Notes: a model not told the origin generated them from the sequence alone. Shown: positions 1-47,365, counted from the stretch's first letter. The stretch: 47,365 nt of DNA from Nitrospirota bacterium (GCA_015233895.1 JADFXG010000022.1:1-47365), one strand, 5' to 3'. Numbers and translations: made by a program.

Positions 1-127
1 GCTGCCTACCTGCCTGTGAAATAGACTCCATCACGGTACCTGGCGGCATTGGGAAAGTTTCCTGCCAAAAAACATTCTTAAAAAACAACTACTTTACACA
101 TCTGTCAGCAAACCTTTGACTCTTTGA
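1..127. repeat. Left copy of 127-bp terminal direct repeat (circular-assembly overlap)
   Basis: These bases are identical to the last 127 bases of the window. They are the 3' tail of the polysaccharide-deacetylase gene (its stop codon is at 117-119) plus eight further bases, so the gene that ends at 47357 and the gene that starts at 158 are neighbours on a circle. An exact overlap of 127 bases is what a de Bruijn assembler with k=127 leaves at the ends of a circular path. A real terminal repeat of a linear element is the alternative, but the plasmid-type rep and par genes make it less likely. Confidence 0.93.
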
Positions 128-152
128 CAGAAAAACAAAAATTTTATATACT
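124..152 (+). promoter_or_regulatory. Promoter of the 772-aa membrane protein gene
   Basis: A perfect TTGACA -35 box (124-129) is followed by a 17-base spacer and a TATACT -10 box (147-152). The -10 box ends five bases before the ATG at 158, so transcription should begin at or next to the start codon, predicting a leaderless mRNA. There is no ribosome binding site. The promoter begins only five bases after the deacetylase stop codon, across the circle junction. Confidence 0.65.
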
Positions 153-157
153 ACGCA

Positions 158-2476
158 ATGTTTCATAAAGGCCTTTCAAAGTTCAATACTTTCATAAAAA
201 ACACAGAGAAAACACAAAGCGCCGTTTTTACGGGGATTTTTTTGTTGATAACAGCAACTTTTAAATATGTTGACTTATTTAATAACTATTATGACAAAGC
301 TGGTTTTATATATACATTGTTTTGTTTCTTACGGGTCCTATTCATATTATATATAGGTTGGTTTTTTTACTTCACAGGAAAAAGCTGTTTATCTGACAAG
401 CTGAAGCTTGGCTACCTTAATACTTTTGTTATAGCATCTATTACAGGAGCTTCTGTTTTATCAATTATAATGTTTATTTTAGGGATTTTAAAACTATATT
501 ACATATCTATACTTTTAGTATTAATGACACCCGTCTATTTTATCTCTTACGGAAATTTCAGGAATTCCACATCTGGATTATTAAAGCGTGTAGTTACCCA
601 CATCCGTTTGGAAATAATGCCACAAAGCCGGATATTGTCTTATTTATTGCTTGCTCTTATATCTTACAGACTTATATACCTATTTTTTGCCTTTGGGATT
701 CAACCATCTTACGACCCTGGTCCGGTCAATCTTTATCTTAGATATTTTCTCAGTGTCATAAATAATCACGGCATAGTTTTAAATAATTATTTTACAATGT
801 TTTTTAATGCCAAGGGAACAGGACTAATTTATTTAATAGCCATTTTGGCTGATATTCAAACTATTCCATTAATAACCTTCTATTTCTACATAATGACTCT
901 GTTAATGCTATTTCTCTTAATTAAACGTTTTATAGGAAAAGACTATATTTTATGGACGCTGCTTGGACTGATAATTTTCCTGTCCTCCTACTGGATAAGC
1001 AACGACTACGATTCCCAAAAACCTCACATTATGGTAAATGCCTATTTCATGTTTATTATGTACATCTCAACGTTTATGTACACAGTATCGTTACACGACT
1101 TAAAGAAGTTTTTTTTCGTTTATACCATTAGTGGTTTAGCCGTTGTTATTATGTTACCCATGTCATTTCCGTTAGTGGTTTTTATTATTGGAATTCAGCT
1201 AATGTTATCGGTATTTTTCAAAAAATATCTTCAAATTAAATATATATTGTTTTCTATAATGATGATATGTTTTTGCTATGCAGCAGTACTTGCGTATAAT
1301 AATATTACATCGGGAGTTACGGATTTTAATCCAAGGATTTTATATTCTATACTTAGAAATGATGAGAAAATCAAGACATGGATAAGCCCGTCAATTCTGT
1401 CAATGGCAGCTACCGATTATACTGTCACAACACCATCCGATGATACTCCTAATACGCCGGCCCACACGAAAATGCTCAAAGAATTTTTATATGCAAACAA
1501 AATACTGTCTTTTATAAAATATATTATTTACGAGACATCGAAAATTCCGTTCTATTTATACCTTTTGCTCCTGGTTATAAGCATTTATTTATTTTCCGCA
1601 AAAAGAAAACAAACAGAACCTTACAAGCAAGTCATAATATATTCAAACTTACTGCTCCTTTTTGCACTTTTTGCAATCAAGGTGTCACATCCGCTGGAGG
1701 ATTCAATAGAAAGATTTCTCTTCATATCTTTAATATTTACAAGAGCCGTAATTCAAATATGGATATTTTACTCTATATACCACCTCAGCATGTATGTGTT
1801 AAAAAGCACCGAAAAAATTAAGCAAACAATGTTGTCACTTTTTATAGCAATGATTCTATTATTATATTCATCCCCTATTATTTACATTTTCCAATATCCT
1901 TTTAAGTATGGAATACTATACTGCATTGGTAAACTCAGCTATGAAGACTTTTACAACAGAGTTTTTGAATTAAGCTATAAATATGAAAACAATATACCTA
2001 ACGTCGAATCATGGGTGTATAATAAAATAGGTTCAGGCAACAAGATACTGGTATTAACTGCTAATATGATGGGAATTTATGTATCTCCGCGAAATAATTT
2101 TATTTTCGGTGAATATGTCTATACCTTCAATCAATATAAATACCATGATACAGTATTGTTCGGCAGCACAGGGAGTGCTGTCAAAATACTTAAAACCCTT
2201 GGCATTAACTATATCCTTGTTAATTTACATAATCCTCTCATTTTGCTCTCCGGCTTCGCTCCAGTTTTTAGCGCCGAGAGCATACGTGAAAATTTCACAA
2301 TTGTAGCTAATCGTGACCAACTATTTTTACTTAAGTTAAAAGCCCCTGAAGATATCGCTAATACCGATGGCTTTGCAAAAGTGTATGCCTCCATACTTGA
2401 GAGTAAAAAGACTCCTAAATACATAAGATGGCTCTACTACAATAAGATAAGAGAAGAGATTTTTAAAAAAAGGTAA
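158..2476 (+). CDS. Large polytopic membrane protein, putative GT-C-type glycosyltransferase
   Basis: The 772-residue protein has about a dozen hydrophobic segments over residues 20-590 and a soluble C-terminal part (about 600-740), the layout of lipid-carrier-dependent GT-C glycosyltransferases such as ArnT/PMT relatives. It is clearly paralogous to the minus-strand protein at 40428-42863: both share a NNYY loop near the start, an FYFTGK/FFYTGK-like segment, an NxHGI loop near residue 205, and a C-terminal segment ending in YILVNL or HFLINL. No GT-C catalytic acidic pair can be assigned with certainty; the SYDPGP loop near residue 190 is a candidate. It follows an ArnD-like gene directly, as arnT follows arnD in enterobacteria, which suggests it moves the deformylated aminosugar from polyprenyl phosphate to an acceptor. 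The family assignment is from architecture only. Confidence 0.7.
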   Translation: MFHKGLSKFNTFIKNTEKTQSAVFTGIFLLITATFKYVDLFNNYYDKAGFIYTLFCFLRVLFILYIGWFFYFTGKSCLSDKLKLGYLNTFVIASITGASVLSIIMFILGILKLYYISILLVLMTPVYFISYGNFRNSTSGLLKRVVTHIRLEIMPQSRILSYLLLALISYRLIYLFFAFGIQPSYDPGPVNLYLRYFLSVINNHGIVLNNYFTMFFNAKGTGLIYLIAILADIQTIPLITFYFYIMTLLMLFLLIKRFIGKDYILWTLLGLIIFLSSYWISNDYDSQKPHIMVNAYFMFIMYISTFMYTVSLHDLKKFFFVYTISGLAVVIMLPMSFPLVVFIIGIQLMLSVFFKKYLQIKYILFSIMMICFCYAAVLAYNNITSGVTDFNPRILYSILRNDEKIKTWISPSILSMAATDYTVTTPSDDTPNTPAHTKMLKEFLYANKILSFIKYIIYETSKIPFYLYLLLLVISIYLFSAKRKQTEPYKQVIIYSNLLLLFALFAIKVSHPLEDSIERFLFISLIFTRAVIQIWIFYSIYHLSMYVLKSTEKIKQTMLSLFIAMILLLYSSPIIYIFQYPFKYGILYCIGKLSYEDFYNRVFELSYKYENNIPNVESWVYNKIGSGNKILVLTANMMGIYVSPRNNFIFGEYVYTFNQYKYHDTVLFGSTGSAVKILKTLGINYILVNLHNPLILLSGFAPVFSAESIRENFTIVANRDQLFLLKLKAPEDIANTDGFAKVYASILESKKTPKYIRWLYYNKIREEIFKKR

Positions 2477-2521
2477 TTATAGTAAACCGTGTCATTTTCA
2501 TATAGCCACCACATGCCATGG

Positions 2522-2549
2522 TTGAATTAAAACCGAAAAATGATATAAT
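2522..2549 (+). promoter_or_regulatory. Promoter upstream of the DegT/radical SAM pair
   Basis: TTGAAT (2522-2527), a 16-base spacer and TATAAT (2544-2549), with a TGa extended -10 directly before it. It would drive the overlapping genes at 2588 and 3856. Transcription would start near 2556, leaving a leader of about 30 bases that includes a purine-rich ribosome binding site (2577-2587). Confidence 0.6.
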
Positions 2550-2587
2550 ATAGACAAAGTGCTACGACAAAAACACAGGGGGCAGGA

Positions 2588-3859
2588 TTGAAAGCTATTC
2601 CAAGAATAATGCCAACGCTTCCGGCAGCAGATCTCTTTAATATATTCAGGAATCTATCGAGGGACATTCCGGAGGAAGACGCCCAAAAAATAGTGTCTGG
2701 ATTTGAAACTAAATTTGCAGAGCGCTACGGTTTGCCCAGAGGTGTTGCCACAAGCAGGGCAAGGATGGCGTTATATTATTTATTGAAAAACATGGGGCTT
2801 AAACCAAACGGTGAGGTATTGATTTCTGCAATCCATGTTGCCGACTTTATAAATATAATTGCGCTTGCCGGTTTCAAACCGGTGGTGGTTGACCTTGCGC
2901 ATAACTCATATAACGTGGACTGCGACGATTTGGAAAGAAAGATTACAAAAAACAGTGTGCTCTTTCTGATGACATACTTATCGGGATATGTGCCCGATAT
3001 GGAAAGAATCGTGGAAATATCACAAAAGTACAAACTGCCGTTTATTGAGGATTGCTCACAGGCGTTGGATTCTTACTATAAAGGACAGAGGCTAGGAACA
3101 TTCGGGGTGGCGGCTATTTTTAGCTTAAGCTTATTTAAATCCGTAACCACTTTATTTGGAGGAATGCTTATCAGCCGCAATGAAACACTACTATCGGACA
3201 TACGACAAGATGTAAAATCACTGAAACCGCCTCCGAAACAACTTTTAGTTAATGAAGCAATTAAAAACGTTGTATTAAAAATAGTGATCAGCAATCCATT
3301 GTTCAGTGCCGTGGTATTTCCCCTTATGAGGTGGACACTGCCCGTGGCTGATTATTTTTCAAAATATCAGAAATCAAATAAACAGGTGTTCTTAAGAGAT
3401 AAAATACCGGATGAATTTCTTGTCCAATACACATGGCAGCAGGCAATAACTGGTTTAAGCCAGTTGAAAACTCTTGATAAAAGGGAGAGGAAAAGAAAAG
3501 AAAATGCCCTATATTTATATGATAATATAGTTTCGGACCGTAACGTTGCCGTCCCTGCACTGGTAAAAGACAGCGAGAATTCATTCTGGTTGTTTCCAGT
3601 TATCGTTAACTCTCCCAATGAATTCAGAGCGTTTCTAGCTAAGACTGCAATAGACAGTTCAAAGTTTCTCCTTAGCCTTCTTTGTGAGGAAAAGGTATTT
3701 TCACACTTCAAATTCAACAGCGATAATGCAAGGGAATTAAAACAAAAAACTGTTTTCGTCCCGATGTACAGCGTCCTTTCAAAGGCACAGACAGAAAGAA
3801 TAGCTCAGGCAATAAAAAAATATCAGGCAATAAACGGCTCCAATAACGATAACAGATGA
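2588..3859 (+). CDS. DegT/DnrJ/EryC1/StrS-family PLP aminotransferase
   Basis: This is a fold-type I, PLP-dependent sugar aminotransferase-like protein of 423 residues. The expected landmarks are present: the PLP-contacting acidic residue in the IEDCSQ motif (D155) and the probable Schiff-base lysine K184 in SLFKSVTTLFGG. The start is a TTG behind a purine-rich GGGGGCAGGA sequence, because no ATG lies near the ribosome binding site. It overlaps the next gene by four bases (ATGA), so it is translationally coupled to a radical SAM enzyme. Likely role: making an aminosugar or acting on a keto-sugar in the plasmid's glycan pathway. It is longer and more divergent than the second DegT protein at 15022, so the two probably act on different intermediates. 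Confidence 0.85.
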   Translation: MKAIPRIMPTLPAADLFNIFRNLSRDIPEEDAQKIVSGFETKFAERYGLPRGVATSRARMALYYLLKNMGLKPNGEVLISAIHVADFINIIALAGFKPVVVDLAHNSYNVDCDDLERKITKNSVLFLMTYLSGYVPDMERIVEISQKYKLPFIEDCSQALDSYYKGQRLGTFGVAAIFSLSLFKSVTTLFGGMLISRNETLLSDIRQDVKSLKPPPKQLLVNEAIKNVVLKIVISNPLFSAVVFPLMRWTLPVADYFSKYQKSNKQVFLRDKIPDEFLVQYTWQQAITGLSQLKTLDKRERKRKENALYLYDNIVSDRNVAVPALVKDSENSFWLFPVIVNSPNEFRAFLAKTAIDSSKFLLSLLCEEKVFSHFKFNSDNARELKQKTVFVPMYSVLSKAQTERIAQAIKKYQAINGSNNDNR

Positions 3860-4989
3860 GAAAAGGGCAGGATTTTTTAAAAAAAGTTTTCCCCTTCGAT
3901 ATAGATATAACGGCTGTTAGGTTTGGTTTTGCATCTTTTATTAATGTTCTTTATACAAGGCTTTTCAATATTGCCTCTCCAAAGGCCCCACCCTTACTGA
4001 CATGGATTACAACGTTTGATTGCAATGCCTATTGTAAATTTTGTGCCACCCATAAGGTAAAACATAGTTGTCAGGAATCTGTCCCATACGAGAAGTTAAT
4101 TAAAACAGCCCATGAAATAGGCAAAGCAGGTACATTTGTCGTAGGCTTCAGCGGCGGTGAGGTGTTGATGTGCCACTATCTCTTTGATGTAATCAAAGTG
4201 TTACATTCCTATGGCGTCAAGACCTATATTGTTACAAACGGCTTGCTTCTCAGAGAAAAAGCTGACGAGATACTACAAAGCAAGGTAGAGCTTGTTGTTG
4301 TCAGCATCGATAGCAGCACTGCAGAGGAACATGATAATTTCAGGGGTTTTCCCGGCCTCTATGAAAAATTGCTGGATGGTATACAATACATCAGAAGTAA
4401 ACGGGAAAACTCTGTTCCATTAATAAAAGCCACAACGATATTAAATAAAAAAAATATTCCTAAAATAAATGTTATCCTCGATGATCTAAAAGCCTTCACA
4501 GACACTCAGTCACTCCAACCTATAGTAACCGGTTACCATGAAAACAGCCCTCACAGCAAAGCAGAAGAAGGGATAACCTCTTTCATGTTTCAACCTGAAG
4601 ACAGGCCGCAACTTCAACATTATATAAATGAACTAATAAAAAACCATCCTGATTTTAACAGTTATTATTTCAGGCAAATTCCAACATATTACTTCGACCG
4701 TGAAAGGCTTCTTGAAATTCAATGCTGGTCTCCGTTTTTCAGGATGATGATTATGCCAAACGGCGATGTAGTTCACTGCCTTGCTAACCCAAAGTACCCC
4801 CCAATCGGTAATATTAAAGATTCCACAATTATGGAAATATGGAACAGCAGAGAAATGTTCAGACAACGCGAGGAAATACGTTTACATAAAAACAACTGTA
4901 TCTGTTGGACCCAGGACGCCTCTTTCAATCAACTTATACATAACATCCCTCTATTTAACAGAATTCCGGTCTTTAAAAAACACAAGTAG
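3856..4989 (+). CDS. Radical SAM protein with SPASM/twitch-like tail
   Basis: The CxxxCxxC cluster that binds the SAM-cleaving [4Fe-4S] centre is at C56, C60 and C63 (CNAYCKFC), followed by a GGE-type motif (SGGEVL) and the alternating strands of the partial TIM barrel. The C-terminal third has further cysteines (around the QCWSPF, HCLAN and NNCICW stretches) and the IMPNGDVVHC pattern, typical of an auxiliary-cluster SPASM or twitch domain. Such enzymes act on peptides, sugars or cofactors; the substrate here is unknown. It is coupled to the DegT aminotransferase by an ATGA overlap, so sugar chemistry (deoxygenation or epimerisation) is a reasonable guess. It has no leader peptide gene beside it, which argues against a RiPP role. 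Confidence 0.85.
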   Translation: MRKGQDFLKKVFPFDIDITAVRFGFASFINVLYTRLFNIASPKAPPLLTWITTFDCNAYCKFCATHKVKHSCQESVPYEKLIKTAHEIGKAGTFVVGFSGGEVLMCHYLFDVIKVLHSYGVKTYIVTNGLLLREKADEILQSKVELVVVSIDSSTAEEHDNFRGFPGLYEKLLDGIQYIRSKRENSVPLIKATTILNKKNIPKINVILDDLKAFTDTQSLQPIVTGYHENSPHSKAEEGITSFMFQPEDRPQLQHYINELIKNHPDFNSYYFRQIPTYYFDRERLLEIQCWSPFFRMMIMPNGDVVHCLANPKYPPIGNIKDSTIMEIWNSREMFRQREEIRLHKNNCICWTQDASFNQLIHNIPLFNRIPVFKKHK

Positions 4990-5130
4990 AGTAAGCCGGT
5001 TATCAGAACCTCGGATAAAATTGACAGATGGGCATTATGAATAGTATGGGTTTTTCTACAACAAACACGTATCTTTAAATTTAGTTTTTAATCTTTGTAC
5101 TTTACAAAAAAATAATAATTGTTCTCATTG

Positions 5131-5166
5131 GTTTTTATTGTTTTAAGTGTTTTTATTGTTTTAAAT
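5131..5166. repeat. Two tandem AT-rich 18-mers, probable DNA-unwinding element
   Basis: The 18-base units at 5131-5148 and 5149-5166 differ at one base (GTTTTTATTGTTTTAAGT and its near copy). They lie about 50 bases before the iterons in a T-rich strand. Tandem AT-rich repeats beside iterons are where the duplex opens in origins such as those of P1, F and RK2. The role here is inferred from position and composition. Confidence 0.6.
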
Positions 5167-5213
5167 GTTTTCGGTTGATGTAAACCTGCATGGATACAAG
5201 GTTTAAGTGGTTG

Positions 5214-5318
5214 AACTATCCCATATCCGTACCTAACTATCCCATATCCGTACCTAACTATCCCATATCCGTACCTAACTATCCCATATCCGTACCTAAC
5301 TATCCCATATCCGTACCT
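5214..5318. repeat. Five perfect 21-bp iterons
   Basis: Five identical, directly adjacent 21-base units start at 5214, 5235, 5256, 5277 and 5298; each contains ACTATCCCATATCCG. The 21-base period is two helical turns, so all copies face the same side of the DNA, as expected for cooperative binding of the Rep initiator encoded just downstream. A degenerate sixth unit (5319-5328) merges into the rep operator. Because 21 is a multiple of three, the minus strand is open through the array, which creates a spurious repetitive reading frame. Confidence 0.93.
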
Positions 5319-5360
5319 AATTATCCCTCTTGACATTGCATAGGGATAGTAGTATATAAT
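5319..5360 (+). promoter_or_regulatory. rep promoter with half-iteron inverted-repeat operator
   Basis: A perfect TTGACA (5330-5335) pairs with TATAAT at 5355-5360 (19-base spacer) or TATATA at 5353-5358 (17-base spacer). Two inverted copies of the iteron core flank the -35 box: TATCCCT (5322-5328) and AGGGATA (5342-5348); the second extends to the reverse complement of ACTATCCC. This is the layout used by R6K pi, F RepE and pPS10 RepA, where Rep dimers repress their own gene at an inverted repeat and monomers bind iterons to start replication. Confidence 0.75.
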
Positions 5361-5365
5361 TTATT

Positions 5366-6640
5366 ATGTCCGAGAGCTATGATAAGAACCTTATAACAAA
5401 ATCTAACAGACTTGTTGAAGCCCGCTATAAATTAACAGTGAATGAACAAAAATTAATTCTGTGGCTAATATCTAAGATAGAGCCAGACGATGAGGACTTT
5501 AAAATTTATACGTTAAAGATAACTGAATTTATGGACATGTTGGGGATTGAACATAAGGGAACTTATGCTGAGGTGCAAGAAATAACCTATAGGCTCATGG
5601 AAAAAGTTTTACAAATAAAAGAACCGGCTGGATTATTGCAGATAGCGTGGTTTTCATCGGCACAGTATTTTGATGGGAAAGGTTATGTTGAACTGGAATT
5701 TTCACCAAAATTAAAACCGTATCTCTTAGGACTGAAGGAACGATTTTTAAGTTACCGGCTACAAAATGTCATTCAATTAAAAAGCTCATATTCTATTAGA
5801 ATTTACGAGTTGTTAAAGCAATATGAAAAAATTGGTACACGGATTTTCAAAATATCCGAATTTAAAAAAATGTTAGGGTTGGGCAATGAATATCCGTTAT
5901 ATAGTCACTTTAAGGAAAGGGTTATAACTGTTGCTCAAAAAGAGCTTAAAGTCCAAACTGACATTAGTTTTGAGTTTAGAGAGATTAAACTTGCCCGGAA
6001 AGTAACTGAAATAGAGTTTTTAATTATCAAAAATGAAAAGGTGATCAGAAATGGTAAGCAAGTGTCTGCCGATCCTATAGAAAAGACCATATTCAAATTA
6101 GAATATTATGAGAAAAATCTTTTTGATAAATTGCAGAAATATTACCAATTATCTCGTGAGCAAGCTCATGATGTCGTAATACGTATTTTGCCACAAATGG
6201 ATAAAGAGTATATAGAGGGATTGCTAAATTACTGTTCTGGTTACTATGAAAAAAAGAAAAAGGAAAATATTAATGTCCACTTAGGAGCAATCACATGGAA
6301 AGCCTTACAAGAAGGATGGCAACCACAACAGAGCTTATTTGACATTGAAAGTAAAGAGAAAGAACATGCAGAACTGAAAAGACAAGCAGAGACCAAACGT
6401 AAAGAAAAAGAAAAACACGATAAAGAAATCCGCATCAAAGAACAAATTTACGAAGCTATTGAAAATCTTACACCAGAAGATAAATCAGAAATAGAGGAGG
6501 AATTTCCAAAATGGCTAAAAATAAATAATCCCTATAATTATAATAATAAATATCAACCGGACATGAGCTATGACATAATAAAGACAAGAATAAAAATAGA
6601 TTTATATCATTTTATGAGAGAAAAATTAATACACGAATGA
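5366..6640 (+). CDS. rep: Rep_3-family replication initiator protein
   Basis: The 424-residue protein opens with the hallmark of the Rep_3/RepB initiator family: a KSNRLVEARYKLTVNEQKL segment near residue 12, followed by two winged-helix domains (about 10-120 and 125-230; IRIYELLKQYEKIG and FKKMLGLG are characteristic). It binds the adjacent iterons and opens the origin. Residues about 330-385 are rich in Lys and Glu with heptad character, probably a coiled coil, so the protein is longer than the usual 250-330 residues of the family. The ATG at 5366 lies five bases after the -10 box with no ribosome binding site, so the mRNA is predicted to be leaderless. It is probably autoregulated through the operator. 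Confidence 0.93.
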   Translation: MSESYDKNLITKSNRLVEARYKLTVNEQKLILWLISKIEPDDEDFKIYTLKITEFMDMLGIEHKGTYAEVQEITYRLMEKVLQIKEPAGLLQIAWFSSAQYFDGKGYVELEFSPKLKPYLLGLKERFLSYRLQNVIQLKSSYSIRIYELLKQYEKIGTRIFKISEFKKMLGLGNEYPLYSHFKERVITVAQKELKVQTDISFEFREIKLARKVTEIEFLIIKNEKVIRNGKQVSADPIEKTIFKLEYYEKNLFDKLQKYYQLSREQAHDVVIRILPQMDKEYIEGLLNYCSGYYEKKKKENINVHLGAITWKALQEGWQPQQSLFDIESKEKEHAELKRQAETKRKEKEKHDKEIRIKEQIYEAIENLTPEDKSEIEEEFPKWLKINNPYNYNNKYQPDMSYDIIKTRIKIDLYHFMREKLIHE

Positions 6641-6956
6641 GCTTAGGAAATCAGAGGGAAAGGAAATATTCAATAAACAGTGTCAAGTCTGAAATCACCT
6701 TAAGCTGAGATACAGTTTGGCTCCGGTTTCTTAAGTGCTGGTTCTATTTCTCAGAACAGGGGCATCCCACCATGAGGATTATCGAAAGCATGGGCCTCCT
6801 TATGGCGAATATTTTGATATGGCTGCTCATAAAGATATTTATCCTGAATTTGCTCGTTTATAGGTTGAACTTGTTTTAACCGAAACAGATTGACTTATAC
6901 TATAATATTGTGTACACTATAAATACTATATTGGCTTTTTAGGAATAACTACTATA
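6641..6956. other. Gap between rep and resolvase: possible gene remnant and res-like region
   Basis: No intact gene is visible. In one plus-strand frame (6735-6863) a short open stretch ends at a TAG (6861-6863) and contains EDYRKHGPPYGEYFDMA, which has coding-like composition but no start or ribosome binding site; it may be the 3' end of a lost gene. Nearer the resolvase there is a perfect 8-bp palindrome GTGTACAC (6910-6917) within AT-rich flanks, a possible recombination or operator site. A TTGACT at 6890-6895 has no well-spaced -10 box. All these readings are tentative. Confidence 0.35.
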
Positions 6957-7622
6957 ATGGAAGATAGTCAAAGCAAAAACGATAAAGGAACTCAACCACA
7001 ATTTAGAAATAAAACAGTTGCGTACCTGCGAGTATCTACAGGCCAGCAAGACCTCAATAATCAAAAATTGGAACTTCATGAATATGCCCACAAACACAAC
7101 TTCAAGATTGATGAATTCTTTGAAGTTGAAGTGTCTTCTCGCAAATCAACTAAAGATAGAAAAATTGACAAACTCCTTGAGTATTTACAAGAAGGAGATT
7201 TTCTGATAGTCACAGAATTATCACGGTTGGGACGGAGTGTTGGGCAAATAATTCAAATCATTGATGCACTTATTAAGACAAACGTCAAGTTTCTTGCTGT
7301 TAAGGAATCCATCCAAATAAATGGCAAACAGGACATTCAGACGAAGACTATGATTACGATGTTCGCCTTGTTTGCTGAAATTGAAAGGGATTTAATATCT
7401 GAAAGGACAAAACAAGGGCTTTATGCTGCAAGAGAGAAAGGAAGGTTGATAGGACGCCCTAAAGGAACTGGTACGTCTAGGCTCGATGGGTTTAAGCCTG
7501 AAATCGAAGCTTTGTTAAACAATGGGAGCACTAAATCATTTATCGCTAAAAGATACAAAACTTCTCTTAATAACCTTTATAAATGGATGAAAAAGCATAA
7601 AATCCCATTAAGGCCAGGTTAG
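6957..7622 (+). CDS. Serine recombinase (resolvase/invertase family)
   Basis: A 221-residue small serine recombinase. The catalytic serine is S27 in YLRVSTGQQDL, the conserved arginines are in the ELSRLGRS motif, the long E-helix region holds FALFAEIERDLISERT, and a GRPKG linker leads to a C-terminal helix-turn-helix (residues about 185-217). Between rep and cargo its most likely job is resolving plasmid multimers into monomers at a nearby res site, which aids stable inheritance; DNA inversion is an alternative. About 15 residues before the catalytic domain form a short polar N-terminal extension. The ribosome binding site is weak (AGGAA about 12 bases upstream). Confidence 0.92.
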   Translation: MEDSQSKNDKGTQPQFRNKTVAYLRVSTGQQDLNNQKLELHEYAHKHNFKIDEFFEVEVSSRKSTKDRKIDKLLEYLQEGDFLIVTELSRLGRSVGQIIQIIDALIKTNVKFLAVKESIQINGKQDIQTKTMITMFALFAEIERDLISERTKQGLYAAREKGRLIGRPKGTGTSRLDGFKPEIEALLNNGSTKSFIAKRYKTSLNNLYKWMKKHKIPLRPG

Positions 7623-7772
7623 TTGCCTACTCCATTTATTAATCAGGGTTTACAGCTGTTTTCCGCCTCCAGCTTTAGGGCTTCTAAAAGTACAATAATC
7701 TCGGATGTTAAAAATGCCCGTAACCGTACTGAATTCAAGGATCTGTGCTCTAAAACATATGACAGATTTACC

Positions 7773-9269
7773 CTATACGGCAATAAATTTTTTTAGTAGA
7801 TTAAAAATGTGGTACTCAAGAAGAAAACCTGGAAACTGTCTGTTAATTCTAAAAGAAATAACAGGCTTATAAAGTGATTTTGTTACTTTATAAATGAATC
7901 TGATTTTTAGGCTGTAATTTTCTAAGTATGATTCCCAGTTACTTATTGTATATGCGGCCATAGAAAGCATACTAATATAATTGTCATAATCTTCTGTGTA
8001 CCACGGCATAAATATCCTTGACTCCTGGTCAAGGTTACTCCACTGTGCGGGTGTCGAGGGCGGTTTAAACCCGTGCTCTATGGCCAGATCGTATAGTTTT
8101 GAGCCTGGATAAGGAATAAACCTGCCAGGACTGAAGATAACACAATTAGGATTTTCCTCGGAAAGGCGCTTCATAAAAAGAGCGGTTTCTTTCAGGTCAT
8201 CTATCGTTTCAGTAGGGATGCCGCATAGGATGTTATACATAGGAGTCAGCCGTGGATATTTTGCAAGCATTCTGTTGATTTCCAGAGATTGTTCAACAGT
8301 AATTCCTTTTTTCATAAGATTTAGTATCTTTTGTGAACCGCTTTCAACTCCGATATGAATGTAACGTACCCCTACCTCCTCAAGTAATTTAAAATCAACA
8401 TCCGACATCTTTTTTACCTCATTTACCCTTATACCTCTTACGCCTATTTCCACTTTAAGCTTTCTCTTAAGCATCTCTTTTGCTATAGAGGAAAAATGGC
8501 TTACATCCACAAAGGTATCATCATCGTAGAAATATATGAAGTTAACCTTATAATTTTTAACAAGGTGCTCGATGTGGTTTACAACATCGGTGGCGGAATA
8601 AGGAACCCATTTCTGTTTGTTGTCTTTGTACCACACAGGGGAGATGCAAAAGGCGCAGTTGTACGGACATCCGCAACTGGTATAAATTGGAAACACTCGT
8701 TTCTTATTGCTCTTAAAATACTCCTCCAGAAACGGCTCTACCAATTTATAAGGTAGTTTTTTATAGTCCATGAACTCAAACGTATTGTTTATCTGCCCTA
8801 TAACTAATTCGTTGTTTTTTTTGAAACACAGGCCATCTATGCTATGTAGATTGTCTGAGCCTGCAATGAGCGTCTCAACCAGTTTTGCAAACGACTCAGA
8901 GCCAAAACCACGAATACAGAAGTCAACTACATCAAGTTTTAATGTCTCCTCGGGCAGGACAGTGGGATAAGGCCCCCCCCATACAACTTGTATATTTTTA
9001 ACACCTTTTACTATTTTCGATATTGCATAAGCCCCAGCAACAGGTATTCCACTCATTACGGAAATACCTACAAGGAAAATGTCCTCAAACTCGATTTTCT
9101 TTAAAAGTATTTCCTTCCAGTTATGTTCTATCCTGCAGTCCAAAATCTCTATCTCTATATCCGGCATTTCAGAGACCTTCGAGGCTACATATACGAGACT
9201 TATGGGTACGTTGATAACATAGGAGCCTACAAAGCCAAGCTCGGGATAGATCAGAAGTACTTTCTTCAT
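7773..9269 (-). CDS. B12-binding-type radical SAM protein
   Basis: The 498-residue protein has an N-terminal Rossmann-like domain (1-150) of the cobalamin-binding type (LIYPELGFVGS start, VWGGPYPT and GFGSESF motifs) and a radical SAM core with C201, C205 and C208 (CGCPYNCAFC). The DxHxxG lower-ligand motif is not visible, as in many BchE/HpnJ-like class B proteins, so base-off cobalamin binding by a different mode or loss of B12 binding are both possible. Family members methylate unactivated carbons or rearrange rings; the substrate here is unknown. Translation begins at an ATG with AAGAGG upstream. The gene is divergent from the FkbM gene. Confidence 0.88.
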   Translation of the reverse strand: MKKVLLIYPELGFVGSYVINVPISLVYVASKVSEMPDIEIEILDCRIEHNWKEILLKKIEFEDIFLVGISVMSGIPVAGAYAISKIVKGVKNIQVVWGGPYPTVLPEETLKLDVVDFCIRGFGSESFAKLVETLIAGSDNLHSIDGLCFKKNNELVIGQINNTFEFMDYKKLPYKLVEPFLEEYFKSNKKRVFPIYTSCGCPYNCAFCISPVWYKDNKQKWVPYSATDVVNHIEHLVKNYKVNFIYFYDDDTFVDVSHFSSIAKEMLKRKLKVEIGVRGIRVNEVKKMSDVDFKLLEEVGVRYIHIGVESGSQKILNLMKKGITVEQSLEINRMLAKYPRLTPMYNILCGIPTETIDDLKETALFMKRLSEENPNCVIFSPGRFIPYPGSKLYDLAIEHGFKPPSTPAQWSNLDQESRIFMPWYTEDYDNYISMLSMAAYTISNWESYLENYSLKIRFIYKVTKSLYKPVISFRINRQFPGFLLEYHIFNLLKKFIAV

Positions 9270-9305
9270 TTACGCCTCTTAATCAAACTCTGCTCCACAG
9301 GCTTG

Positions 9306-9333
9306 ATTATACAACAAAAAGGCAACAATTTAA
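9306..9333 (-). promoter_or_regulatory. Probable promoter of the minus-strand radical SAM gene
   Basis: On the minus strand a perfect TATAAT (9311 to 9306) lies about 36 bases before the start codon, with a weak TTAAAT -35 candidate (9333 to 9328) 16 bases upstream. Confidence 0.4.
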
Positions 9334-9390
9334 AATAATATTTCAACTGCAAATCAGCAATACTTCATTGTACTGTAAGTAACAAACAAG

Positions 9391-9420
9391 TTGACGTAGA
9401 GACTTTGCAGTTGCTATACT
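9391..9420 (+). promoter_or_regulatory. Promoter of the FkbM methyltransferase gene
   Basis: TTGACG (9391-9396), an 18-base spacer and TATACT (9415-9420) preceded by TGc, an extended -10. The leader to the ATG at 9498 is about 70 bases. Confidence 0.6.
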
Positions 9421-9497
9421 GGCAATAGCAGGTAAAGCAGACACTATACCGACTCTGTGGAGCGCTATAAATAAAGACGATTACAAAGGACGCATGA

Positions 9498-10442
9498 ATG
9501 GGGATTAGTTTAAATATCGTAGATGCCGGGGCAAGATACGGAATACATCCAAGCCTCGATGAACTTAAGGATTGTGCTGACTTTTATCTGTTTGAAATTG
9601 ATAAGCCGGAAGCTCAAAGATTATCGGAAAAATATAAACGGTTCAAAAATATTAATGTCTATAACCTCGGTCTTTACAGCAGCAACTCGATTAATAAAAT
9701 GAACATGACGCGGCATCCTGGTTTAACAAGTTTCCTCGATGTTGATAAAGCTGTAGTTGACTCTCTGGACTATATGAAGGAGGAATCGTCCGTAGTTTCA
9801 GTTACAGAGATAGAATGCGTTGCCCTGGACGAGTTTTTAACTAATGACATTCATTTTATGAAACTCGATACTGAAGGAACGGAACTTGAGATTTTAAAAG
9901 GCGCTACAGGGCATCTTAAAAAGGATATAATCGGAATCAGAGCGGAGACCCGCATTCGTCCTTTTTACAAAGGGCAGGCCTTTGTCTGGGACATTAACCA
10001 TCTGCTGCTAACGTTTGGTTTTGAATTAATAAACATCGGTTATGAAGGTAGAGGAATTAAAAAAAGTAAATTTACTCTGCCCGACAAGTATGGTATTGTT
10101 GGTGGTTTCGATGCCGTTTGGACTAAGAAAAAATCACTGTTGCTGGATACTTCTTTATATTCGGACGATGAGATACGGGCAAATACCATAAGAACCGCTA
10201 TTTTTTATATGCTCAACAACGCTACCGATTGTGCTTTAGATATTCTTATACATACGGTGGATTCGCTGGGGTTGACTTTTGAGAAATATATGGAGGATCC
10301 GATATTCTTACACTTAATGAAACAAGTCGAGAAATTGTTTTATTATCTTGTACGCCTGCCGTATTTCGAGAGAAAAGAATTGGATGCAATCTTCGCTAAA
10401 ATATTCTATAAGGGTATGAAATTCTCATTTTATCAGCAATAA
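9498..10442 (+). CDS. FkbM-family SAM-dependent methyltransferase
   Basis: The 314-residue protein begins with a Rossmann-type segment (IVDAGARYGIHPSL, an altered version of the usual DVGANxG motif), continues with YLFEIDKPEA, and has the FkbM signature FMKLDTEGTELEILKGA at 120-136. FkbM enzymes usually O-methylate sugars or polyketides. About 80 C-terminal residues beyond the methyltransferase domain are helical and unassigned. The start is the ATG at 9498 because AAAGGA lies seven bases upstream, while the ATG at 9494 reads into an early stop. It probably methylates a hydroxyl of the plasmid's glycan product. Confidence 0.88.
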   Translation: MGISLNIVDAGARYGIHPSLDELKDCADFYLFEIDKPEAQRLSEKYKRFKNINVYNLGLYSSNSINKMNMTRHPGLTSFLDVDKAVVDSLDYMKEESSVVSVTEIECVALDEFLTNDIHFMKLDTEGTELEILKGATGHLKKDIIGIRAETRIRPFYKGQAFVWDINHLLLTFGFELINIGYEGRGIKKSKFTLPDKYGIVGGFDAVWTKKKSLLLDTSLYSDDEIRANTIRTAIFYMLNNATDCALDILIHTVDSLGLTFEKYMEDPIFLHLMKQVEKLFYYLVRLPYFERKELDAIFAKIFYKGMKFSFYQQ

Positions 10443-10514
10443 TGACGGAGGAGTTCTTTTCTATGTCTATTCCGTACTATTCTGCAGTATTGTTATATGA
10501 CATTTAGCAGCAAA

Positions 10515-10784
10515 TTAATTATGAGTCTTTTTCTGTTCTCGCAAAATTTTTTCATGGATAGCCTCAAGTAACCATGTTTGTCTTGTTATTCTGATAGGCT
10601 TACGATTTTTTACTAATGCATCTACATTAGATAACATGGAGGCAGGTAAACGTATAAGTACGGATACAGACTTTTCACCATCTGTTATATGGTCATTTGG
10701 TACAGTGCCACCCTTTACAATTAGCTTTTCTACGGCTGCATCATTGAGAGATGGCTTTGGTTTTGGTTTACTTGTTACGGCCAT
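10515..10784 (-). CDS. Ribbon-helix-helix partition protein (ParB-like partner)
   Basis: This 89-residue basic protein has a flexible Lys/Pro-rich N-terminus (residues 1-12) and a C-terminal ribbon-helix-helix fold: strand KSVSVLIRLP (38-47), helix about 49-59 and helix about 68-84. It lies just downstream of the small ParA gene, the arrangement of type Ib partition loci where the second protein binds centromere repeats and represses the operon. I chose the start at 10784 because AGAAAGGA lies seven bases upstream; an in-frame ATG at 10814 would add ten residues but has no ribosome binding site. Confidence 0.8.
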   Translation of the reverse strand: MAVTSKPKPKPSLNDAAVEKLIVKGGTVPNDHITDGEKSVSVLIRLPASMLSNVDALVKNRKPIRITRQTWLLEAIHEKILREQKKTHN

Positions 10785-10807
10785 ATCAAGTCCTTTCTGT
10801 ATATATG

Positions 10808-10888
10808 ATATCATAAAGATATCTAAACAATATTATATACATTTTATTTTTATATCTATTTTATATCATAAAGATATCTAAACAATAT
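10808..10888. repeat. Perfect 26-bp direct repeat between parA and the RHH gene
   Basis: A 26-base sequence occurs at 10808-10833 and again, identical, at 10863-10888, 55 bases apart. Each unit contains ATATCATAAAGATAT, itself an inverted repeat (ATATC, five bases, GATAT). The second copy is the 3' end of parA, encoding its last residues; the first lies just ahead of the RHH gene's ribosome binding site. It is a good candidate for the RHH protein's binding site (operator or centromere), or the scar of a small duplication at the end of parA. Confidence 0.75.
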
Positions 10889-11500
10889 CGTAATTTCATC
10901 AATGGCTTTGTCATCTGAAGGATGGAGCTCAGGAACAGCAAGGCCAAGAGCGGCAGCATTACTAAACGCCTTTCTTGCCATAAGTGGAGTGTCAAGAAAT
11001 TGCAATGAGTTACTTTCTTGTAATACACTTCTTGCCTCGTTATTATCCTGTCCTCGTGAATCAGCACGATTAAGAAAAGCAAAGGCTCTCAAAGTTGAGT
11101 TGACAGAGCGGATTTCATCTACCAAATCGCTAACTTTTTCGAGTGTCCAAACGTCAAAAGATCGAGGGACAAAAGGAACAAGTAAAACATCTGCAACAGT
11201 TAGAGCAGCTCTTTGGCTTGTGGTGTCCCTTCCTCCAGTGTCAATGACAATGTCGTTATATTTATGAAGTAAGCGTTTAATCTCGTTGCGCACAGCAATT
11301 CCGGTTAGTTTAATGCAAGTGTATCCTGCACCCCCATCCCGTCTCTCATTCCTTAAGGTGGTAAAATCGGTTGCAGTCTCCTGATCATCAGCATCCACTA
11401 AAAGCACATCATGCCCATGTGTTGCGCGCATAATGGCTAAATTAGTTGCGACAGTTGTTTTACCGCTACCGCCCTTTATTCCGCCAATAGTTACTATCAT
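10856..11500 (-). CDS. parA: Small ParA-family partition ATPase
   Basis: The 214-residue protein starts with the deviant Walker A motif KGGSGKTT (residues 9-16, including the signature lysine K9) and has DADDQ (36-40) and IVIDTGGRDT (about 93-102) as its other nucleotide-binding motifs. It lacks the N-terminal helix-turn-helix of type Ia ParA, so it belongs with the short type Ib proteins paired with a ribbon-helix-helix partner, here the gene immediately downstream. It drives even distribution of the plasmid at cell division. The start codon has a weak ACGGA about eight bases upstream. The stop codon lies inside a copy of the 26-bp repeat. Confidence 0.93.
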   Translation of the reverse strand: MIVTIGGIKGGSGKTTVATNLAIMRATHGHDVLLVDADDQETATDFTTLRNERRDGGAGYTCIKLTGIAVRNEIKRLLHKYNDIVIDTGGRDTTSQRAALTVADVLLVPFVPRSFDVWTLEKVSDLVDEIRSVNSTLRAFAFLNRADSRGQDNNEARSVLQESNSLQFLDTPLMARKAFSNAAALGLAVPELHPSDDKAIDEITILFRYLYDIK

Positions 11501-11532
11501 CTGTATATCCGTAAGATATTTATTAGATATAT

Positions 11533-11562
11533 ATAATATATCATAATAATATATTGCGTCAA
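11533..11562 (-). promoter_or_regulatory. Promoter of the partition operon
   Basis: On the minus strand TTGACG (11562 to 11557) is followed by an 18-base spacer and TATTAT (11538 to 11533), about 32 bases before the parA ATG. The intervening DNA is very AT-rich and has AGATAT-type words like those in the 26-bp repeats, consistent with autoregulation by the RHH protein. Confidence 0.55.
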
Positions 11563-11638
11563 CATGGTGAGATACAGATAATATTTAAACACTATTGGCG
11601 TGGAGCTGTGGCCAGCGCAGGAAATGCAGAGGAGTTTT

Positions 11639-12556
11639 TTATGAGTCAAAGGTTTTCCTTGCAAAGAAACTGAAAGGCATTTCAGATGTTTTTAATACAT
11701 CGTCAAAGCCGTCTTTTTTTATTTCGGTAATAAGGATACACCTGTCTTTACACATAACAACAACTCCGTTTGAGTGTTTTAACGTGATGTTTCCTGGGAC
11801 GCTGACTATCTTTCTTTCCAATAATACAGTTTTCCAGAGGACTATTTTTGTGCCGTTAAGGAAAGTAAATGCTCCCGGTAAGCCCTTTCCATTAAGTCCC
11901 CTTACAAGGTTGTGAACATCTGAGGCGCTCATTCTGTCCCAGAGTATTCTGCCGTCATCAGGGTAGCGTTTACAGTAGTATGTACCCTCTTGCGGGTCTT
12001 GTTTTAGTGCTCTAACCGTGTTGGAGGCAATCTGTGTTACGGCATTAACGAGGATTTCCTGGAATATATCCAGCGTTTTGTTTATTATCTCTCCAGCTGT
12101 TTCATCAGGAGCTATTGGATACAGTCTTTGCTCGATTATATCCCCCGTGTCTATTCCTTCATCAACATAGAGTACGGCACAACCGCCTGAGAGTTCACCG
12201 TTTATCACTTGCCAGTTTATTGGGGAACCGCCGCGGTACTCCGGCAGCTTTCCACCGTGAAGGTTTATTGTCCCGCGTGTTGGAATTGCCAGGATATCTT
12301 TTTTGAGGATTTTTGTGTATCCGGAAAGTATCATTAGATCTAAGGACAATGACCTCATATCGCTTATAAATTCTATACTATTTACGTTCTGTGGTACGTA
12401 GGTGGATATGCCCAACTGTTGAGCTGTGCTAAAGACGGAGTCATTTCCCATTTTATTTGGTTCAACCACCACGGCTGCGGGCTTAAAACCGGCCTCACAC
12501 AGGCTCAACAAGCACTTAACACCACGCAGGCCATTACCGAAATACGCAATATTCAT
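11639..12556 (-). CDS. ArnA-type sugar N-formyltransferase
   Basis: The 305-residue protein is a 10-formyltetrahydrofolate-dependent formyltransferase. The catalytic triad is visible as N98 and H100 in INLHGGKLPEYRGG and D136 in DEGIDTGDI, equivalent to N102, H104 and D140 of ArnA. The C-terminal domain has YPDDGRILWDRMSASDVHNLVRG, matching the ArnA subdomain motif (PDD...W....LHNMVRA) better than methionyl-tRNA formyltransferase. It lacks the ArnA decarboxylase half. Predicted role: N-formylation of a nucleotide-linked aminosugar made by a DegT aminotransferase. Together with the ArnD-like deformylase at 46419 it suggests a protect-and-deprotect cycle. It lies upstream of parA on the same strand, away from the other sugar genes. 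Confidence 0.88.
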   Translation of the reverse strand: MNIAYFGNGLRGVKCLLSLCEAGFKPAAVVVEPNKMGNDSVFSTAQQLGISTYVPQNVNSIEFISDMRSLSLDLMILSGYTKILKKDILAIPTRGTINLHGGKLPEYRGGSPINWQVINGELSGGCAVLYVDEGIDTGDIIEQRLYPIAPDETAGEIINKTLDIFQEILVNAVTQIASNTVRALKQDPQEGTYYCKRYPDDGRILWDRMSASDVHNLVRGLNGKGLPGAFTFLNGTKIVLWKTVLLERKIVSVPGNITLKHSNGVVVMCKDRCILITEIKKDGFDDVLKTSEMPFSFFARKTFDS

Positions 12557-12663
12557 CTCTATCTTATCTTAACTCAAATGTAAATGTTATATAAACACTG
12601 CAGATAAAAGGAGAGTATCATACACTTTAACTCCTATATAGTGCTTTAGTAAAAATAAACACC

Positions 12664-12692
12664 TTGCACAAATTAAAATGATTGGGTATGAT
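12664..12692 (+). promoter_or_regulatory. Probable promoter of the FAD oxidoreductase gene
   Basis: TTGCAC (12664-12669), a 17-base spacer and TATGAT (12687-12692), about 58 bases ahead of the ATG. Confidence 0.45.
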
Positions 12693-12750
12693 AATGAAAT
12701 TGATGTACGATGACGTGTTGTTTAGTACATAACCCTAAGGCACAATAACG

Positions 12751-13854
12751 ATGGACAGCGTTAAGATAACAATAATAGGCAGCGGGGTCATAGGGTTGTC
12801 TATTGCTGCGGAGTTGTCTAAATACCACGCAGATATCTTGCTTGTGGAAAGGCACGGAAAGCAGGGGCAGGAGACAAGCAGCCGTAGCAGCGAGGTTATC
12901 CATAGTGGCATATACTACAAAAATAACTCTCTTAAGGCTAAACTCTGTGTTGAAGGGGCTGCGCTTTTGTATGAGTACTGTGAAAAAAACTCCGTGGCTC
13001 ACTTAAAGACAGGGAAACTGATAGTGGCAGTAACTAAAGAGGAACGAGAGGACTTAGAGTCGCTGTTTAAACACGGTACAGATGAAAACGGTGTTAAAAA
13101 CCTTCGGCTTATTGATGCAGCAGAAGCCGCTAAAATTGATCCATGCATTAAGGCTGCCGCCGCCATACATTCCCCCGACACCGGCATTGTTGATTCCCAC
13201 TCTCTGATGAGTCGTCTAAGCACTGAGGCTGCCGCAAAAGGTGTTGTTTTTTCATTTAATACGGAAATCAATTTTATTGAAAAAAAAACTCCCGGCGGCT
13301 ACATCTTAGGTGTAAAGGACAGCGATTATAGGTTTTTCTCGCACATTGTGATAAATGCCTCAGGGCTAAGTTCAGATCGTGTGGCCTCCATGGCCGGCAT
13401 TGACGTAGATGAGGCAGGGTACAGATTAAGTTATTGTAAAGGCTCGTATTTTACATACTCTGGAACCCCCCCGCCGTGTAGAATGCTGGTATATCCGCTG
13501 CCTGAAAGACAGCTTAAGGGATTGGGAATTCATGCAACGGTGGATATGGCTGGCAGACTGCGCTTTGGTCCCGACACCGAGGATGTTGATGAAATTGACT
13601 ACAGGGTGGATGCAGGAAAGGGACAGATGTTTTTTGAAAGCGCAAGCAAATACATTAAAAACCTTAAGCGAGATGCTCTTGCTGCCGATATGGCAGGAGT
13701 TCGCCCTAAACTAAAGGGCGGAGATTTTATTATTACCCACGAACATCTGCGTGGACTTGAGGGTTTTATAAATTTGATAGGAATAGAGTCCCCGGGTCTT
13801 ACCGCCTGTATCTCCATTGCCCGCATGGTAAGCGCCATGGTGAGGGACGTATAA
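12751..13854 (+). CDS. FAD-dependent oxidoreductase, LhgO/DAO family
   Basis: The 367-residue flavoprotein has an N-terminal dinucleotide-binding fold with GSGVIG at residues 10-15 and an acidic residue closing the second strand (LLVERHG). The segment ETSSRSSEVIHSGIYYKNNSLKA is characteristic of L-2-hydroxyglutarate oxidase (LhgO) relatives in the D-amino-acid-oxidase superfamily. It should oxidise a small hydroxy or amino acid with FAD. It may recycle 2-hydroxyglutarate, or it may prepare an acyl or sugar intermediate; neighbours do not settle this. AAGG lies upstream of the ATG, and the gene leads the long plus-strand run to 27 kb. Confidence 0.85.
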   Translation: MDSVKITIIGSGVIGLSIAAELSKYHADILLVERHGKQGQETSSRSSEVIHSGIYYKNNSLKAKLCVEGAALLYEYCEKNSVAHLKTGKLIVAVTKEEREDLESLFKHGTDENGVKNLRLIDAAEAAKIDPCIKAAAAIHSPDTGIVDSHSLMSRLSTEAAAKGVVFSFNTEINFIEKKTPGGYILGVKDSDYRFFSHIVINASGLSSDRVASMAGIDVDEAGYRLSYCKGSYFTYSGTPPPCRMLVYPLPERQLKGLGIHATVDMAGRLRFGPDTEDVDEIDYRVDAGKGQMFFESASKYIKNLKRDALAADMAGVRPKLKGGDFIITHEHLRGLEGFINLIGIESPGLTACISIARMVSAMVRDV

Positions 13855-13980
13855 GAGTGTTTTTCAGCAGATTGCCCATATAAACGCAGATGAAAAAAAC
13901 CAATCTGTGAAAATCAGCGGCTGAATCCTTAAAAATTCAATCAAACATCTTTTGTGCGACATATAATAAGTGAAAACTCC

Positions 13981-14010
13981 TTGACTTCACAGATAAAATT
14001 GCAATATAAT
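13981..14010 (+). promoter_or_regulatory. Promoter of the epimerase-aminotransferase-GT2 operon
   Basis: TTGACT (13981-13986), an 18-base spacer and a perfect TATAAT (14005-14010). Transcription should start near 14017, after an in-frame TTG at 14015. This supports the ATG at 14039 as the real start of the next gene. Confidence 0.7.
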
Positions 14011-14038
14011 TATTTTGCTCATTAAAGCAACCAAGAAA

Positions 14039-15025
14039 ATGGATGATAAAGGGTGTAATAATGTTTTAATAACCGGAGGGGCTGGTTTTATTGGCTCTTA
14101 CGTGTGTAAGTTGATCCTGGGGCTTGGCTACCAGCCGGTGGTGCTGGATGCCTTCATACAGTACATCTCCCCGTTTGAAAGCAGCTATCAGAAGTATCTT
14201 GAATACAGGTTTAAGGACACTAAAAGCAGGATAATATTTGAGCGCGGCGATACCAGGGATAAAAACGACGTAAGAAGGTTAATGTCCCTCTATAAGCCGC
14301 AGTATATAATACATCTGGCGGCACTTCCGATAGCCGACCTTAGCTACACCCATCCCCAGGAGGCAATAAGCAGCATAATAAACGCTACCGTCAACATTCT
14401 GGACACTATAAATGAGCATAACTTTGTTAAAAGATTTGTCTATATATCGTCAAGCATGGTATATGGGGATTTTAAGGAGATTCCTGCCCCTGAGGACCAT
14501 CCTAAGAGCCCAAAAGATATCTATGGCGGGACAAAACTTGCCGGCGAAATTCTGACAGAGACCTACAGCCGCCGCTTTGGTATAAAATACACGATAATAA
14601 GGCCATCTGCTGTCTATGGCCCCACGGATGTTAACCGGCGGGTAAGCCAGGTGTTTATCGAAAACGCTATGAAAGGCGAAAAACTCATCGTTCACGGCGG
14701 AGGGGAAAACATTTTGGATTTCACGTATGTCGAGGACATTGCCCAGGGGATAGTTAAGGCCACATTTTCACCGGGCGGAGAAAATCAAATCTTTAATATA
14801 ACCAGAGGGCAAGGTCGTTCCCTGTTAGAGTATGCCGAGCTTCTAAGAAAATATTTTCCGAAGCTTGAGATACAAACGAAGCCGTTTATAGTTTACAGGC
14901 CTAAGAGGGGAGCTCTTTCTATAAAAAAAGCGCAGGAGTTAACCGGTTACTCTCCCATGTATTGTCTTGAGGATGGACTGGATCACTATATAGATTTTAT
15001 GAGAGAGCTTGAGGATTGTAAGTGA
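14039..15025 (+). CDS. NAD-dependent epimerase/dehydratase (extended SDR)
   Basis: This 328-residue extended short-chain dehydrogenase acts on nucleotide sugars. It has the NAD-binding GGAGFIGS (residues 13-20), the active-site serine stretch YISSSMVYGD and the catalytic YGGTK tyrosine/lysine motif. It resembles UDP-sugar 4-epimerases and related 4,6-dehydratases; sequence alone does not choose between these, and it does not look like the ArnA decarboxylase domain. I chose the ATG at 14039 because an in-frame TTG at 14015 precedes the predicted transcription start. It overlaps the next gene by four bases (GTGA), so it probably supplies the keto-sugar for that aminotransferase. Confidence 0.9.
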   Translation: MDDKGCNNVLITGGAGFIGSYVCKLILGLGYQPVVLDAFIQYISPFESSYQKYLEYRFKDTKSRIIFERGDTRDKNDVRRLMSLYKPQYIIHLAALPIADLSYTHPQEAISSIINATVNILDTINEHNFVKRFVYISSSMVYGDFKEIPAPEDHPKSPKDIYGGTKLAGEILTETYSRRFGIKYTIIRPSAVYGPTDVNRRVSQVFIENAMKGEKLIVHGGGENILDFTYVEDIAQGIVKATFSPGGENQIFNITRGQGRSLLEYAELLRKYFPKLEIQTKPFIVYRPKRGALSIKKAQELTGYSPMYCLEDGLDHYIDFMRELEDCK

Positions 15026-16146
15026 GCCATATTTCGCTTTGCAGGGCGCTTATCGAGGATGAGGAGCTGCGGGCGGTGGAGGCTGTATTAAAAAGCGGGT
15101 GGCTCACTCATGGCCCTAAAAACACCGAATTTGAAACTCTGTTTGCTTCATACTTAGGTGTAAAACACGCCATTGCAATGAACTCCTGCACATCGGCACT
15201 GTTTTTGGCCATAGCGGCAAATAACATAAAGGGAGATGTTCTGCTTCCCTCCTTTACCTTTGTTGCCTCGGCAAATGCCGTGGTCACAGCAGGCGCAAGG
15301 CCTATTTTTGTGGATATCTCCTATGACGACTGCAACATTGACCCGTATTTGCTGGAAAATGCGCTTACTCCGCAAACAGAGGCACTAATGGTTGTACATT
15401 ATGCCGGCCAGTGCTGTGATATGAAGACAATTTCGGAATTTGTCAAAAAGCATAAATTGGTTCTGATAGAGGATTCGGCAGAAACAATAGGTGGCACTTA
15501 TGAGGGCAAAATGAGTGGCAGCTGGGGTATCGGCTGTTTTTCCTTTTTTCCCACAAAAAATATAACAACAGGCGAGGGTGGGATGTTTACCACAAATGAT
15601 GATGTACTGGCTGAGCATGTCCGGGCTCTCATTGGACATGGGATAAAGAAAACCACTGCAGAGCGGGTCTCAGAGGGCAGGGCTTGGTACAGGGAGGCCA
15701 GCTATCCCGGGTATAATTTCAGGTTAAGCAATATTTTGGCGGCTCTTGGCGTGGAACAGATGAAAAAACTGGACAGGATGAACGCCTTAAGAAGGCAGCA
15801 CAGCGCATATCTTATGGAAAAATTAAAGGACGTTTCTGAGATATCCCTTCCTGTGGAAAAACCGGGTCGTCTGCACGTGTATCAGATGTTTACTATAAAG
15901 GTGAAAAGAATAGGTATGAGGGATAGGCTTGTGCGGTATTTGAAAGAGCGGGAGATAGAAGCCTCAGTGCACTTTGACCCTCCAGCACATCTCCATAGTG
16001 CATATAAAGACATGTGTAAAGCCAAACTTCCGGTAACTGAGGCTGTCTCTTCAAGCATAGTAACCCTGCCCATGTTTCCACAGTTGACTGTTGCAGAGCT
16101 TGATACAATCGCTGGAGCGATAAAGGACTATTTTAGTGGTGGATAA
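15022..16146 (+). CDS. DegT-family nucleotide-sugar aminotransferase, ArnB/PseC-like
   Basis: The 374-residue PLP enzyme has all landmarks of sugar aminotransferases of the ArnB/PseC/DesI type: SGWLTHGPK near the N-terminus, the PLP-phosphate loop NSCTSALFLA (54-63), the aspartate D151 in LIEDSAE, and the Schiff-base lysine K179 in FFPTKNITTGEGG. It transfers an amino group, normally from glutamate, to a 3- or 4-keto nucleotide sugar. It starts with a GTG overlapping the epimerase stop and overlaps the GT2 gene by 11 bases. The order epimerase, aminotransferase, polyprenyl-phosphate glycosyltransferase is consistent with making an aminosugar and loading it onto a lipid carrier. Confidence 0.92.
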   Translation: MSHISLCRALIEDEELRAVEAVLKSGWLTHGPKNTEFETLFASYLGVKHAIAMNSCTSALFLAIAANNIKGDVLLPSFTFVASANAVVTAGARPIFVDISYDDCNIDPYLLENALTPQTEALMVVHYAGQCCDMKTISEFVKKHKLVLIEDSAETIGGTYEGKMSGSWGIGCFSFFPTKNITTGEGGMFTTNDDVLAEHVRALIGHGIKKTTAERVSEGRAWYREASYPGYNFRLSNILAALGVEQMKKLDRMNALRRQHSAYLMEKLKDVSEISLPVEKPGRLHVYQMFTIKVKRIGMRDRLVRYLKEREIEASVHFDPPAHLHSAYKDMCKAKLPVTEAVSSSIVTLPMFPQLTVAELDTIAGAIKDYFSGG

Positions 16147-17059
16147 GTCTTTGAATAAGGTTGTTGTTTTTATTCCTGCTTATAACGAGGAGGAAACGAT
16201 AGCCTTTGCCATAGATAAAGTATGTGAGCTGTATCCTGAAAGTGTAACTGCAGAGAAAAATTATTTTGTTGAAATATTGGTTGTAAACGATGGCTCTGTT
16301 GACAAAACAGAGGAAATAGCAGAATCAAAAGGAGTAAGGGTGGTTTCCCATCCCACAAATATGGGACTTGGTGCGGCAACTCGAATAGCTATGATGACAG
16401 CTTATGAGATGGGGGCTGATGTTGCAGTTAAACTCGACGCAGATCTGCAGCACGACCCTGCTGATATAGAGAAAGTAGTTATGCCCATCCTGTTTGGTAA
16501 GGCCGATATATGCTGGGGATCGAGATTTGCCGGCAAAATTCACTATAAGATGCCGATAATCAGACGGTTAGGAAACATGTTTTTTACATGGCTTATGAAT
16601 CAGCTGACTCCTTATGGTATTTCGGATGCACAGACTGGGCTTATGGCTTACGGCAAACGTTATTTGGCAGTGTTTGAGCTCTTTGGAAGCTACAACCCGC
16701 CTCAGCAGCTACTGATAGATGCTAGCAATAAGTTTATGAAGTATGCGGAGGTTCCGGTTGTGTTTTATGAAAGGAAAACTGGCAGATCGTTTGTCAGTTT
16801 AAGATACCCTTTTTATGTGTTTATAAATATTTTGCGCATTATGATTTACGGTAGTCCACTGAAGTTGTTTACAGCCATTGGTTCTGTTATGGTTATTTTT
16901 TCTATTATATATTTTATAGCAAGTACTATTTTTGAAAAATACTTAATGAATTTTCCAATTCTTTTAGTAAACAACCTTTCCCTTGCAACCTTAATTGTCG
17001 GTTTACAGTGTTTCTTTTTTGGCATACTGGCCGATCTCTTAATTAAAAGACGAAGGTGA
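16136..17059 (+). CDS. GT2 glycosyltransferase, polyprenyl-phosphate (DPM1/ArnC/GtrB) type
   Basis: The 307-residue protein has a GT-A fold with PAYNEEE (14-20), NDGSVDKT and the metal/donor-binding DADLQHDP (101-108), followed by two transmembrane segments (about 242-265 and 277-301) and a basic RRR end. This size and the two C-terminal membrane helices are those of ArnC and GtrB, which move a sugar from a nucleotide to undecaprenyl phosphate at the inner face of the cytoplasmic membrane. Translation starts at tandem GTG codons inside the end of the aminotransferase gene. It is the candidate for loading the formylated aminosugar on the lipid carrier. Confidence 0.88.
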   Translation: MVDKSLNKVVVFIPAYNEEETIAFAIDKVCELYPESVTAEKNYFVEILVVNDGSVDKTEEIAESKGVRVVSHPTNMGLGAATRIAMMTAYEMGADVAVKLDADLQHDPADIEKVVMPILFGKADICWGSRFAGKIHYKMPIIRRLGNMFFTWLMNQLTPYGISDAQTGLMAYGKRYLAVFELFGSYNPPQQLLIDASNKFMKYAEVPVVFYERKTGRSFVSLRYPFYVFINILRIMIYGSPLKLFTAIGSVMVIFSIIYFIASTIFEKYLMNFPILLVNNLSLATLIVGLQCFFFGILADLLIKRRR

Positions 17060-17072
17060 AGACACTTAGCAG

Positions 17073-18089
17073 ATGACAATAAAATCTTTTATAAAGATGT
17101 TCAGGCATTTTTTAAATTTGAAACCTACAAGTGGACAGATAATCAATGCAATGAAGTATTCATCGCATTATTTCACCAATTCTTTTCCATACTATTTGAA
17201 TTACAATCCTATCAGCGTAGGCTTTTATATTACGTATAAGTGTAACATTAAATGCCCTCACTGCTTTAGCACTGCTATAAACAAGAAAGAGTATCTTCAG
17301 GAAACGATGTCTTTGGAGGAGTTTGAAAGCATCGTAACCCATAGAAACCTTATAGATACCTTCAGAGTGTCGTTTGTTGGAGGGGAGCCTCTTTTGCATC
17401 CTGATTTGTTCAAGATGATCGAATTATGTACAAGGCATCAAAAGTTAACCATGTTTCCATCTAACGGCCTTGTTGTCAATGAACGGCTGGATGAGTTTAA
17501 AAAAACCTCTCTTACAACAATACAGATAAGTTTATATGACAATTATATTGAAAAACAGATGAAAAATGCCGCTCTGATAAGAAAAGCAAATCCAGGCATC
17601 GAGGTCTCTCTATCCAGAATTGTGACGAAAGAAAGGGAGTCGTATTTATTTATGGAAGAGGTTATAAAGATGGCAAAAGGCCTTGGTCTGGAAAATATAT
17701 GTTTTCAAAACTTTGTAGCAAAAGACAAAACCCATTCCCATCTATCAATTTACGAGGAGGATGAGGATGTATTGCAGTATCTGAAGGAGATAAAGTCGAA
17801 ATATGGACGGGAGTTTAATATATTGTTTCCGGCTCCACTAAGTAAGAATGCCGGATGGCGGTTTTGCTACGACTTCTATACAGTTGTATTTGTGAGAAAG
17901 GGGGGAGTAATAACGCCGTGCAGCACTGTAGTGCCGCCGTATAAGATGCCTCAGACCATATATGATGATAATTTCTGGAATACTAAATCTTTCTTAGACC
18001 TCAGAAAAAACCATAACAGCACACCTCCATTTGACTCTTTGTGTGACTTCTGTTATAAAAGTGCCCGCTACACAAGAGCTTTTATATAA
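17073..18089 (+). CDS. Radical SAM protein with SPASM-like tail
   Basis: The 338-residue protein has a CxxxCxxC motif at C57, C61 and C64 (CNIKCPHC), a VGGEPLLHPD motif, and a C-terminal cysteine set (around GGVITPCST and SLCDFCYK) that should hold an auxiliary iron-sulfur cluster. It follows the GT2 gene by 13 bases and belongs to the same operon. The reaction is unknown; redox-neutral sugar or amino acid modification is possible. No RiPP precursor is evident nearby. Confidence 0.85.
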   Translation: MTIKSFIKMFRHFLNLKPTSGQIINAMKYSSHYFTNSFPYYLNYNPISVGFYITYKCNIKCPHCFSTAINKKEYLQETMSLEEFESIVTHRNLIDTFRVSFVGGEPLLHPDLFKMIELCTRHQKLTMFPSNGLVVNERLDEFKKTSLTTIQISLYDNYIEKQMKNAALIRKANPGIEVSLSRIVTKERESYLFMEEVIKMAKGLGLENICFQNFVAKDKTHSHLSIYEEDEDVLQYLKEIKSKYGREFNILFPAPLSKNAGWRFCYDFYTVVFVRKGGVITPCSTVVPPYKMPQTIYDDNFWNTKSFLDLRKNHNSTPPFDSLCDFCYKSARYTRAFI

Positions 18090-18176
18090 AGAGGCCTTGC
18101 CTTTTCATACGGTGTTTTATTAGACTACTGTGGAGACGTACTTTAGCGGAAAAGACGGAAAAACAGGAGGGACAGC

Positions 18177-20006
18177 ATGTTTGACAGTGTTTTAATCAAT
18201 GTACCTCTAAGCAGTCCGTTACATCCTCAGAGCAATATTATTTTTCTGAAAGGATTCCTAAAGCAAAACGGATACAAGACGAAAGTATATGACACCAACA
18301 TCAAATTCATTAATTGGTTTTTGTCGGATACTTTTCGCCACATAAAAGACATTGAGTACATGGATAATCCTGTCCGGATGTTAGCCCTGTACAACGAAAT
18401 AGAGAAGGCCCTGTACGACCGCAGCGCCAAATACAGGGGTTTTTCCTTAGATATTAGGAATGTTGGTATGGCCTACAACAGGACGGTTTTTGAGGAGGTC
18501 ATCAAAAGTGTAAGCGACAAAGAGGCCAACCCTTTCATTGAGTACTATAAGAAGTTTGTTTCTGAGGAATTAAAACCGCTATCTCCTAAAATTGTTGGTA
18601 TAGGTATAATTTTTCAGGATCAGATAATACCGGCCTTTACGCTGGCAAACATAGTGAGAGATGTGCTTCCAGATACAAAAATAGTCCTTGGCGGGCAAAT
18701 AATAACGCGCTGTTATGACACTATGACAGAAAGTGGCCTGCTTGACAGATTTTGGGACTATCTGGTTTTGTGGGACGGGGAATTGCCGCTGGCAGACATT
18801 CATAAAACTCTCCTTGATAAGCAACCTGCAGAAATGACCAACGTTATAGTAAAGAACCAATCAGGGGCGGTTATAGACAGACACTCATATGGTTTTGATC
18901 TGGATAGCCTTCAAAGGCCTGATATTGAGGACATAGATTATAATGAGTACCTGTTTCCGGAGATGTTGATCCCACTTCAAACGGCAAGAGGGTGTTATGG
19001 CACGTGTGAGTTTTGTGCGATTCCTTTTGGTTCCAACGCGGGGTTCAGGCAGCGGTCAGTGGAGCATTTGATTGAGGACATTTTGGCTATCCGGCAGCAT
19101 ACGGGCGAAAAATACGGAAAAGAGGCATTGTATTTTAAGTTTATGGATGACACCTCGGCCCCTGCTACTTTGACAAAATTATCAAAAGAAATAGAGATCA
19201 TGGGACTCAACGTGCAGTGGGAAACCTTTGTGCGCCTCGAAAAAGCGTTTGAAGACGAGGAACTAATGGCTCAACTGTACCGTGGGGGTTGCAGAAAACT
19301 TATGTGGGGACTTGAGACCACAGACCCTGTGATTCTTAAAGATATGAATAAGAAGATAACCCCTGTTCAGACAACAAAAGTTCTTAACTCCACGGCAAAG
19401 GCCGGAATAATGAACTTTGTTTTCGTACTGATAGGCTTCCCTGGTGAGACAGCGCAGCAAAGGGACGCTCTTGCGGATTATATTATAGCAAATCAGGATA
19501 TTCACGTCCTAACCATTGCCACTTTTGACTTGACAAAGGGCTCGAGAATTCAAGGTAATCTGACATATCCTAACACCTATGGCCTGGAGTTCAGCAGACC
19601 GGAGGGTTTTGAGGTTCGGCTGCCTTATACGGTAAACGGCGGCAACTGGAAAGAGGAAATGGTCAAAGAGGCCCAGCGGTTGCTGGTAAAAATAATAAGA
19701 GAGCGGCCAGATATAGGTTTTGTAAGCCTGTTTCCCGACCAGGTGCGCGGCATTCTGTGCAACAGACACGGAAACGACTGGGGGCGGACGTTTCTTTCTA
19801 GGTTTGGAGAGGACAACATCAGAGAATTGCTGCTTGCAACAGAGCGGTATGTGAGTGCATTTGAAGAGTGTCAGGAGATAGACCTGTCAATTTTGCCAGA
19901 GCCTCTGAAACGTGAACATTTGAGGACAAAAGAGGACATTAAGTCTATCTCCGATGCTATAAACAGGAGAAAGGAGTACCAGAGCAGGAGAGTTAACCAG
20001 CTTTGA
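18177..20006 (+). CDS. B12-binding-type radical SAM protein (609 aa)
   Basis: The N-terminal 240 residues form a B12-binding-like domain (VLINVPLSS start, IVLGGQII near residue 169, WDGELPL near 200), with an insertion of about 70 residues (55-125) that makes this the longest of the four B12-type proteins here. The radical SAM core has C273, C277 and C280 (RGCYGTCEFC), then LYFKFMDDTSAP and LMWGLETTDP. A strong GGAGG ribosome binding site lies about five bases before the ATG. The stop overlaps the start of the next gene (TTGA), so it is coupled to the unrecognised 406-aa protein. Its substrate is unknown. Confidence 0.88.
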   Translation: MFDSVLINVPLSSPLHPQSNIIFLKGFLKQNGYKTKVYDTNIKFINWFLSDTFRHIKDIEYMDNPVRMLALYNEIEKALYDRSAKYRGFSLDIRNVGMAYNRTVFEEVIKSVSDKEANPFIEYYKKFVSEELKPLSPKIVGIGIIFQDQIIPAFTLANIVRDVLPDTKIVLGGQIITRCYDTMTESGLLDRFWDYLVLWDGELPLADIHKTLLDKQPAEMTNVIVKNQSGAVIDRHSYGFDLDSLQRPDIEDIDYNEYLFPEMLIPLQTARGCYGTCEFCAIPFGSNAGFRQRSVEHLIEDILAIRQHTGEKYGKEALYFKFMDDTSAPATLTKLSKEIEIMGLNVQWETFVRLEKAFEDEELMAQLYRGGCRKLMWGLETTDPVILKDMNKKITPVQTTKVLNSTAKAGIMNFVFVLIGFPGETAQQRDALADYIIANQDIHVLTIATFDLTKGSRIQGNLTYPNTYGLEFSRPEGFEVRLPYTVNGGNWKEEMVKEAQRLLVKIIRERPDIGFVSLFPDQVRGILCNRHGNDWGRTFLSRFGEDNIRELLLATERYVSAFEECQEIDLSILPEPLKREHLRTKEDIKSISDAINRRKEYQSRRVNQL

Positions 20007-21223
20007 CCCTATCCTCCTATTTAACCGGAGCGGAGAGCTATTTGCATGAACCCGTTCAAAGGGAATGGTTAAAAAGACTTTTTAATAAAGCAGGGCAAGG
20101 TTGTTCCCTGTTTTCTGATGCAGGAGACAAAGCTGAGATTCATGAGGAGTTCAGAAACCGCATACGTACGGAGGAGATAAAGGCCTGGTATAGCTGTCAG
20201 GAGGGGGATAGTCTTTTTCAGGGGACGTCCATATCTTCTTTGACTATTCCAGGGGTGTTTACGGAGCCGGTAAGATTCGACAACATTGGGCAACTTCAGG
20301 AGGTTATTGCACAGAGCTACATAGAAAATCACTGGAGAACTGCCCCCCATGTAAAGGCAGCCATTATGGAGGATGTTGGCAAATGGCTGGATAGTGGCCT
20401 GTTTTATTGTGTGGTTGTTGCCTCAAAGGTAATTTCACAGGCGTTTTCTTTAAAGGTGCGATACGAAGATGTGGTGTTAAAGGTAGATGATTTTTTGGTT
20501 GATCCCCATGAGATAACCTCATATCCATACGATGTAAGGGTAAAGTACTTTGACACGGTTAAAGAGAGAATAGAGTGTTTTGGGGATCTGGACATCAGTC
20601 GTCAGGAGTTGGAGTCAAGTCTTATTTTGGCAGACATAAGCAAGCCAAAAATAGAGCGCTTCAAGGACAATATAATATTAGCCCCCGTAAGGTGTAACGA
20701 CATAGCTGCTGCAATGGCTAAAAACATAAAAAAACTGATTACAGAAAAAACACAAAGCCGGATAAAACCGGCATCCATAGCAGTCGTTATTTATGATACC
20801 GATACCCCTTATACGTACTATCATATTACAGGGGCTGATGCGGATGGCATGTCGCCACAGATGCCTGGCCTGACCGTGCTGGGTTCAAGTGGTACGATAG
20901 ATGCACTCCGGTGGCTTTATATCTACAGAGTAAGTCTCATAGCACAGAAGATGATGAAAAGCTCTCTGTACTCGGAGGTGCACAGAAGGTTTATTCCTTT
21001 TGTCTTTTTCGGTGTGTTGGTACCCAGAGATGCCGACATATTGCTTGATATGCAGGCTCTGGATCTGCTTCGTTATCATGGCAACATAACCCCAAACATT
21101 GAGTTTGCTTATCTATTGCCGGATATAATAAGGGGCCGCACACAAAGAGAAGAAATGGACTTTCGTAAAGAGTTAGAGCAAAGAACTCATTCATGTGCTT
21201 CGGCACAAAAAGGAAACGCATAA
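20003..21223 (+). CDS. Unrecognised 406-aa protein coupled to a B12-type radical SAM
   Basis: I do not recognise this family. The 406-residue protein is soluble in appearance, has no signal peptide or clear membrane segment, and shows no nucleotide-binding loop. Visible landmarks are a REWLKRLF helix near residue 20, a KVDDFLVDPHEITSYPYD stretch near 155-172, a mixed region with VVIYDTDTPYTYYHITGADADG (about 262-283), and a C-terminal helical part. It begins with a TTG overlapping the radical SAM stop codon by four bases and is followed without a gap by the Ntn hydrolase (TAA then ATG). The tight coupling on both sides suggests it is a dedicated partner or an enzyme of the same reaction sequence. 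Confidence 0.8.
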   Translation: MTLSSYLTGAESYLHEPVQREWLKRLFNKAGQGCSLFSDAGDKAEIHEEFRNRIRTEEIKAWYSCQEGDSLFQGTSISSLTIPGVFTEPVRFDNIGQLQEVIAQSYIENHWRTAPHVKAAIMEDVGKWLDSGLFYCVVVASKVISQAFSLKVRYEDVVLKVDDFLVDPHEITSYPYDVRVKYFDTVKERIECFGDLDISRQELESSLILADISKPKIERFKDNIILAPVRCNDIAAAMAKNIKKLITEKTQSRIKPASIAVVIYDTDTPYTYYHITGADADGMSPQMPGLTVLGSSGTIDALRWLYIYRVSLIAQKMMKSSLYSEVHRRFIPFVFFGVLVPRDADILLDMQALDLLRYHGNITPNIEFAYLLPDIIRGRTQREEMDFRKELEQRTHSCASAQKGNA

Positions 21224-21976
21224 ATGTGTACAACTGGTTATCATAAAGGCTTAAAGGTGTTGTTCAAAAACAGGGATAAACAGACTGAAACTGATGAGGA
21301 GATACTGACAGACAACGGTATTATAGCTTGCAGGACTAAAGGCGACAGTTACTATAGCTGGGGATTGAATATGTTTGGGTGTGCCTTTGTCAGTACTGCT
21401 GTAAACTCCCCTAAGTGGACATCTTTGATATATGAGAACAAGCTAAGAGAAGCTGCCAGTCTGTATGAGGCTGAAAACAGAGCTCTTTTTATTCCTACGG
21501 AGGTTGTTTCAAAAACGTTGCCAGAGGTTAAAACGGTACGGCAGTGGGTGGATGCACTGACAGACACACATCGATTATCCAGAGGGTATAACATTCTTGT
21601 CTGTGATCCACAGAATGCGTTCCATGTGGAGATGTACCGTGACAACATTTCTGTAAGAGATGTTACGCAGTCTCTGACAGTAACAAATCATTTCCAGTCA
21701 TTGAAAGCCGGGCCGGCCGCAGAGGATGATTATCCGAGCAGTTTCAGACGCCTCAGATATGGCAATGAACATCTTCCCGGGGTGCAATCAACTCCCGGCA
21801 TACTTGAAATGATGAAGCCGTCTATGCCTGCAAGGCAGAGGGAAATATGGCGCAGTGCTCCTTTTAAAACTATTTCCTCGGCGGTAATAGATGTTACTAA
21901 CGGTATTGTTTATTATAGCAGGGCACTTGAGCAGGAGTATTTGTTGTTCAAAATAAGATATCAAAATAAACTATAA
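21224..21976 (+). CDS. Ntn-hydrolase-fold protein, acyltransferase/amidase-like (C45/choloylglycine hydrolase type)
   Basis: The 250-residue protein starts MCTTGYHKG, so removal of Met would expose Cys2 as an N-terminal nucleophile. It continues with LFKNRDKQ (residues about 14-21) and later has TVTNHFQSL, the patterns of the acyl-CoA:6-aminopenicillanate acyltransferase and choloylglycine-hydrolase group. These enzymes hydrolyse or form amide bonds. Unlike the fungal penicillin enzyme it needs no internal cleavage to free the cysteine. With two acyl-carrier modules nearby it could attach, remove or trim an N-acyl group of the product. A good AAGGA ribosome binding site precedes the ATG. Confidence 0.75.
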   Translation: MCTTGYHKGLKVLFKNRDKQTETDEEILTDNGIIACRTKGDSYYSWGLNMFGCAFVSTAVNSPKWTSLIYENKLREAASLYEAENRALFIPTEVVSKTLPEVKTVRQWVDALTDTHRLSRGYNILVCDPQNAFHVEMYRDNISVRDVTQSLTVTNHFQSLKAGPAAEDDYPSSFRRLRYGNEHLPGVQSTPGILEMMKPSMPARQREIWRSAPFKTISSAVIDVTNGIVYYSRALEQEYLLFKIRYQNKL

Positions 21977-21991
21977 GGAAGAGGATATGCC

Positions 21992-22732
21992 ATGAGCGAA
22001 AACGACAGAACTCAAAAAGAGATGTCAAGGTATATTGATCTGGAGATTTACCACAGGGTAGAAAAAACGCATCCGTTTTATATTGAAATGGCGCAAGAGA
22101 TTATCACTCAGATAAGCAACTACTGTAAGGATGACAAAAAGTATGAGATACTGGAGCTTGGTGCTGGGACGGGGCTTTTGACCATGGAACTGTTAGGGCT
22201 GCCATTTTGCAATGTCCATGCTTTAGAGCTTGACAGTGACTGCTGTTATGCACTAAGGAGACACATAACCCATGAAAATTGCATAATTGTAAACGGGGAT
22301 GCCGTAAACTACTGTAAAAGCCGCCATTTTGATGTAGTTGTATCAAGTTTTGCACATGATCATATCTGCTATGACAAGGCAGCGGATTTTGCAAAAAACA
22401 TACGAAACAATTTGCTTAAAGGAGGCATATATGTTATGGGCGGGGAAATACTGCCCTACTATGAGACTTCTGCAGAAAGAAGAGAAGCACTTTACAAATA
22501 TCACGGCTATATAATTAACAAGGCGTTGCGTGACGGGTTTTTTGAGGTTGCACAGATAGAGATAAATGCGTTGAAATCCGGCCTGGAAATGATAGGTGAT
22601 TTTAAACGCCATGAGGCGATGTTTGAAAAAGAAATGACTGATGCTGGCTTTACGTTGTTGATGAAAAGGAAAATAGGGCCGCTTGAAACCCACGATGTTG
22701 GTGGGGTGTTCGTTTATGTCTATGGAAATTGA
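21992..22732 (+). CDS. Class I SAM-dependent methyltransferase
   Basis: The 246-residue protein has the SAM-binding glycine motif ILELGAGTG (53-61), an acidic residue ending strand 2 (HALELDSD) and a motif IV region (FDVVVSSFAHDHI). The acceptor cannot be deduced. GGAAGAGGA lies upstream of the ATG. It sits between the Ntn hydrolase and the first carrier protein, so it may methylate an amine, acid or carrier-bound intermediate. Confidence 0.85.
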   Translation: MSENDRTQKEMSRYIDLEIYHRVEKTHPFYIEMAQEIITQISNYCKDDKKYEILELGAGTGLLTMELLGLPFCNVHALELDSDCCYALRRHITHENCIIVNGDAVNYCKSRHFDVVVSSFAHDHICYDKAADFAKNIRNNLLKGGIYVMGGEILPYYETSAERREALYKYHGYIINKALRDGFFEVAQIEINALKSGLEMIGDFKRHEAMFEKEMTDAGFTLLMKRKIGPLETHDVGGVFVYVYGN

Positions 22733-22767
22733 TACGGCCTCTGGCAGTATGATGCAAGGATTCATAT

Positions 22768-22998
22768 TTGTTAAACGAGACTATAAAGACAATATTTTTT
22801 GAAGTATTTGAGGTCTCCGGCATTACTATGGATACGGTGCTTAACGATATTGAGTCATGGGATTCGCTAAATCATATGAAACTTATTGCAGCGCTTGAGG
22901 GTGCTTTTTCAATAAGATTTACGTTTCCGGAGATAGTAAAACTCCTGTCTGTAAAAAAGATATATGAAACGATAGAAAGTAAAGGGGTCAGATTGTGA
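22768..22998 (+). CDS. Acyl/peptidyl carrier protein (module A)
   Basis: A 76-residue acidic carrier protein with the phosphopantetheine attachment serine in the motif SWDSLNHMKLIAALE (the Ser of WDSLNHM). The start is a TTG with AAGGA seven bases upstream. It overlaps the adenylating enzyme by four bases (GTGA). A stand-alone carrier with a stand-alone adenylation domain is the DltA/DltC-like arrangement for loading a single amino or carboxylic acid as a thioester. It is clearly related to the second carrier at 33830. No phosphopantetheinyl transferase is on the plasmid, so the host must supply it. Confidence 0.92.
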   Translation: MLNETIKTIFFEVFEVSGITMDTVLNDIESWDSLNHMKLIAALEGAFSIRFTFPEIVKLLSVKKIYETIESKGVRL

Positions 22999-24458
22999 AG
23001 TATTTTTATGAAAAAATGCTCCATATCTTTAAAACCTCCCCAGCAACCTTTTACACGTATTATGGCCAAACCTATAGTTACAAAGACTGTTACGCAAACA
23101 TGGTTAAAATAAACTCTGTGTTGAAACACTTTAAAAGAGCAAACATTGTTGTATATGGCAGAAAGAGTTTCAGTACATACTGCACCATCTTTTCAATATT
23201 CCTTTCTCAAAACATATGGGTGCCATTGTCTGAGCTTGCACCCCCGGCAAGAAATCTAAGCATGGCTGAGACAACAACCCCTGCCCTGATTCTCACAGAT
23301 GGCAGCGGTTTCCCAGGGGCAGTATCCGATTATGCCGCTAAGAGTAACATCCCTGTGGAAAACATAGAAGAGATTATACAACAAGAAGCTGGCGAGGAAT
23401 TCATTTTAGGAGATTTTTTAGCGGATGATCTTGCATACATTATGTTTACTTCGGGCTCTACCGGCATCCCTAAAGGTGTTCCTATGACAAATGCCAACTA
23501 CATTAATTTTGTGGAAAATGCACTGGAAATACTGCCCTTTGAAAAACACGAGGTGTTTTCCGACTACCACGGTTTTTCTTTTGATATTTCCATATTTTAT
23601 CTGTTTTGCGCTGTGTTTACGGAGAGTGCCTTTGCCCCTATTATAGAGAATGAGGAAAGGTTTTTTCCGTTAAACAACATAATAGAAAACAGGGTAACAG
23701 TGTGGTCATCTGTGCCATCGGTTATTACAAGAATTCAGATGATTCGCAAGGACGATATAATAGATACACCCATAAAAATAATGTTTTTGTGTGGGGAGCC
23801 TTTTAAACTAGACGTGCTTAAGTTCTGTTACAACAATCTGGGGATAAAGCACGTATATAATTTTTATGGTCTAACGGAGACCGGAGTGGAAAATTTCTAT
23901 CATAAATGCAGCATCAGCGATCTGCAAAAGTATGAAATGAAGGGGTTTGTACCGATTGGGAGACCACTTAAAGGCAACGATATTTTACTTGATGCTGATA
24001 ATCAGCTGCTTATAAGCGGTGTACAGGTAACACCTGGTTATCTCGGCAACAGGGAAACGGAACGCTTTGCTGAAATAGATGGAAAAAGATGGTACAAAAC
24101 CGGCGACATAGTACAGCGCTACGAGGATGTATATTTTTGTAAAGGGCGCATGGACTCGCAGTTAAAATTAGGCGGCTACAGGGTCGAACTAATGGACATA
24201 GAAACCCATATAAGGAGATATCCGGCAGTGACTGACGCCGTGTGTTTTGTCACCGGAACTGACAGTGAAACCCTTGTTGCGGCGGTTGAGTCGGGGATTT
24301 TGGACGAAAAGGGATTGAAAGCATATCTGAAGGAGTGTTTGCCGCCATATATGGTACCCAAAAAGTTATTTCAGCTTAATGAGTTTCCTAAAAATGCCAA
24401 TGGTAAAACAGACAGGAAAAAGATTAAATTGCTCTATACAGGAAGTGAGGATATTTGA
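22995..24458 (+). CDS. Stand-alone adenylation enzyme (amino-acid/acyl-AMP ligase)
   Basis: This 487-residue ANL-family enzyme has the adenylation core motifs in order: A3 FTSGSTGIPKG (151-161), A4 SFDIS (195-199), A5 NFYGLTETG, A7 WYKTGDIV, A8 GRMDSQLKLGGYRVEL and A10 NANGKTDRKKI with the catalytic lysine. The aspartate of the A4 motif, which in NRPS domains holds the alpha-amino group, is present, so an amino acid substrate is plausible. It starts with GTG overlapping the carrier gene and should load that carrier. Size and context resemble DltA. With the GNAT that follows, it may provide an aminoacyl group to be put on a sugar amine. Confidence 0.9.
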   Translation: MKYFYEKMLHIFKTSPATFYTYYGQTYSYKDCYANMVKINSVLKHFKRANIVVYGRKSFSTYCTIFSIFLSQNIWVPLSELAPPARNLSMAETTTPALILTDGSGFPGAVSDYAAKSNIPVENIEEIIQQEAGEEFILGDFLADDLAYIMFTSGSTGIPKGVPMTNANYINFVENALEILPFEKHEVFSDYHGFSFDISIFYLFCAVFTESAFAPIIENEERFFPLNNIIENRVTVWSSVPSVITRIQMIRKDDIIDTPIKIMFLCGEPFKLDVLKFCYNNLGIKHVYNFYGLTETGVENFYHKCSISDLQKYEMKGFVPIGRPLKGNDILLDADNQLLISGVQVTPGYLGNRETERFAEIDGKRWYKTGDIVQRYEDVYFCKGRMDSQLKLGGYRVELMDIETHIRRYPAVTDAVCFVTGTDSETLVAAVESGILDEKGLKAYLKECLPPYMVPKKLFQLNEFPKNANGKTDRKKIKLLYTGSEDI

Positions 24459-24462
24459 GGCT

Positions 24463-25095
24463 ATGATTACCATAGAGCCTATAACCAAAGATGATTATGG
24501 GGCAATTTCCACATTACATGAAACCCTGCTTCCGTGGTCTTTTATGGCGAACGCTGGCAGGAGATTTTTGAGTGCATTTTATGATGTAGTGATGAGCTCT
24601 CAGGCAGGGTTTGGTTATGTTGCAAAGGAGCAGGGCAGGGTTGTCGGGTTTGCTTTAGCGGTTTATGACAGCAGGGGGTTATTGAAAAGGCTTCTTTTGG
24701 CAGATTTTTTTAAGATAATAAAGTCCCTTTTGCCTGTAGTAATCAAGTCATTCAGTAAAATGAAAACGCTTCTGCAGCTAATCCTCCACAGACAGGAAAA
24801 GGCGTATAGAGTGCCCTCTGGAGAGTGTTTATTTATAGCAATAGATCCTGCTATTAAAAAAGGAATGACGTTTTTTAAGTTGATCTATGCCATAGATAAG
24901 CATTTCCTGGACAGGGGTATCAAGGTTTACCATGGCAGAGTGCTTAATACAAATCCGGTGATAGAAGTGTTTAGAAGGGTAGAGAGCTTTCAACCTGTTG
25001 AAGAGATCTCCCTGTATGGCCATATGTGGACACTTTACAACTGGAGTATAGAGCGCAGCTTTAAGCAGATAAAAGAGATTTCTGAAAACTCTTAA
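24463..25095 (+). CDS. GNAT-family N-acyltransferase (module A)
   Basis: The 210-residue protein has a GNAT fold pattern: an N-terminal ITKDDYGAISTLHETLL helix, the central strand pair VAKEQGRVVGFALAVYD, and ECLFIAIDPAIKKGMTFFKLIYAID in place of the acyl-CoA pyrophosphate loop. That loop is degenerate, which may mean a carrier-protein thioester is the donor rather than acyl-CoA. I chose the ATG at 24463, with TTGAGG just upstream, because an in-frame ATG at 24379 lies inside the adenylation gene. It starts five bases after that gene's stop. Likely role: transfer of the acyl or aminoacyl group to an amine. Confidence 0.75.
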   Translation: MITIEPITKDDYGAISTLHETLLPWSFMANAGRRFLSAFYDVVMSSQAGFGYVAKEQGRVVGFALAVYDSRGLLKRLLLADFFKIIKSLLPVVIKSFSKMKTLLQLILHRQEKAYRVPSGECLFIAIDPAIKKGMTFFKLIYAIDKHFLDRGIKVYHGRVLNTNPVIEVFRRVESFQPVEEISLYGHMWTLYNWSIERSFKQIKEISENS

Positions 25096-25146
25096 CGAGA
25101 ATAGCCGCAGCTTGCACAATGTCCGGCGGCTGGAGGTATAACAATC

Positions 25147-27045
25147 ATGTGCGGGATATGCGGAGTGGTTTCTTTTGACAGGGCTTGCCGCAATGAGACT
25201 CTGGATCAAATGACGGATATCCTTTCACACCGGGGCCCTGATGGCCGGGGCACATACACAGACGATTACGCAGGCCTTGGCCACAGAAGGCTTTCAATTT
25301 TGGATTTATCTGATGCTGGCAGACAACCCATGTGTAGTGAAAGCGGTAAACTGTGGATAGTTTTTAATGGTGAGATATATAATTTTAAGCAGTTGCGATC
25401 TATTCTTGAAGCCAAAGGTTACAGATTTAAATCAAATTCCGACACAGAGGTTGTTTTAAACGGATATGAATACTGGGGCACAGAGGTCTTTAGCAAACTG
25501 GATGGATTCTTTGCATTAGCCTTGTGGGATAAGAAACAGAAAAAGTTAGTACTGGCCAGGGATTGTTGTGGGGTAAAGCCGTTATTTTTATCCTGCAACA
25601 GTAAATTCATAGTTTTTTCCTCAGAGCTAAAAGGTATTTTAGCAAGCGGCCTTATCAGCAAACAAAGAGATTACCAGTCACTTTCCAATTATCTCTCCAT
25701 GTTTTATGTGCCCGGGCCTAACACCATATTAAAAGATGTTAAACAAGTGGCAGCCGGAACGTACATGGTGTTTGAACCAGGCCGGGAGGCGATAGCCGTT
25801 AGTTACTGGAGCATAATAAATGCAAAGAACCTTACTTTGCCAAAGCAGCCAGAGCAAATTTATGAACTTATCAGAGATGCGGCGGCAAAAGCTGTGGACA
25901 GCTCCCTGGTTGCGGACGTTCCGGTAAGCCTTTTACTGAGCTCAGGGCTTGATTCCTCGATAATGCTCTCAGAGCTTAAACGTCTGGGCAGGGACGATAT
26001 AGAGACAATAACAGTAGGCTTTAAAGAGACTTCGTATGATGAGAGCAAGATAGCTAACCGGTTTGCTACAGAGATGGGATTTAAGCATACGTCTGTTATC
26101 ATGCCCTATGGAGAGGCAGCAGAGGTCCTGCAACACATAATATACTATTTGGATGCCCTTAATGCAAATCCATGTATAATACCCGAATATCTCTATTTTA
26201 AGGAAACATCACAAAGATATAAAGTCACCCTTATGGGTTCTGGAAATGATGAGCTTTTTGCCGGTTATAATACATACATAGCAGACAACTACAGGAAATA
26301 CTTCGGTATGTTGCCTTACACGATAAGAAAGATGATTGCTGCAGCCACCCGGTATATTCCCGTAAGCGACGAAAAATACTCATTTGATTACCTTGCGCAG
26401 AAATTTGCCGCCGGTTCGCTGTACCATAAGAAGAAAAGCCACTATTTTTGGAGAACGATATTTTCCGATGAGGAAAAGGAATTACTTCTGAGAAAAGACC
26501 TTGTTGCCGACTCAGGTTTAAACACAGACTCGTATGATGATACATACGGAAAGCTTTTTGATGTTGCAGGATTATCCTTTCAAGAGCAGGCACTGTATGC
26601 AGACTTTCACATGTTCTTAATAGACAATGCCAACATGGAGGTTGACCAGCTTAGCATGGCACTTTCTCTTGAGGCTAGGCCGCCGTTTCTAACTAAGAAC
26701 TTTGTTGAGCTGGCCTTTGCCATCCCCTACAGTCTGAAACTAAAAGGCCATAAAACGAAATACTGTTTAAGAGAAGCCTACAAAGGCATTCTTCCGCAGT
26801 ATTTGTTAGACAGAAAAAAACACGGGCTCGTATCGCCCCTGAACTTTTTATTTAATAAGAGTATGACAAAATATCTTGATGGTTATTTGTTATCGGATAC
26901 GATGGCCGAGTATTTTGACCTGAAATTTATCAAAAAACTCATGGAAAACCATCTTGAAAGAAAACAAAATAACAGCTACAAACTCTTTACTCTTTTGTGT
27001 TTTTCTCTGTGGCATCAAATCTTTATAGATGGTTTGTTGATTTAG
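25147..27045 (+). CDS. asnB: Glutamine-dependent asparagine-synthetase-type amidotransferase
   Basis: The 632-residue protein begins MCGICGVVSF, giving the catalytic Cys2 of a class II glutaminase, followed by LSHRGPDGRG and NGEIYNF. The C-terminal synthetase half has the PP-loop LLSSGLDSS (264-271). Asparagine synthetases of this length are common in polysaccharide and natural-product clusters, where they amidate acids or form amide bonds on non-standard substrates. It is the last gene of the long plus-strand run, 51 bases after the GNAT. Whether it makes asparagine or amidates a uronic acid or carrier-bound acid cannot be read from sequence. Confidence 0.92.
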   Translation: MCGICGVVSFDRACRNETLDQMTDILSHRGPDGRGTYTDDYAGLGHRRLSILDLSDAGRQPMCSESGKLWIVFNGEIYNFKQLRSILEAKGYRFKSNSDTEVVLNGYEYWGTEVFSKLDGFFALALWDKKQKKLVLARDCCGVKPLFLSCNSKFIVFSSELKGILASGLISKQRDYQSLSNYLSMFYVPGPNTILKDVKQVAAGTYMVFEPGREAIAVSYWSIINAKNLTLPKQPEQIYELIRDAAAKAVDSSLVADVPVSLLLSSGLDSSIMLSELKRLGRDDIETITVGFKETSYDESKIANRFATEMGFKHTSVIMPYGEAAEVLQHIIYYLDALNANPCIIPEYLYFKETSQRYKVTLMGSGNDELFAGYNTYIADNYRKYFGMLPYTIRKMIAAATRYIPVSDEKYSFDYLAQKFAAGSLYHKKKSHYFWRTIFSDEEKELLLRKDLVADSGLNTDSYDDTYGKLFDVAGLSFQEQALYADFHMFLIDNANMEVDQLSMALSLEARPPFLTKNFVELAFAIPYSLKLKGHKTKYCLREAYKGILPQYLLDRKKHGLVSPLNFLFNKSMTKYLDGYLLSDTMAEYFDLKFIKKLMENHLERKQNNSYKLFTLLCFSLWHQIFIDGLLI

Positions 27046-27116
27046 ATAACTGAATGCGCACTATAGAAAGCTGCCTGTTTGCAACCATCTTGTTGTAACA
27101 TTAATCCCGACAATGC

Positions 27117-27147
27117 TTGACAATTTGAAATTACCTTATGCTACAAT
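27117..27147 (+). promoter_or_regulatory. Promoter of the second large operon
   Basis: A perfect TTGACA (27117-27122) and an extended -10 TGcTACAAT (-10 box 27142-27147) with a 19-base spacer, in the 194-base gap after asnB. It should drive the genes from 27240. The leader is about 85 bases. Confidence 0.65.
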
Positions 27148-27239
27148 AATTAGTGTACCATGAAATGCTGATAGCTAATAATTCCTATAGCTTCCCCCGT
27201 AACACTATGAAAAACATAAGCAAATAGAGGAGATCCGTT

Positions 27240-28319
27240 GTGGGTGAAATAAAAATGCCGTTACCGCAAGTGGACACGGAGGCATATAATAAAACGATAC
27301 AAGCCGGATTCAAAAAGTATCCGCAAAGAGAGGAAAATTATAAGAAGTATCTATTGAATCCCCGCAGTATAAATCTTGACTATATGCCGATAAAAATGGA
27401 CATAGAGCCCATAAACAGATGTAACTTACGGTGCACTATGTGTTTAATCCCAATGCTTGATAGCCAACAAGCAGCGGATGATCTCATGTTAGAGGACTTT
27501 AAACGCCTCATAGATGATCAATACGGTGTTTATGAAATAAAAATACAAGGCATCGGAGAGACATTTTTACATAAAGATTTTATAAAAATGGTTCAATTCG
27601 CTTCTGAAAAGTATATCTGGACACGTACTGCGACAAATGCCGTTATTATTGATCAGAACGAATACTATAAGGCGATTGTGGATGCTGGAATTGGCGAAAT
27701 GCTGCTTTCCATAGATGGCACAACAAAGGAAACATACGAAAAAATCAGGGTAAACTCTAATTTTGAACGAGTTGTGAAAAACGCAAAACTTATTAACAAT
27801 TACTGTAATAAGGTAGGTATAGATAAAACAAGGATGTGGGCAGTGCTTCAAAAGGAAAATTTTCACGAGCTATATAACTTTGTGCCATTTGCCAAAGAGC
27901 TTGGTTTTAAAAGATTAACACTGACAATAAATCTTGGTTTTGTTGGGGACAAAACACTACAAGAGATAAATCGCCCTAAAGATATTTCAAAGACGATAAC
28001 ACAGGATAACGTCGATAGGCTTTTGGAGCTTGCTGACAGGGCGGAAATCGATTTAACCTTTTGGTATATTACGACAAAATATACAAAAGACAATCTTTGT
28101 CCATGGCCATTTGAGAGGGCATTTATTTCTTGTGATAAATATATCTGTCCGTGCTGCACAATAACAAACACCAAGGCTGTCAATTTTGGGCAGGCGGAGC
28201 ACTTCTCCGAAATATGGTTTTCAGAGCTCTACCGTAACTTCAGGGCAGCTCATAAGGAGGGAAATATTCCCCATGAATGCAGATTTTGCTATAAAAAGGA
28301 TGGATTAACGGAAAAATGA
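27240..28319 (+). CDS. Radical SAM/SPASM protein
   Basis: The 359-residue protein has the core cysteines C61, C65 and C68 (CNLRCTMC). Its C-terminal SPASM-like region has cysteine pairs around KYICPCCTITN and ECRFCYKKDG, enough for one or two extra clusters. The start is a GTG with GAGGAG about seven bases upstream. It overlaps the UGM-like gene by four bases (ATGA), so it may act on the same sugar. Substrate unknown. Confidence 0.87.
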   Translation: MGEIKMPLPQVDTEAYNKTIQAGFKKYPQREENYKKYLLNPRSINLDYMPIKMDIEPINRCNLRCTMCLIPMLDSQQAADDLMLEDFKRLIDDQYGVYEIKIQGIGETFLHKDFIKMVQFASEKYIWTRTATNAVIIDQNEYYKAIVDAGIGEMLLSIDGTTKETYEKIRVNSNFERVVKNAKLINNYCNKVGIDKTRMWAVLQKENFHELYNFVPFAKELGFKRLTLTINLGFVGDKTLQEINRPKDISKTITQDNVDRLLELADRAEIDLTFWYITTKYTKDNLCPWPFERAFISCDKYICPCCTITNTKAVNFGQAEHFSEIWFSELYRNFRAAHKEGNIPHECRFCYKKDGLTEK

Positions 28320-29422
28320 AAAAAGCTCTGGTTTTAGGCGGCGGCTTTGCAGGGTGTACTATAAGCTATTTTTTGAAGCAAAAGGGATTTGAAGTAACGA
28401 TAATAGAAGCCACGGAATATCTAGGCGGCGGTTGCCGTACGTTTTTTTACCACGGACATCCATACACTTACGGCCCGCGCCATCTTATCATAAACAAAGA
28501 AAAAATGTTTCTGTGGGATTATTTCAGCCGGTTCCTTACCCTCAGGCAAATTCACCACCATACAATGACATTTGTCGGACAAGACAACCGTTTTTACACC
28601 TTTCCTATACATGTCGATGAGATAGAAGACATGCCAGATAAAGACAATATCAACGAAGAGTTAAAAAACAGAGGAGATGTTGCAAGTGCAAAGAATCTTG
28701 AGGACTACTGGATAAACTCTGTAGGGGAGATACTATACAACAAATTTGTAAAGGATTATAACAAGAAAATGTGGATAACAGACGACAATAGAAGCCTTGA
28801 CGAGTTTGCGTTTTCTCCCAAAGGCGTGCCTCTGAAAACAGGCTCAAAGGAATGTTTTGCGGAAACAATGGTACTTGCATATCCTACCGAACTTGACGGA
28901 TACAACTCCTATTTCGATAAATGCACAGAGGGTTGTAATATTATTCCTAAAACATTTGTAGAAAAAATCGATATAGAAAGAAAACGGGTATTTGTCAACG
29001 ACACATGGATAGAGGGAGACATTATGGTATCCACTGTCCCTGTTGATTTACTGTTTGGATACCGATACGGACCACTAAAGTTTGTAGGCAAAGAGTTTTT
29101 AAAAATCATCCTTCCTGTTGAAAAAATTACACCGGAGCCATATTATTTTATCCACTATGCATCGGATGAACCTTTCTTAAGAGTAGTTGAGTATAAACTT
29201 CTAACCGGCTACAAATCCTCCGATACTTTGATTTTAGTTGAGTTTCCATCTATGAAAAATAAACTCTACCCTTATCCGGTAAAATCGGAAATAGAGAAAG
29301 CACAAAGATATTTAAACTCGCTGCCGCAAGACGTTTACTCCATAGGCCGACTTGGAAAGTACCATTACAACGGTATGTGTGACGTTGTTGAGGACTGCAT
29401 GAAATTACAGGACAGGTTATGA
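28316..29422 (+). CDS. UDP-galactopyranose-mutase-like flavoprotein
   Basis: The 368-residue protein begins KKALVLGGGFAGCTIS (dinucleotide motif at 8-13), then IEATEYLGGGCRTFFYHGHPYTYGPRHLI, the pattern of UDP-galactopyranose mutase (Glf), and has FYTFPIHVDEI as in that family. Glf converts UDP-galactopyranose into the furanose form using reduced FAD. The usual conserved arginines cannot be assigned by eye, so a different flavin-dependent sugar isomerisation is possible. Translationally coupled to the radical SAM gene before it; a putative glycosyltransferase follows. Confidence 0.8.
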   Translation: MKKALVLGGGFAGCTISYFLKQKGFEVTIIEATEYLGGGCRTFFYHGHPYTYGPRHLIINKEKMFLWDYFSRFLTLRQIHHHTMTFVGQDNRFYTFPIHVDEIEDMPDKDNINEELKNRGDVASAKNLEDYWINSVGEILYNKFVKDYNKKMWITDDNRSLDEFAFSPKGVPLKTGSKECFAETMVLAYPTELDGYNSYFDKCTEGCNIIPKTFVEKIDIERKRVFVNDTWIEGDIMVSTVPVDLLFGYRYGPLKFVGKEFLKIILPVEKITPEPYYFIHYASDEPFLRVVEYKLLTGYKSSDTLILVEFPSMKNKLYPYPVKSEIEKAQRYLNSLPQDVYSIGRLGKYHYNGMCDVVEDCMKLQDRL

Positions 29423-29526
29423 TTGGGCCAGCTTTAAGGAACTAAATCCGGAGGGACTCTTGCGACCTTATATTTATCTGTGGCGACAGTTGTAAAAGCA
29501 TTATTAAGGTGCACGTTCTTTAAACC

Positions 29527-30795
29527 ATGAAATTGAAAAAGGCTCTTCTCTTTTTTGTCAATCAAATATTTTTTATTTATAAGGTGTTGTCTGTCCTTGT
29601 ATGGTTTTTTAAAATTAAAAATGCACTGAAAAAATCGGATAATATATTATTGTCCGAAGGCGGGTTCGGACACTCAATAATTGACCCCGAGATGTTGAGG
29701 CGCATGTATGTAAATATGAAAAACACTTGTATCGTTTTCCAAACGCCTGTACATAATCCATATGTAGGATTGTTTTGGAACGATGTGGATGTATTTTTTT
29801 TTAAGTCATATATAAGAGTGAAATTTCTTTCCCATGAATCTTATATTGAATTACGATACGGTAATTATAAGTTAATAGTAAAAATCATAAAAGCTTTATT
29901 AACTTTTTATTGCTCTGCCAGGGTGATGAATTACATAGATTTTTCCAGAGAATGTATAAAAAGATTGACGTTTGGCACTGAGGCTGATAGTTTTTACAGA
30001 AAAAACATTGTAAGCACCGGCTTTAAGTCTTTCTATTTGTTAAATCTTATGGAATCTGTGCCGCTTCAAAATCCTAGGTTGCCAAAAAACGTAAGAGAAA
30101 ACATTCTTTCACATATACTTAAGTACTGCAATTTATCGGTAAGGCCTAAATTATGCTGTATTTATTTGAGAGCCAAGGGACAAGCTACAAACGATAACAC
30201 TTCGACGTTACGTATTGGAGCTGAGTTAGAATCCTTTGTGCCAGCCATAACATATCTGGTTAAAGAGGATTTTGTGGTTTTAGTTACAGGTGACATGAGT
30301 ATTAGTAAAGAGTATGAAGCATGTTTTAATAAAAAGATTATATCTGCGGAGTTTTTAGATGTCTGCCCGCAGTTGTTTTCTCTTTTTTCGCATTCGGAGT
30401 CTGATATATGGATAGGGAATCTTGGGGGCGGCAGCTGGATGCCGGTACTCAGAGAGATTCCAATGCTTGTTGTAGACATGTATCCTTATGGAAGCGGGCT
30501 TAAAGATGCGTGGATTTTATTAAAGCCAGTGTATGACGAAACCGGCAACCTTGTCCATTACAGCAGAATGTTCAATGATTTTCTTTTTGATTATAATTTA
30601 AAAGATAACTGGAGGGTGCTGCATAACTCACCTGAGACACTGCTTGTCTCTATAAAAGAAATGCTGGATAGCCTGAAAAACAACCATGTGAGCGAGACCA
30701 ACACGGCTTATTTAAAATCGTTTGGAAACCATCTCTTTTTAAAATACTACAATATGAAAATTCCAACAGTATGGTATGATTTGTTTGCAGAGTAA
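29527..30795 (+). CDS. Putative glycosyltransferase (resembles TIGR04372 family)
   Basis: The 422-residue protein has a hydrophobic N-terminal segment (about 5-30) that may anchor it to the membrane. The central stretch CIYLRAKGQATNDNTSTLRIGAELESFVPAITYLVKEDFVVLVTGD (about 205-257), then IWIGNLGGGSWMPVLREIPMLVVD, fits the pattern I associate with the TIGR04372 glycosyltransferase family of surface-polysaccharide clusters. This is recall of the pattern, not a search. Placed after the UGM-like gene, it may use the isomerised sugar. The ribosome binding site is weak. Confidence 0.6.
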   Translation: MKLKKALLFFVNQIFFIYKVLSVLVWFFKIKNALKKSDNILLSEGGFGHSIIDPEMLRRMYVNMKNTCIVFQTPVHNPYVGLFWNDVDVFFFKSYIRVKFLSHESYIELRYGNYKLIVKIIKALLTFYCSARVMNYIDFSRECIKRLTFGTEADSFYRKNIVSTGFKSFYLLNLMESVPLQNPRLPKNVRENILSHILKYCNLSVRPKLCCIYLRAKGQATNDNTSTLRIGAELESFVPAITYLVKEDFVVLVTGDMSISKEYEACFNKKIISAEFLDVCPQLFSLFSHSESDIWIGNLGGGSWMPVLREIPMLVVDMYPYGSGLKDAWILLKPVYDETGNLVHYSRMFNDFLFDYNLKDNWRVLHNSPETLLVSIKEMLDSLKNNHVSETNTAYLKSFGNHLFLKYYNMKIPTVWYDLFAE

Positions 30796-30855
30796 AGTGG
30801 TTCTCTGTCTCTAAATCTGCATAAATAGTCCCGATAGATTTTCCAAAATAAAAAC

Positions 30856-30864
30856 TGTTATATT
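30856..30864 (+). promoter_or_regulatory. Extended -10 promoter before the MaoC-SDR operon
   Basis: TGtTATATT (TG at 30856-30857, -10 box 30859-30864) about 55 bases before the ATG. No good -35 box is present, but extended -10 promoters often lack one. Confidence 0.4.
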
Positions 30865-30919
30865 ATATAGTGTTTGGGAAGATATCATATTATCACAGTG
30901 CTATGTATTTTCAGGCTTA

Positions 30920-32104
30920 ATGGATTTCAAGGCAATACAAATAGGGCAAAAAGCAGAGATTTCTCATGTTATCTCAGAAGAGGACGTTCAGAGATTTGTC
31001 TCTCTCACAGGTGATGACAATCTACTACATATAGATAACGACTATGCCAGCAACACCCCGTTAAAGAAAAAAGTAGCTCATGGTATGCTTTCTGCCTCTT
31101 TTATTTCAACAGTTGTCGGAACCAAACTACCTGGCGATGGAGCGTTGTTGTTCAGGCAAAATTTAGATTTTCTCAAACCAGTGAGTGTTGGCGACGGCAT
31201 AAGGGTCATTATCGAGGTTATAAAGAAAACAGACAAAACCAGGGTCATAGAATTACAAACGGATGTCTATAATCATCATAATGAAAAAATCATAAGCGGT
31301 ACGGCGCAGGTAAAGGTTGTAGAAACTATTAAAAAATACGATCAGGCAACAGTGTCTGAACATGTGGAAAAGACCGCACTGGTTGTTGGTGCAAGCGGGG
31401 GTATCGGCGCTGCTGTATGTGAAAAGTTACTTACAAACGGTTGGAACATTATTGCACATTATCATAAAAATCAGGCAGCAGCCGAAAAATTAATGAAACG
31501 GATGGAACCGTTAAATAGTAAAACTTTGCTCGTTCAGGCTGATGTCGAGGATGAGGCTGATGTCGCAAAAATGTTCGACAAAATTGAGCGCTACGGTCTT
31601 AACGTCAGCGCCATTGTGTATTGTGCCTCCGCCAGAATTCCCAATGTAAAACTTAAAGATATACAATGGGACCTGATACTCAAACACTTTGAGGTCAATG
31701 TCAAAGGCTTATTTAATATACAAAAATATGCCGTGCCATCTATGCAAAAGTTTAAATATGGGAAGATAGTTGCACTAACATCAATGGCTGTGGAAAAACC
31801 AAATGCCGACTGGATACATTACATAACTGCAAAGTCTGCGTTAAACGGCTTCGTAAAGTGTTTGGCTTTAAGTCTGGCTCCTAAGGGTATAAGGGTAAAT
31901 CTGATTTCACCTGGCATGACTGACACGGAGTTGATTGTTGATATCCCTGAAAAGGTACGCCTTACCACAGAGCTTCAAACACCGATAGGCCGGATAGCAC
32001 AGCCTAAAGACATAGCTGGTGTCGTCGGTTTTCTGTTATCTCCGGAGTCGGATTATTTAACTGGAGAGACACTAAGAGTAAACGGCGGGCAGGTCATGAT
32101 ATGA
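30920..32104 (+). CDS. MaoC-like hydratase fused to SDR ketoreductase
   Basis: The 394-residue protein joins two domains. Residues 1-140 are a MaoC-type hot-dog hydratase with the catalytic signature GDDNLLHIDNDYA and VAHGMLSASFIS. Residues 148-394 are a classical SDR with GASGGIG (157-163) and the catalytic YITAK (Y301, K305). Stand-alone proteins of these types hydrate enoyl thioesters and reduce 3-ketoacyl thioesters, so the fusion could make or remove a 3-hydroxyacyl group such as 3-hydroxybutyryl. It overlaps the FkbH-like gene by four bases (ATGA), placing this chemistry on the second carrier protein. Confidence 0.9.
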   Translation: MDFKAIQIGQKAEISHVISEEDVQRFVSLTGDDNLLHIDNDYASNTPLKKKVAHGMLSASFISTVVGTKLPGDGALLFRQNLDFLKPVSVGDGIRVIIEVIKKTDKTRVIELQTDVYNHHNEKIISGTAQVKVVETIKKYDQATVSEHVEKTALVVGASGGIGAAVCEKLLTNGWNIIAHYHKNQAAAEKLMKRMEPLNSKTLLVQADVEDEADVAKMFDKIERYGLNVSAIVYCASARIPNVKLKDIQWDLILKHFEVNVKGLFNIQKYAVPSMQKFKYGKIVALTSMAVEKPNADWIHYITAKSALNGFVKCLALSLAPKGIRVNLISPGMTDTELIVDIPEKVRLTTELQTPIGRIAQPKDIAGVVGFLLSPESDYLTGETLRVNGGQVMI

Positions 32105-33852
32105 GCACAATGAGCTACGTAGAGATTATTAAAAAGAACAGGGAACTAAAAAATAAATTAGCCTCTGAAGATTACACGGTGGGCGTATTAACGAATATTA
32201 CAAACCATTTTTTAAAGGATATTCTTGAGTATTCTCTCCGATTGTCGGCAATTAATGCAATCGTAGAGATAGGCGGATATGATAATATTGTTCAAGATGC
32301 TGACCGTTTCCAGAAAAAGTCCTCGCTAATAATTGTTTTCTGGGAGCTGATTAACTTTATGCAGGGGTTACATAGGTTACGGCCGGCTCTTATAAACGAT
32401 TACGAGGCAGTAAAGGCAGATATGGTTCATCAGATTGATTTGCTTATGGACTTACTAAAAAATACTCCACTGATAATATTTAACCGTTTTACAAACGTGG
32501 CAATGTCGATGGCAAATCCTGTACTAGGATTATTGGACAAACTTGCTGCGGACTTAAACAAATATATGGACTCCTGTAATTACCGTAATGTTTACTTTGT
32601 GGATTTGCCAGGAATATTTCTTAAAGATGGAATAGGTTTATGTTTGGATTGGAGGAATTATTACAGAAATAAGTCTTTATATACACTTTGTTTTTATAAA
32701 ACCTACTGTGACACTATAATCAATGCTATAAGGGCTGCAAATGGCCAAAGTAAAAAAATGCTTATCCTTGATTGTGATAATACCCTGTGGGACGGTATCG
32801 TGGATGAAAATGGTATCGATGGAATTGACTTATCCGCCGACACAGCAAACGGTGCGATTTTTAGTGAAGTCAGAAGTATGATAAAGGAACTTGCCCACTG
32901 TGGTATCCTAATAGCGTTATGTTCAAAAAATAATTCTGACGACATAGATAAAATTCTGACCCAGCACCCCGGCATTATCTTATCCAACAACGATATTGTA
33001 ATAAAGATGATCAACTGGGACGATAAGGTAACAAACATTAAACTCATAGCAGAAACAATCAGCATAGGCTTGGACAGTATGGTGTTTATAGACGATTCCG
33101 CTTTTGAAGTCGAACATGTCAGAGGGCTGCTGCCTGAGGTGAATTCATTTAAGGTGCCGGACAATTTATATGATTACCCGGCGCTTTTAAGGGAGATAAG
33201 CGGGATGTTTTATACGGCGGCACAGACAACAGAAGACTTGTCAAAGCAGACAATGTACCGGCAGCAGTTTCGCAGGGAATCGTCTAAGAGGGAATTTGAC
33301 TCGCTGGACGACTACCTCGCATCGTTGGATATACAGCTATTTTGTTATGATAATGATCTGAATATTGTAACAAGACTATCTCAATTGTCGCAAAAAACAA
33401 ATCAATTCAACTTAACCACAAGGCGTTATACCGAGCGGCAGATAGAGAACTTCATTACAGATGCAAAATACGATGTTTTGGCTTATCGGGTCAAAGATAA
33501 ATTTGGCGACAATGGCATAACAGCAATGGTAATACTCCAGTACGATCTCCAGTCATTTACGGCTATAATCGACTCCTTTACTATGAGCTGTCGCATTATC
33601 GGGCGAAATATCGAGTTTTCCATTGTTGATCATCTCATTTGGCGTATAAAAGACAAGAATATTGACCAGATAGAGGCTGTTTATATTCCAACACAAAAAA
33701 ACGTATCGGTAAAACACTTCTATGACAAATGTTCATTTCAGCTGTTGGATTCGTACAGTGACGCTGAGAAAAGATATGTGATGCATATAGATAATTATAG
33801 TTTTAAGAATGCTACCAACAACGTGATGTATGCCAATGAAAGAGATAATTAA
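32101..33852 (+). CDS. FkbH-like HAD-family acyl loader (583 aa)
   Basis: The HAD core has the phosphatase nucleophile motif LILDCDNTLWDG with DCDNT at 224-228, followed by IALCSKNN and MVFIDDSAFE. The C-terminal 200 residues (QLSQKTNQFNLTTRRYTE onward) are the GNAT-like part typical of FkbH proteins. The 210 N-terminal residues resemble the degenerate SGNH-like extension of long FkbH homologues. FkbH enzymes dephosphorylate 1,3-bisphosphoglycerate and load glycerate onto a carrier protein; the neighbouring carrier gene overlaps its end by 23 bases. With no polyketide synthase present, the loaded C3 unit is more likely an N-acyl group on a sugar. Confidence 0.88.
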   Translation: MSTMSYVEIIKKNRELKNKLASEDYTVGVLTNITNHFLKDILEYSLRLSAINAIVEIGGYDNIVQDADRFQKKSSLIIVFWELINFMQGLHRLRPALINDYEAVKADMVHQIDLLMDLLKNTPLIIFNRFTNVAMSMANPVLGLLDKLAADLNKYMDSCNYRNVYFVDLPGIFLKDGIGLCLDWRNYYRNKSLYTLCFYKTYCDTIINAIRAANGQSKKMLILDCDNTLWDGIVDENGIDGIDLSADTANGAIFSEVRSMIKELAHCGILIALCSKNNSDDIDKILTQHPGIILSNNDIVIKMINWDDKVTNIKLIAETISIGLDSMVFIDDSAFEVEHVRGLLPEVNSFKVPDNLYDYPALLREISGMFYTAAQTTEDLSKQTMYRQQFRRESSKREFDSLDDYLASLDIQLFCYDNDLNIVTRLSQLSQKTNQFNLTTRRYTERQIENFITDAKYDVLAYRVKDKFGDNGITAMVILQYDLQSFTAIIDSFTMSCRIIGRNIEFSIVDHLIWRIKDKNIDQIEAVYIPTQKNVSVKHFYDKCSFQLLDSYSDAEKRYVMHIDNYSFKNATNNVMYANERDN

Positions 33853-34075
33853 AGAAATCCTTTCTGTAGTATTGGATGTTCCCATGCACGAGTTGGATGA
33901 TTTTTCCTCCACACAGACACTTGAGCAGTGGGATTCACTTAATCATATGAAAATCATTGCTGCGCTGGAGGAACATTTTAGTGTATCGTTTACTGAACAA
34001 GAGACTCTTGAGATGCAGAGTGTGAAGTTAATAGAATATACAATTTCATGCCATTTATCGTGTCCACCTGAGTGA
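33830..34075 (+). CDS. Acyl carrier protein (module B)
   Basis: An 81-residue carrier with the phosphopantetheine serine in QWDSLNHMKIIAALEEHF, nearly the same motif as the carrier at 22768, so the two probably arose by duplication. The start at 33830 lies inside the FkbH-like gene; the ATG at 33836 is an equally good alternative (two residues shorter). The stop overlaps the next gene. It should carry the acyl unit loaded by the FkbH-like enzyme or processed by the MaoC-SDR protein. Confidence 0.92.
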   Translation: MPMKEIIKEILSVVLDVPMHELDDFSSTQTLEQWDSLNHMKIIAALEEHFSVSFTEQETLEMQSVKLIEYTISCHLSCPPE

Positions 34076-35193
34076 TGGATTATCAAATTAAGGAATCTTT
34101 CCCAATATCAGACTGGGAAATCATTAAAACGTTTATAACTCAGCGCTACAGAGCTGATCATGCCTTGTGTTTTAAGCCGTTTTTTGAGTGGCAGTTTCAG
34201 GTACGTAAAAATAAGGATTTCGCAAGCATTATCTGTGCCTATGAGGGCAAACATTTAATGGGCACTCTGGGTTATTTGCCATTAGAGCTTCACTGGGGCT
34301 CACTTACAAAGCAAACGCTGGGTGTATGGCTGCTTCACTGGATGGTAAGCCCAGAGGCCCCAAAAGGCTTAGGCATTTTAATGCTTAAACGGATACAAAA
34401 GATGTTTGCGTTGTGTTTAACACTCAATTCAAGCCAATTCGGCTCGCCAATTTTGCAGGCCATGGGATGGAAATACTTTCCCAACCTGCCCCGATATATA
34501 ATCGTAATGGATAAGACACACTGCAAACCGCTCCTTTATGAAGACACAGACCCAGAACAATTAAACTCTTACACTCTCAAAGCAGACTTACCTACAAGTG
34601 AAGATTCCTTAGAATCACACCTGTCCGACGACAACTACCGCCCGGACTGGACACACTATCCTGAAATGCAGTACGCAACCGTACGGTCGTTTGAGTACTT
34701 ACAATGGCGCTACATGGAACATCCTTCATTTAAGTATTATTTTTTTAAATCAAGATCAAAAACCACTCCAGCCATGTGTGTGCTGCGCATTGAGAAATCG
34801 TTTGGCAAAGCATGTGTGACAGTGGGCAAGGTTGTAGATTTTTTTTACCCCACAGACGATAGAGGCATATCAGAGGCCAGCGCTGTGTTGTCTTCAGCTT
34901 TATTGTTTTGCAGGCAGCGGGAATGTGCATATGTAGAGTTCAAATGTTGTCAGGCTGAGTATGCCGAAATGTTTATGAAATTTGGAGGAGCTCTGGAGCC
35001 GCACGACAGAGCTATTCTTATCTCAAGATTAATGCCCATACAGCACTTGCACCGCAATACAAACGTCTCCTATTTATCGAAGGTGAACAACCATGCTCCA
35101 CAACTAAACCAGATGTACATTACAAAATCCGATATTGATGATGATAGCCCAAGCAGCGTTTCTGTGGCATCGCAATTAATTGTATTAACTTAG
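34072..35193 (+). CDS. GNAT-like acyltransferase (module B)
   Basis: The 373-residue protein starts with an acetyltransferase-like domain: ICAYEGKHLMGTLGYLPLEL, then LGVWLLHWMVSPEAPKGLGILMLKRIQKMF with the loop APKGLGILML in the acyl-donor site. The C-terminal half (from about 180) may be a second, degenerate GNAT-like domain, giving a FemAB-like double fold. The start is GTG (34072) or the adjacent ATG (34075), both overlapping the carrier gene stop. By position it is the likely transferase for the second carrier-bound acyl group. Confidence 0.7.
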   Translation: MMDYQIKESFPISDWEIIKTFITQRYRADHALCFKPFFEWQFQVRKNKDFASIICAYEGKHLMGTLGYLPLELHWGSLTKQTLGVWLLHWMVSPEAPKGLGILMLKRIQKMFALCLTLNSSQFGSPILQAMGWKYFPNLPRYIIVMDKTHCKPLLYEDTDPEQLNSYTLKADLPTSEDSLESHLSDDNYRPDWTHYPEMQYATVRSFEYLQWRYMEHPSFKYYFFKSRSKTTPAMCVLRIEKSFGKACVTVGKVVDFFYPTDDRGISEASAVLSSALLFCRQRECAYVEFKCCQAEYAEMFMKFGGALEPHDRAILISRLMPIQHLHRNTNVSYLSKVNNHAPQLNQMYITKSDIDDDSPSSVSVASQLIVLT

Positions 35194-35217
35194 GAAAAAC
35201 ATAAAAGGAGAGTAACA

Positions 35218-36327
35218 ATGACAATAGAAGGCCGGGATATATTAAAAACAGTTGCAAGAGAGCAATCACAGCAGATGCGTTTGTGTAGTGCGGAGATGCC
35301 AGAGATTGTTCGCATCGAACTTTCTAACACTTGCAATATGAGTTGTCCGCACTGCCGCCACCATAGTAAAGAGAAACGAGCCTCTGAGAACTACTCCCCG
35401 TACTACAGAACTCCCATCCATATGTCAGAGAAGCAGGTTGAGGACATCTTTAACGAAGTGGCACCATATAAACCCTCAGTAACTTTAAACGTAGCAAATG
35501 AACCGTTAATTGCACAAACATTTGACTTTGCCGTAAAAACGGTTAAGAAACTGGGACTGGCCGGTACATTCAACACAAACGGCATTTTACTCAACAAGGA
35601 TGTATCTACACTTCTTGTTGATACTTGCTTTGATTCAGTCACTATCAGTATAGACGCAATCACTGCTGAAACTTTAAAAAAAGCTCGTGGTATATCTTCT
35701 TTGGATAAACTCATAGACAATGTCGATATTTTGTTAAGTGTCAGAGGCAACAGTGTTTTCCCCAGAGTTGGAATAACATTTGTAGAGACCGACTATAATT
35801 ATCATGAAATTCCTGACTTTTTAGAATTTTGGAAAAAACGGGTTGATTTTATCCGGATTAACGGGTTTATAAAGGATTTAACTCCGGATGTTTCCATGAT
35901 TCCAGGCATACAAAGAGAGGATATGCCAAAACGGATCCCCTGTCAACAGACTTTCAGAGATATCGTGATACGCGCAAACGGAGACGTAACACCCTGTGTA
36001 ATTACAGCAGAGCAGCCCAGTATCATTGTAGGCAATATTTTTAAGGAAGGTGGTGTTAAGGCTGTTTGGAACAATGACCACATGAACCACATTCGTAAGC
36101 TCCACAATACTGGACGCTGGGATGAGCTCCCCTATTGCAGACAATGTGACTACTGGATTGAGACTTTCAGCATGAAAGAAGAAATTAAAAATGGTTTTCT
36201 AATCCGGATGCCATCTCCATATACTACATTTTATAATGTCCTTGACAGACTCGATAACTGGAACAGAGATTTGCACGACAGGCAGGGTGTTGGTAGGTTT
36301 CAAGATGTATCTGTTACCAAAAAGTAA
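35218..36327 (+). CDS. Radical SAM/SPASM protein
   Basis: The 369-residue protein has core cysteines C39, C43 and C46 (CNMSCPHC) close to the N-terminus and a SPASM-like C-terminal part (VIRANGDVTPCVITAE, ELPYCRQCDYW) expected to bind auxiliary [4Fe-4S] clusters. A strong AAAAGGAGAG ribosome binding site lies just before the ATG. It closes the MaoC/FkbH/carrier/GNAT operon. It is the fourth of the short radical SAM proteins; their differing cysteine spacing and neighbours suggest different reactions. Confidence 0.87.
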   Translation: MTIEGRDILKTVAREQSQQMRLCSAEMPEIVRIELSNTCNMSCPHCRHHSKEKRASENYSPYYRTPIHMSEKQVEDIFNEVAPYKPSVTLNVANEPLIAQTFDFAVKTVKKLGLAGTFNTNGILLNKDVSTLLVDTCFDSVTISIDAITAETLKKARGISSLDKLIDNVDILLSVRGNSVFPRVGITFVETDYNYHEIPDFLEFWKKRVDFIRINGFIKDLTPDVSMIPGIQREDMPKRIPCQQTFRDIVIRANGDVTPCVITAEQPSIIVGNIFKEGGVKAVWNNDHMNHIRKLHNTGRWDELPYCRQCDYWIETFSMKEEIKNGFLIRMPSPYTTFYNVLDRLDNWNRDLHDRQGVGRFQDVSVTKK

Positions 36328-36366
36328 TATTGAACAGTTTATAGTGTCTCCGTGGATTTGGTGAAA

Positions 36367-36396
36367 TTGACAAAACCTGGCAGACTACTGTACTCT
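36367..36396 (+). promoter_or_regulatory. Promoter of the sulfotransferase-ABC exporter pair
   Basis: A perfect TTGACA (36367-36372) with TACTCT (36391-36396) after an 18-base spacer. The leader is about 60 bases and ends in AGGGGGAGATGAAG before the ATG at 36463. Confidence 0.55.
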
Positions 36397-36462
36397 AGCG
36401 CCTAGGGATGGTTAGGTTTTAAATACGGAAAGTGTCTATAAATTTAAGGGGGAGATGAAGTT

Positions 36463-37368
36463 ATGAGCGCTGATTTGCAAACACGCTGGGATAAGATAAA
36501 AAATACGTCTTTTTTCCAAAAATACAAACCTCATAATATTTTGTTTAAGTCCTTTTACACTATTAAAAACTTATCCGTTAAAGATCTCTCCAGGATTCCA
36601 GCAGCAGCCTATCGCAATTTGACAGCGTCCATTTCTTTGGTGCCAGCTATATCATTCTTTGCTCTACCCAGGTCTGCAAGCCAAAGCATCGCCTATGCGC
36701 TTGCCGATACTCTAAAAATAGTTCAGTTAACTGAAGCCACTCAGCACAATTTCACACAGAATGTAATAAGCGTACGGCCATATGTTGAGCGGCCAAGAAG
36801 AGGGTTTATAATTTATGTACATCTTCCGGCCAGCAATATAAATTTGCAAACCATCCGGTACTATAACGTAAAATGTATAGCCCACATCAGAGACCCCCGT
36901 GACGCCGTCCTTTCACTAAGTCGATTAATCATAAATAAGTATAACTCTGCAGGCATTCAATCCAGGCTCTTTGTTACAGAGCTGATGTCTTATGAAGGGC
37001 AGCAGCCAGTAACCATTTCCGAGGATATAATTAAGTCGGGATACCACAGGGTTCTTGATTGGATTTTGGAACATCGTTATGAGTCATTTGTAAAGTGGGT
37101 GAGCGACTGGATTTCTGCCCGTAACAGTATGAAAGAATTAGTGCATCTCACATCGTATGAGGAATTTGTAGCAGATTCGGACTCATACTTCAGGAATATA
37201 TATGAGTTTTATGATATAAAATCGGATAAAATGCCTCCCATTTATAAGAGGCATTTCAATAAAGGAATCGCTAGAAACTTTGAAACTGAAATGACACCGG
37301 AACAACGGGTGTATGCAACTAAAATGATTCCCGACTTGATTTATGAGCATACGTTGATCAGACCGTAG
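36463..37368 (+). CDS. Sulfotransferase-like protein
   Basis: The 301-residue protein has two landmarks of PAPS-dependent sulfotransferases: a 5'-phosphosulfate loop-like FALPRSASQSIAYAL (67-81) and a 3'-phosphate-binding region HIRDPRDAVLSLSRL (141-155). The C-terminal HFNKGIARNFETEMTPEQ resembles the RKGxxGxW region. The usual lysine of the first loop is replaced in PRSASQS, so activity is not certain. It has no signal peptide and should act in the cytosol. If active it sulfates a hydroxyl or amine of the product before export by the ABC protein encoded 67 bases downstream. No PAPS synthesis genes are on the plasmid. Confidence 0.72.
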   Translation: MSADLQTRWDKIKNTSFFQKYKPHNILFKSFYTIKNLSVKDLSRIPAAAYRNLTASISLVPAISFFALPRSASQSIAYALADTLKIVQLTEATQHNFTQNVISVRPYVERPRRGFIIYVHLPASNINLQTIRYYNVKCIAHIRDPRDAVLSLSRLIINKYNSAGIQSRLFVTELMSYEGQQPVTISEDIIKSGYHRVLDWILEHRYESFVKWVSDWISARNSMKELVHLTSYEEFVADSDSYFRNIYEFYDIKSDKMPPIYKRHFNKGIARNFETEMTPEQRVYATKMIPDLIYEHTLIRP

Positions 37369-37435
37369 GGTTGTAGAGAGTTTTTTAAAACCAGTGTCTG
37401 TTTTGCTAAACCGGAAAACCCTGTCGCTGTGAAAA

Positions 37436-39190
37436 TTGATTAAAAGACTGATGAATATTGTCAATCAACTAATAGAGTTTTTTCGATATAAAGATAAATC
37501 CATACCCTACCGGGAACAATTATCACCAGACAACGGCACGCTGATATTATATCTAAAAGAAATGATAAACATGGGAATGGGTAAAGTGTTATTTTTATTT
37601 TTGATATCATTACCGCTTGGAATAATCGCCGGAGGCATCGAACTCTTGTTCGGTTTTACAATCTTATACTTCCTTAGCAGCTTACATATCATGTCGTACG
37701 GAAATTTACCGAATTGGTTTTTTATCAAAAACATCCTAACTCCTACATGGGCTTTTTTAATTGTCGGTATTCTAAGAGTAGCACTGTCCTTTCTGTCTCT
37801 TTTAATAAACAGCATAAGCAGTGAGGGATTCGGTTTTAAAGTCAGGCGGATAATCGTAGATAGTATTTTTAGTGGTGAAGCTTTAGAGTCTGGCATATCT
37901 GTTGCTGAACTGTCCAATTTACAAACAAACCTTATAGGAAAAGCAACCAATTTTATATATCACCTGTTGAACATCATAACGTACTTGTTTTTCGGTGCTT
38001 TTGTTCTTATAAGCCTATTTAGCCTTTCCCCGCAGCTTTCCATTGTGACGGTTATAAGCCTTGTCTTGCTGGGCCTGCCAGTGTTAATAACCAGGAAATC
38101 ACATAATAATTATTCATCAAAAAGATTTTTGAAATTCAGGGAGTTTTCTATAAAGATAACTAAAGGGTTAAAAAACTTGTATTTTCTTAAAATAATAGGC
38201 CAGCAGTATCAACAGCAAAAAATACTCTATGAAGCAAACTATGCAATGTTTCTCTATGGTTTTAAATATTATTTTGGCTTTTTGTTAAATTCAAACCTGC
38301 CAGGCGTAGTTGTAATCTCTGTTGTGTTATCTATAATTACAGTAAACCGGAAATTTCATTTTATGGACAACTCCATATTTTTACCGTTCATTTACTTGCT
38401 AATACAAATAAACGCAAATACAGGAAAACTCATAATGGCTCTGGGAAACATGCAATTCGATAAAAGGTTTTTTTCCGAACTGATGAAAACTCTCAGGGAA
38501 ATACAGCTCGTGAACAAGACGCATGAAACGATGGAGGATGTCATAGAGGTCAGCACTGTGGAGACATTAAAAGTGGAGCACCTGGCAATAGGTAGAGACA
38601 GTATTTTAGTTAAGGACATAAATATCAACTCAGGGCGTGGCGGTTTTGTGTACATAACAGGGCATTCGGGCAAGGGGAAAACCACATTGCTTATGACTTT
38701 AATAGGTTTGATACCGGCCATGGAAGGTGCCATTTACTTAAACGGAATCGACATAAAACATGTGGACTTCAAAAAATTCCGTAAGTATCTTGCATACTCA
38801 GGGCCTGATCCGTTTCTTTTCGATGCAACGATAAGAGAAAATATTCTCTTTGGCACTGACCATATGACCCTGCGTGAGGAGGAAATCTGGAGAGCTATGG
38901 ATATAGCAGAGTGCGATTTTGTAAGGCATTTACCGGAGCAGTTAGACCATATGCTTTATGAAGGCGGTGAGGGAATATCGGCAGGCCAAAAACAGCGTCT
39001 TTCCATAGCGCGTGCACTTTTGAGAAATCCTAAAATTTTACTGCTCGATGAGGCGACCGCCAATATAGACGAAAAAACAGAGGAGAAAATTATAACCGCA
39101 ATTCGCTACAATTTTCCAGACGTTCTAATCTTTGCCGTATCGCACAGAAAAAGCTTAATAAAACACGCAATCTGTATGATTGAATTATAA
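37436..39190 (+). CDS. ABC transporter, fused membrane and ATPase domains (exporter type)
   Basis: The 584-residue half-transporter has a membrane domain (about 50-350, several long hydrophobic helices) and a C-terminal ATPase with Walker A GHSGKGKTT (about 409), the signature EGISAGQKQRLSIARAL (about 508), Walker B ILLLDEAT (about 534) and the H-loop histidine in AVSHRKS. This is the MsbA/lipid-flippase and polysaccharide/peptide exporter class, working as a dimer. No C39 peptidase domain is present, so it is not a bacteriocin processing exporter. The start is TTG (37436) or the ATG at 37451. Predicted role: moving the decorated lipid-linked sugar or finished molecule across the inner membrane. 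Confidence 0.92.
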   Translation: MIKRLMNIVNQLIEFFRYKDKSIPYREQLSPDNGTLILYLKEMINMGMGKVLFLFLISLPLGIIAGGIELLFGFTILYFLSSLHIMSYGNLPNWFFIKNILTPTWAFLIVGILRVALSFLSLLINSISSEGFGFKVRRIIVDSIFSGEALESGISVAELSNLQTNLIGKATNFIYHLLNIITYLFFGAFVLISLFSLSPQLSIVTVISLVLLGLPVLITRKSHNNYSSKRFLKFREFSIKITKGLKNLYFLKIIGQQYQQQKILYEANYAMFLYGFKYYFGFLLNSNLPGVVVISVVLSIITVNRKFHFMDNSIFLPFIYLLIQINANTGKLIMALGNMQFDKRFFSELMKTLREIQLVNKTHETMEDVIEVSTVETLKVEHLAIGRDSILVKDININSGRGGFVYITGHSGKGKTTLLMTLIGLIPAMEGAIYLNGIDIKHVDFKKFRKYLAYSGPDPFLFDATIRENILFGTDHMTLREEEIWRAMDIAECDFVRHLPEQLDHMLYEGGEGISAGQKQRLSIARALLRNPKILLLDEATANIDEKTEEKIITAIRYNFPDVLIFAVSHRKSLIKHAICMIEL

Positions 39191-39213
39191 AAACTCCGGG
39201 TTAAAATTATTCA

Positions 39214-40290
39214 TCACGGAATTTTATATCCAATGAATGACAGTGGCTCATAGTCAAGAGGTAATTCTTCTTTCGTAAATTTCATAAAATCATAGGCATT
39301 TAAGGAGCCCATTGATTTGGCTTTATCGAAAATTTCAAAAATACTATTATCTTTGCTTTTATCTATTCGTCTTTTTACCTTCTGCAGCAGTGAATTTTTC
39401 AAGATCAAATCATTATCACAAGCGTATTTACTGAGTTCTGAACCTTTCGGCGTAAAACAGAAGCACTGTGGCACTAAAATCGGAACAAAACCGGCTTTTG
39501 AAAATTCGTTGAAAAGATCGGAAAGACTGCTGATTACAGTAGCCCCAGGAGAATCGAAAATAAATAACTTCATGCCGTCACCATCGAGCATTTTCCTCGA
39601 TACGTTGAGAATGAACTTTAAAGCGTTTTTGGAAATCTCGCTAAGAGCGTGATCACATACAATAATGTCTCTTTTTATTGTATCCATTTTATGGAAATTA
39701 CAATAGACCCACCATGGAATATGTAGGCATCTACTGGTAAAACATTTTTCGTCATATTCTGTAGCAGCAAAATCGACACACTGGTCACCGGCAATATAGT
39801 CATACAAGAGACTTTGCCATAAGTAAAATGCCTGCGTGTTGTCCATGGAGGCATAATTAAACCCTGACTTTAACAATAATGCGCCCAGGTATCCGCATCC
39901 TGCACCTATCTCAAATATGGAAAAATCTTTCTTGTAAAAATCCTGCAAAAGCGATATAACCCTAAACAGGCTGATTGCTGACAAAGAAGACATCAGCGGT
40001 TTTTTGGATATGTTAAACTCTTGTTTTGTCAATTGTGAAACATCTTGTATAAGCCTGCCCATAATGTCTGCTTCATTTTCTGTATACAGATATGGAGGAT
40101 AAAAATATTGTGCATTTTTTCTCACATGCATTGCATCCACATATCTTATCAGTTCCATATGATCATCCACACTTATGGGGAAATTCCCCATATTAAAAAC
40201 CACAGGTTTAAAGGCAGCTATAAGTATATTTGAGATGTGTTTTAGTGCTTCGTTCTGAGCTGTCTTGTAAGATGAAACAGTTGCCTTCAT
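39214..40290 (-). CDS. SAM-dependent methyltransferase, putative sugar O-methyltransferase
   Basis: The 358-residue protein has a class I SAM-binding motif SIFEIGAGCGYLGALLL (124-140), then YASMDNTQAFYLWQSLLYDY, and a motif IV-like IIVCDHALSEIS. This pattern fits proteins annotated as putative sugar O-methyltransferases in polysaccharide clusters, but that is from memory. It is convergent with the ABC exporter gene (23 bases between their ends) and has its own strong promoter. Confidence 0.72.
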   Translation of the reverse strand: MKATVSSYKTAQNEALKHISNILIAAFKPVVFNMGNFPISVDDHMELIRYVDAMHVRKNAQYFYPPYLYTENEADIMGRLIQDVSQLTKQEFNISKKPLMSSLSAISLFRVISLLQDFYKKDFSIFEIGAGCGYLGALLLKSGFNYASMDNTQAFYLWQSLLYDYIAGDQCVDFAATEYDEKCFTSRCLHIPWWVYCNFHKMDTIKRDIIVCDHALSEISKNALKFILNVSRKMLDGDGMKLFIFDSPGATVISSLSDLFNEFSKAGFVPILVPQCFCFTPKGSELSKYACDNDLILKNSLLQKVKRRIDKSKDNSIFEIFDKAKSMGSLNAYDFMKFTKEELPLDYEPLSFIGYKIP

Positions 40291-40344
40291 TTTGCTTTGA
40301 TCCCTATATAATATCTATATATTTTACTGTCAGAAACTTATATT

Positions 40345-40373
40345 ATGTTATATGACCCCATAGTTTTTGTCAA
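40345..40373 (-). promoter_or_regulatory. Promoter of the minus-strand methyltransferase gene
   Basis: On the minus strand a perfect TTGACA (40373 to 40368), a 17-base spacer and TAACAT (40350 to 40345), about 55 bases before the ATG at 40290. Confidence 0.65.
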
Positions 40374-40427
40374 GAATACCCTGAGGCTGAGTGCAGACAG
40401 TGTAAGAATATGGAATTTCAAATAATT

Positions 40428-42863
40428 TTACTTATACTCACTGCAAGGCGGTATTTGACGGAACCGTTGCTGCAAGCACAACCGTCTGAAATCGCCGTCA
40501 TTTACGATTGCCTTTACAAAATCATTTATCTCAGAAAAACCATATCCGTTTGTTGACAGAAGTAGATCGTTGTAATAACGCTGCATTTTGGGATATTGCT
40601 CTACAAATATGTTTAAACCAGGCTGTTGTCTATCATCAGATATGCTGCTGTTTTTCCATGTTAGTAAAAAGTATCTCTGTGGATACACAGCTAATATCTT
40701 GAATTTTCTCATGATACTTTCCAATGTAAACAACGGTGTGTAATGAGATACGCAAAAGTTTGAATTTAGATTTATCAGAAAATGATTAAATCCATATTTT
40801 TTATATACGGCTATGGCCTCCTCTTCACTGCCGTACATTATGGCTTCGTAATCTCCATACCTGCTAATTCCGCTGTCCTCGGCAGAGGACTGGAACTTCC
40901 CTGGTGGAATTATTGTAAAAACCCTCTCAGCACCAAGCACAAGAACCTTACTGTTTTTTCCTACAGCTTTTTGTATGTCCAGTCCAATCCTATTGCTGCA
41001 ATGTTTATTATAAATATAGGCAAAGGTATTTTTCCCAATTAAAAAATATGATATAGTCTTCAGATTATCGTTAAAGGGTTTATCAGAGCCGGTAATTGTC
41101 TTACCAGCCTTCATATATGCTCCGGAGGCACCAACTGCATCGTAATATATGCCGTCAGCGTCATAATTATAGACAGCAATAAACGTTAAAACCATTACCA
41201 ATGAATATACAAACACAGTTATTGCATTTTTAAGATAAGGGGCTGCAGCTCGTTGTCCTGAGATATAATCCGTTAAAATATATATAGCATAAAGATAAAT
41301 AACAGCCCTTATGAATATATGGCTTAAAGGGAATAACTCGGTTTGTGAACAATAGGCAGATGTAAGAATATTATGCACTAACAGTACGGCAATGAATAAC
41401 ATAAACTCAACGGCAATGAGTTGTATTTTACTTTTGATAAGAAAAATATTCAACAGACTGTAACTGTATGTTATTGCTATAAAAATTGCATAATATCTGA
41501 ATTGAAAAACAAATTGTGCCGGATACGTAAAGAAATTCAAATAGCTGCCGTATTTACTGAACATTGTTTTTAAGTTGTTTAGTATATGTCCAGTACCGCT
41601 TAGTACTAACTCGGAGGCTGCAAACGAAATATTGCCGTAATACAGGGGACTTGCTCCCCAGTGCTTCAGTATATAATCATTTCTGTATTTAAATAAAAAT
41701 GCAGGTAGATAATCAAACATACCTAAAACAAAATAGTTAAACAAAAGTATAATTACAACAGCAACTATAACAGTTGCAAGTAAATAATATGAGAATAATA
41801 CTGTAATCTTGTTTCTATAGAAAAATAACGGTAATTGAGCAGTGATAAACATAAATATCAATGGGCCAACATACACTGTTGTTATCAAACAGGCCGCTAT
41901 TGCCAACATATTTATTATGAGTAAATACAGGCTTTGCTTAGAAGACATATTTCGTCCGGAATACAGCAACACTGCAACGTAGAAGTAAAATATTGTAAAT
42001 GCGCTAATCATCATATGTATATGTGCAAATCTGAGAAAAAAAAGCAGTGTATCGGATGAAACAAAAATAATCCCTCCAAGCAGTGGAATTATTGAATGAT
42101 TGTCTGTCAGTCTCTTTAAGAAACCAACAACAATGAACGACGACAGGACAACAAGGTAAAAGGAACCTATTTGCAGTGATTGTACATCAGTAAGCAACAT
42201 ATACAGGTTATTTAATCCCGCCCCTCTAAACGTAAAACTGCTAGCAGAAATATTGCTGAAAATGCCATGGCTATTTAACACATCTGCACAGTATAGTGTA
42301 GTTTGATAGACCTCCGGCGTTGATATATCAGGCAAAATGCCTCTGGTGAAAAACAACAAGACAATAAAAAACATAAAAATACAAACGATAAGATATTCCA
42401 ATGTATTATAATTTCTTTTTTGAAGATAACAAGGCAGATACACTTTATATTCTCTTACTGCATCTTTCAGGCTGTTATATGAGAAAAAAATAACCGGAGC
42501 ACTAATCAGTACACATGTTAAAGGATAAAGAAGCTTGACGGCCCCTGCAACAAACATTATGATATTAATGAGGGCAGCGCCAGTAAAAGAGTTGATAATA
42601 AAACTATCCAAAATATTCAAAGCTGGTTTTTCAGTTTTCTTAGCGACCATTGTACAGAAATACTTACCCGTATAGAAAAAAAATATAACGATATAAAACA
42701 AAAAAAATATTCTAAGCAGATTATATATTATATATATGTAACTTTCAGTGTTGTAATAATTGTTCCATACATCAATGGTCTTAAAAAAATATATAAAAAG
42801 CAGGTACAACAATGTAAAGGCAGCACTTCCGGAAGATGCGTGCAACTTATTATAAATGTACAA
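40428..42863 (-). CDS. Large polytopic membrane protein, second putative GT-C-type glycosyltransferase
   Basis: The 811-residue protein has about a dozen membrane segments (roughly residues 10-590) and a soluble C-terminal part (about 620-760). It is a paralogue of the 772-aa protein at 158: both share the NNYY loop, the FFYTGK segment, the FxGAGLNNLY/AKGTGLIYL loop and the final FLINL/YILVNL strand. The long periplasmic-type loop with GILPDISTPEV (about 175-185) may hold acidic catalytic residues, but I cannot prove this. Translation begins at TTG, supported by a near-perfect AAGGAGGTGG ribosome binding site a few bases upstream. Two such enzymes suggest two lipid-linked sugars or two acceptors. 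Confidence 0.7.
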   Translation of the reverse strand: MYIYNKLHASSGSAAFTLLYLLFIYFFKTIDVWNNYYNTESYIYIIYNLLRIFFLFYIVIFFFYTGKYFCTMVAKKTEKPALNILDSFIINSFTGAALINIIMFVAGAVKLLYPLTCVLISAPVIFFSYNSLKDAVREYKVYLPCYLQKRNYNTLEYLIVCIFMFFIVLLFFTRGILPDISTPEVYQTTLYCADVLNSHGIFSNISASSFTFRGAGLNNLYMLLTDVQSLQIGSFYLVVLSSFIVVGFLKRLTDNHSIIPLLGGIIFVSSDTLLFFLRFAHIHMMISAFTIFYFYVAVLLYSGRNMSSKQSLYLLIINMLAIAACLITTVYVGPLIFMFITAQLPLFFYRNKITVLFSYYLLATVIVAVVIILLFNYFVLGMFDYLPAFLFKYRNDYILKHWGASPLYYGNISFAASELVLSGTGHILNNLKTMFSKYGSYLNFFTYPAQFVFQFRYYAIFIAITYSYSLLNIFLIKSKIQLIAVEFMLFIAVLLVHNILTSAYCSQTELFPLSHIFIRAVIYLYAIYILTDYISGQRAAAPYLKNAITVFVYSLVMVLTFIAVYNYDADGIYYDAVGASGAYMKAGKTITGSDKPFNDNLKTISYFLIGKNTFAYIYNKHCSNRIGLDIQKAVGKNSKVLVLGAERVFTIIPPGKFQSSAEDSGISRYGDYEAIMYGSEEEAIAVYKKYGFNHFLINLNSNFCVSHYTPLFTLESIMRKFKILAVYPQRYFLLTWKNSSISDDRQQPGLNIFVEQYPKMQRYYNDLLLSTNGYGFSEINDFVKAIVNDGDFRRLCLQQRFRQIPPCSEYK

Positions 42864-42883
42864 ACCACCTCCTTCAGTTTGAT

Positions 42884-42913
42884 ATCATAGCAAGAAAAAC
42901 TCCTTTTTCTCAA
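42884..42913 (-). promoter_or_regulatory. Promoter of the 811-aa membrane protein gene
   Basis: On the minus strand TTGAGA (42913 to 42908), an 18-base spacer and TATGAT (42889 to 42884) preceded by TGc, an extended -10. Transcription would start just ahead of the strong ribosome binding site at about 42866-42875. Confidence 0.6.
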
Positions 42914-43066
42914 TATCTGACGGCACCTTGCCTATAGGAGTTTAGTCAAAAAAAGCATTGACAGACTCCAAATATTTGTTGTAAAACAACCTATGATAGG
43001 CTCATTAATATTGTTCTATTCACGGACTCCGATAGAGCATTTAACTATGGAAGTTAAAAACACGGT

Positions 43067-44713
43067 ATGAGAATTTTAGCTGTACATCCTATTTACAGAG
43101 CAAATCAAACTATCGTATATATTCCATTAGGGCTTTCCATTATGTGTGCTGTTGCTGAACAACATGGGCATGAGGTTGAAGTGCTGGACATGCATAATTT
43201 AAAAATACCATACTCTGTTTTGGAAAACAAATTACGTAATAATGAATATCAAGTATGCATAATGGGCGGGTTTTCCTTACAAGTGAGTGAAATGAAAGTT
43301 GTCACGCAAATCATCCAGAAAATTCAACCGAATTGTAAGGTAATCGTCGGAGGTGTGGGAGTTGCCTCTATGCCGGAGATAATCATCAATTATACCAGAG
43401 TGGACGCCGTTTCTGTCGGTGAAGCTGAATTGACTTTCCCACCTCTGCTACAAGCAATCGCTGATGGAAAACCCTATTACGACATAGCAGGTTTTAGCTA
43501 CAGGGTGAACAATTCGTTAATCCATCAACCCAGAGGTCCGATTCCACAAAACTTAGATGAGATTCCATGGCCAGCATACCATTTGTTTGACATAGATTAT
43601 ATCAGTCTGCGTTCTTATAACGGTATCCCTAACGGGCGTTCTATACATCTTATGACCTCGCGCGGGTGTCCTTTCCGTTGTGATTTCTGCATTAATTCTA
43701 TACTCAATAACAGTGCTTTATCCAGAGAAATACACGGCGATAAGGCTGGACCTTCGAAAGCGCAGCGTTTTCGTTCCATCCCCAGCCTTATTACTGAAAT
43801 ACAACATATTCAGTCCACTTACGGAATTAATGATTTTCATTTTACCGACGAGGAGTTCATAACGCACCGGAAAAGACTGCAGGAGGTGTGTGACGCTTTT
43901 GAGTCGCTCGGCATTACATGGTCAACCTCCGGCCGGGCTGATTGGGCTACCGATGATAAATTGGCGGCAATGAAGCGGTCAGGCTGTCATTATATCTTGT
44001 TTGGTGTTGAAACAGGTTCTCAGAAGATGATGGACATGATGGACAAGAAAGCTAAAAAAGAGGCAGTTGTTGCAGGGATTCAATCTGCAAGAAAGGTTGG
44101 GCTTAGTTTTATACTAAATTTTATGATTGGCTATCCTGGTGAGACAAAGGAAACGATCGAAGAGACCATTGCTTTTTGCAAGGAAAACAGGCTTCTATAT
44201 GCACCATCTTTTGTAACACTTTTCCCATATTCTAAAATGTTTCTTCGCTTTTCCAAAAATATTACAGACTGGGAGAACTACTTCGAGAGGCTCTCCAGAA
44301 TTGACGATACGCGGGGGCTTTTTTATAATTTGACTGAATTTACGGATAAAAAACTCTTTGCGTTAAGAAATCATGCAGTTGCTACAACAATGGCTTCATA
44401 TGTTTTCCCAAATGCTCCAAAGCTGCTCAATCCAATTTTGACGTGGTGCTTCAGGGCCGGTTTAGCGCTAATGGATATAATGCCAAGCACCACCCGAAAA
44501 ATTATACGGGATTTTATCCGGTATCATCTTGATCTAAAAAAGTCTTTTTCAGGCCGGAAAATAAGATCCCGCCAAATACTCCCACATGATGTCGAACGAA
44601 AATTGCCCAAAGATACTATGCCTGATTCTTATGAAAAATCCGTTCTCGAACTTATAGAAAAAAAAACAGTGAAACTCCCAGCCGAAGAGCAGCGGGATAT
44701 TGAAAATGAATAA
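43067..44713 (+). CDS. B12-binding-type radical SAM protein (548 aa)
   Basis: Residues 1-135 form a B12-binding-like Rossmann domain (LAVHPIYRANQ start, KVIVGGVGVASMPEII at 91-106, SVGEAELTF at 116-124). The radical SAM core has C201, C205 and C208 (TSRGCPFRCDFC), then FHFTDEEF and LFGVETGSQKMM, and a C-terminal extension of about 150 residues. The DxHxxG motif is altered (VLDMHNLKI), so cobalamin may bind without a protein histidine ligand. It heads the operon that continues through a second B12-type protein and the ArnD-like deformylase, so its substrate may be lipid-linked. Confidence 0.88.
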   Translation: MRILAVHPIYRANQTIVYIPLGLSIMCAVAEQHGHEVEVLDMHNLKIPYSVLENKLRNNEYQVCIMGGFSLQVSEMKVVTQIIQKIQPNCKVIVGGVGVASMPEIIINYTRVDAVSVGEAELTFPPLLQAIADGKPYYDIAGFSYRVNNSLIHQPRGPIPQNLDEIPWPAYHLFDIDYISLRSYNGIPNGRSIHLMTSRGCPFRCDFCINSILNNSALSREIHGDKAGPSKAQRFRSIPSLITEIQHIQSTYGINDFHFTDEEFITHRKRLQEVCDAFESLGITWSTSGRADWATDDKLAAMKRSGCHYILFGVETGSQKMMDMMDKKAKKEAVVAGIQSARKVGLSFILNFMIGYPGETKETIEETIAFCKENRLLYAPSFVTLFPYSKMFLRFSKNITDWENYFERLSRIDDTRGLFYNLTEFTDKKLFALRNHAVATTMASYVFPNAPKLLNPILTWCFRAGLALMDIMPSTTRKIIRDFIRYHLDLKKSFSGRKIRSRQILPHDVERKLPKDTMPDSYEKSVLELIEKKTVKLPAEEQRDIENE

Positions 44714-44804
44714 TGCAAATGCAGAGACGCTCCAGTTCCAGATTTTAAGACGCTGAAGCATCCTTGATATGATTAGACAGTGTAAGACTAGTGCGCTCTT
44801 TGGC

Positions 44805-44832
44805 TTGACAAGCACCCCTTCTCTGTTACAAT
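44805..44832 (+). promoter_or_regulatory. Promoter of the radical SAM-ArnD operon
   Basis: A perfect TTGACA (44805-44810), a 16-base spacer and TACAAT (44827-44832) preceded by TGt, an extended -10. It lies about 57 bases before the GTG start at 44889. Confidence 0.7.
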
Positions 44833-44888
44833 ACATGATATTGGTCGCTTACGTTGCTAAATGTGCAATGACTCTGGAGGGTTGGTAA

Positions 44889-46370
44889 GTGGAACATATA
44901 CTTTTTATAAAGGATAGTTTCAGTATAGAGGGTGAACCTATGGGGGTGATGCAGCTTTCCGCCATAGCTAAAATGCAGGGCTTTAATACATGTCTTTGTA
45001 GTTCTAAGCAAGATTATAAAAAGCTAATCAATAAGCACAAGCCTGCAGCGATAGCAATTTCCATGTTATCAGGTGAATACACATCTATAAAAACCCTGAT
45101 TGGAGAGATTAAGAGATATGCCGATAAAATACCGATAATTGTTGGTGGACCTCATCCAACATTTGCGCCATCAGCTCTTGAAGACTTCGGCGTGGAGGCG
45201 ATATGTACAGGAGAGGGGGACAGGGCATTTACTGAAATATTAAAGCGTATCGGAGCTGGAACAAGTTTCGACGGGATACCAAATATTCATACAAAGACGC
45301 AGAAAACTCCCCGAGGTCCTTTAATTGAAAATCTGGACGAACTTCCTTTTATTGACCGTGAGCTTTATTACGAAGCCTCGCCTGTTAACAGAAGATTTAA
45401 GATGCGTTCTTTTTACTCATCAAGGGGCTGTCCTTACGGGTGCACATATTGTTTTAACCATGCCTATAATAAACTTAACAAAGGTCTTGGCCGGGTTGTC
45501 AGAAAACGCTCGGTAGAGAACTTAATAGAGGAGCTGGAAATTGTCACAAAAAAATATGATACACAATATATACGCTTCAGTGACGATGTATTTACGCACG
45601 CAGCAGACGACTGGCTAGAGAAATTTTCAAAAGAATATAAACGTAAAATAGGCATTCCTTTTTATTGTCTGGTACGGTCCAACTCTGTAACAAAAGACAT
45701 GGTAACTCTTTTAAAAAACGCTGGCTGCAATTCTGTTTGTATGTGTATAGAGGCAGCCAATGCCGACCTGAGAAGGCTCATTTTAAATCGTAACCTATCC
45801 AATGAAACTATCATAAAATCCTTCGATTTGTTCAACGGCTCAGGCATTCACACCTACTCCAACTCCATGTTGGCATTACCAACTGCAACATTGAAAGACG
45901 AACTTGACTCTTTAGATTTGAACATCCGGTGTAAACCTACATGTGGGTTATTCAGCATACTGCTTCCATACCCAGGCACAGAAATCCATGACTACTGCAT
46001 CGAACACAATCTTTTAGATAAAGATTATAACTTTGAAGATATCAGTAGGTCTGTAGGAAGCTATTCTATGCTGAGTTCATTTACAGACAAGGAAAAAAAG
46101 ATTCAAAAAAACATTGTTTTTTTGGGTCCACTGGTGATAAAACTCCCGTTTTTAAAAAAGCTTTTTGTAAAATACTTAATATATATGCCGAATAATTTTA
46201 TATTTCTTTTCATACATTATTGTACAAAGTACTATCTATTTAAGAAGTACATTATTCCTATGAGATACACCCTGACAGATTACCTGCACTTTATGATAGC
46301 AACGCTTAAGTCCGAGTTCAAAAATATGGGGGTTTCAAATAAAGACACAATTCTTCCCGAACAACTGTAA
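44889..46370 (+). CDS. B12-binding-type radical SAM protein (493 aa)
   Basis: The N-terminal domain (1-125) has IIVGGPHPTFAP (83-94) and CTGEGDRAFTEIL (107-119), typical of the B12-binding class. The radical SAM cysteines are C181, C185 and C188 (SSRGCPYGCTYC), followed by IRFSDDVF and VCMCIEAANADLR. The C-terminal region has two hydrophobic, aromatic stretches (about 410-460) that may touch the membrane, which fits a lipid-type substrate. It starts with GTG after a CTGGAGGG ribosome binding site. The ArnD-like gene follows after 48 bases, so the two likely work on the same lipid-linked molecule. Confidence 0.88.
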   Translation: MEHILFIKDSFSIEGEPMGVMQLSAIAKMQGFNTCLCSSKQDYKKLINKHKPAAIAISMLSGEYTSIKTLIGEIKRYADKIPIIVGGPHPTFAPSALEDFGVEAICTGEGDRAFTEILKRIGAGTSFDGIPNIHTKTQKTPRGPLIENLDELPFIDRELYYEASPVNRRFKMRSFYSSRGCPYGCTYCFNHAYNKLNKGLGRVVRKRSVENLIEELEIVTKKYDTQYIRFSDDVFTHAADDWLEKFSKEYKRKIGIPFYCLVRSNSVTKDMVTLLKNAGCNSVCMCIEAANADLRRLILNRNLSNETIIKSFDLFNGSGIHTYSNSMLALPTATLKDELDSLDLNIRCKPTCGLFSILLPYPGTEIHDYCIEHNLLDKDYNFEDISRSVGSYSMLSSFTDKEKKIQKNIVFLGPLVIKLPFLKKLFVKYLIYMPNNFIFLFIHYCTKYYLFKKYIIPMRYTLTDYLHFMIATLKSEFKNMGVSNKDTILPEQL

Positions 46371-46418
46371 ATACATAATTATACCTTTGTATAATCCAGA
46401 AACAGATAATACGCTGCC

Positions 46419-47357
46419 ATGATACCGGTACTTTTGCGTGTTGATATTGACTTTTCTTTCGGCCTGAAAAAGGGAGTGCCCTATATCATGGATGTGCTCG
46501 AGCGATACGGTATTAAGGCAACCTTTTTCCCTGTAATGGGCCCCGACACAGTTTCATCTCATACAAAAAAGTTTTCCCAAAAAGGGTATATAAAAAGAAT
46601 AATGACCATGAATCCGCTTAAAATGCTTGCTGGATTTGGCCCATTGTTTTTCCTTAGGGGAAAACTCCTGCCGCTTAAATATGTCGGCAGCGGCCACCCC
46701 GAAATACTAAAAAAAATCATAAGTGCAGGACACGAGCTTGGACTTCACAGCTATAATCACGCACAGTGGGCTAATCAGTGGCCGAATCTGCCAGATACGT
46801 ACATTGAAGAGGAGCTAAAAAGGGCAGGAGATGAATACAGAAAAGTTTTTAAAAAGGATTGCCGTCTCTGGGGCTCCCCTAACTGGAGAACCTCAGAGTA
46901 TCTTTACCACCTGCTTGATAAAAACGGCTCCCGCTATACATCTAATACACGTGGAAACAGTCCATTTTCCCCTAAATACGGAGACAGAGTTTATAAAACT
47001 GTGGAGTTTCCTATATCCATGCCGGCGCTTCACGAACTGATACAAACCGGAATCAGAAAACAGGATACTCCTAAGATCTTTGAAAAGTGCCTTACCTCCG
47101 ATTACAACCAGTGGGTAATACATTGTTACTACGAGGGGATTTTAGAGAAAGAAATGTTTGAAAACGTACTCAAACATTTGATGGAAAAAGGCTGTACCTT
47201 TTATACCTTTGAACAGTTTTTTGAGCAAACAGGCTCCGGCTGCCTACCTGCCTGTGAAATAGACTCCATCACGGTACCTGGCGGCATTGGGAAAGTTTCC
47301 TGCCAAAAAACATTCTTAAAAAACAACTACTTTACACATCTGTCAGCAAACCTTTGA
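46419..47357 (+). CDS. arnD: ArnD-like polysaccharide deacetylase (lipid-linked formamido-sugar deformylase)
   Basis: The 312-residue NodB-fold enzyme resembles ArnD along most of its length: LLRVDIDFSFGLKKGVP matches the ArnD start (RIDVDTFRGTREGVP), with metal and catalytic residues D9, D11, H110 and H114 (HELGLHSYNHAQW), and the C-terminal GCTFYTFEQFFEQT matches the ArnD end. It has no signal peptide. ArnD removes formyl from undecaprenyl-phosphate 4-formamido-arabinose. The ArnA-like formyltransferase at 11639 makes the same logic likely here, with an unknown sugar. Its 3' end is repeated at 1-119 because the contig is circular; the 772-aa GT-C-like gene is next on the circle. Confidence 0.88.
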   Translation: MIPVLLRVDIDFSFGLKKGVPYIMDVLERYGIKATFFPVMGPDTVSSHTKKFSQKGYIKRIMTMNPLKMLAGFGPLFFLRGKLLPLKYVGSGHPEILKKIISAGHELGLHSYNHAQWANQWPNLPDTYIEEELKRAGDEYRKVFKKDCRLWGSPNWRTSEYLYHLLDKNGSRYTSNTRGNSPFSPKYGDRVYKTVEFPISMPALHELIQTGIRKQDTPKIFEKCLTSDYNQWVIHCYYEGILEKEMFENVLKHLMEKGCTFYTFEQFFEQTGSGCLPACEIDSITVPGGIGKVSCQKTFLKNNYFTHLSANL

Positions 47358-47365
47358 CTCTTTGA
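47239..47365. repeat. Right copy of 127-bp terminal direct repeat (circular-assembly overlap)
   Basis: Identical to bases 1-127. Trimming one copy gives a circle of about 47,238 bp in which the deacetylase stop (47355-47357) is followed 38 bases later by the ATG of the 772-aa membrane protein. Confidence 0.93.

Follow-up and report, generated by a model that had tools for sequence, protein, structure and literature searches.

A plasmid gene set that appears to build, formyl-protect, lipid-attach and deprotect an amino sugar, with a first step unlike that of Arn

We analysed a 47,365-nucleotide stretch of DNA from a Nitrospirota bacterium (the window), a plasmid on which six genes appear to encode a pathway that builds, formyl-protects, lipid-attaches and deprotects an amino sugar. 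Enteric bacteria build, formyl-protect, attach and unprotect an amino sugar to resist polymyxin. The plasmid pathway, as predicted from its genes, would be unlike Arn (pmrHFIJKLM, Und-P-Ara4N) at the first step, which seems to depend on the pathway's own by-product-recycling enzyme. An initial annotation of the window had proposed a split Arn-like pathway without the ArnA decarboxylase. All the genes that it named were found where it had placed them; a core FAD oxidase at 12751-13854 was left out. The features discussed below are as follows.

11639-12556, minus strand: two-domain sugar N-formyltransferase of the ArnA-N/Fmt type by domains, structures and residues (N98, H100, D136)
12751-13854, plus strand: FAD-dependent oxidase of the core set, predicted to act on L-2-hydroxyglutarate; six substrate residues kept
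14015-15025, plus strand: extended SDR (SSSMVYG family) without the decarboxylase signature; predicted to be an NAD-dependent C4-dehydrogenase of sugar nucleotides
15022-16146, plus strand: PLP sugar aminotransferase of the ArnB/PseC type; 4-base overlap with the SDR gene
16136-17059, plus strand: GT2 polyprenyl-phosphate glycosyltransferase of the AglJ/DPMS/ArnC type; 11-base overlap with the aminotransferase gene
46419-47357, plus strand: ArnD-type deformylase; 3' end repeated at 1-119
158-2476, plus strand: large polytopic membrane protein adjoining the deformylase, without a family match; possibly the acceptor transferase
40428-42863, minus strand: second polytopic membrane protein
37436-39190, plus strand: ABC exporter, possibly a flippase; has a counterpart with 44% identity on the second plasmid
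5366-6640, plus strand: Rep3 replication initiator, which marks the replicon as a plasmid

The plasmid and its conserved gene set

The window, C22 among the 65 contigs of a 3.71-Mb genome, has ends that overlap by 127 bp and encodes a Rep3 initiator along with a resolvase and a ParA-type ATPase. It is therefore a Rep3 plasmid, complete and circular, of 47,238 bp. The circularity of the contig also accounts for the repeated 3' end of the deformylase gene. This gene and the SDR-aminotransferase-GT2 block are some 29 kb apart; the other way round the circle, the formyltransferase gene is about 11.5 kb from it. A study of magnetotactic bacteria names another genome from the same sample series (PMC7602337).

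The deformylase is present in only 2 of 230 genomes of the class. One scan of genome contigs gave a sole match, to the same-genus relative Nitrospirae MAG nDJH6bin1, and no relatives were detected in a viral-contig scan with the deformylase. A second plasmid from the same genus is represented by a 44.2-kb contig of the relative G003. Its copies of the core proteins match those of the window at 77% identity for the formyltransferase, 84% for the FAD oxidase, 88% for the aminotransferase, 87% for the GT2 and 77% for the deformylase; the SDR gene is split there, with one end at each end of the contig. Between the two plasmids, dN/dS is 0.07-0.16 for the five complete core genes (0.13 for the formyltransferase). 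Rep, AsnB, a sulfotransferase and the ABC exporter are also common to both, at 44-65% identity. Most other genes differ, and the radical SAM, AMP-ligase, GLF and FkbH genes of the window are missing from the second plasmid or have distant matches only. The retention of the core genes there, under purifying selection, makes their grouping more than chance. The conserved set consists of the pathway genes of the initial annotation plus the FAD oxidase. Of the plasmid in the window itself, 23.6 kb also occurs in G003, at 99.9% identity.

Arn-like enzymes and the SDR in place of the decarboxylase

The formyltransferase comprises Formyl_trans_N and Formyl_trans_C domains, and N98, H100 and D136 are all present, as had been claimed. 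Its best solved structure is ArnA (3.6e-35), followed by Fmt (1.6e-28), and phylogenetically it falls outside both the ArnA-N and Fmt clades, on a long branch. Structures of the Qui4N/Fuc3N type match far more weakly than ArnA (1e-15 or weaker), and we rejected that identity. For the deformylase, ArnD is the best family (143 bits versus 38 for the next; the equivalog cut-off is 382) and the best structure (6e-28 versus 8e-5 for the next deacetylase), margins on which a chitin-type deacetylase was likewise rejected. Residues D9, D11, the HxxxH pair and H235, together with the ArnD-type insertion, align with canonical ArnD proteins, so that the ArnD-like assignment was borne out. Neither of the two outcomes that the initial annotation had named as contrary to its reading, a grouping of the formyltransferase with Qui4N/Fuc3N formyltransferases or of the deformylase with chitin-type deacetylases, occurred at the level of sequence. 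AlphaFold models built from two-row alignments (pLDDT 31 for the deformylase and 39 for the membrane protein at 158) were too low in confidence to be of use.

The aminotransferase, of the ArnB/PseC type, scores 318 bits against PseC and 297 against ArnB, below the curated cut-offs in both cases; its best structure is ArnB (2.7e-67), and it is placed outside the ArnB clade (100/98). The GT2, described earlier as ArnC-like, belongs to the AglJ/DPMS/ArnC group of glycosyltransferases: it matches the structures of DPM synthase and ArnC, and scores 108 bits against AglJ and 55 against ArnC, which ranks third by NCBIfam.

The initial annotation had counted GT-C-like proteins among those that complete the order of steps. 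The large membrane proteins at 158-2476 and 40428-42863 share 27% identity and gave no informative Pfam family, so that a role as the Arn transferase is unsupported. A search of the same genome for an ArnT-type transferase gave nothing over the cut-off; the best candidate, a frame of 994 aa, reached 28 bits.

The absence of the UDP-glucuronate decarboxylase half of ArnA was confirmed at the level of residues. Five signature residues of these decarboxylases have been tabulated (PMC12820599). At the positions of Y398/E434/R460/N492/R619 (ArnA-C), the window SDR reads S/M/K/A/G and thus keeps none of the five, and all five are present in the four ArnA decarboxylases and two UXS-like proteins of the comparison set. 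We therefore rejected the SDR as a divergent decarboxylase. Its S/T-Y-K catalytic triad is retained, and the SSSMVYG motif is common to the nine family members that were aligned. The earlier view that a different SDR stands in the decarboxylase's place is supported. The start of the SDR gene may instead be an ATG 24 bases downstream.

Canonical arn loci of other Nitrospirota (L032, L034, L036, L037) have separate genes for the formyltransferase and an STSEVYG decarboxylase beside arnB, arnC and arnD, several with an arnT-like gene as well, and a plasmid of Variovorax sp. RA8 (L073) has the split layout too, with a proper decarboxylase. The description of the pathway as split is accurate, but this is the usual arn layout in these organisms, and we do not regard it as a novelty. 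Like Arn, the window encodes an aminotransferase, a separate formyltransferase, an ArnC-type GT2 and an ArnD-type deformylase, which would act in the same order of amination, protection, transfer and deprotection. Unlike Arn, it has an SSSMVYG-family SDR and a FAD oxidase and no decarboxylase, neither its aminotransferase nor its formyltransferase falls within the Arn clades, no ArnT exceeds the cut-off, and the genes are scattered on the plasmid.

The FAD oxidase and 2-oxoglutarate-coupled sugar dehydrogenases

We regard the oxidase as the best clue to the first step of the pathway. Its best solved structure is 3dme (4e-75), which we take to be Bp3253. The substrate residues of Bp3253 are reported to be identical to those of L-2-hydroxyglutarate dehydrogenase (PMC10726252). 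The window oxidase keeps equivalents of all six (Ser88, His92, Tyr289, Leu299, His302 and Arg393 in Drosophila numbering) within the motifs SEVIH, Y-x9-LGIH and GVRP, the arginine being aligned via 3dme. Its score of 209.8 bits is below the curated cut-off of 299 for L-2-hydroxyglutarate oxidase (NCBIfam PRK11728).

Orthologues in other members of the class share 52-60% identity with the window oxidase, which is absent from both genus members that are without the pathway. About seven of the 11 orthologue loci that were read are nucleotide-sugar operons. Two of the 11 loci hold HddC, HddA and a Cj1427-type SDR, in one case matching 6vo6, presumably Cj1427 itself, at 1e-117; two other loci have, next to the oxidase, SDRs that group in the Cj1427 clade (100/99). 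Another locus has the gene order Gfo/Idh/MocA-aminotransferase-epimerase, like WbpB-WbpE-WbpI. WbpB is a Gfo/Idh/MocA enzyme, unlike the window SDR.

Two characterized systems use 2-oxoglutarate as an NADH sink. Cj1427 of Campylobacter jejuni oxidises C4 of GDP-heptose and discharges the NADH on 2-oxoglutarate, regenerating NAD+ and yielding L-2-hydroxyglutarate (PMC10680097). Like Cj1427 (6vo6), the window SDR has no acid at the decarboxylation/dehydration position, and NAD-dependent C4 oxidation is what we propose for it. It differs in belonging to a separate clade (100/99), in having the recycling oxidase encoded alongside, and in that amination and formyl protection would follow. In Pseudomonas, WbpB yields D-2-hydroxyglutarate, and O-antigen falls when the dehydrogenase that recycles it is lost (PMC8651671), a precedent for the recycling idea with the other enantiomer. 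The WbpB/WbpE pathway of Pseudomonas aeruginosa shares the 2-oxoglutarate sink in amino-sugar synthesis but acts at C3 and has no formyl protection.

The C4-dehydrogenase role of the window SDR rests on association, because it lies outside the Cj1427 clade and its nearest solved structures are UDP-glucose 4-epimerase and other epimerase-type SDRs. Members of its family adjoin, or sit close to, a DegT aminotransferase in most of the loci read, in other genomes and on plasmids. Nitrospira-type genomes give mixed support for SDR-oxidase coupling: in four of 10, the SDR family and an L-2-hydroxyglutarate oxidase are no more than about 10 kb apart; in the other six, the oxidase is distant or was not found; and the clusters appear, as read by eye, to hold Gfo/Idh/MocA-like genes too.

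Proposed pathway and alternatives

As read from the sequences, the enzyme families, the catalytic residues, the loss of the decarboxylase signature, the substrate residues of the oxidase and the co-conservation of the set would fit a plasmid pathway for an undecaprenyl-phosphate-linked 4-amino-4-deoxy sugar, Arn-like but entered differently; we think such a pathway probable. The SDR would oxidise a nucleotide sugar, probably UDP-linked, at C4 with bound NAD+ and no loss of carbon (step 1). The NADH would pass to 2-oxoglutarate, yielding L-2-hydroxyglutarate, as in Cj1427 (step 2), and the FAD oxidase would return L-2-hydroxyglutarate to 2-oxoglutarate (step 3). The aminotransferase would then convert the 4-ketone to a 4-amine with glutamate (step 4), the formyltransferase would cap the amine (step 5), the GT2 would transfer the formamido sugar onto undecaprenyl phosphate (step 6), and the ArnD-type enzyme would take the formyl group off (step 7). 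Finally, a transporter and a membrane transferase may hand the sugar, by then cationic, to a glycan or lipid at the surface (step 8). We infer the step order, the sugar, the carrier and the acceptor, as well as the joining of steps 1-3 into a cycle, for which the coupling of SDR and oxidase is drawn from their association. The NaxD-type enzymes of Francisella and Bordetella likewise deprotect amino sugars linked to Und-P, but the group that they remove is N-acetyl, and they belong to another deacetylase family.

A non-pentose sugar is favoured. Tentatively, formyl protection and deprotection may serve a 4-amino-4-deoxy hexose or heptose; a decarboxylation-free C4-dehydrogenase would be the point of entry, and a self-contained glutamate/2-oxoglutarate/L-2-hydroxyglutarate redox loop, with its oxidase in the cassette, would drive the route. 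The Arn-like steps, the ArnD-type deformylase and the missing decarboxylase of the initial annotation stand, but its suggestion that the sugar is other than aminoarabinose may not hold: the UXS-like (UDP-xylose synthase-like) gene on the host chromosome and the NDP-sugar dehydrogenases make Ara4N possible by way of UDP-xylose. A chromosomal NDP-sugar dehydrogenase and the UXS-like enzyme would supply UDP-xylose, the SDR would oxidise it to UDP-Ara4O, and ordinary Arn chemistry would follow. A UXS-like protein occurs in all four genus members, both fully read copies having the complete decarboxylase signature, and Arn enzymes are the best structural matches of the aminotransferase and deformylase. 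The UDP-xylose route would likewise need an NADH sink, and the oxidase therefore fits it too. However, the positions of the aminotransferase and formyltransferase outside the Arn clades, the lack of an ArnT over the cut-off, and the use of a dedicated STSEVYG decarboxylase by relatives with canonical arn loci make an Ara4N product rather unlikely.

It is more doubtful that the SDR is a 4-epimerase or reductase, with the 4-keto sugar coming from a chromosomal enzyme and the oxidase serving unrelated metabolism. The epimerase-type structures nearest to the SDR agree with this, as do the four of 11 oxidase loci without obvious sugar genes nearby, but the conserved set holds no other dehydrogenase, and the SDR gene overlaps the aminotransferase gene, a proximity to DegT aminotransferases that recurs elsewhere in the family. 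A last alternative is that the ArnD-like enzyme works in a process apart from that of the formamido sugar, as a general deacetylase of a plasmid-made surface glycan. This would suit the distance of the deformylase gene and its score under the ArnD cut-off, but is improbable given that ArnD is by far its best family and structure, that the ArnD-type residues and insertion align throughout, and that it is kept with the other core genes on the second plasmid while most cargo differs.

To our knowledge, Ara4N is the only sugar for which formyl protection on undecaprenyl phosphate has been established. If the favoured reading is true, a further sugar handled alike would show that the trick is general. 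That L-2-hydroxyglutarate oxidase recurs in operons for nucleotide sugars suggests what this enzyme may do in bacteria: keep 2-oxoglutarate-coupled sugar dehydrogenases running.

Circular form of the window plasmid and its possible coexistence with a related plasmid

Window positions 1-127 and 47239-47365 are identical over all 127 bases, so the contig closes into a circular plasmid of 47,238 bp, and the 3' end of the deformylase gene is present twice through this terminal repeat. One contig of a MAG from the same genus (G003:C57, loci L029 and L030) contains 23.6 kb that match this plasmid at 99.9% identity. Because this MAG also holds a second, 44.2-kb plasmid-like contig, a single host may harbour two related Rep3 plasmids at once.

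Additional cargo of the two plasmids

Window 3856-4989, 7773-9269, 17073-20006, 27240-28319, 35218-36327, 43067-46370: radical SAM genes
Window 2588-3859: second DegT-type aminotransferase, very divergent
Window 28316-29422: mutase-type gene, UDP-galactopyranose mutase fold
L015:6705-7808 (second plasmid): mutase-type gene, reversibly glycosylated polypeptide
Window 22995-24458, 30920-33852: adenylation enzyme, MaoC-SDR fusion, FkbH-domain protein

The window plasmid encodes eight radical SAM genes, three of them with B12-binding domains; those on the second plasmid form a different set. In the aminotransferase tree, the second aminotransferase matches its nearest row at 25%. The mutase-type genes suggest furanose sugars on both plasmids. 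They differ between the two, with one kind on each. The adenylation enzyme, MaoC-SDR fusion and FkbH-domain protein suggest that the plasmid's glycan or product is modified with an acyl or hydroxyacyl group synthesised for this purpose.

Related loci in other genomes

Elsewhere in the class, the nucleotide-sugar operons of five loci (L087, L091, L085, L093 and L086) contain L-2-hydroxyglutarate-oxidase-like genes, partnered by Cj1427-clade SDRs or a WbpB-like gene. At three loci of Nitrospira-type genomes (L054, L055 and L057), inspection by eye placed an SSSMVYG-family SDR beside an aminotransferase, together with a NeuB-like synthase, an SpsF-like gene, and formyltransferase-like and polysaccharide-deacetylase-like proteins. 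This may be a cluster of the nonulosonate type that uses formyl chemistry.
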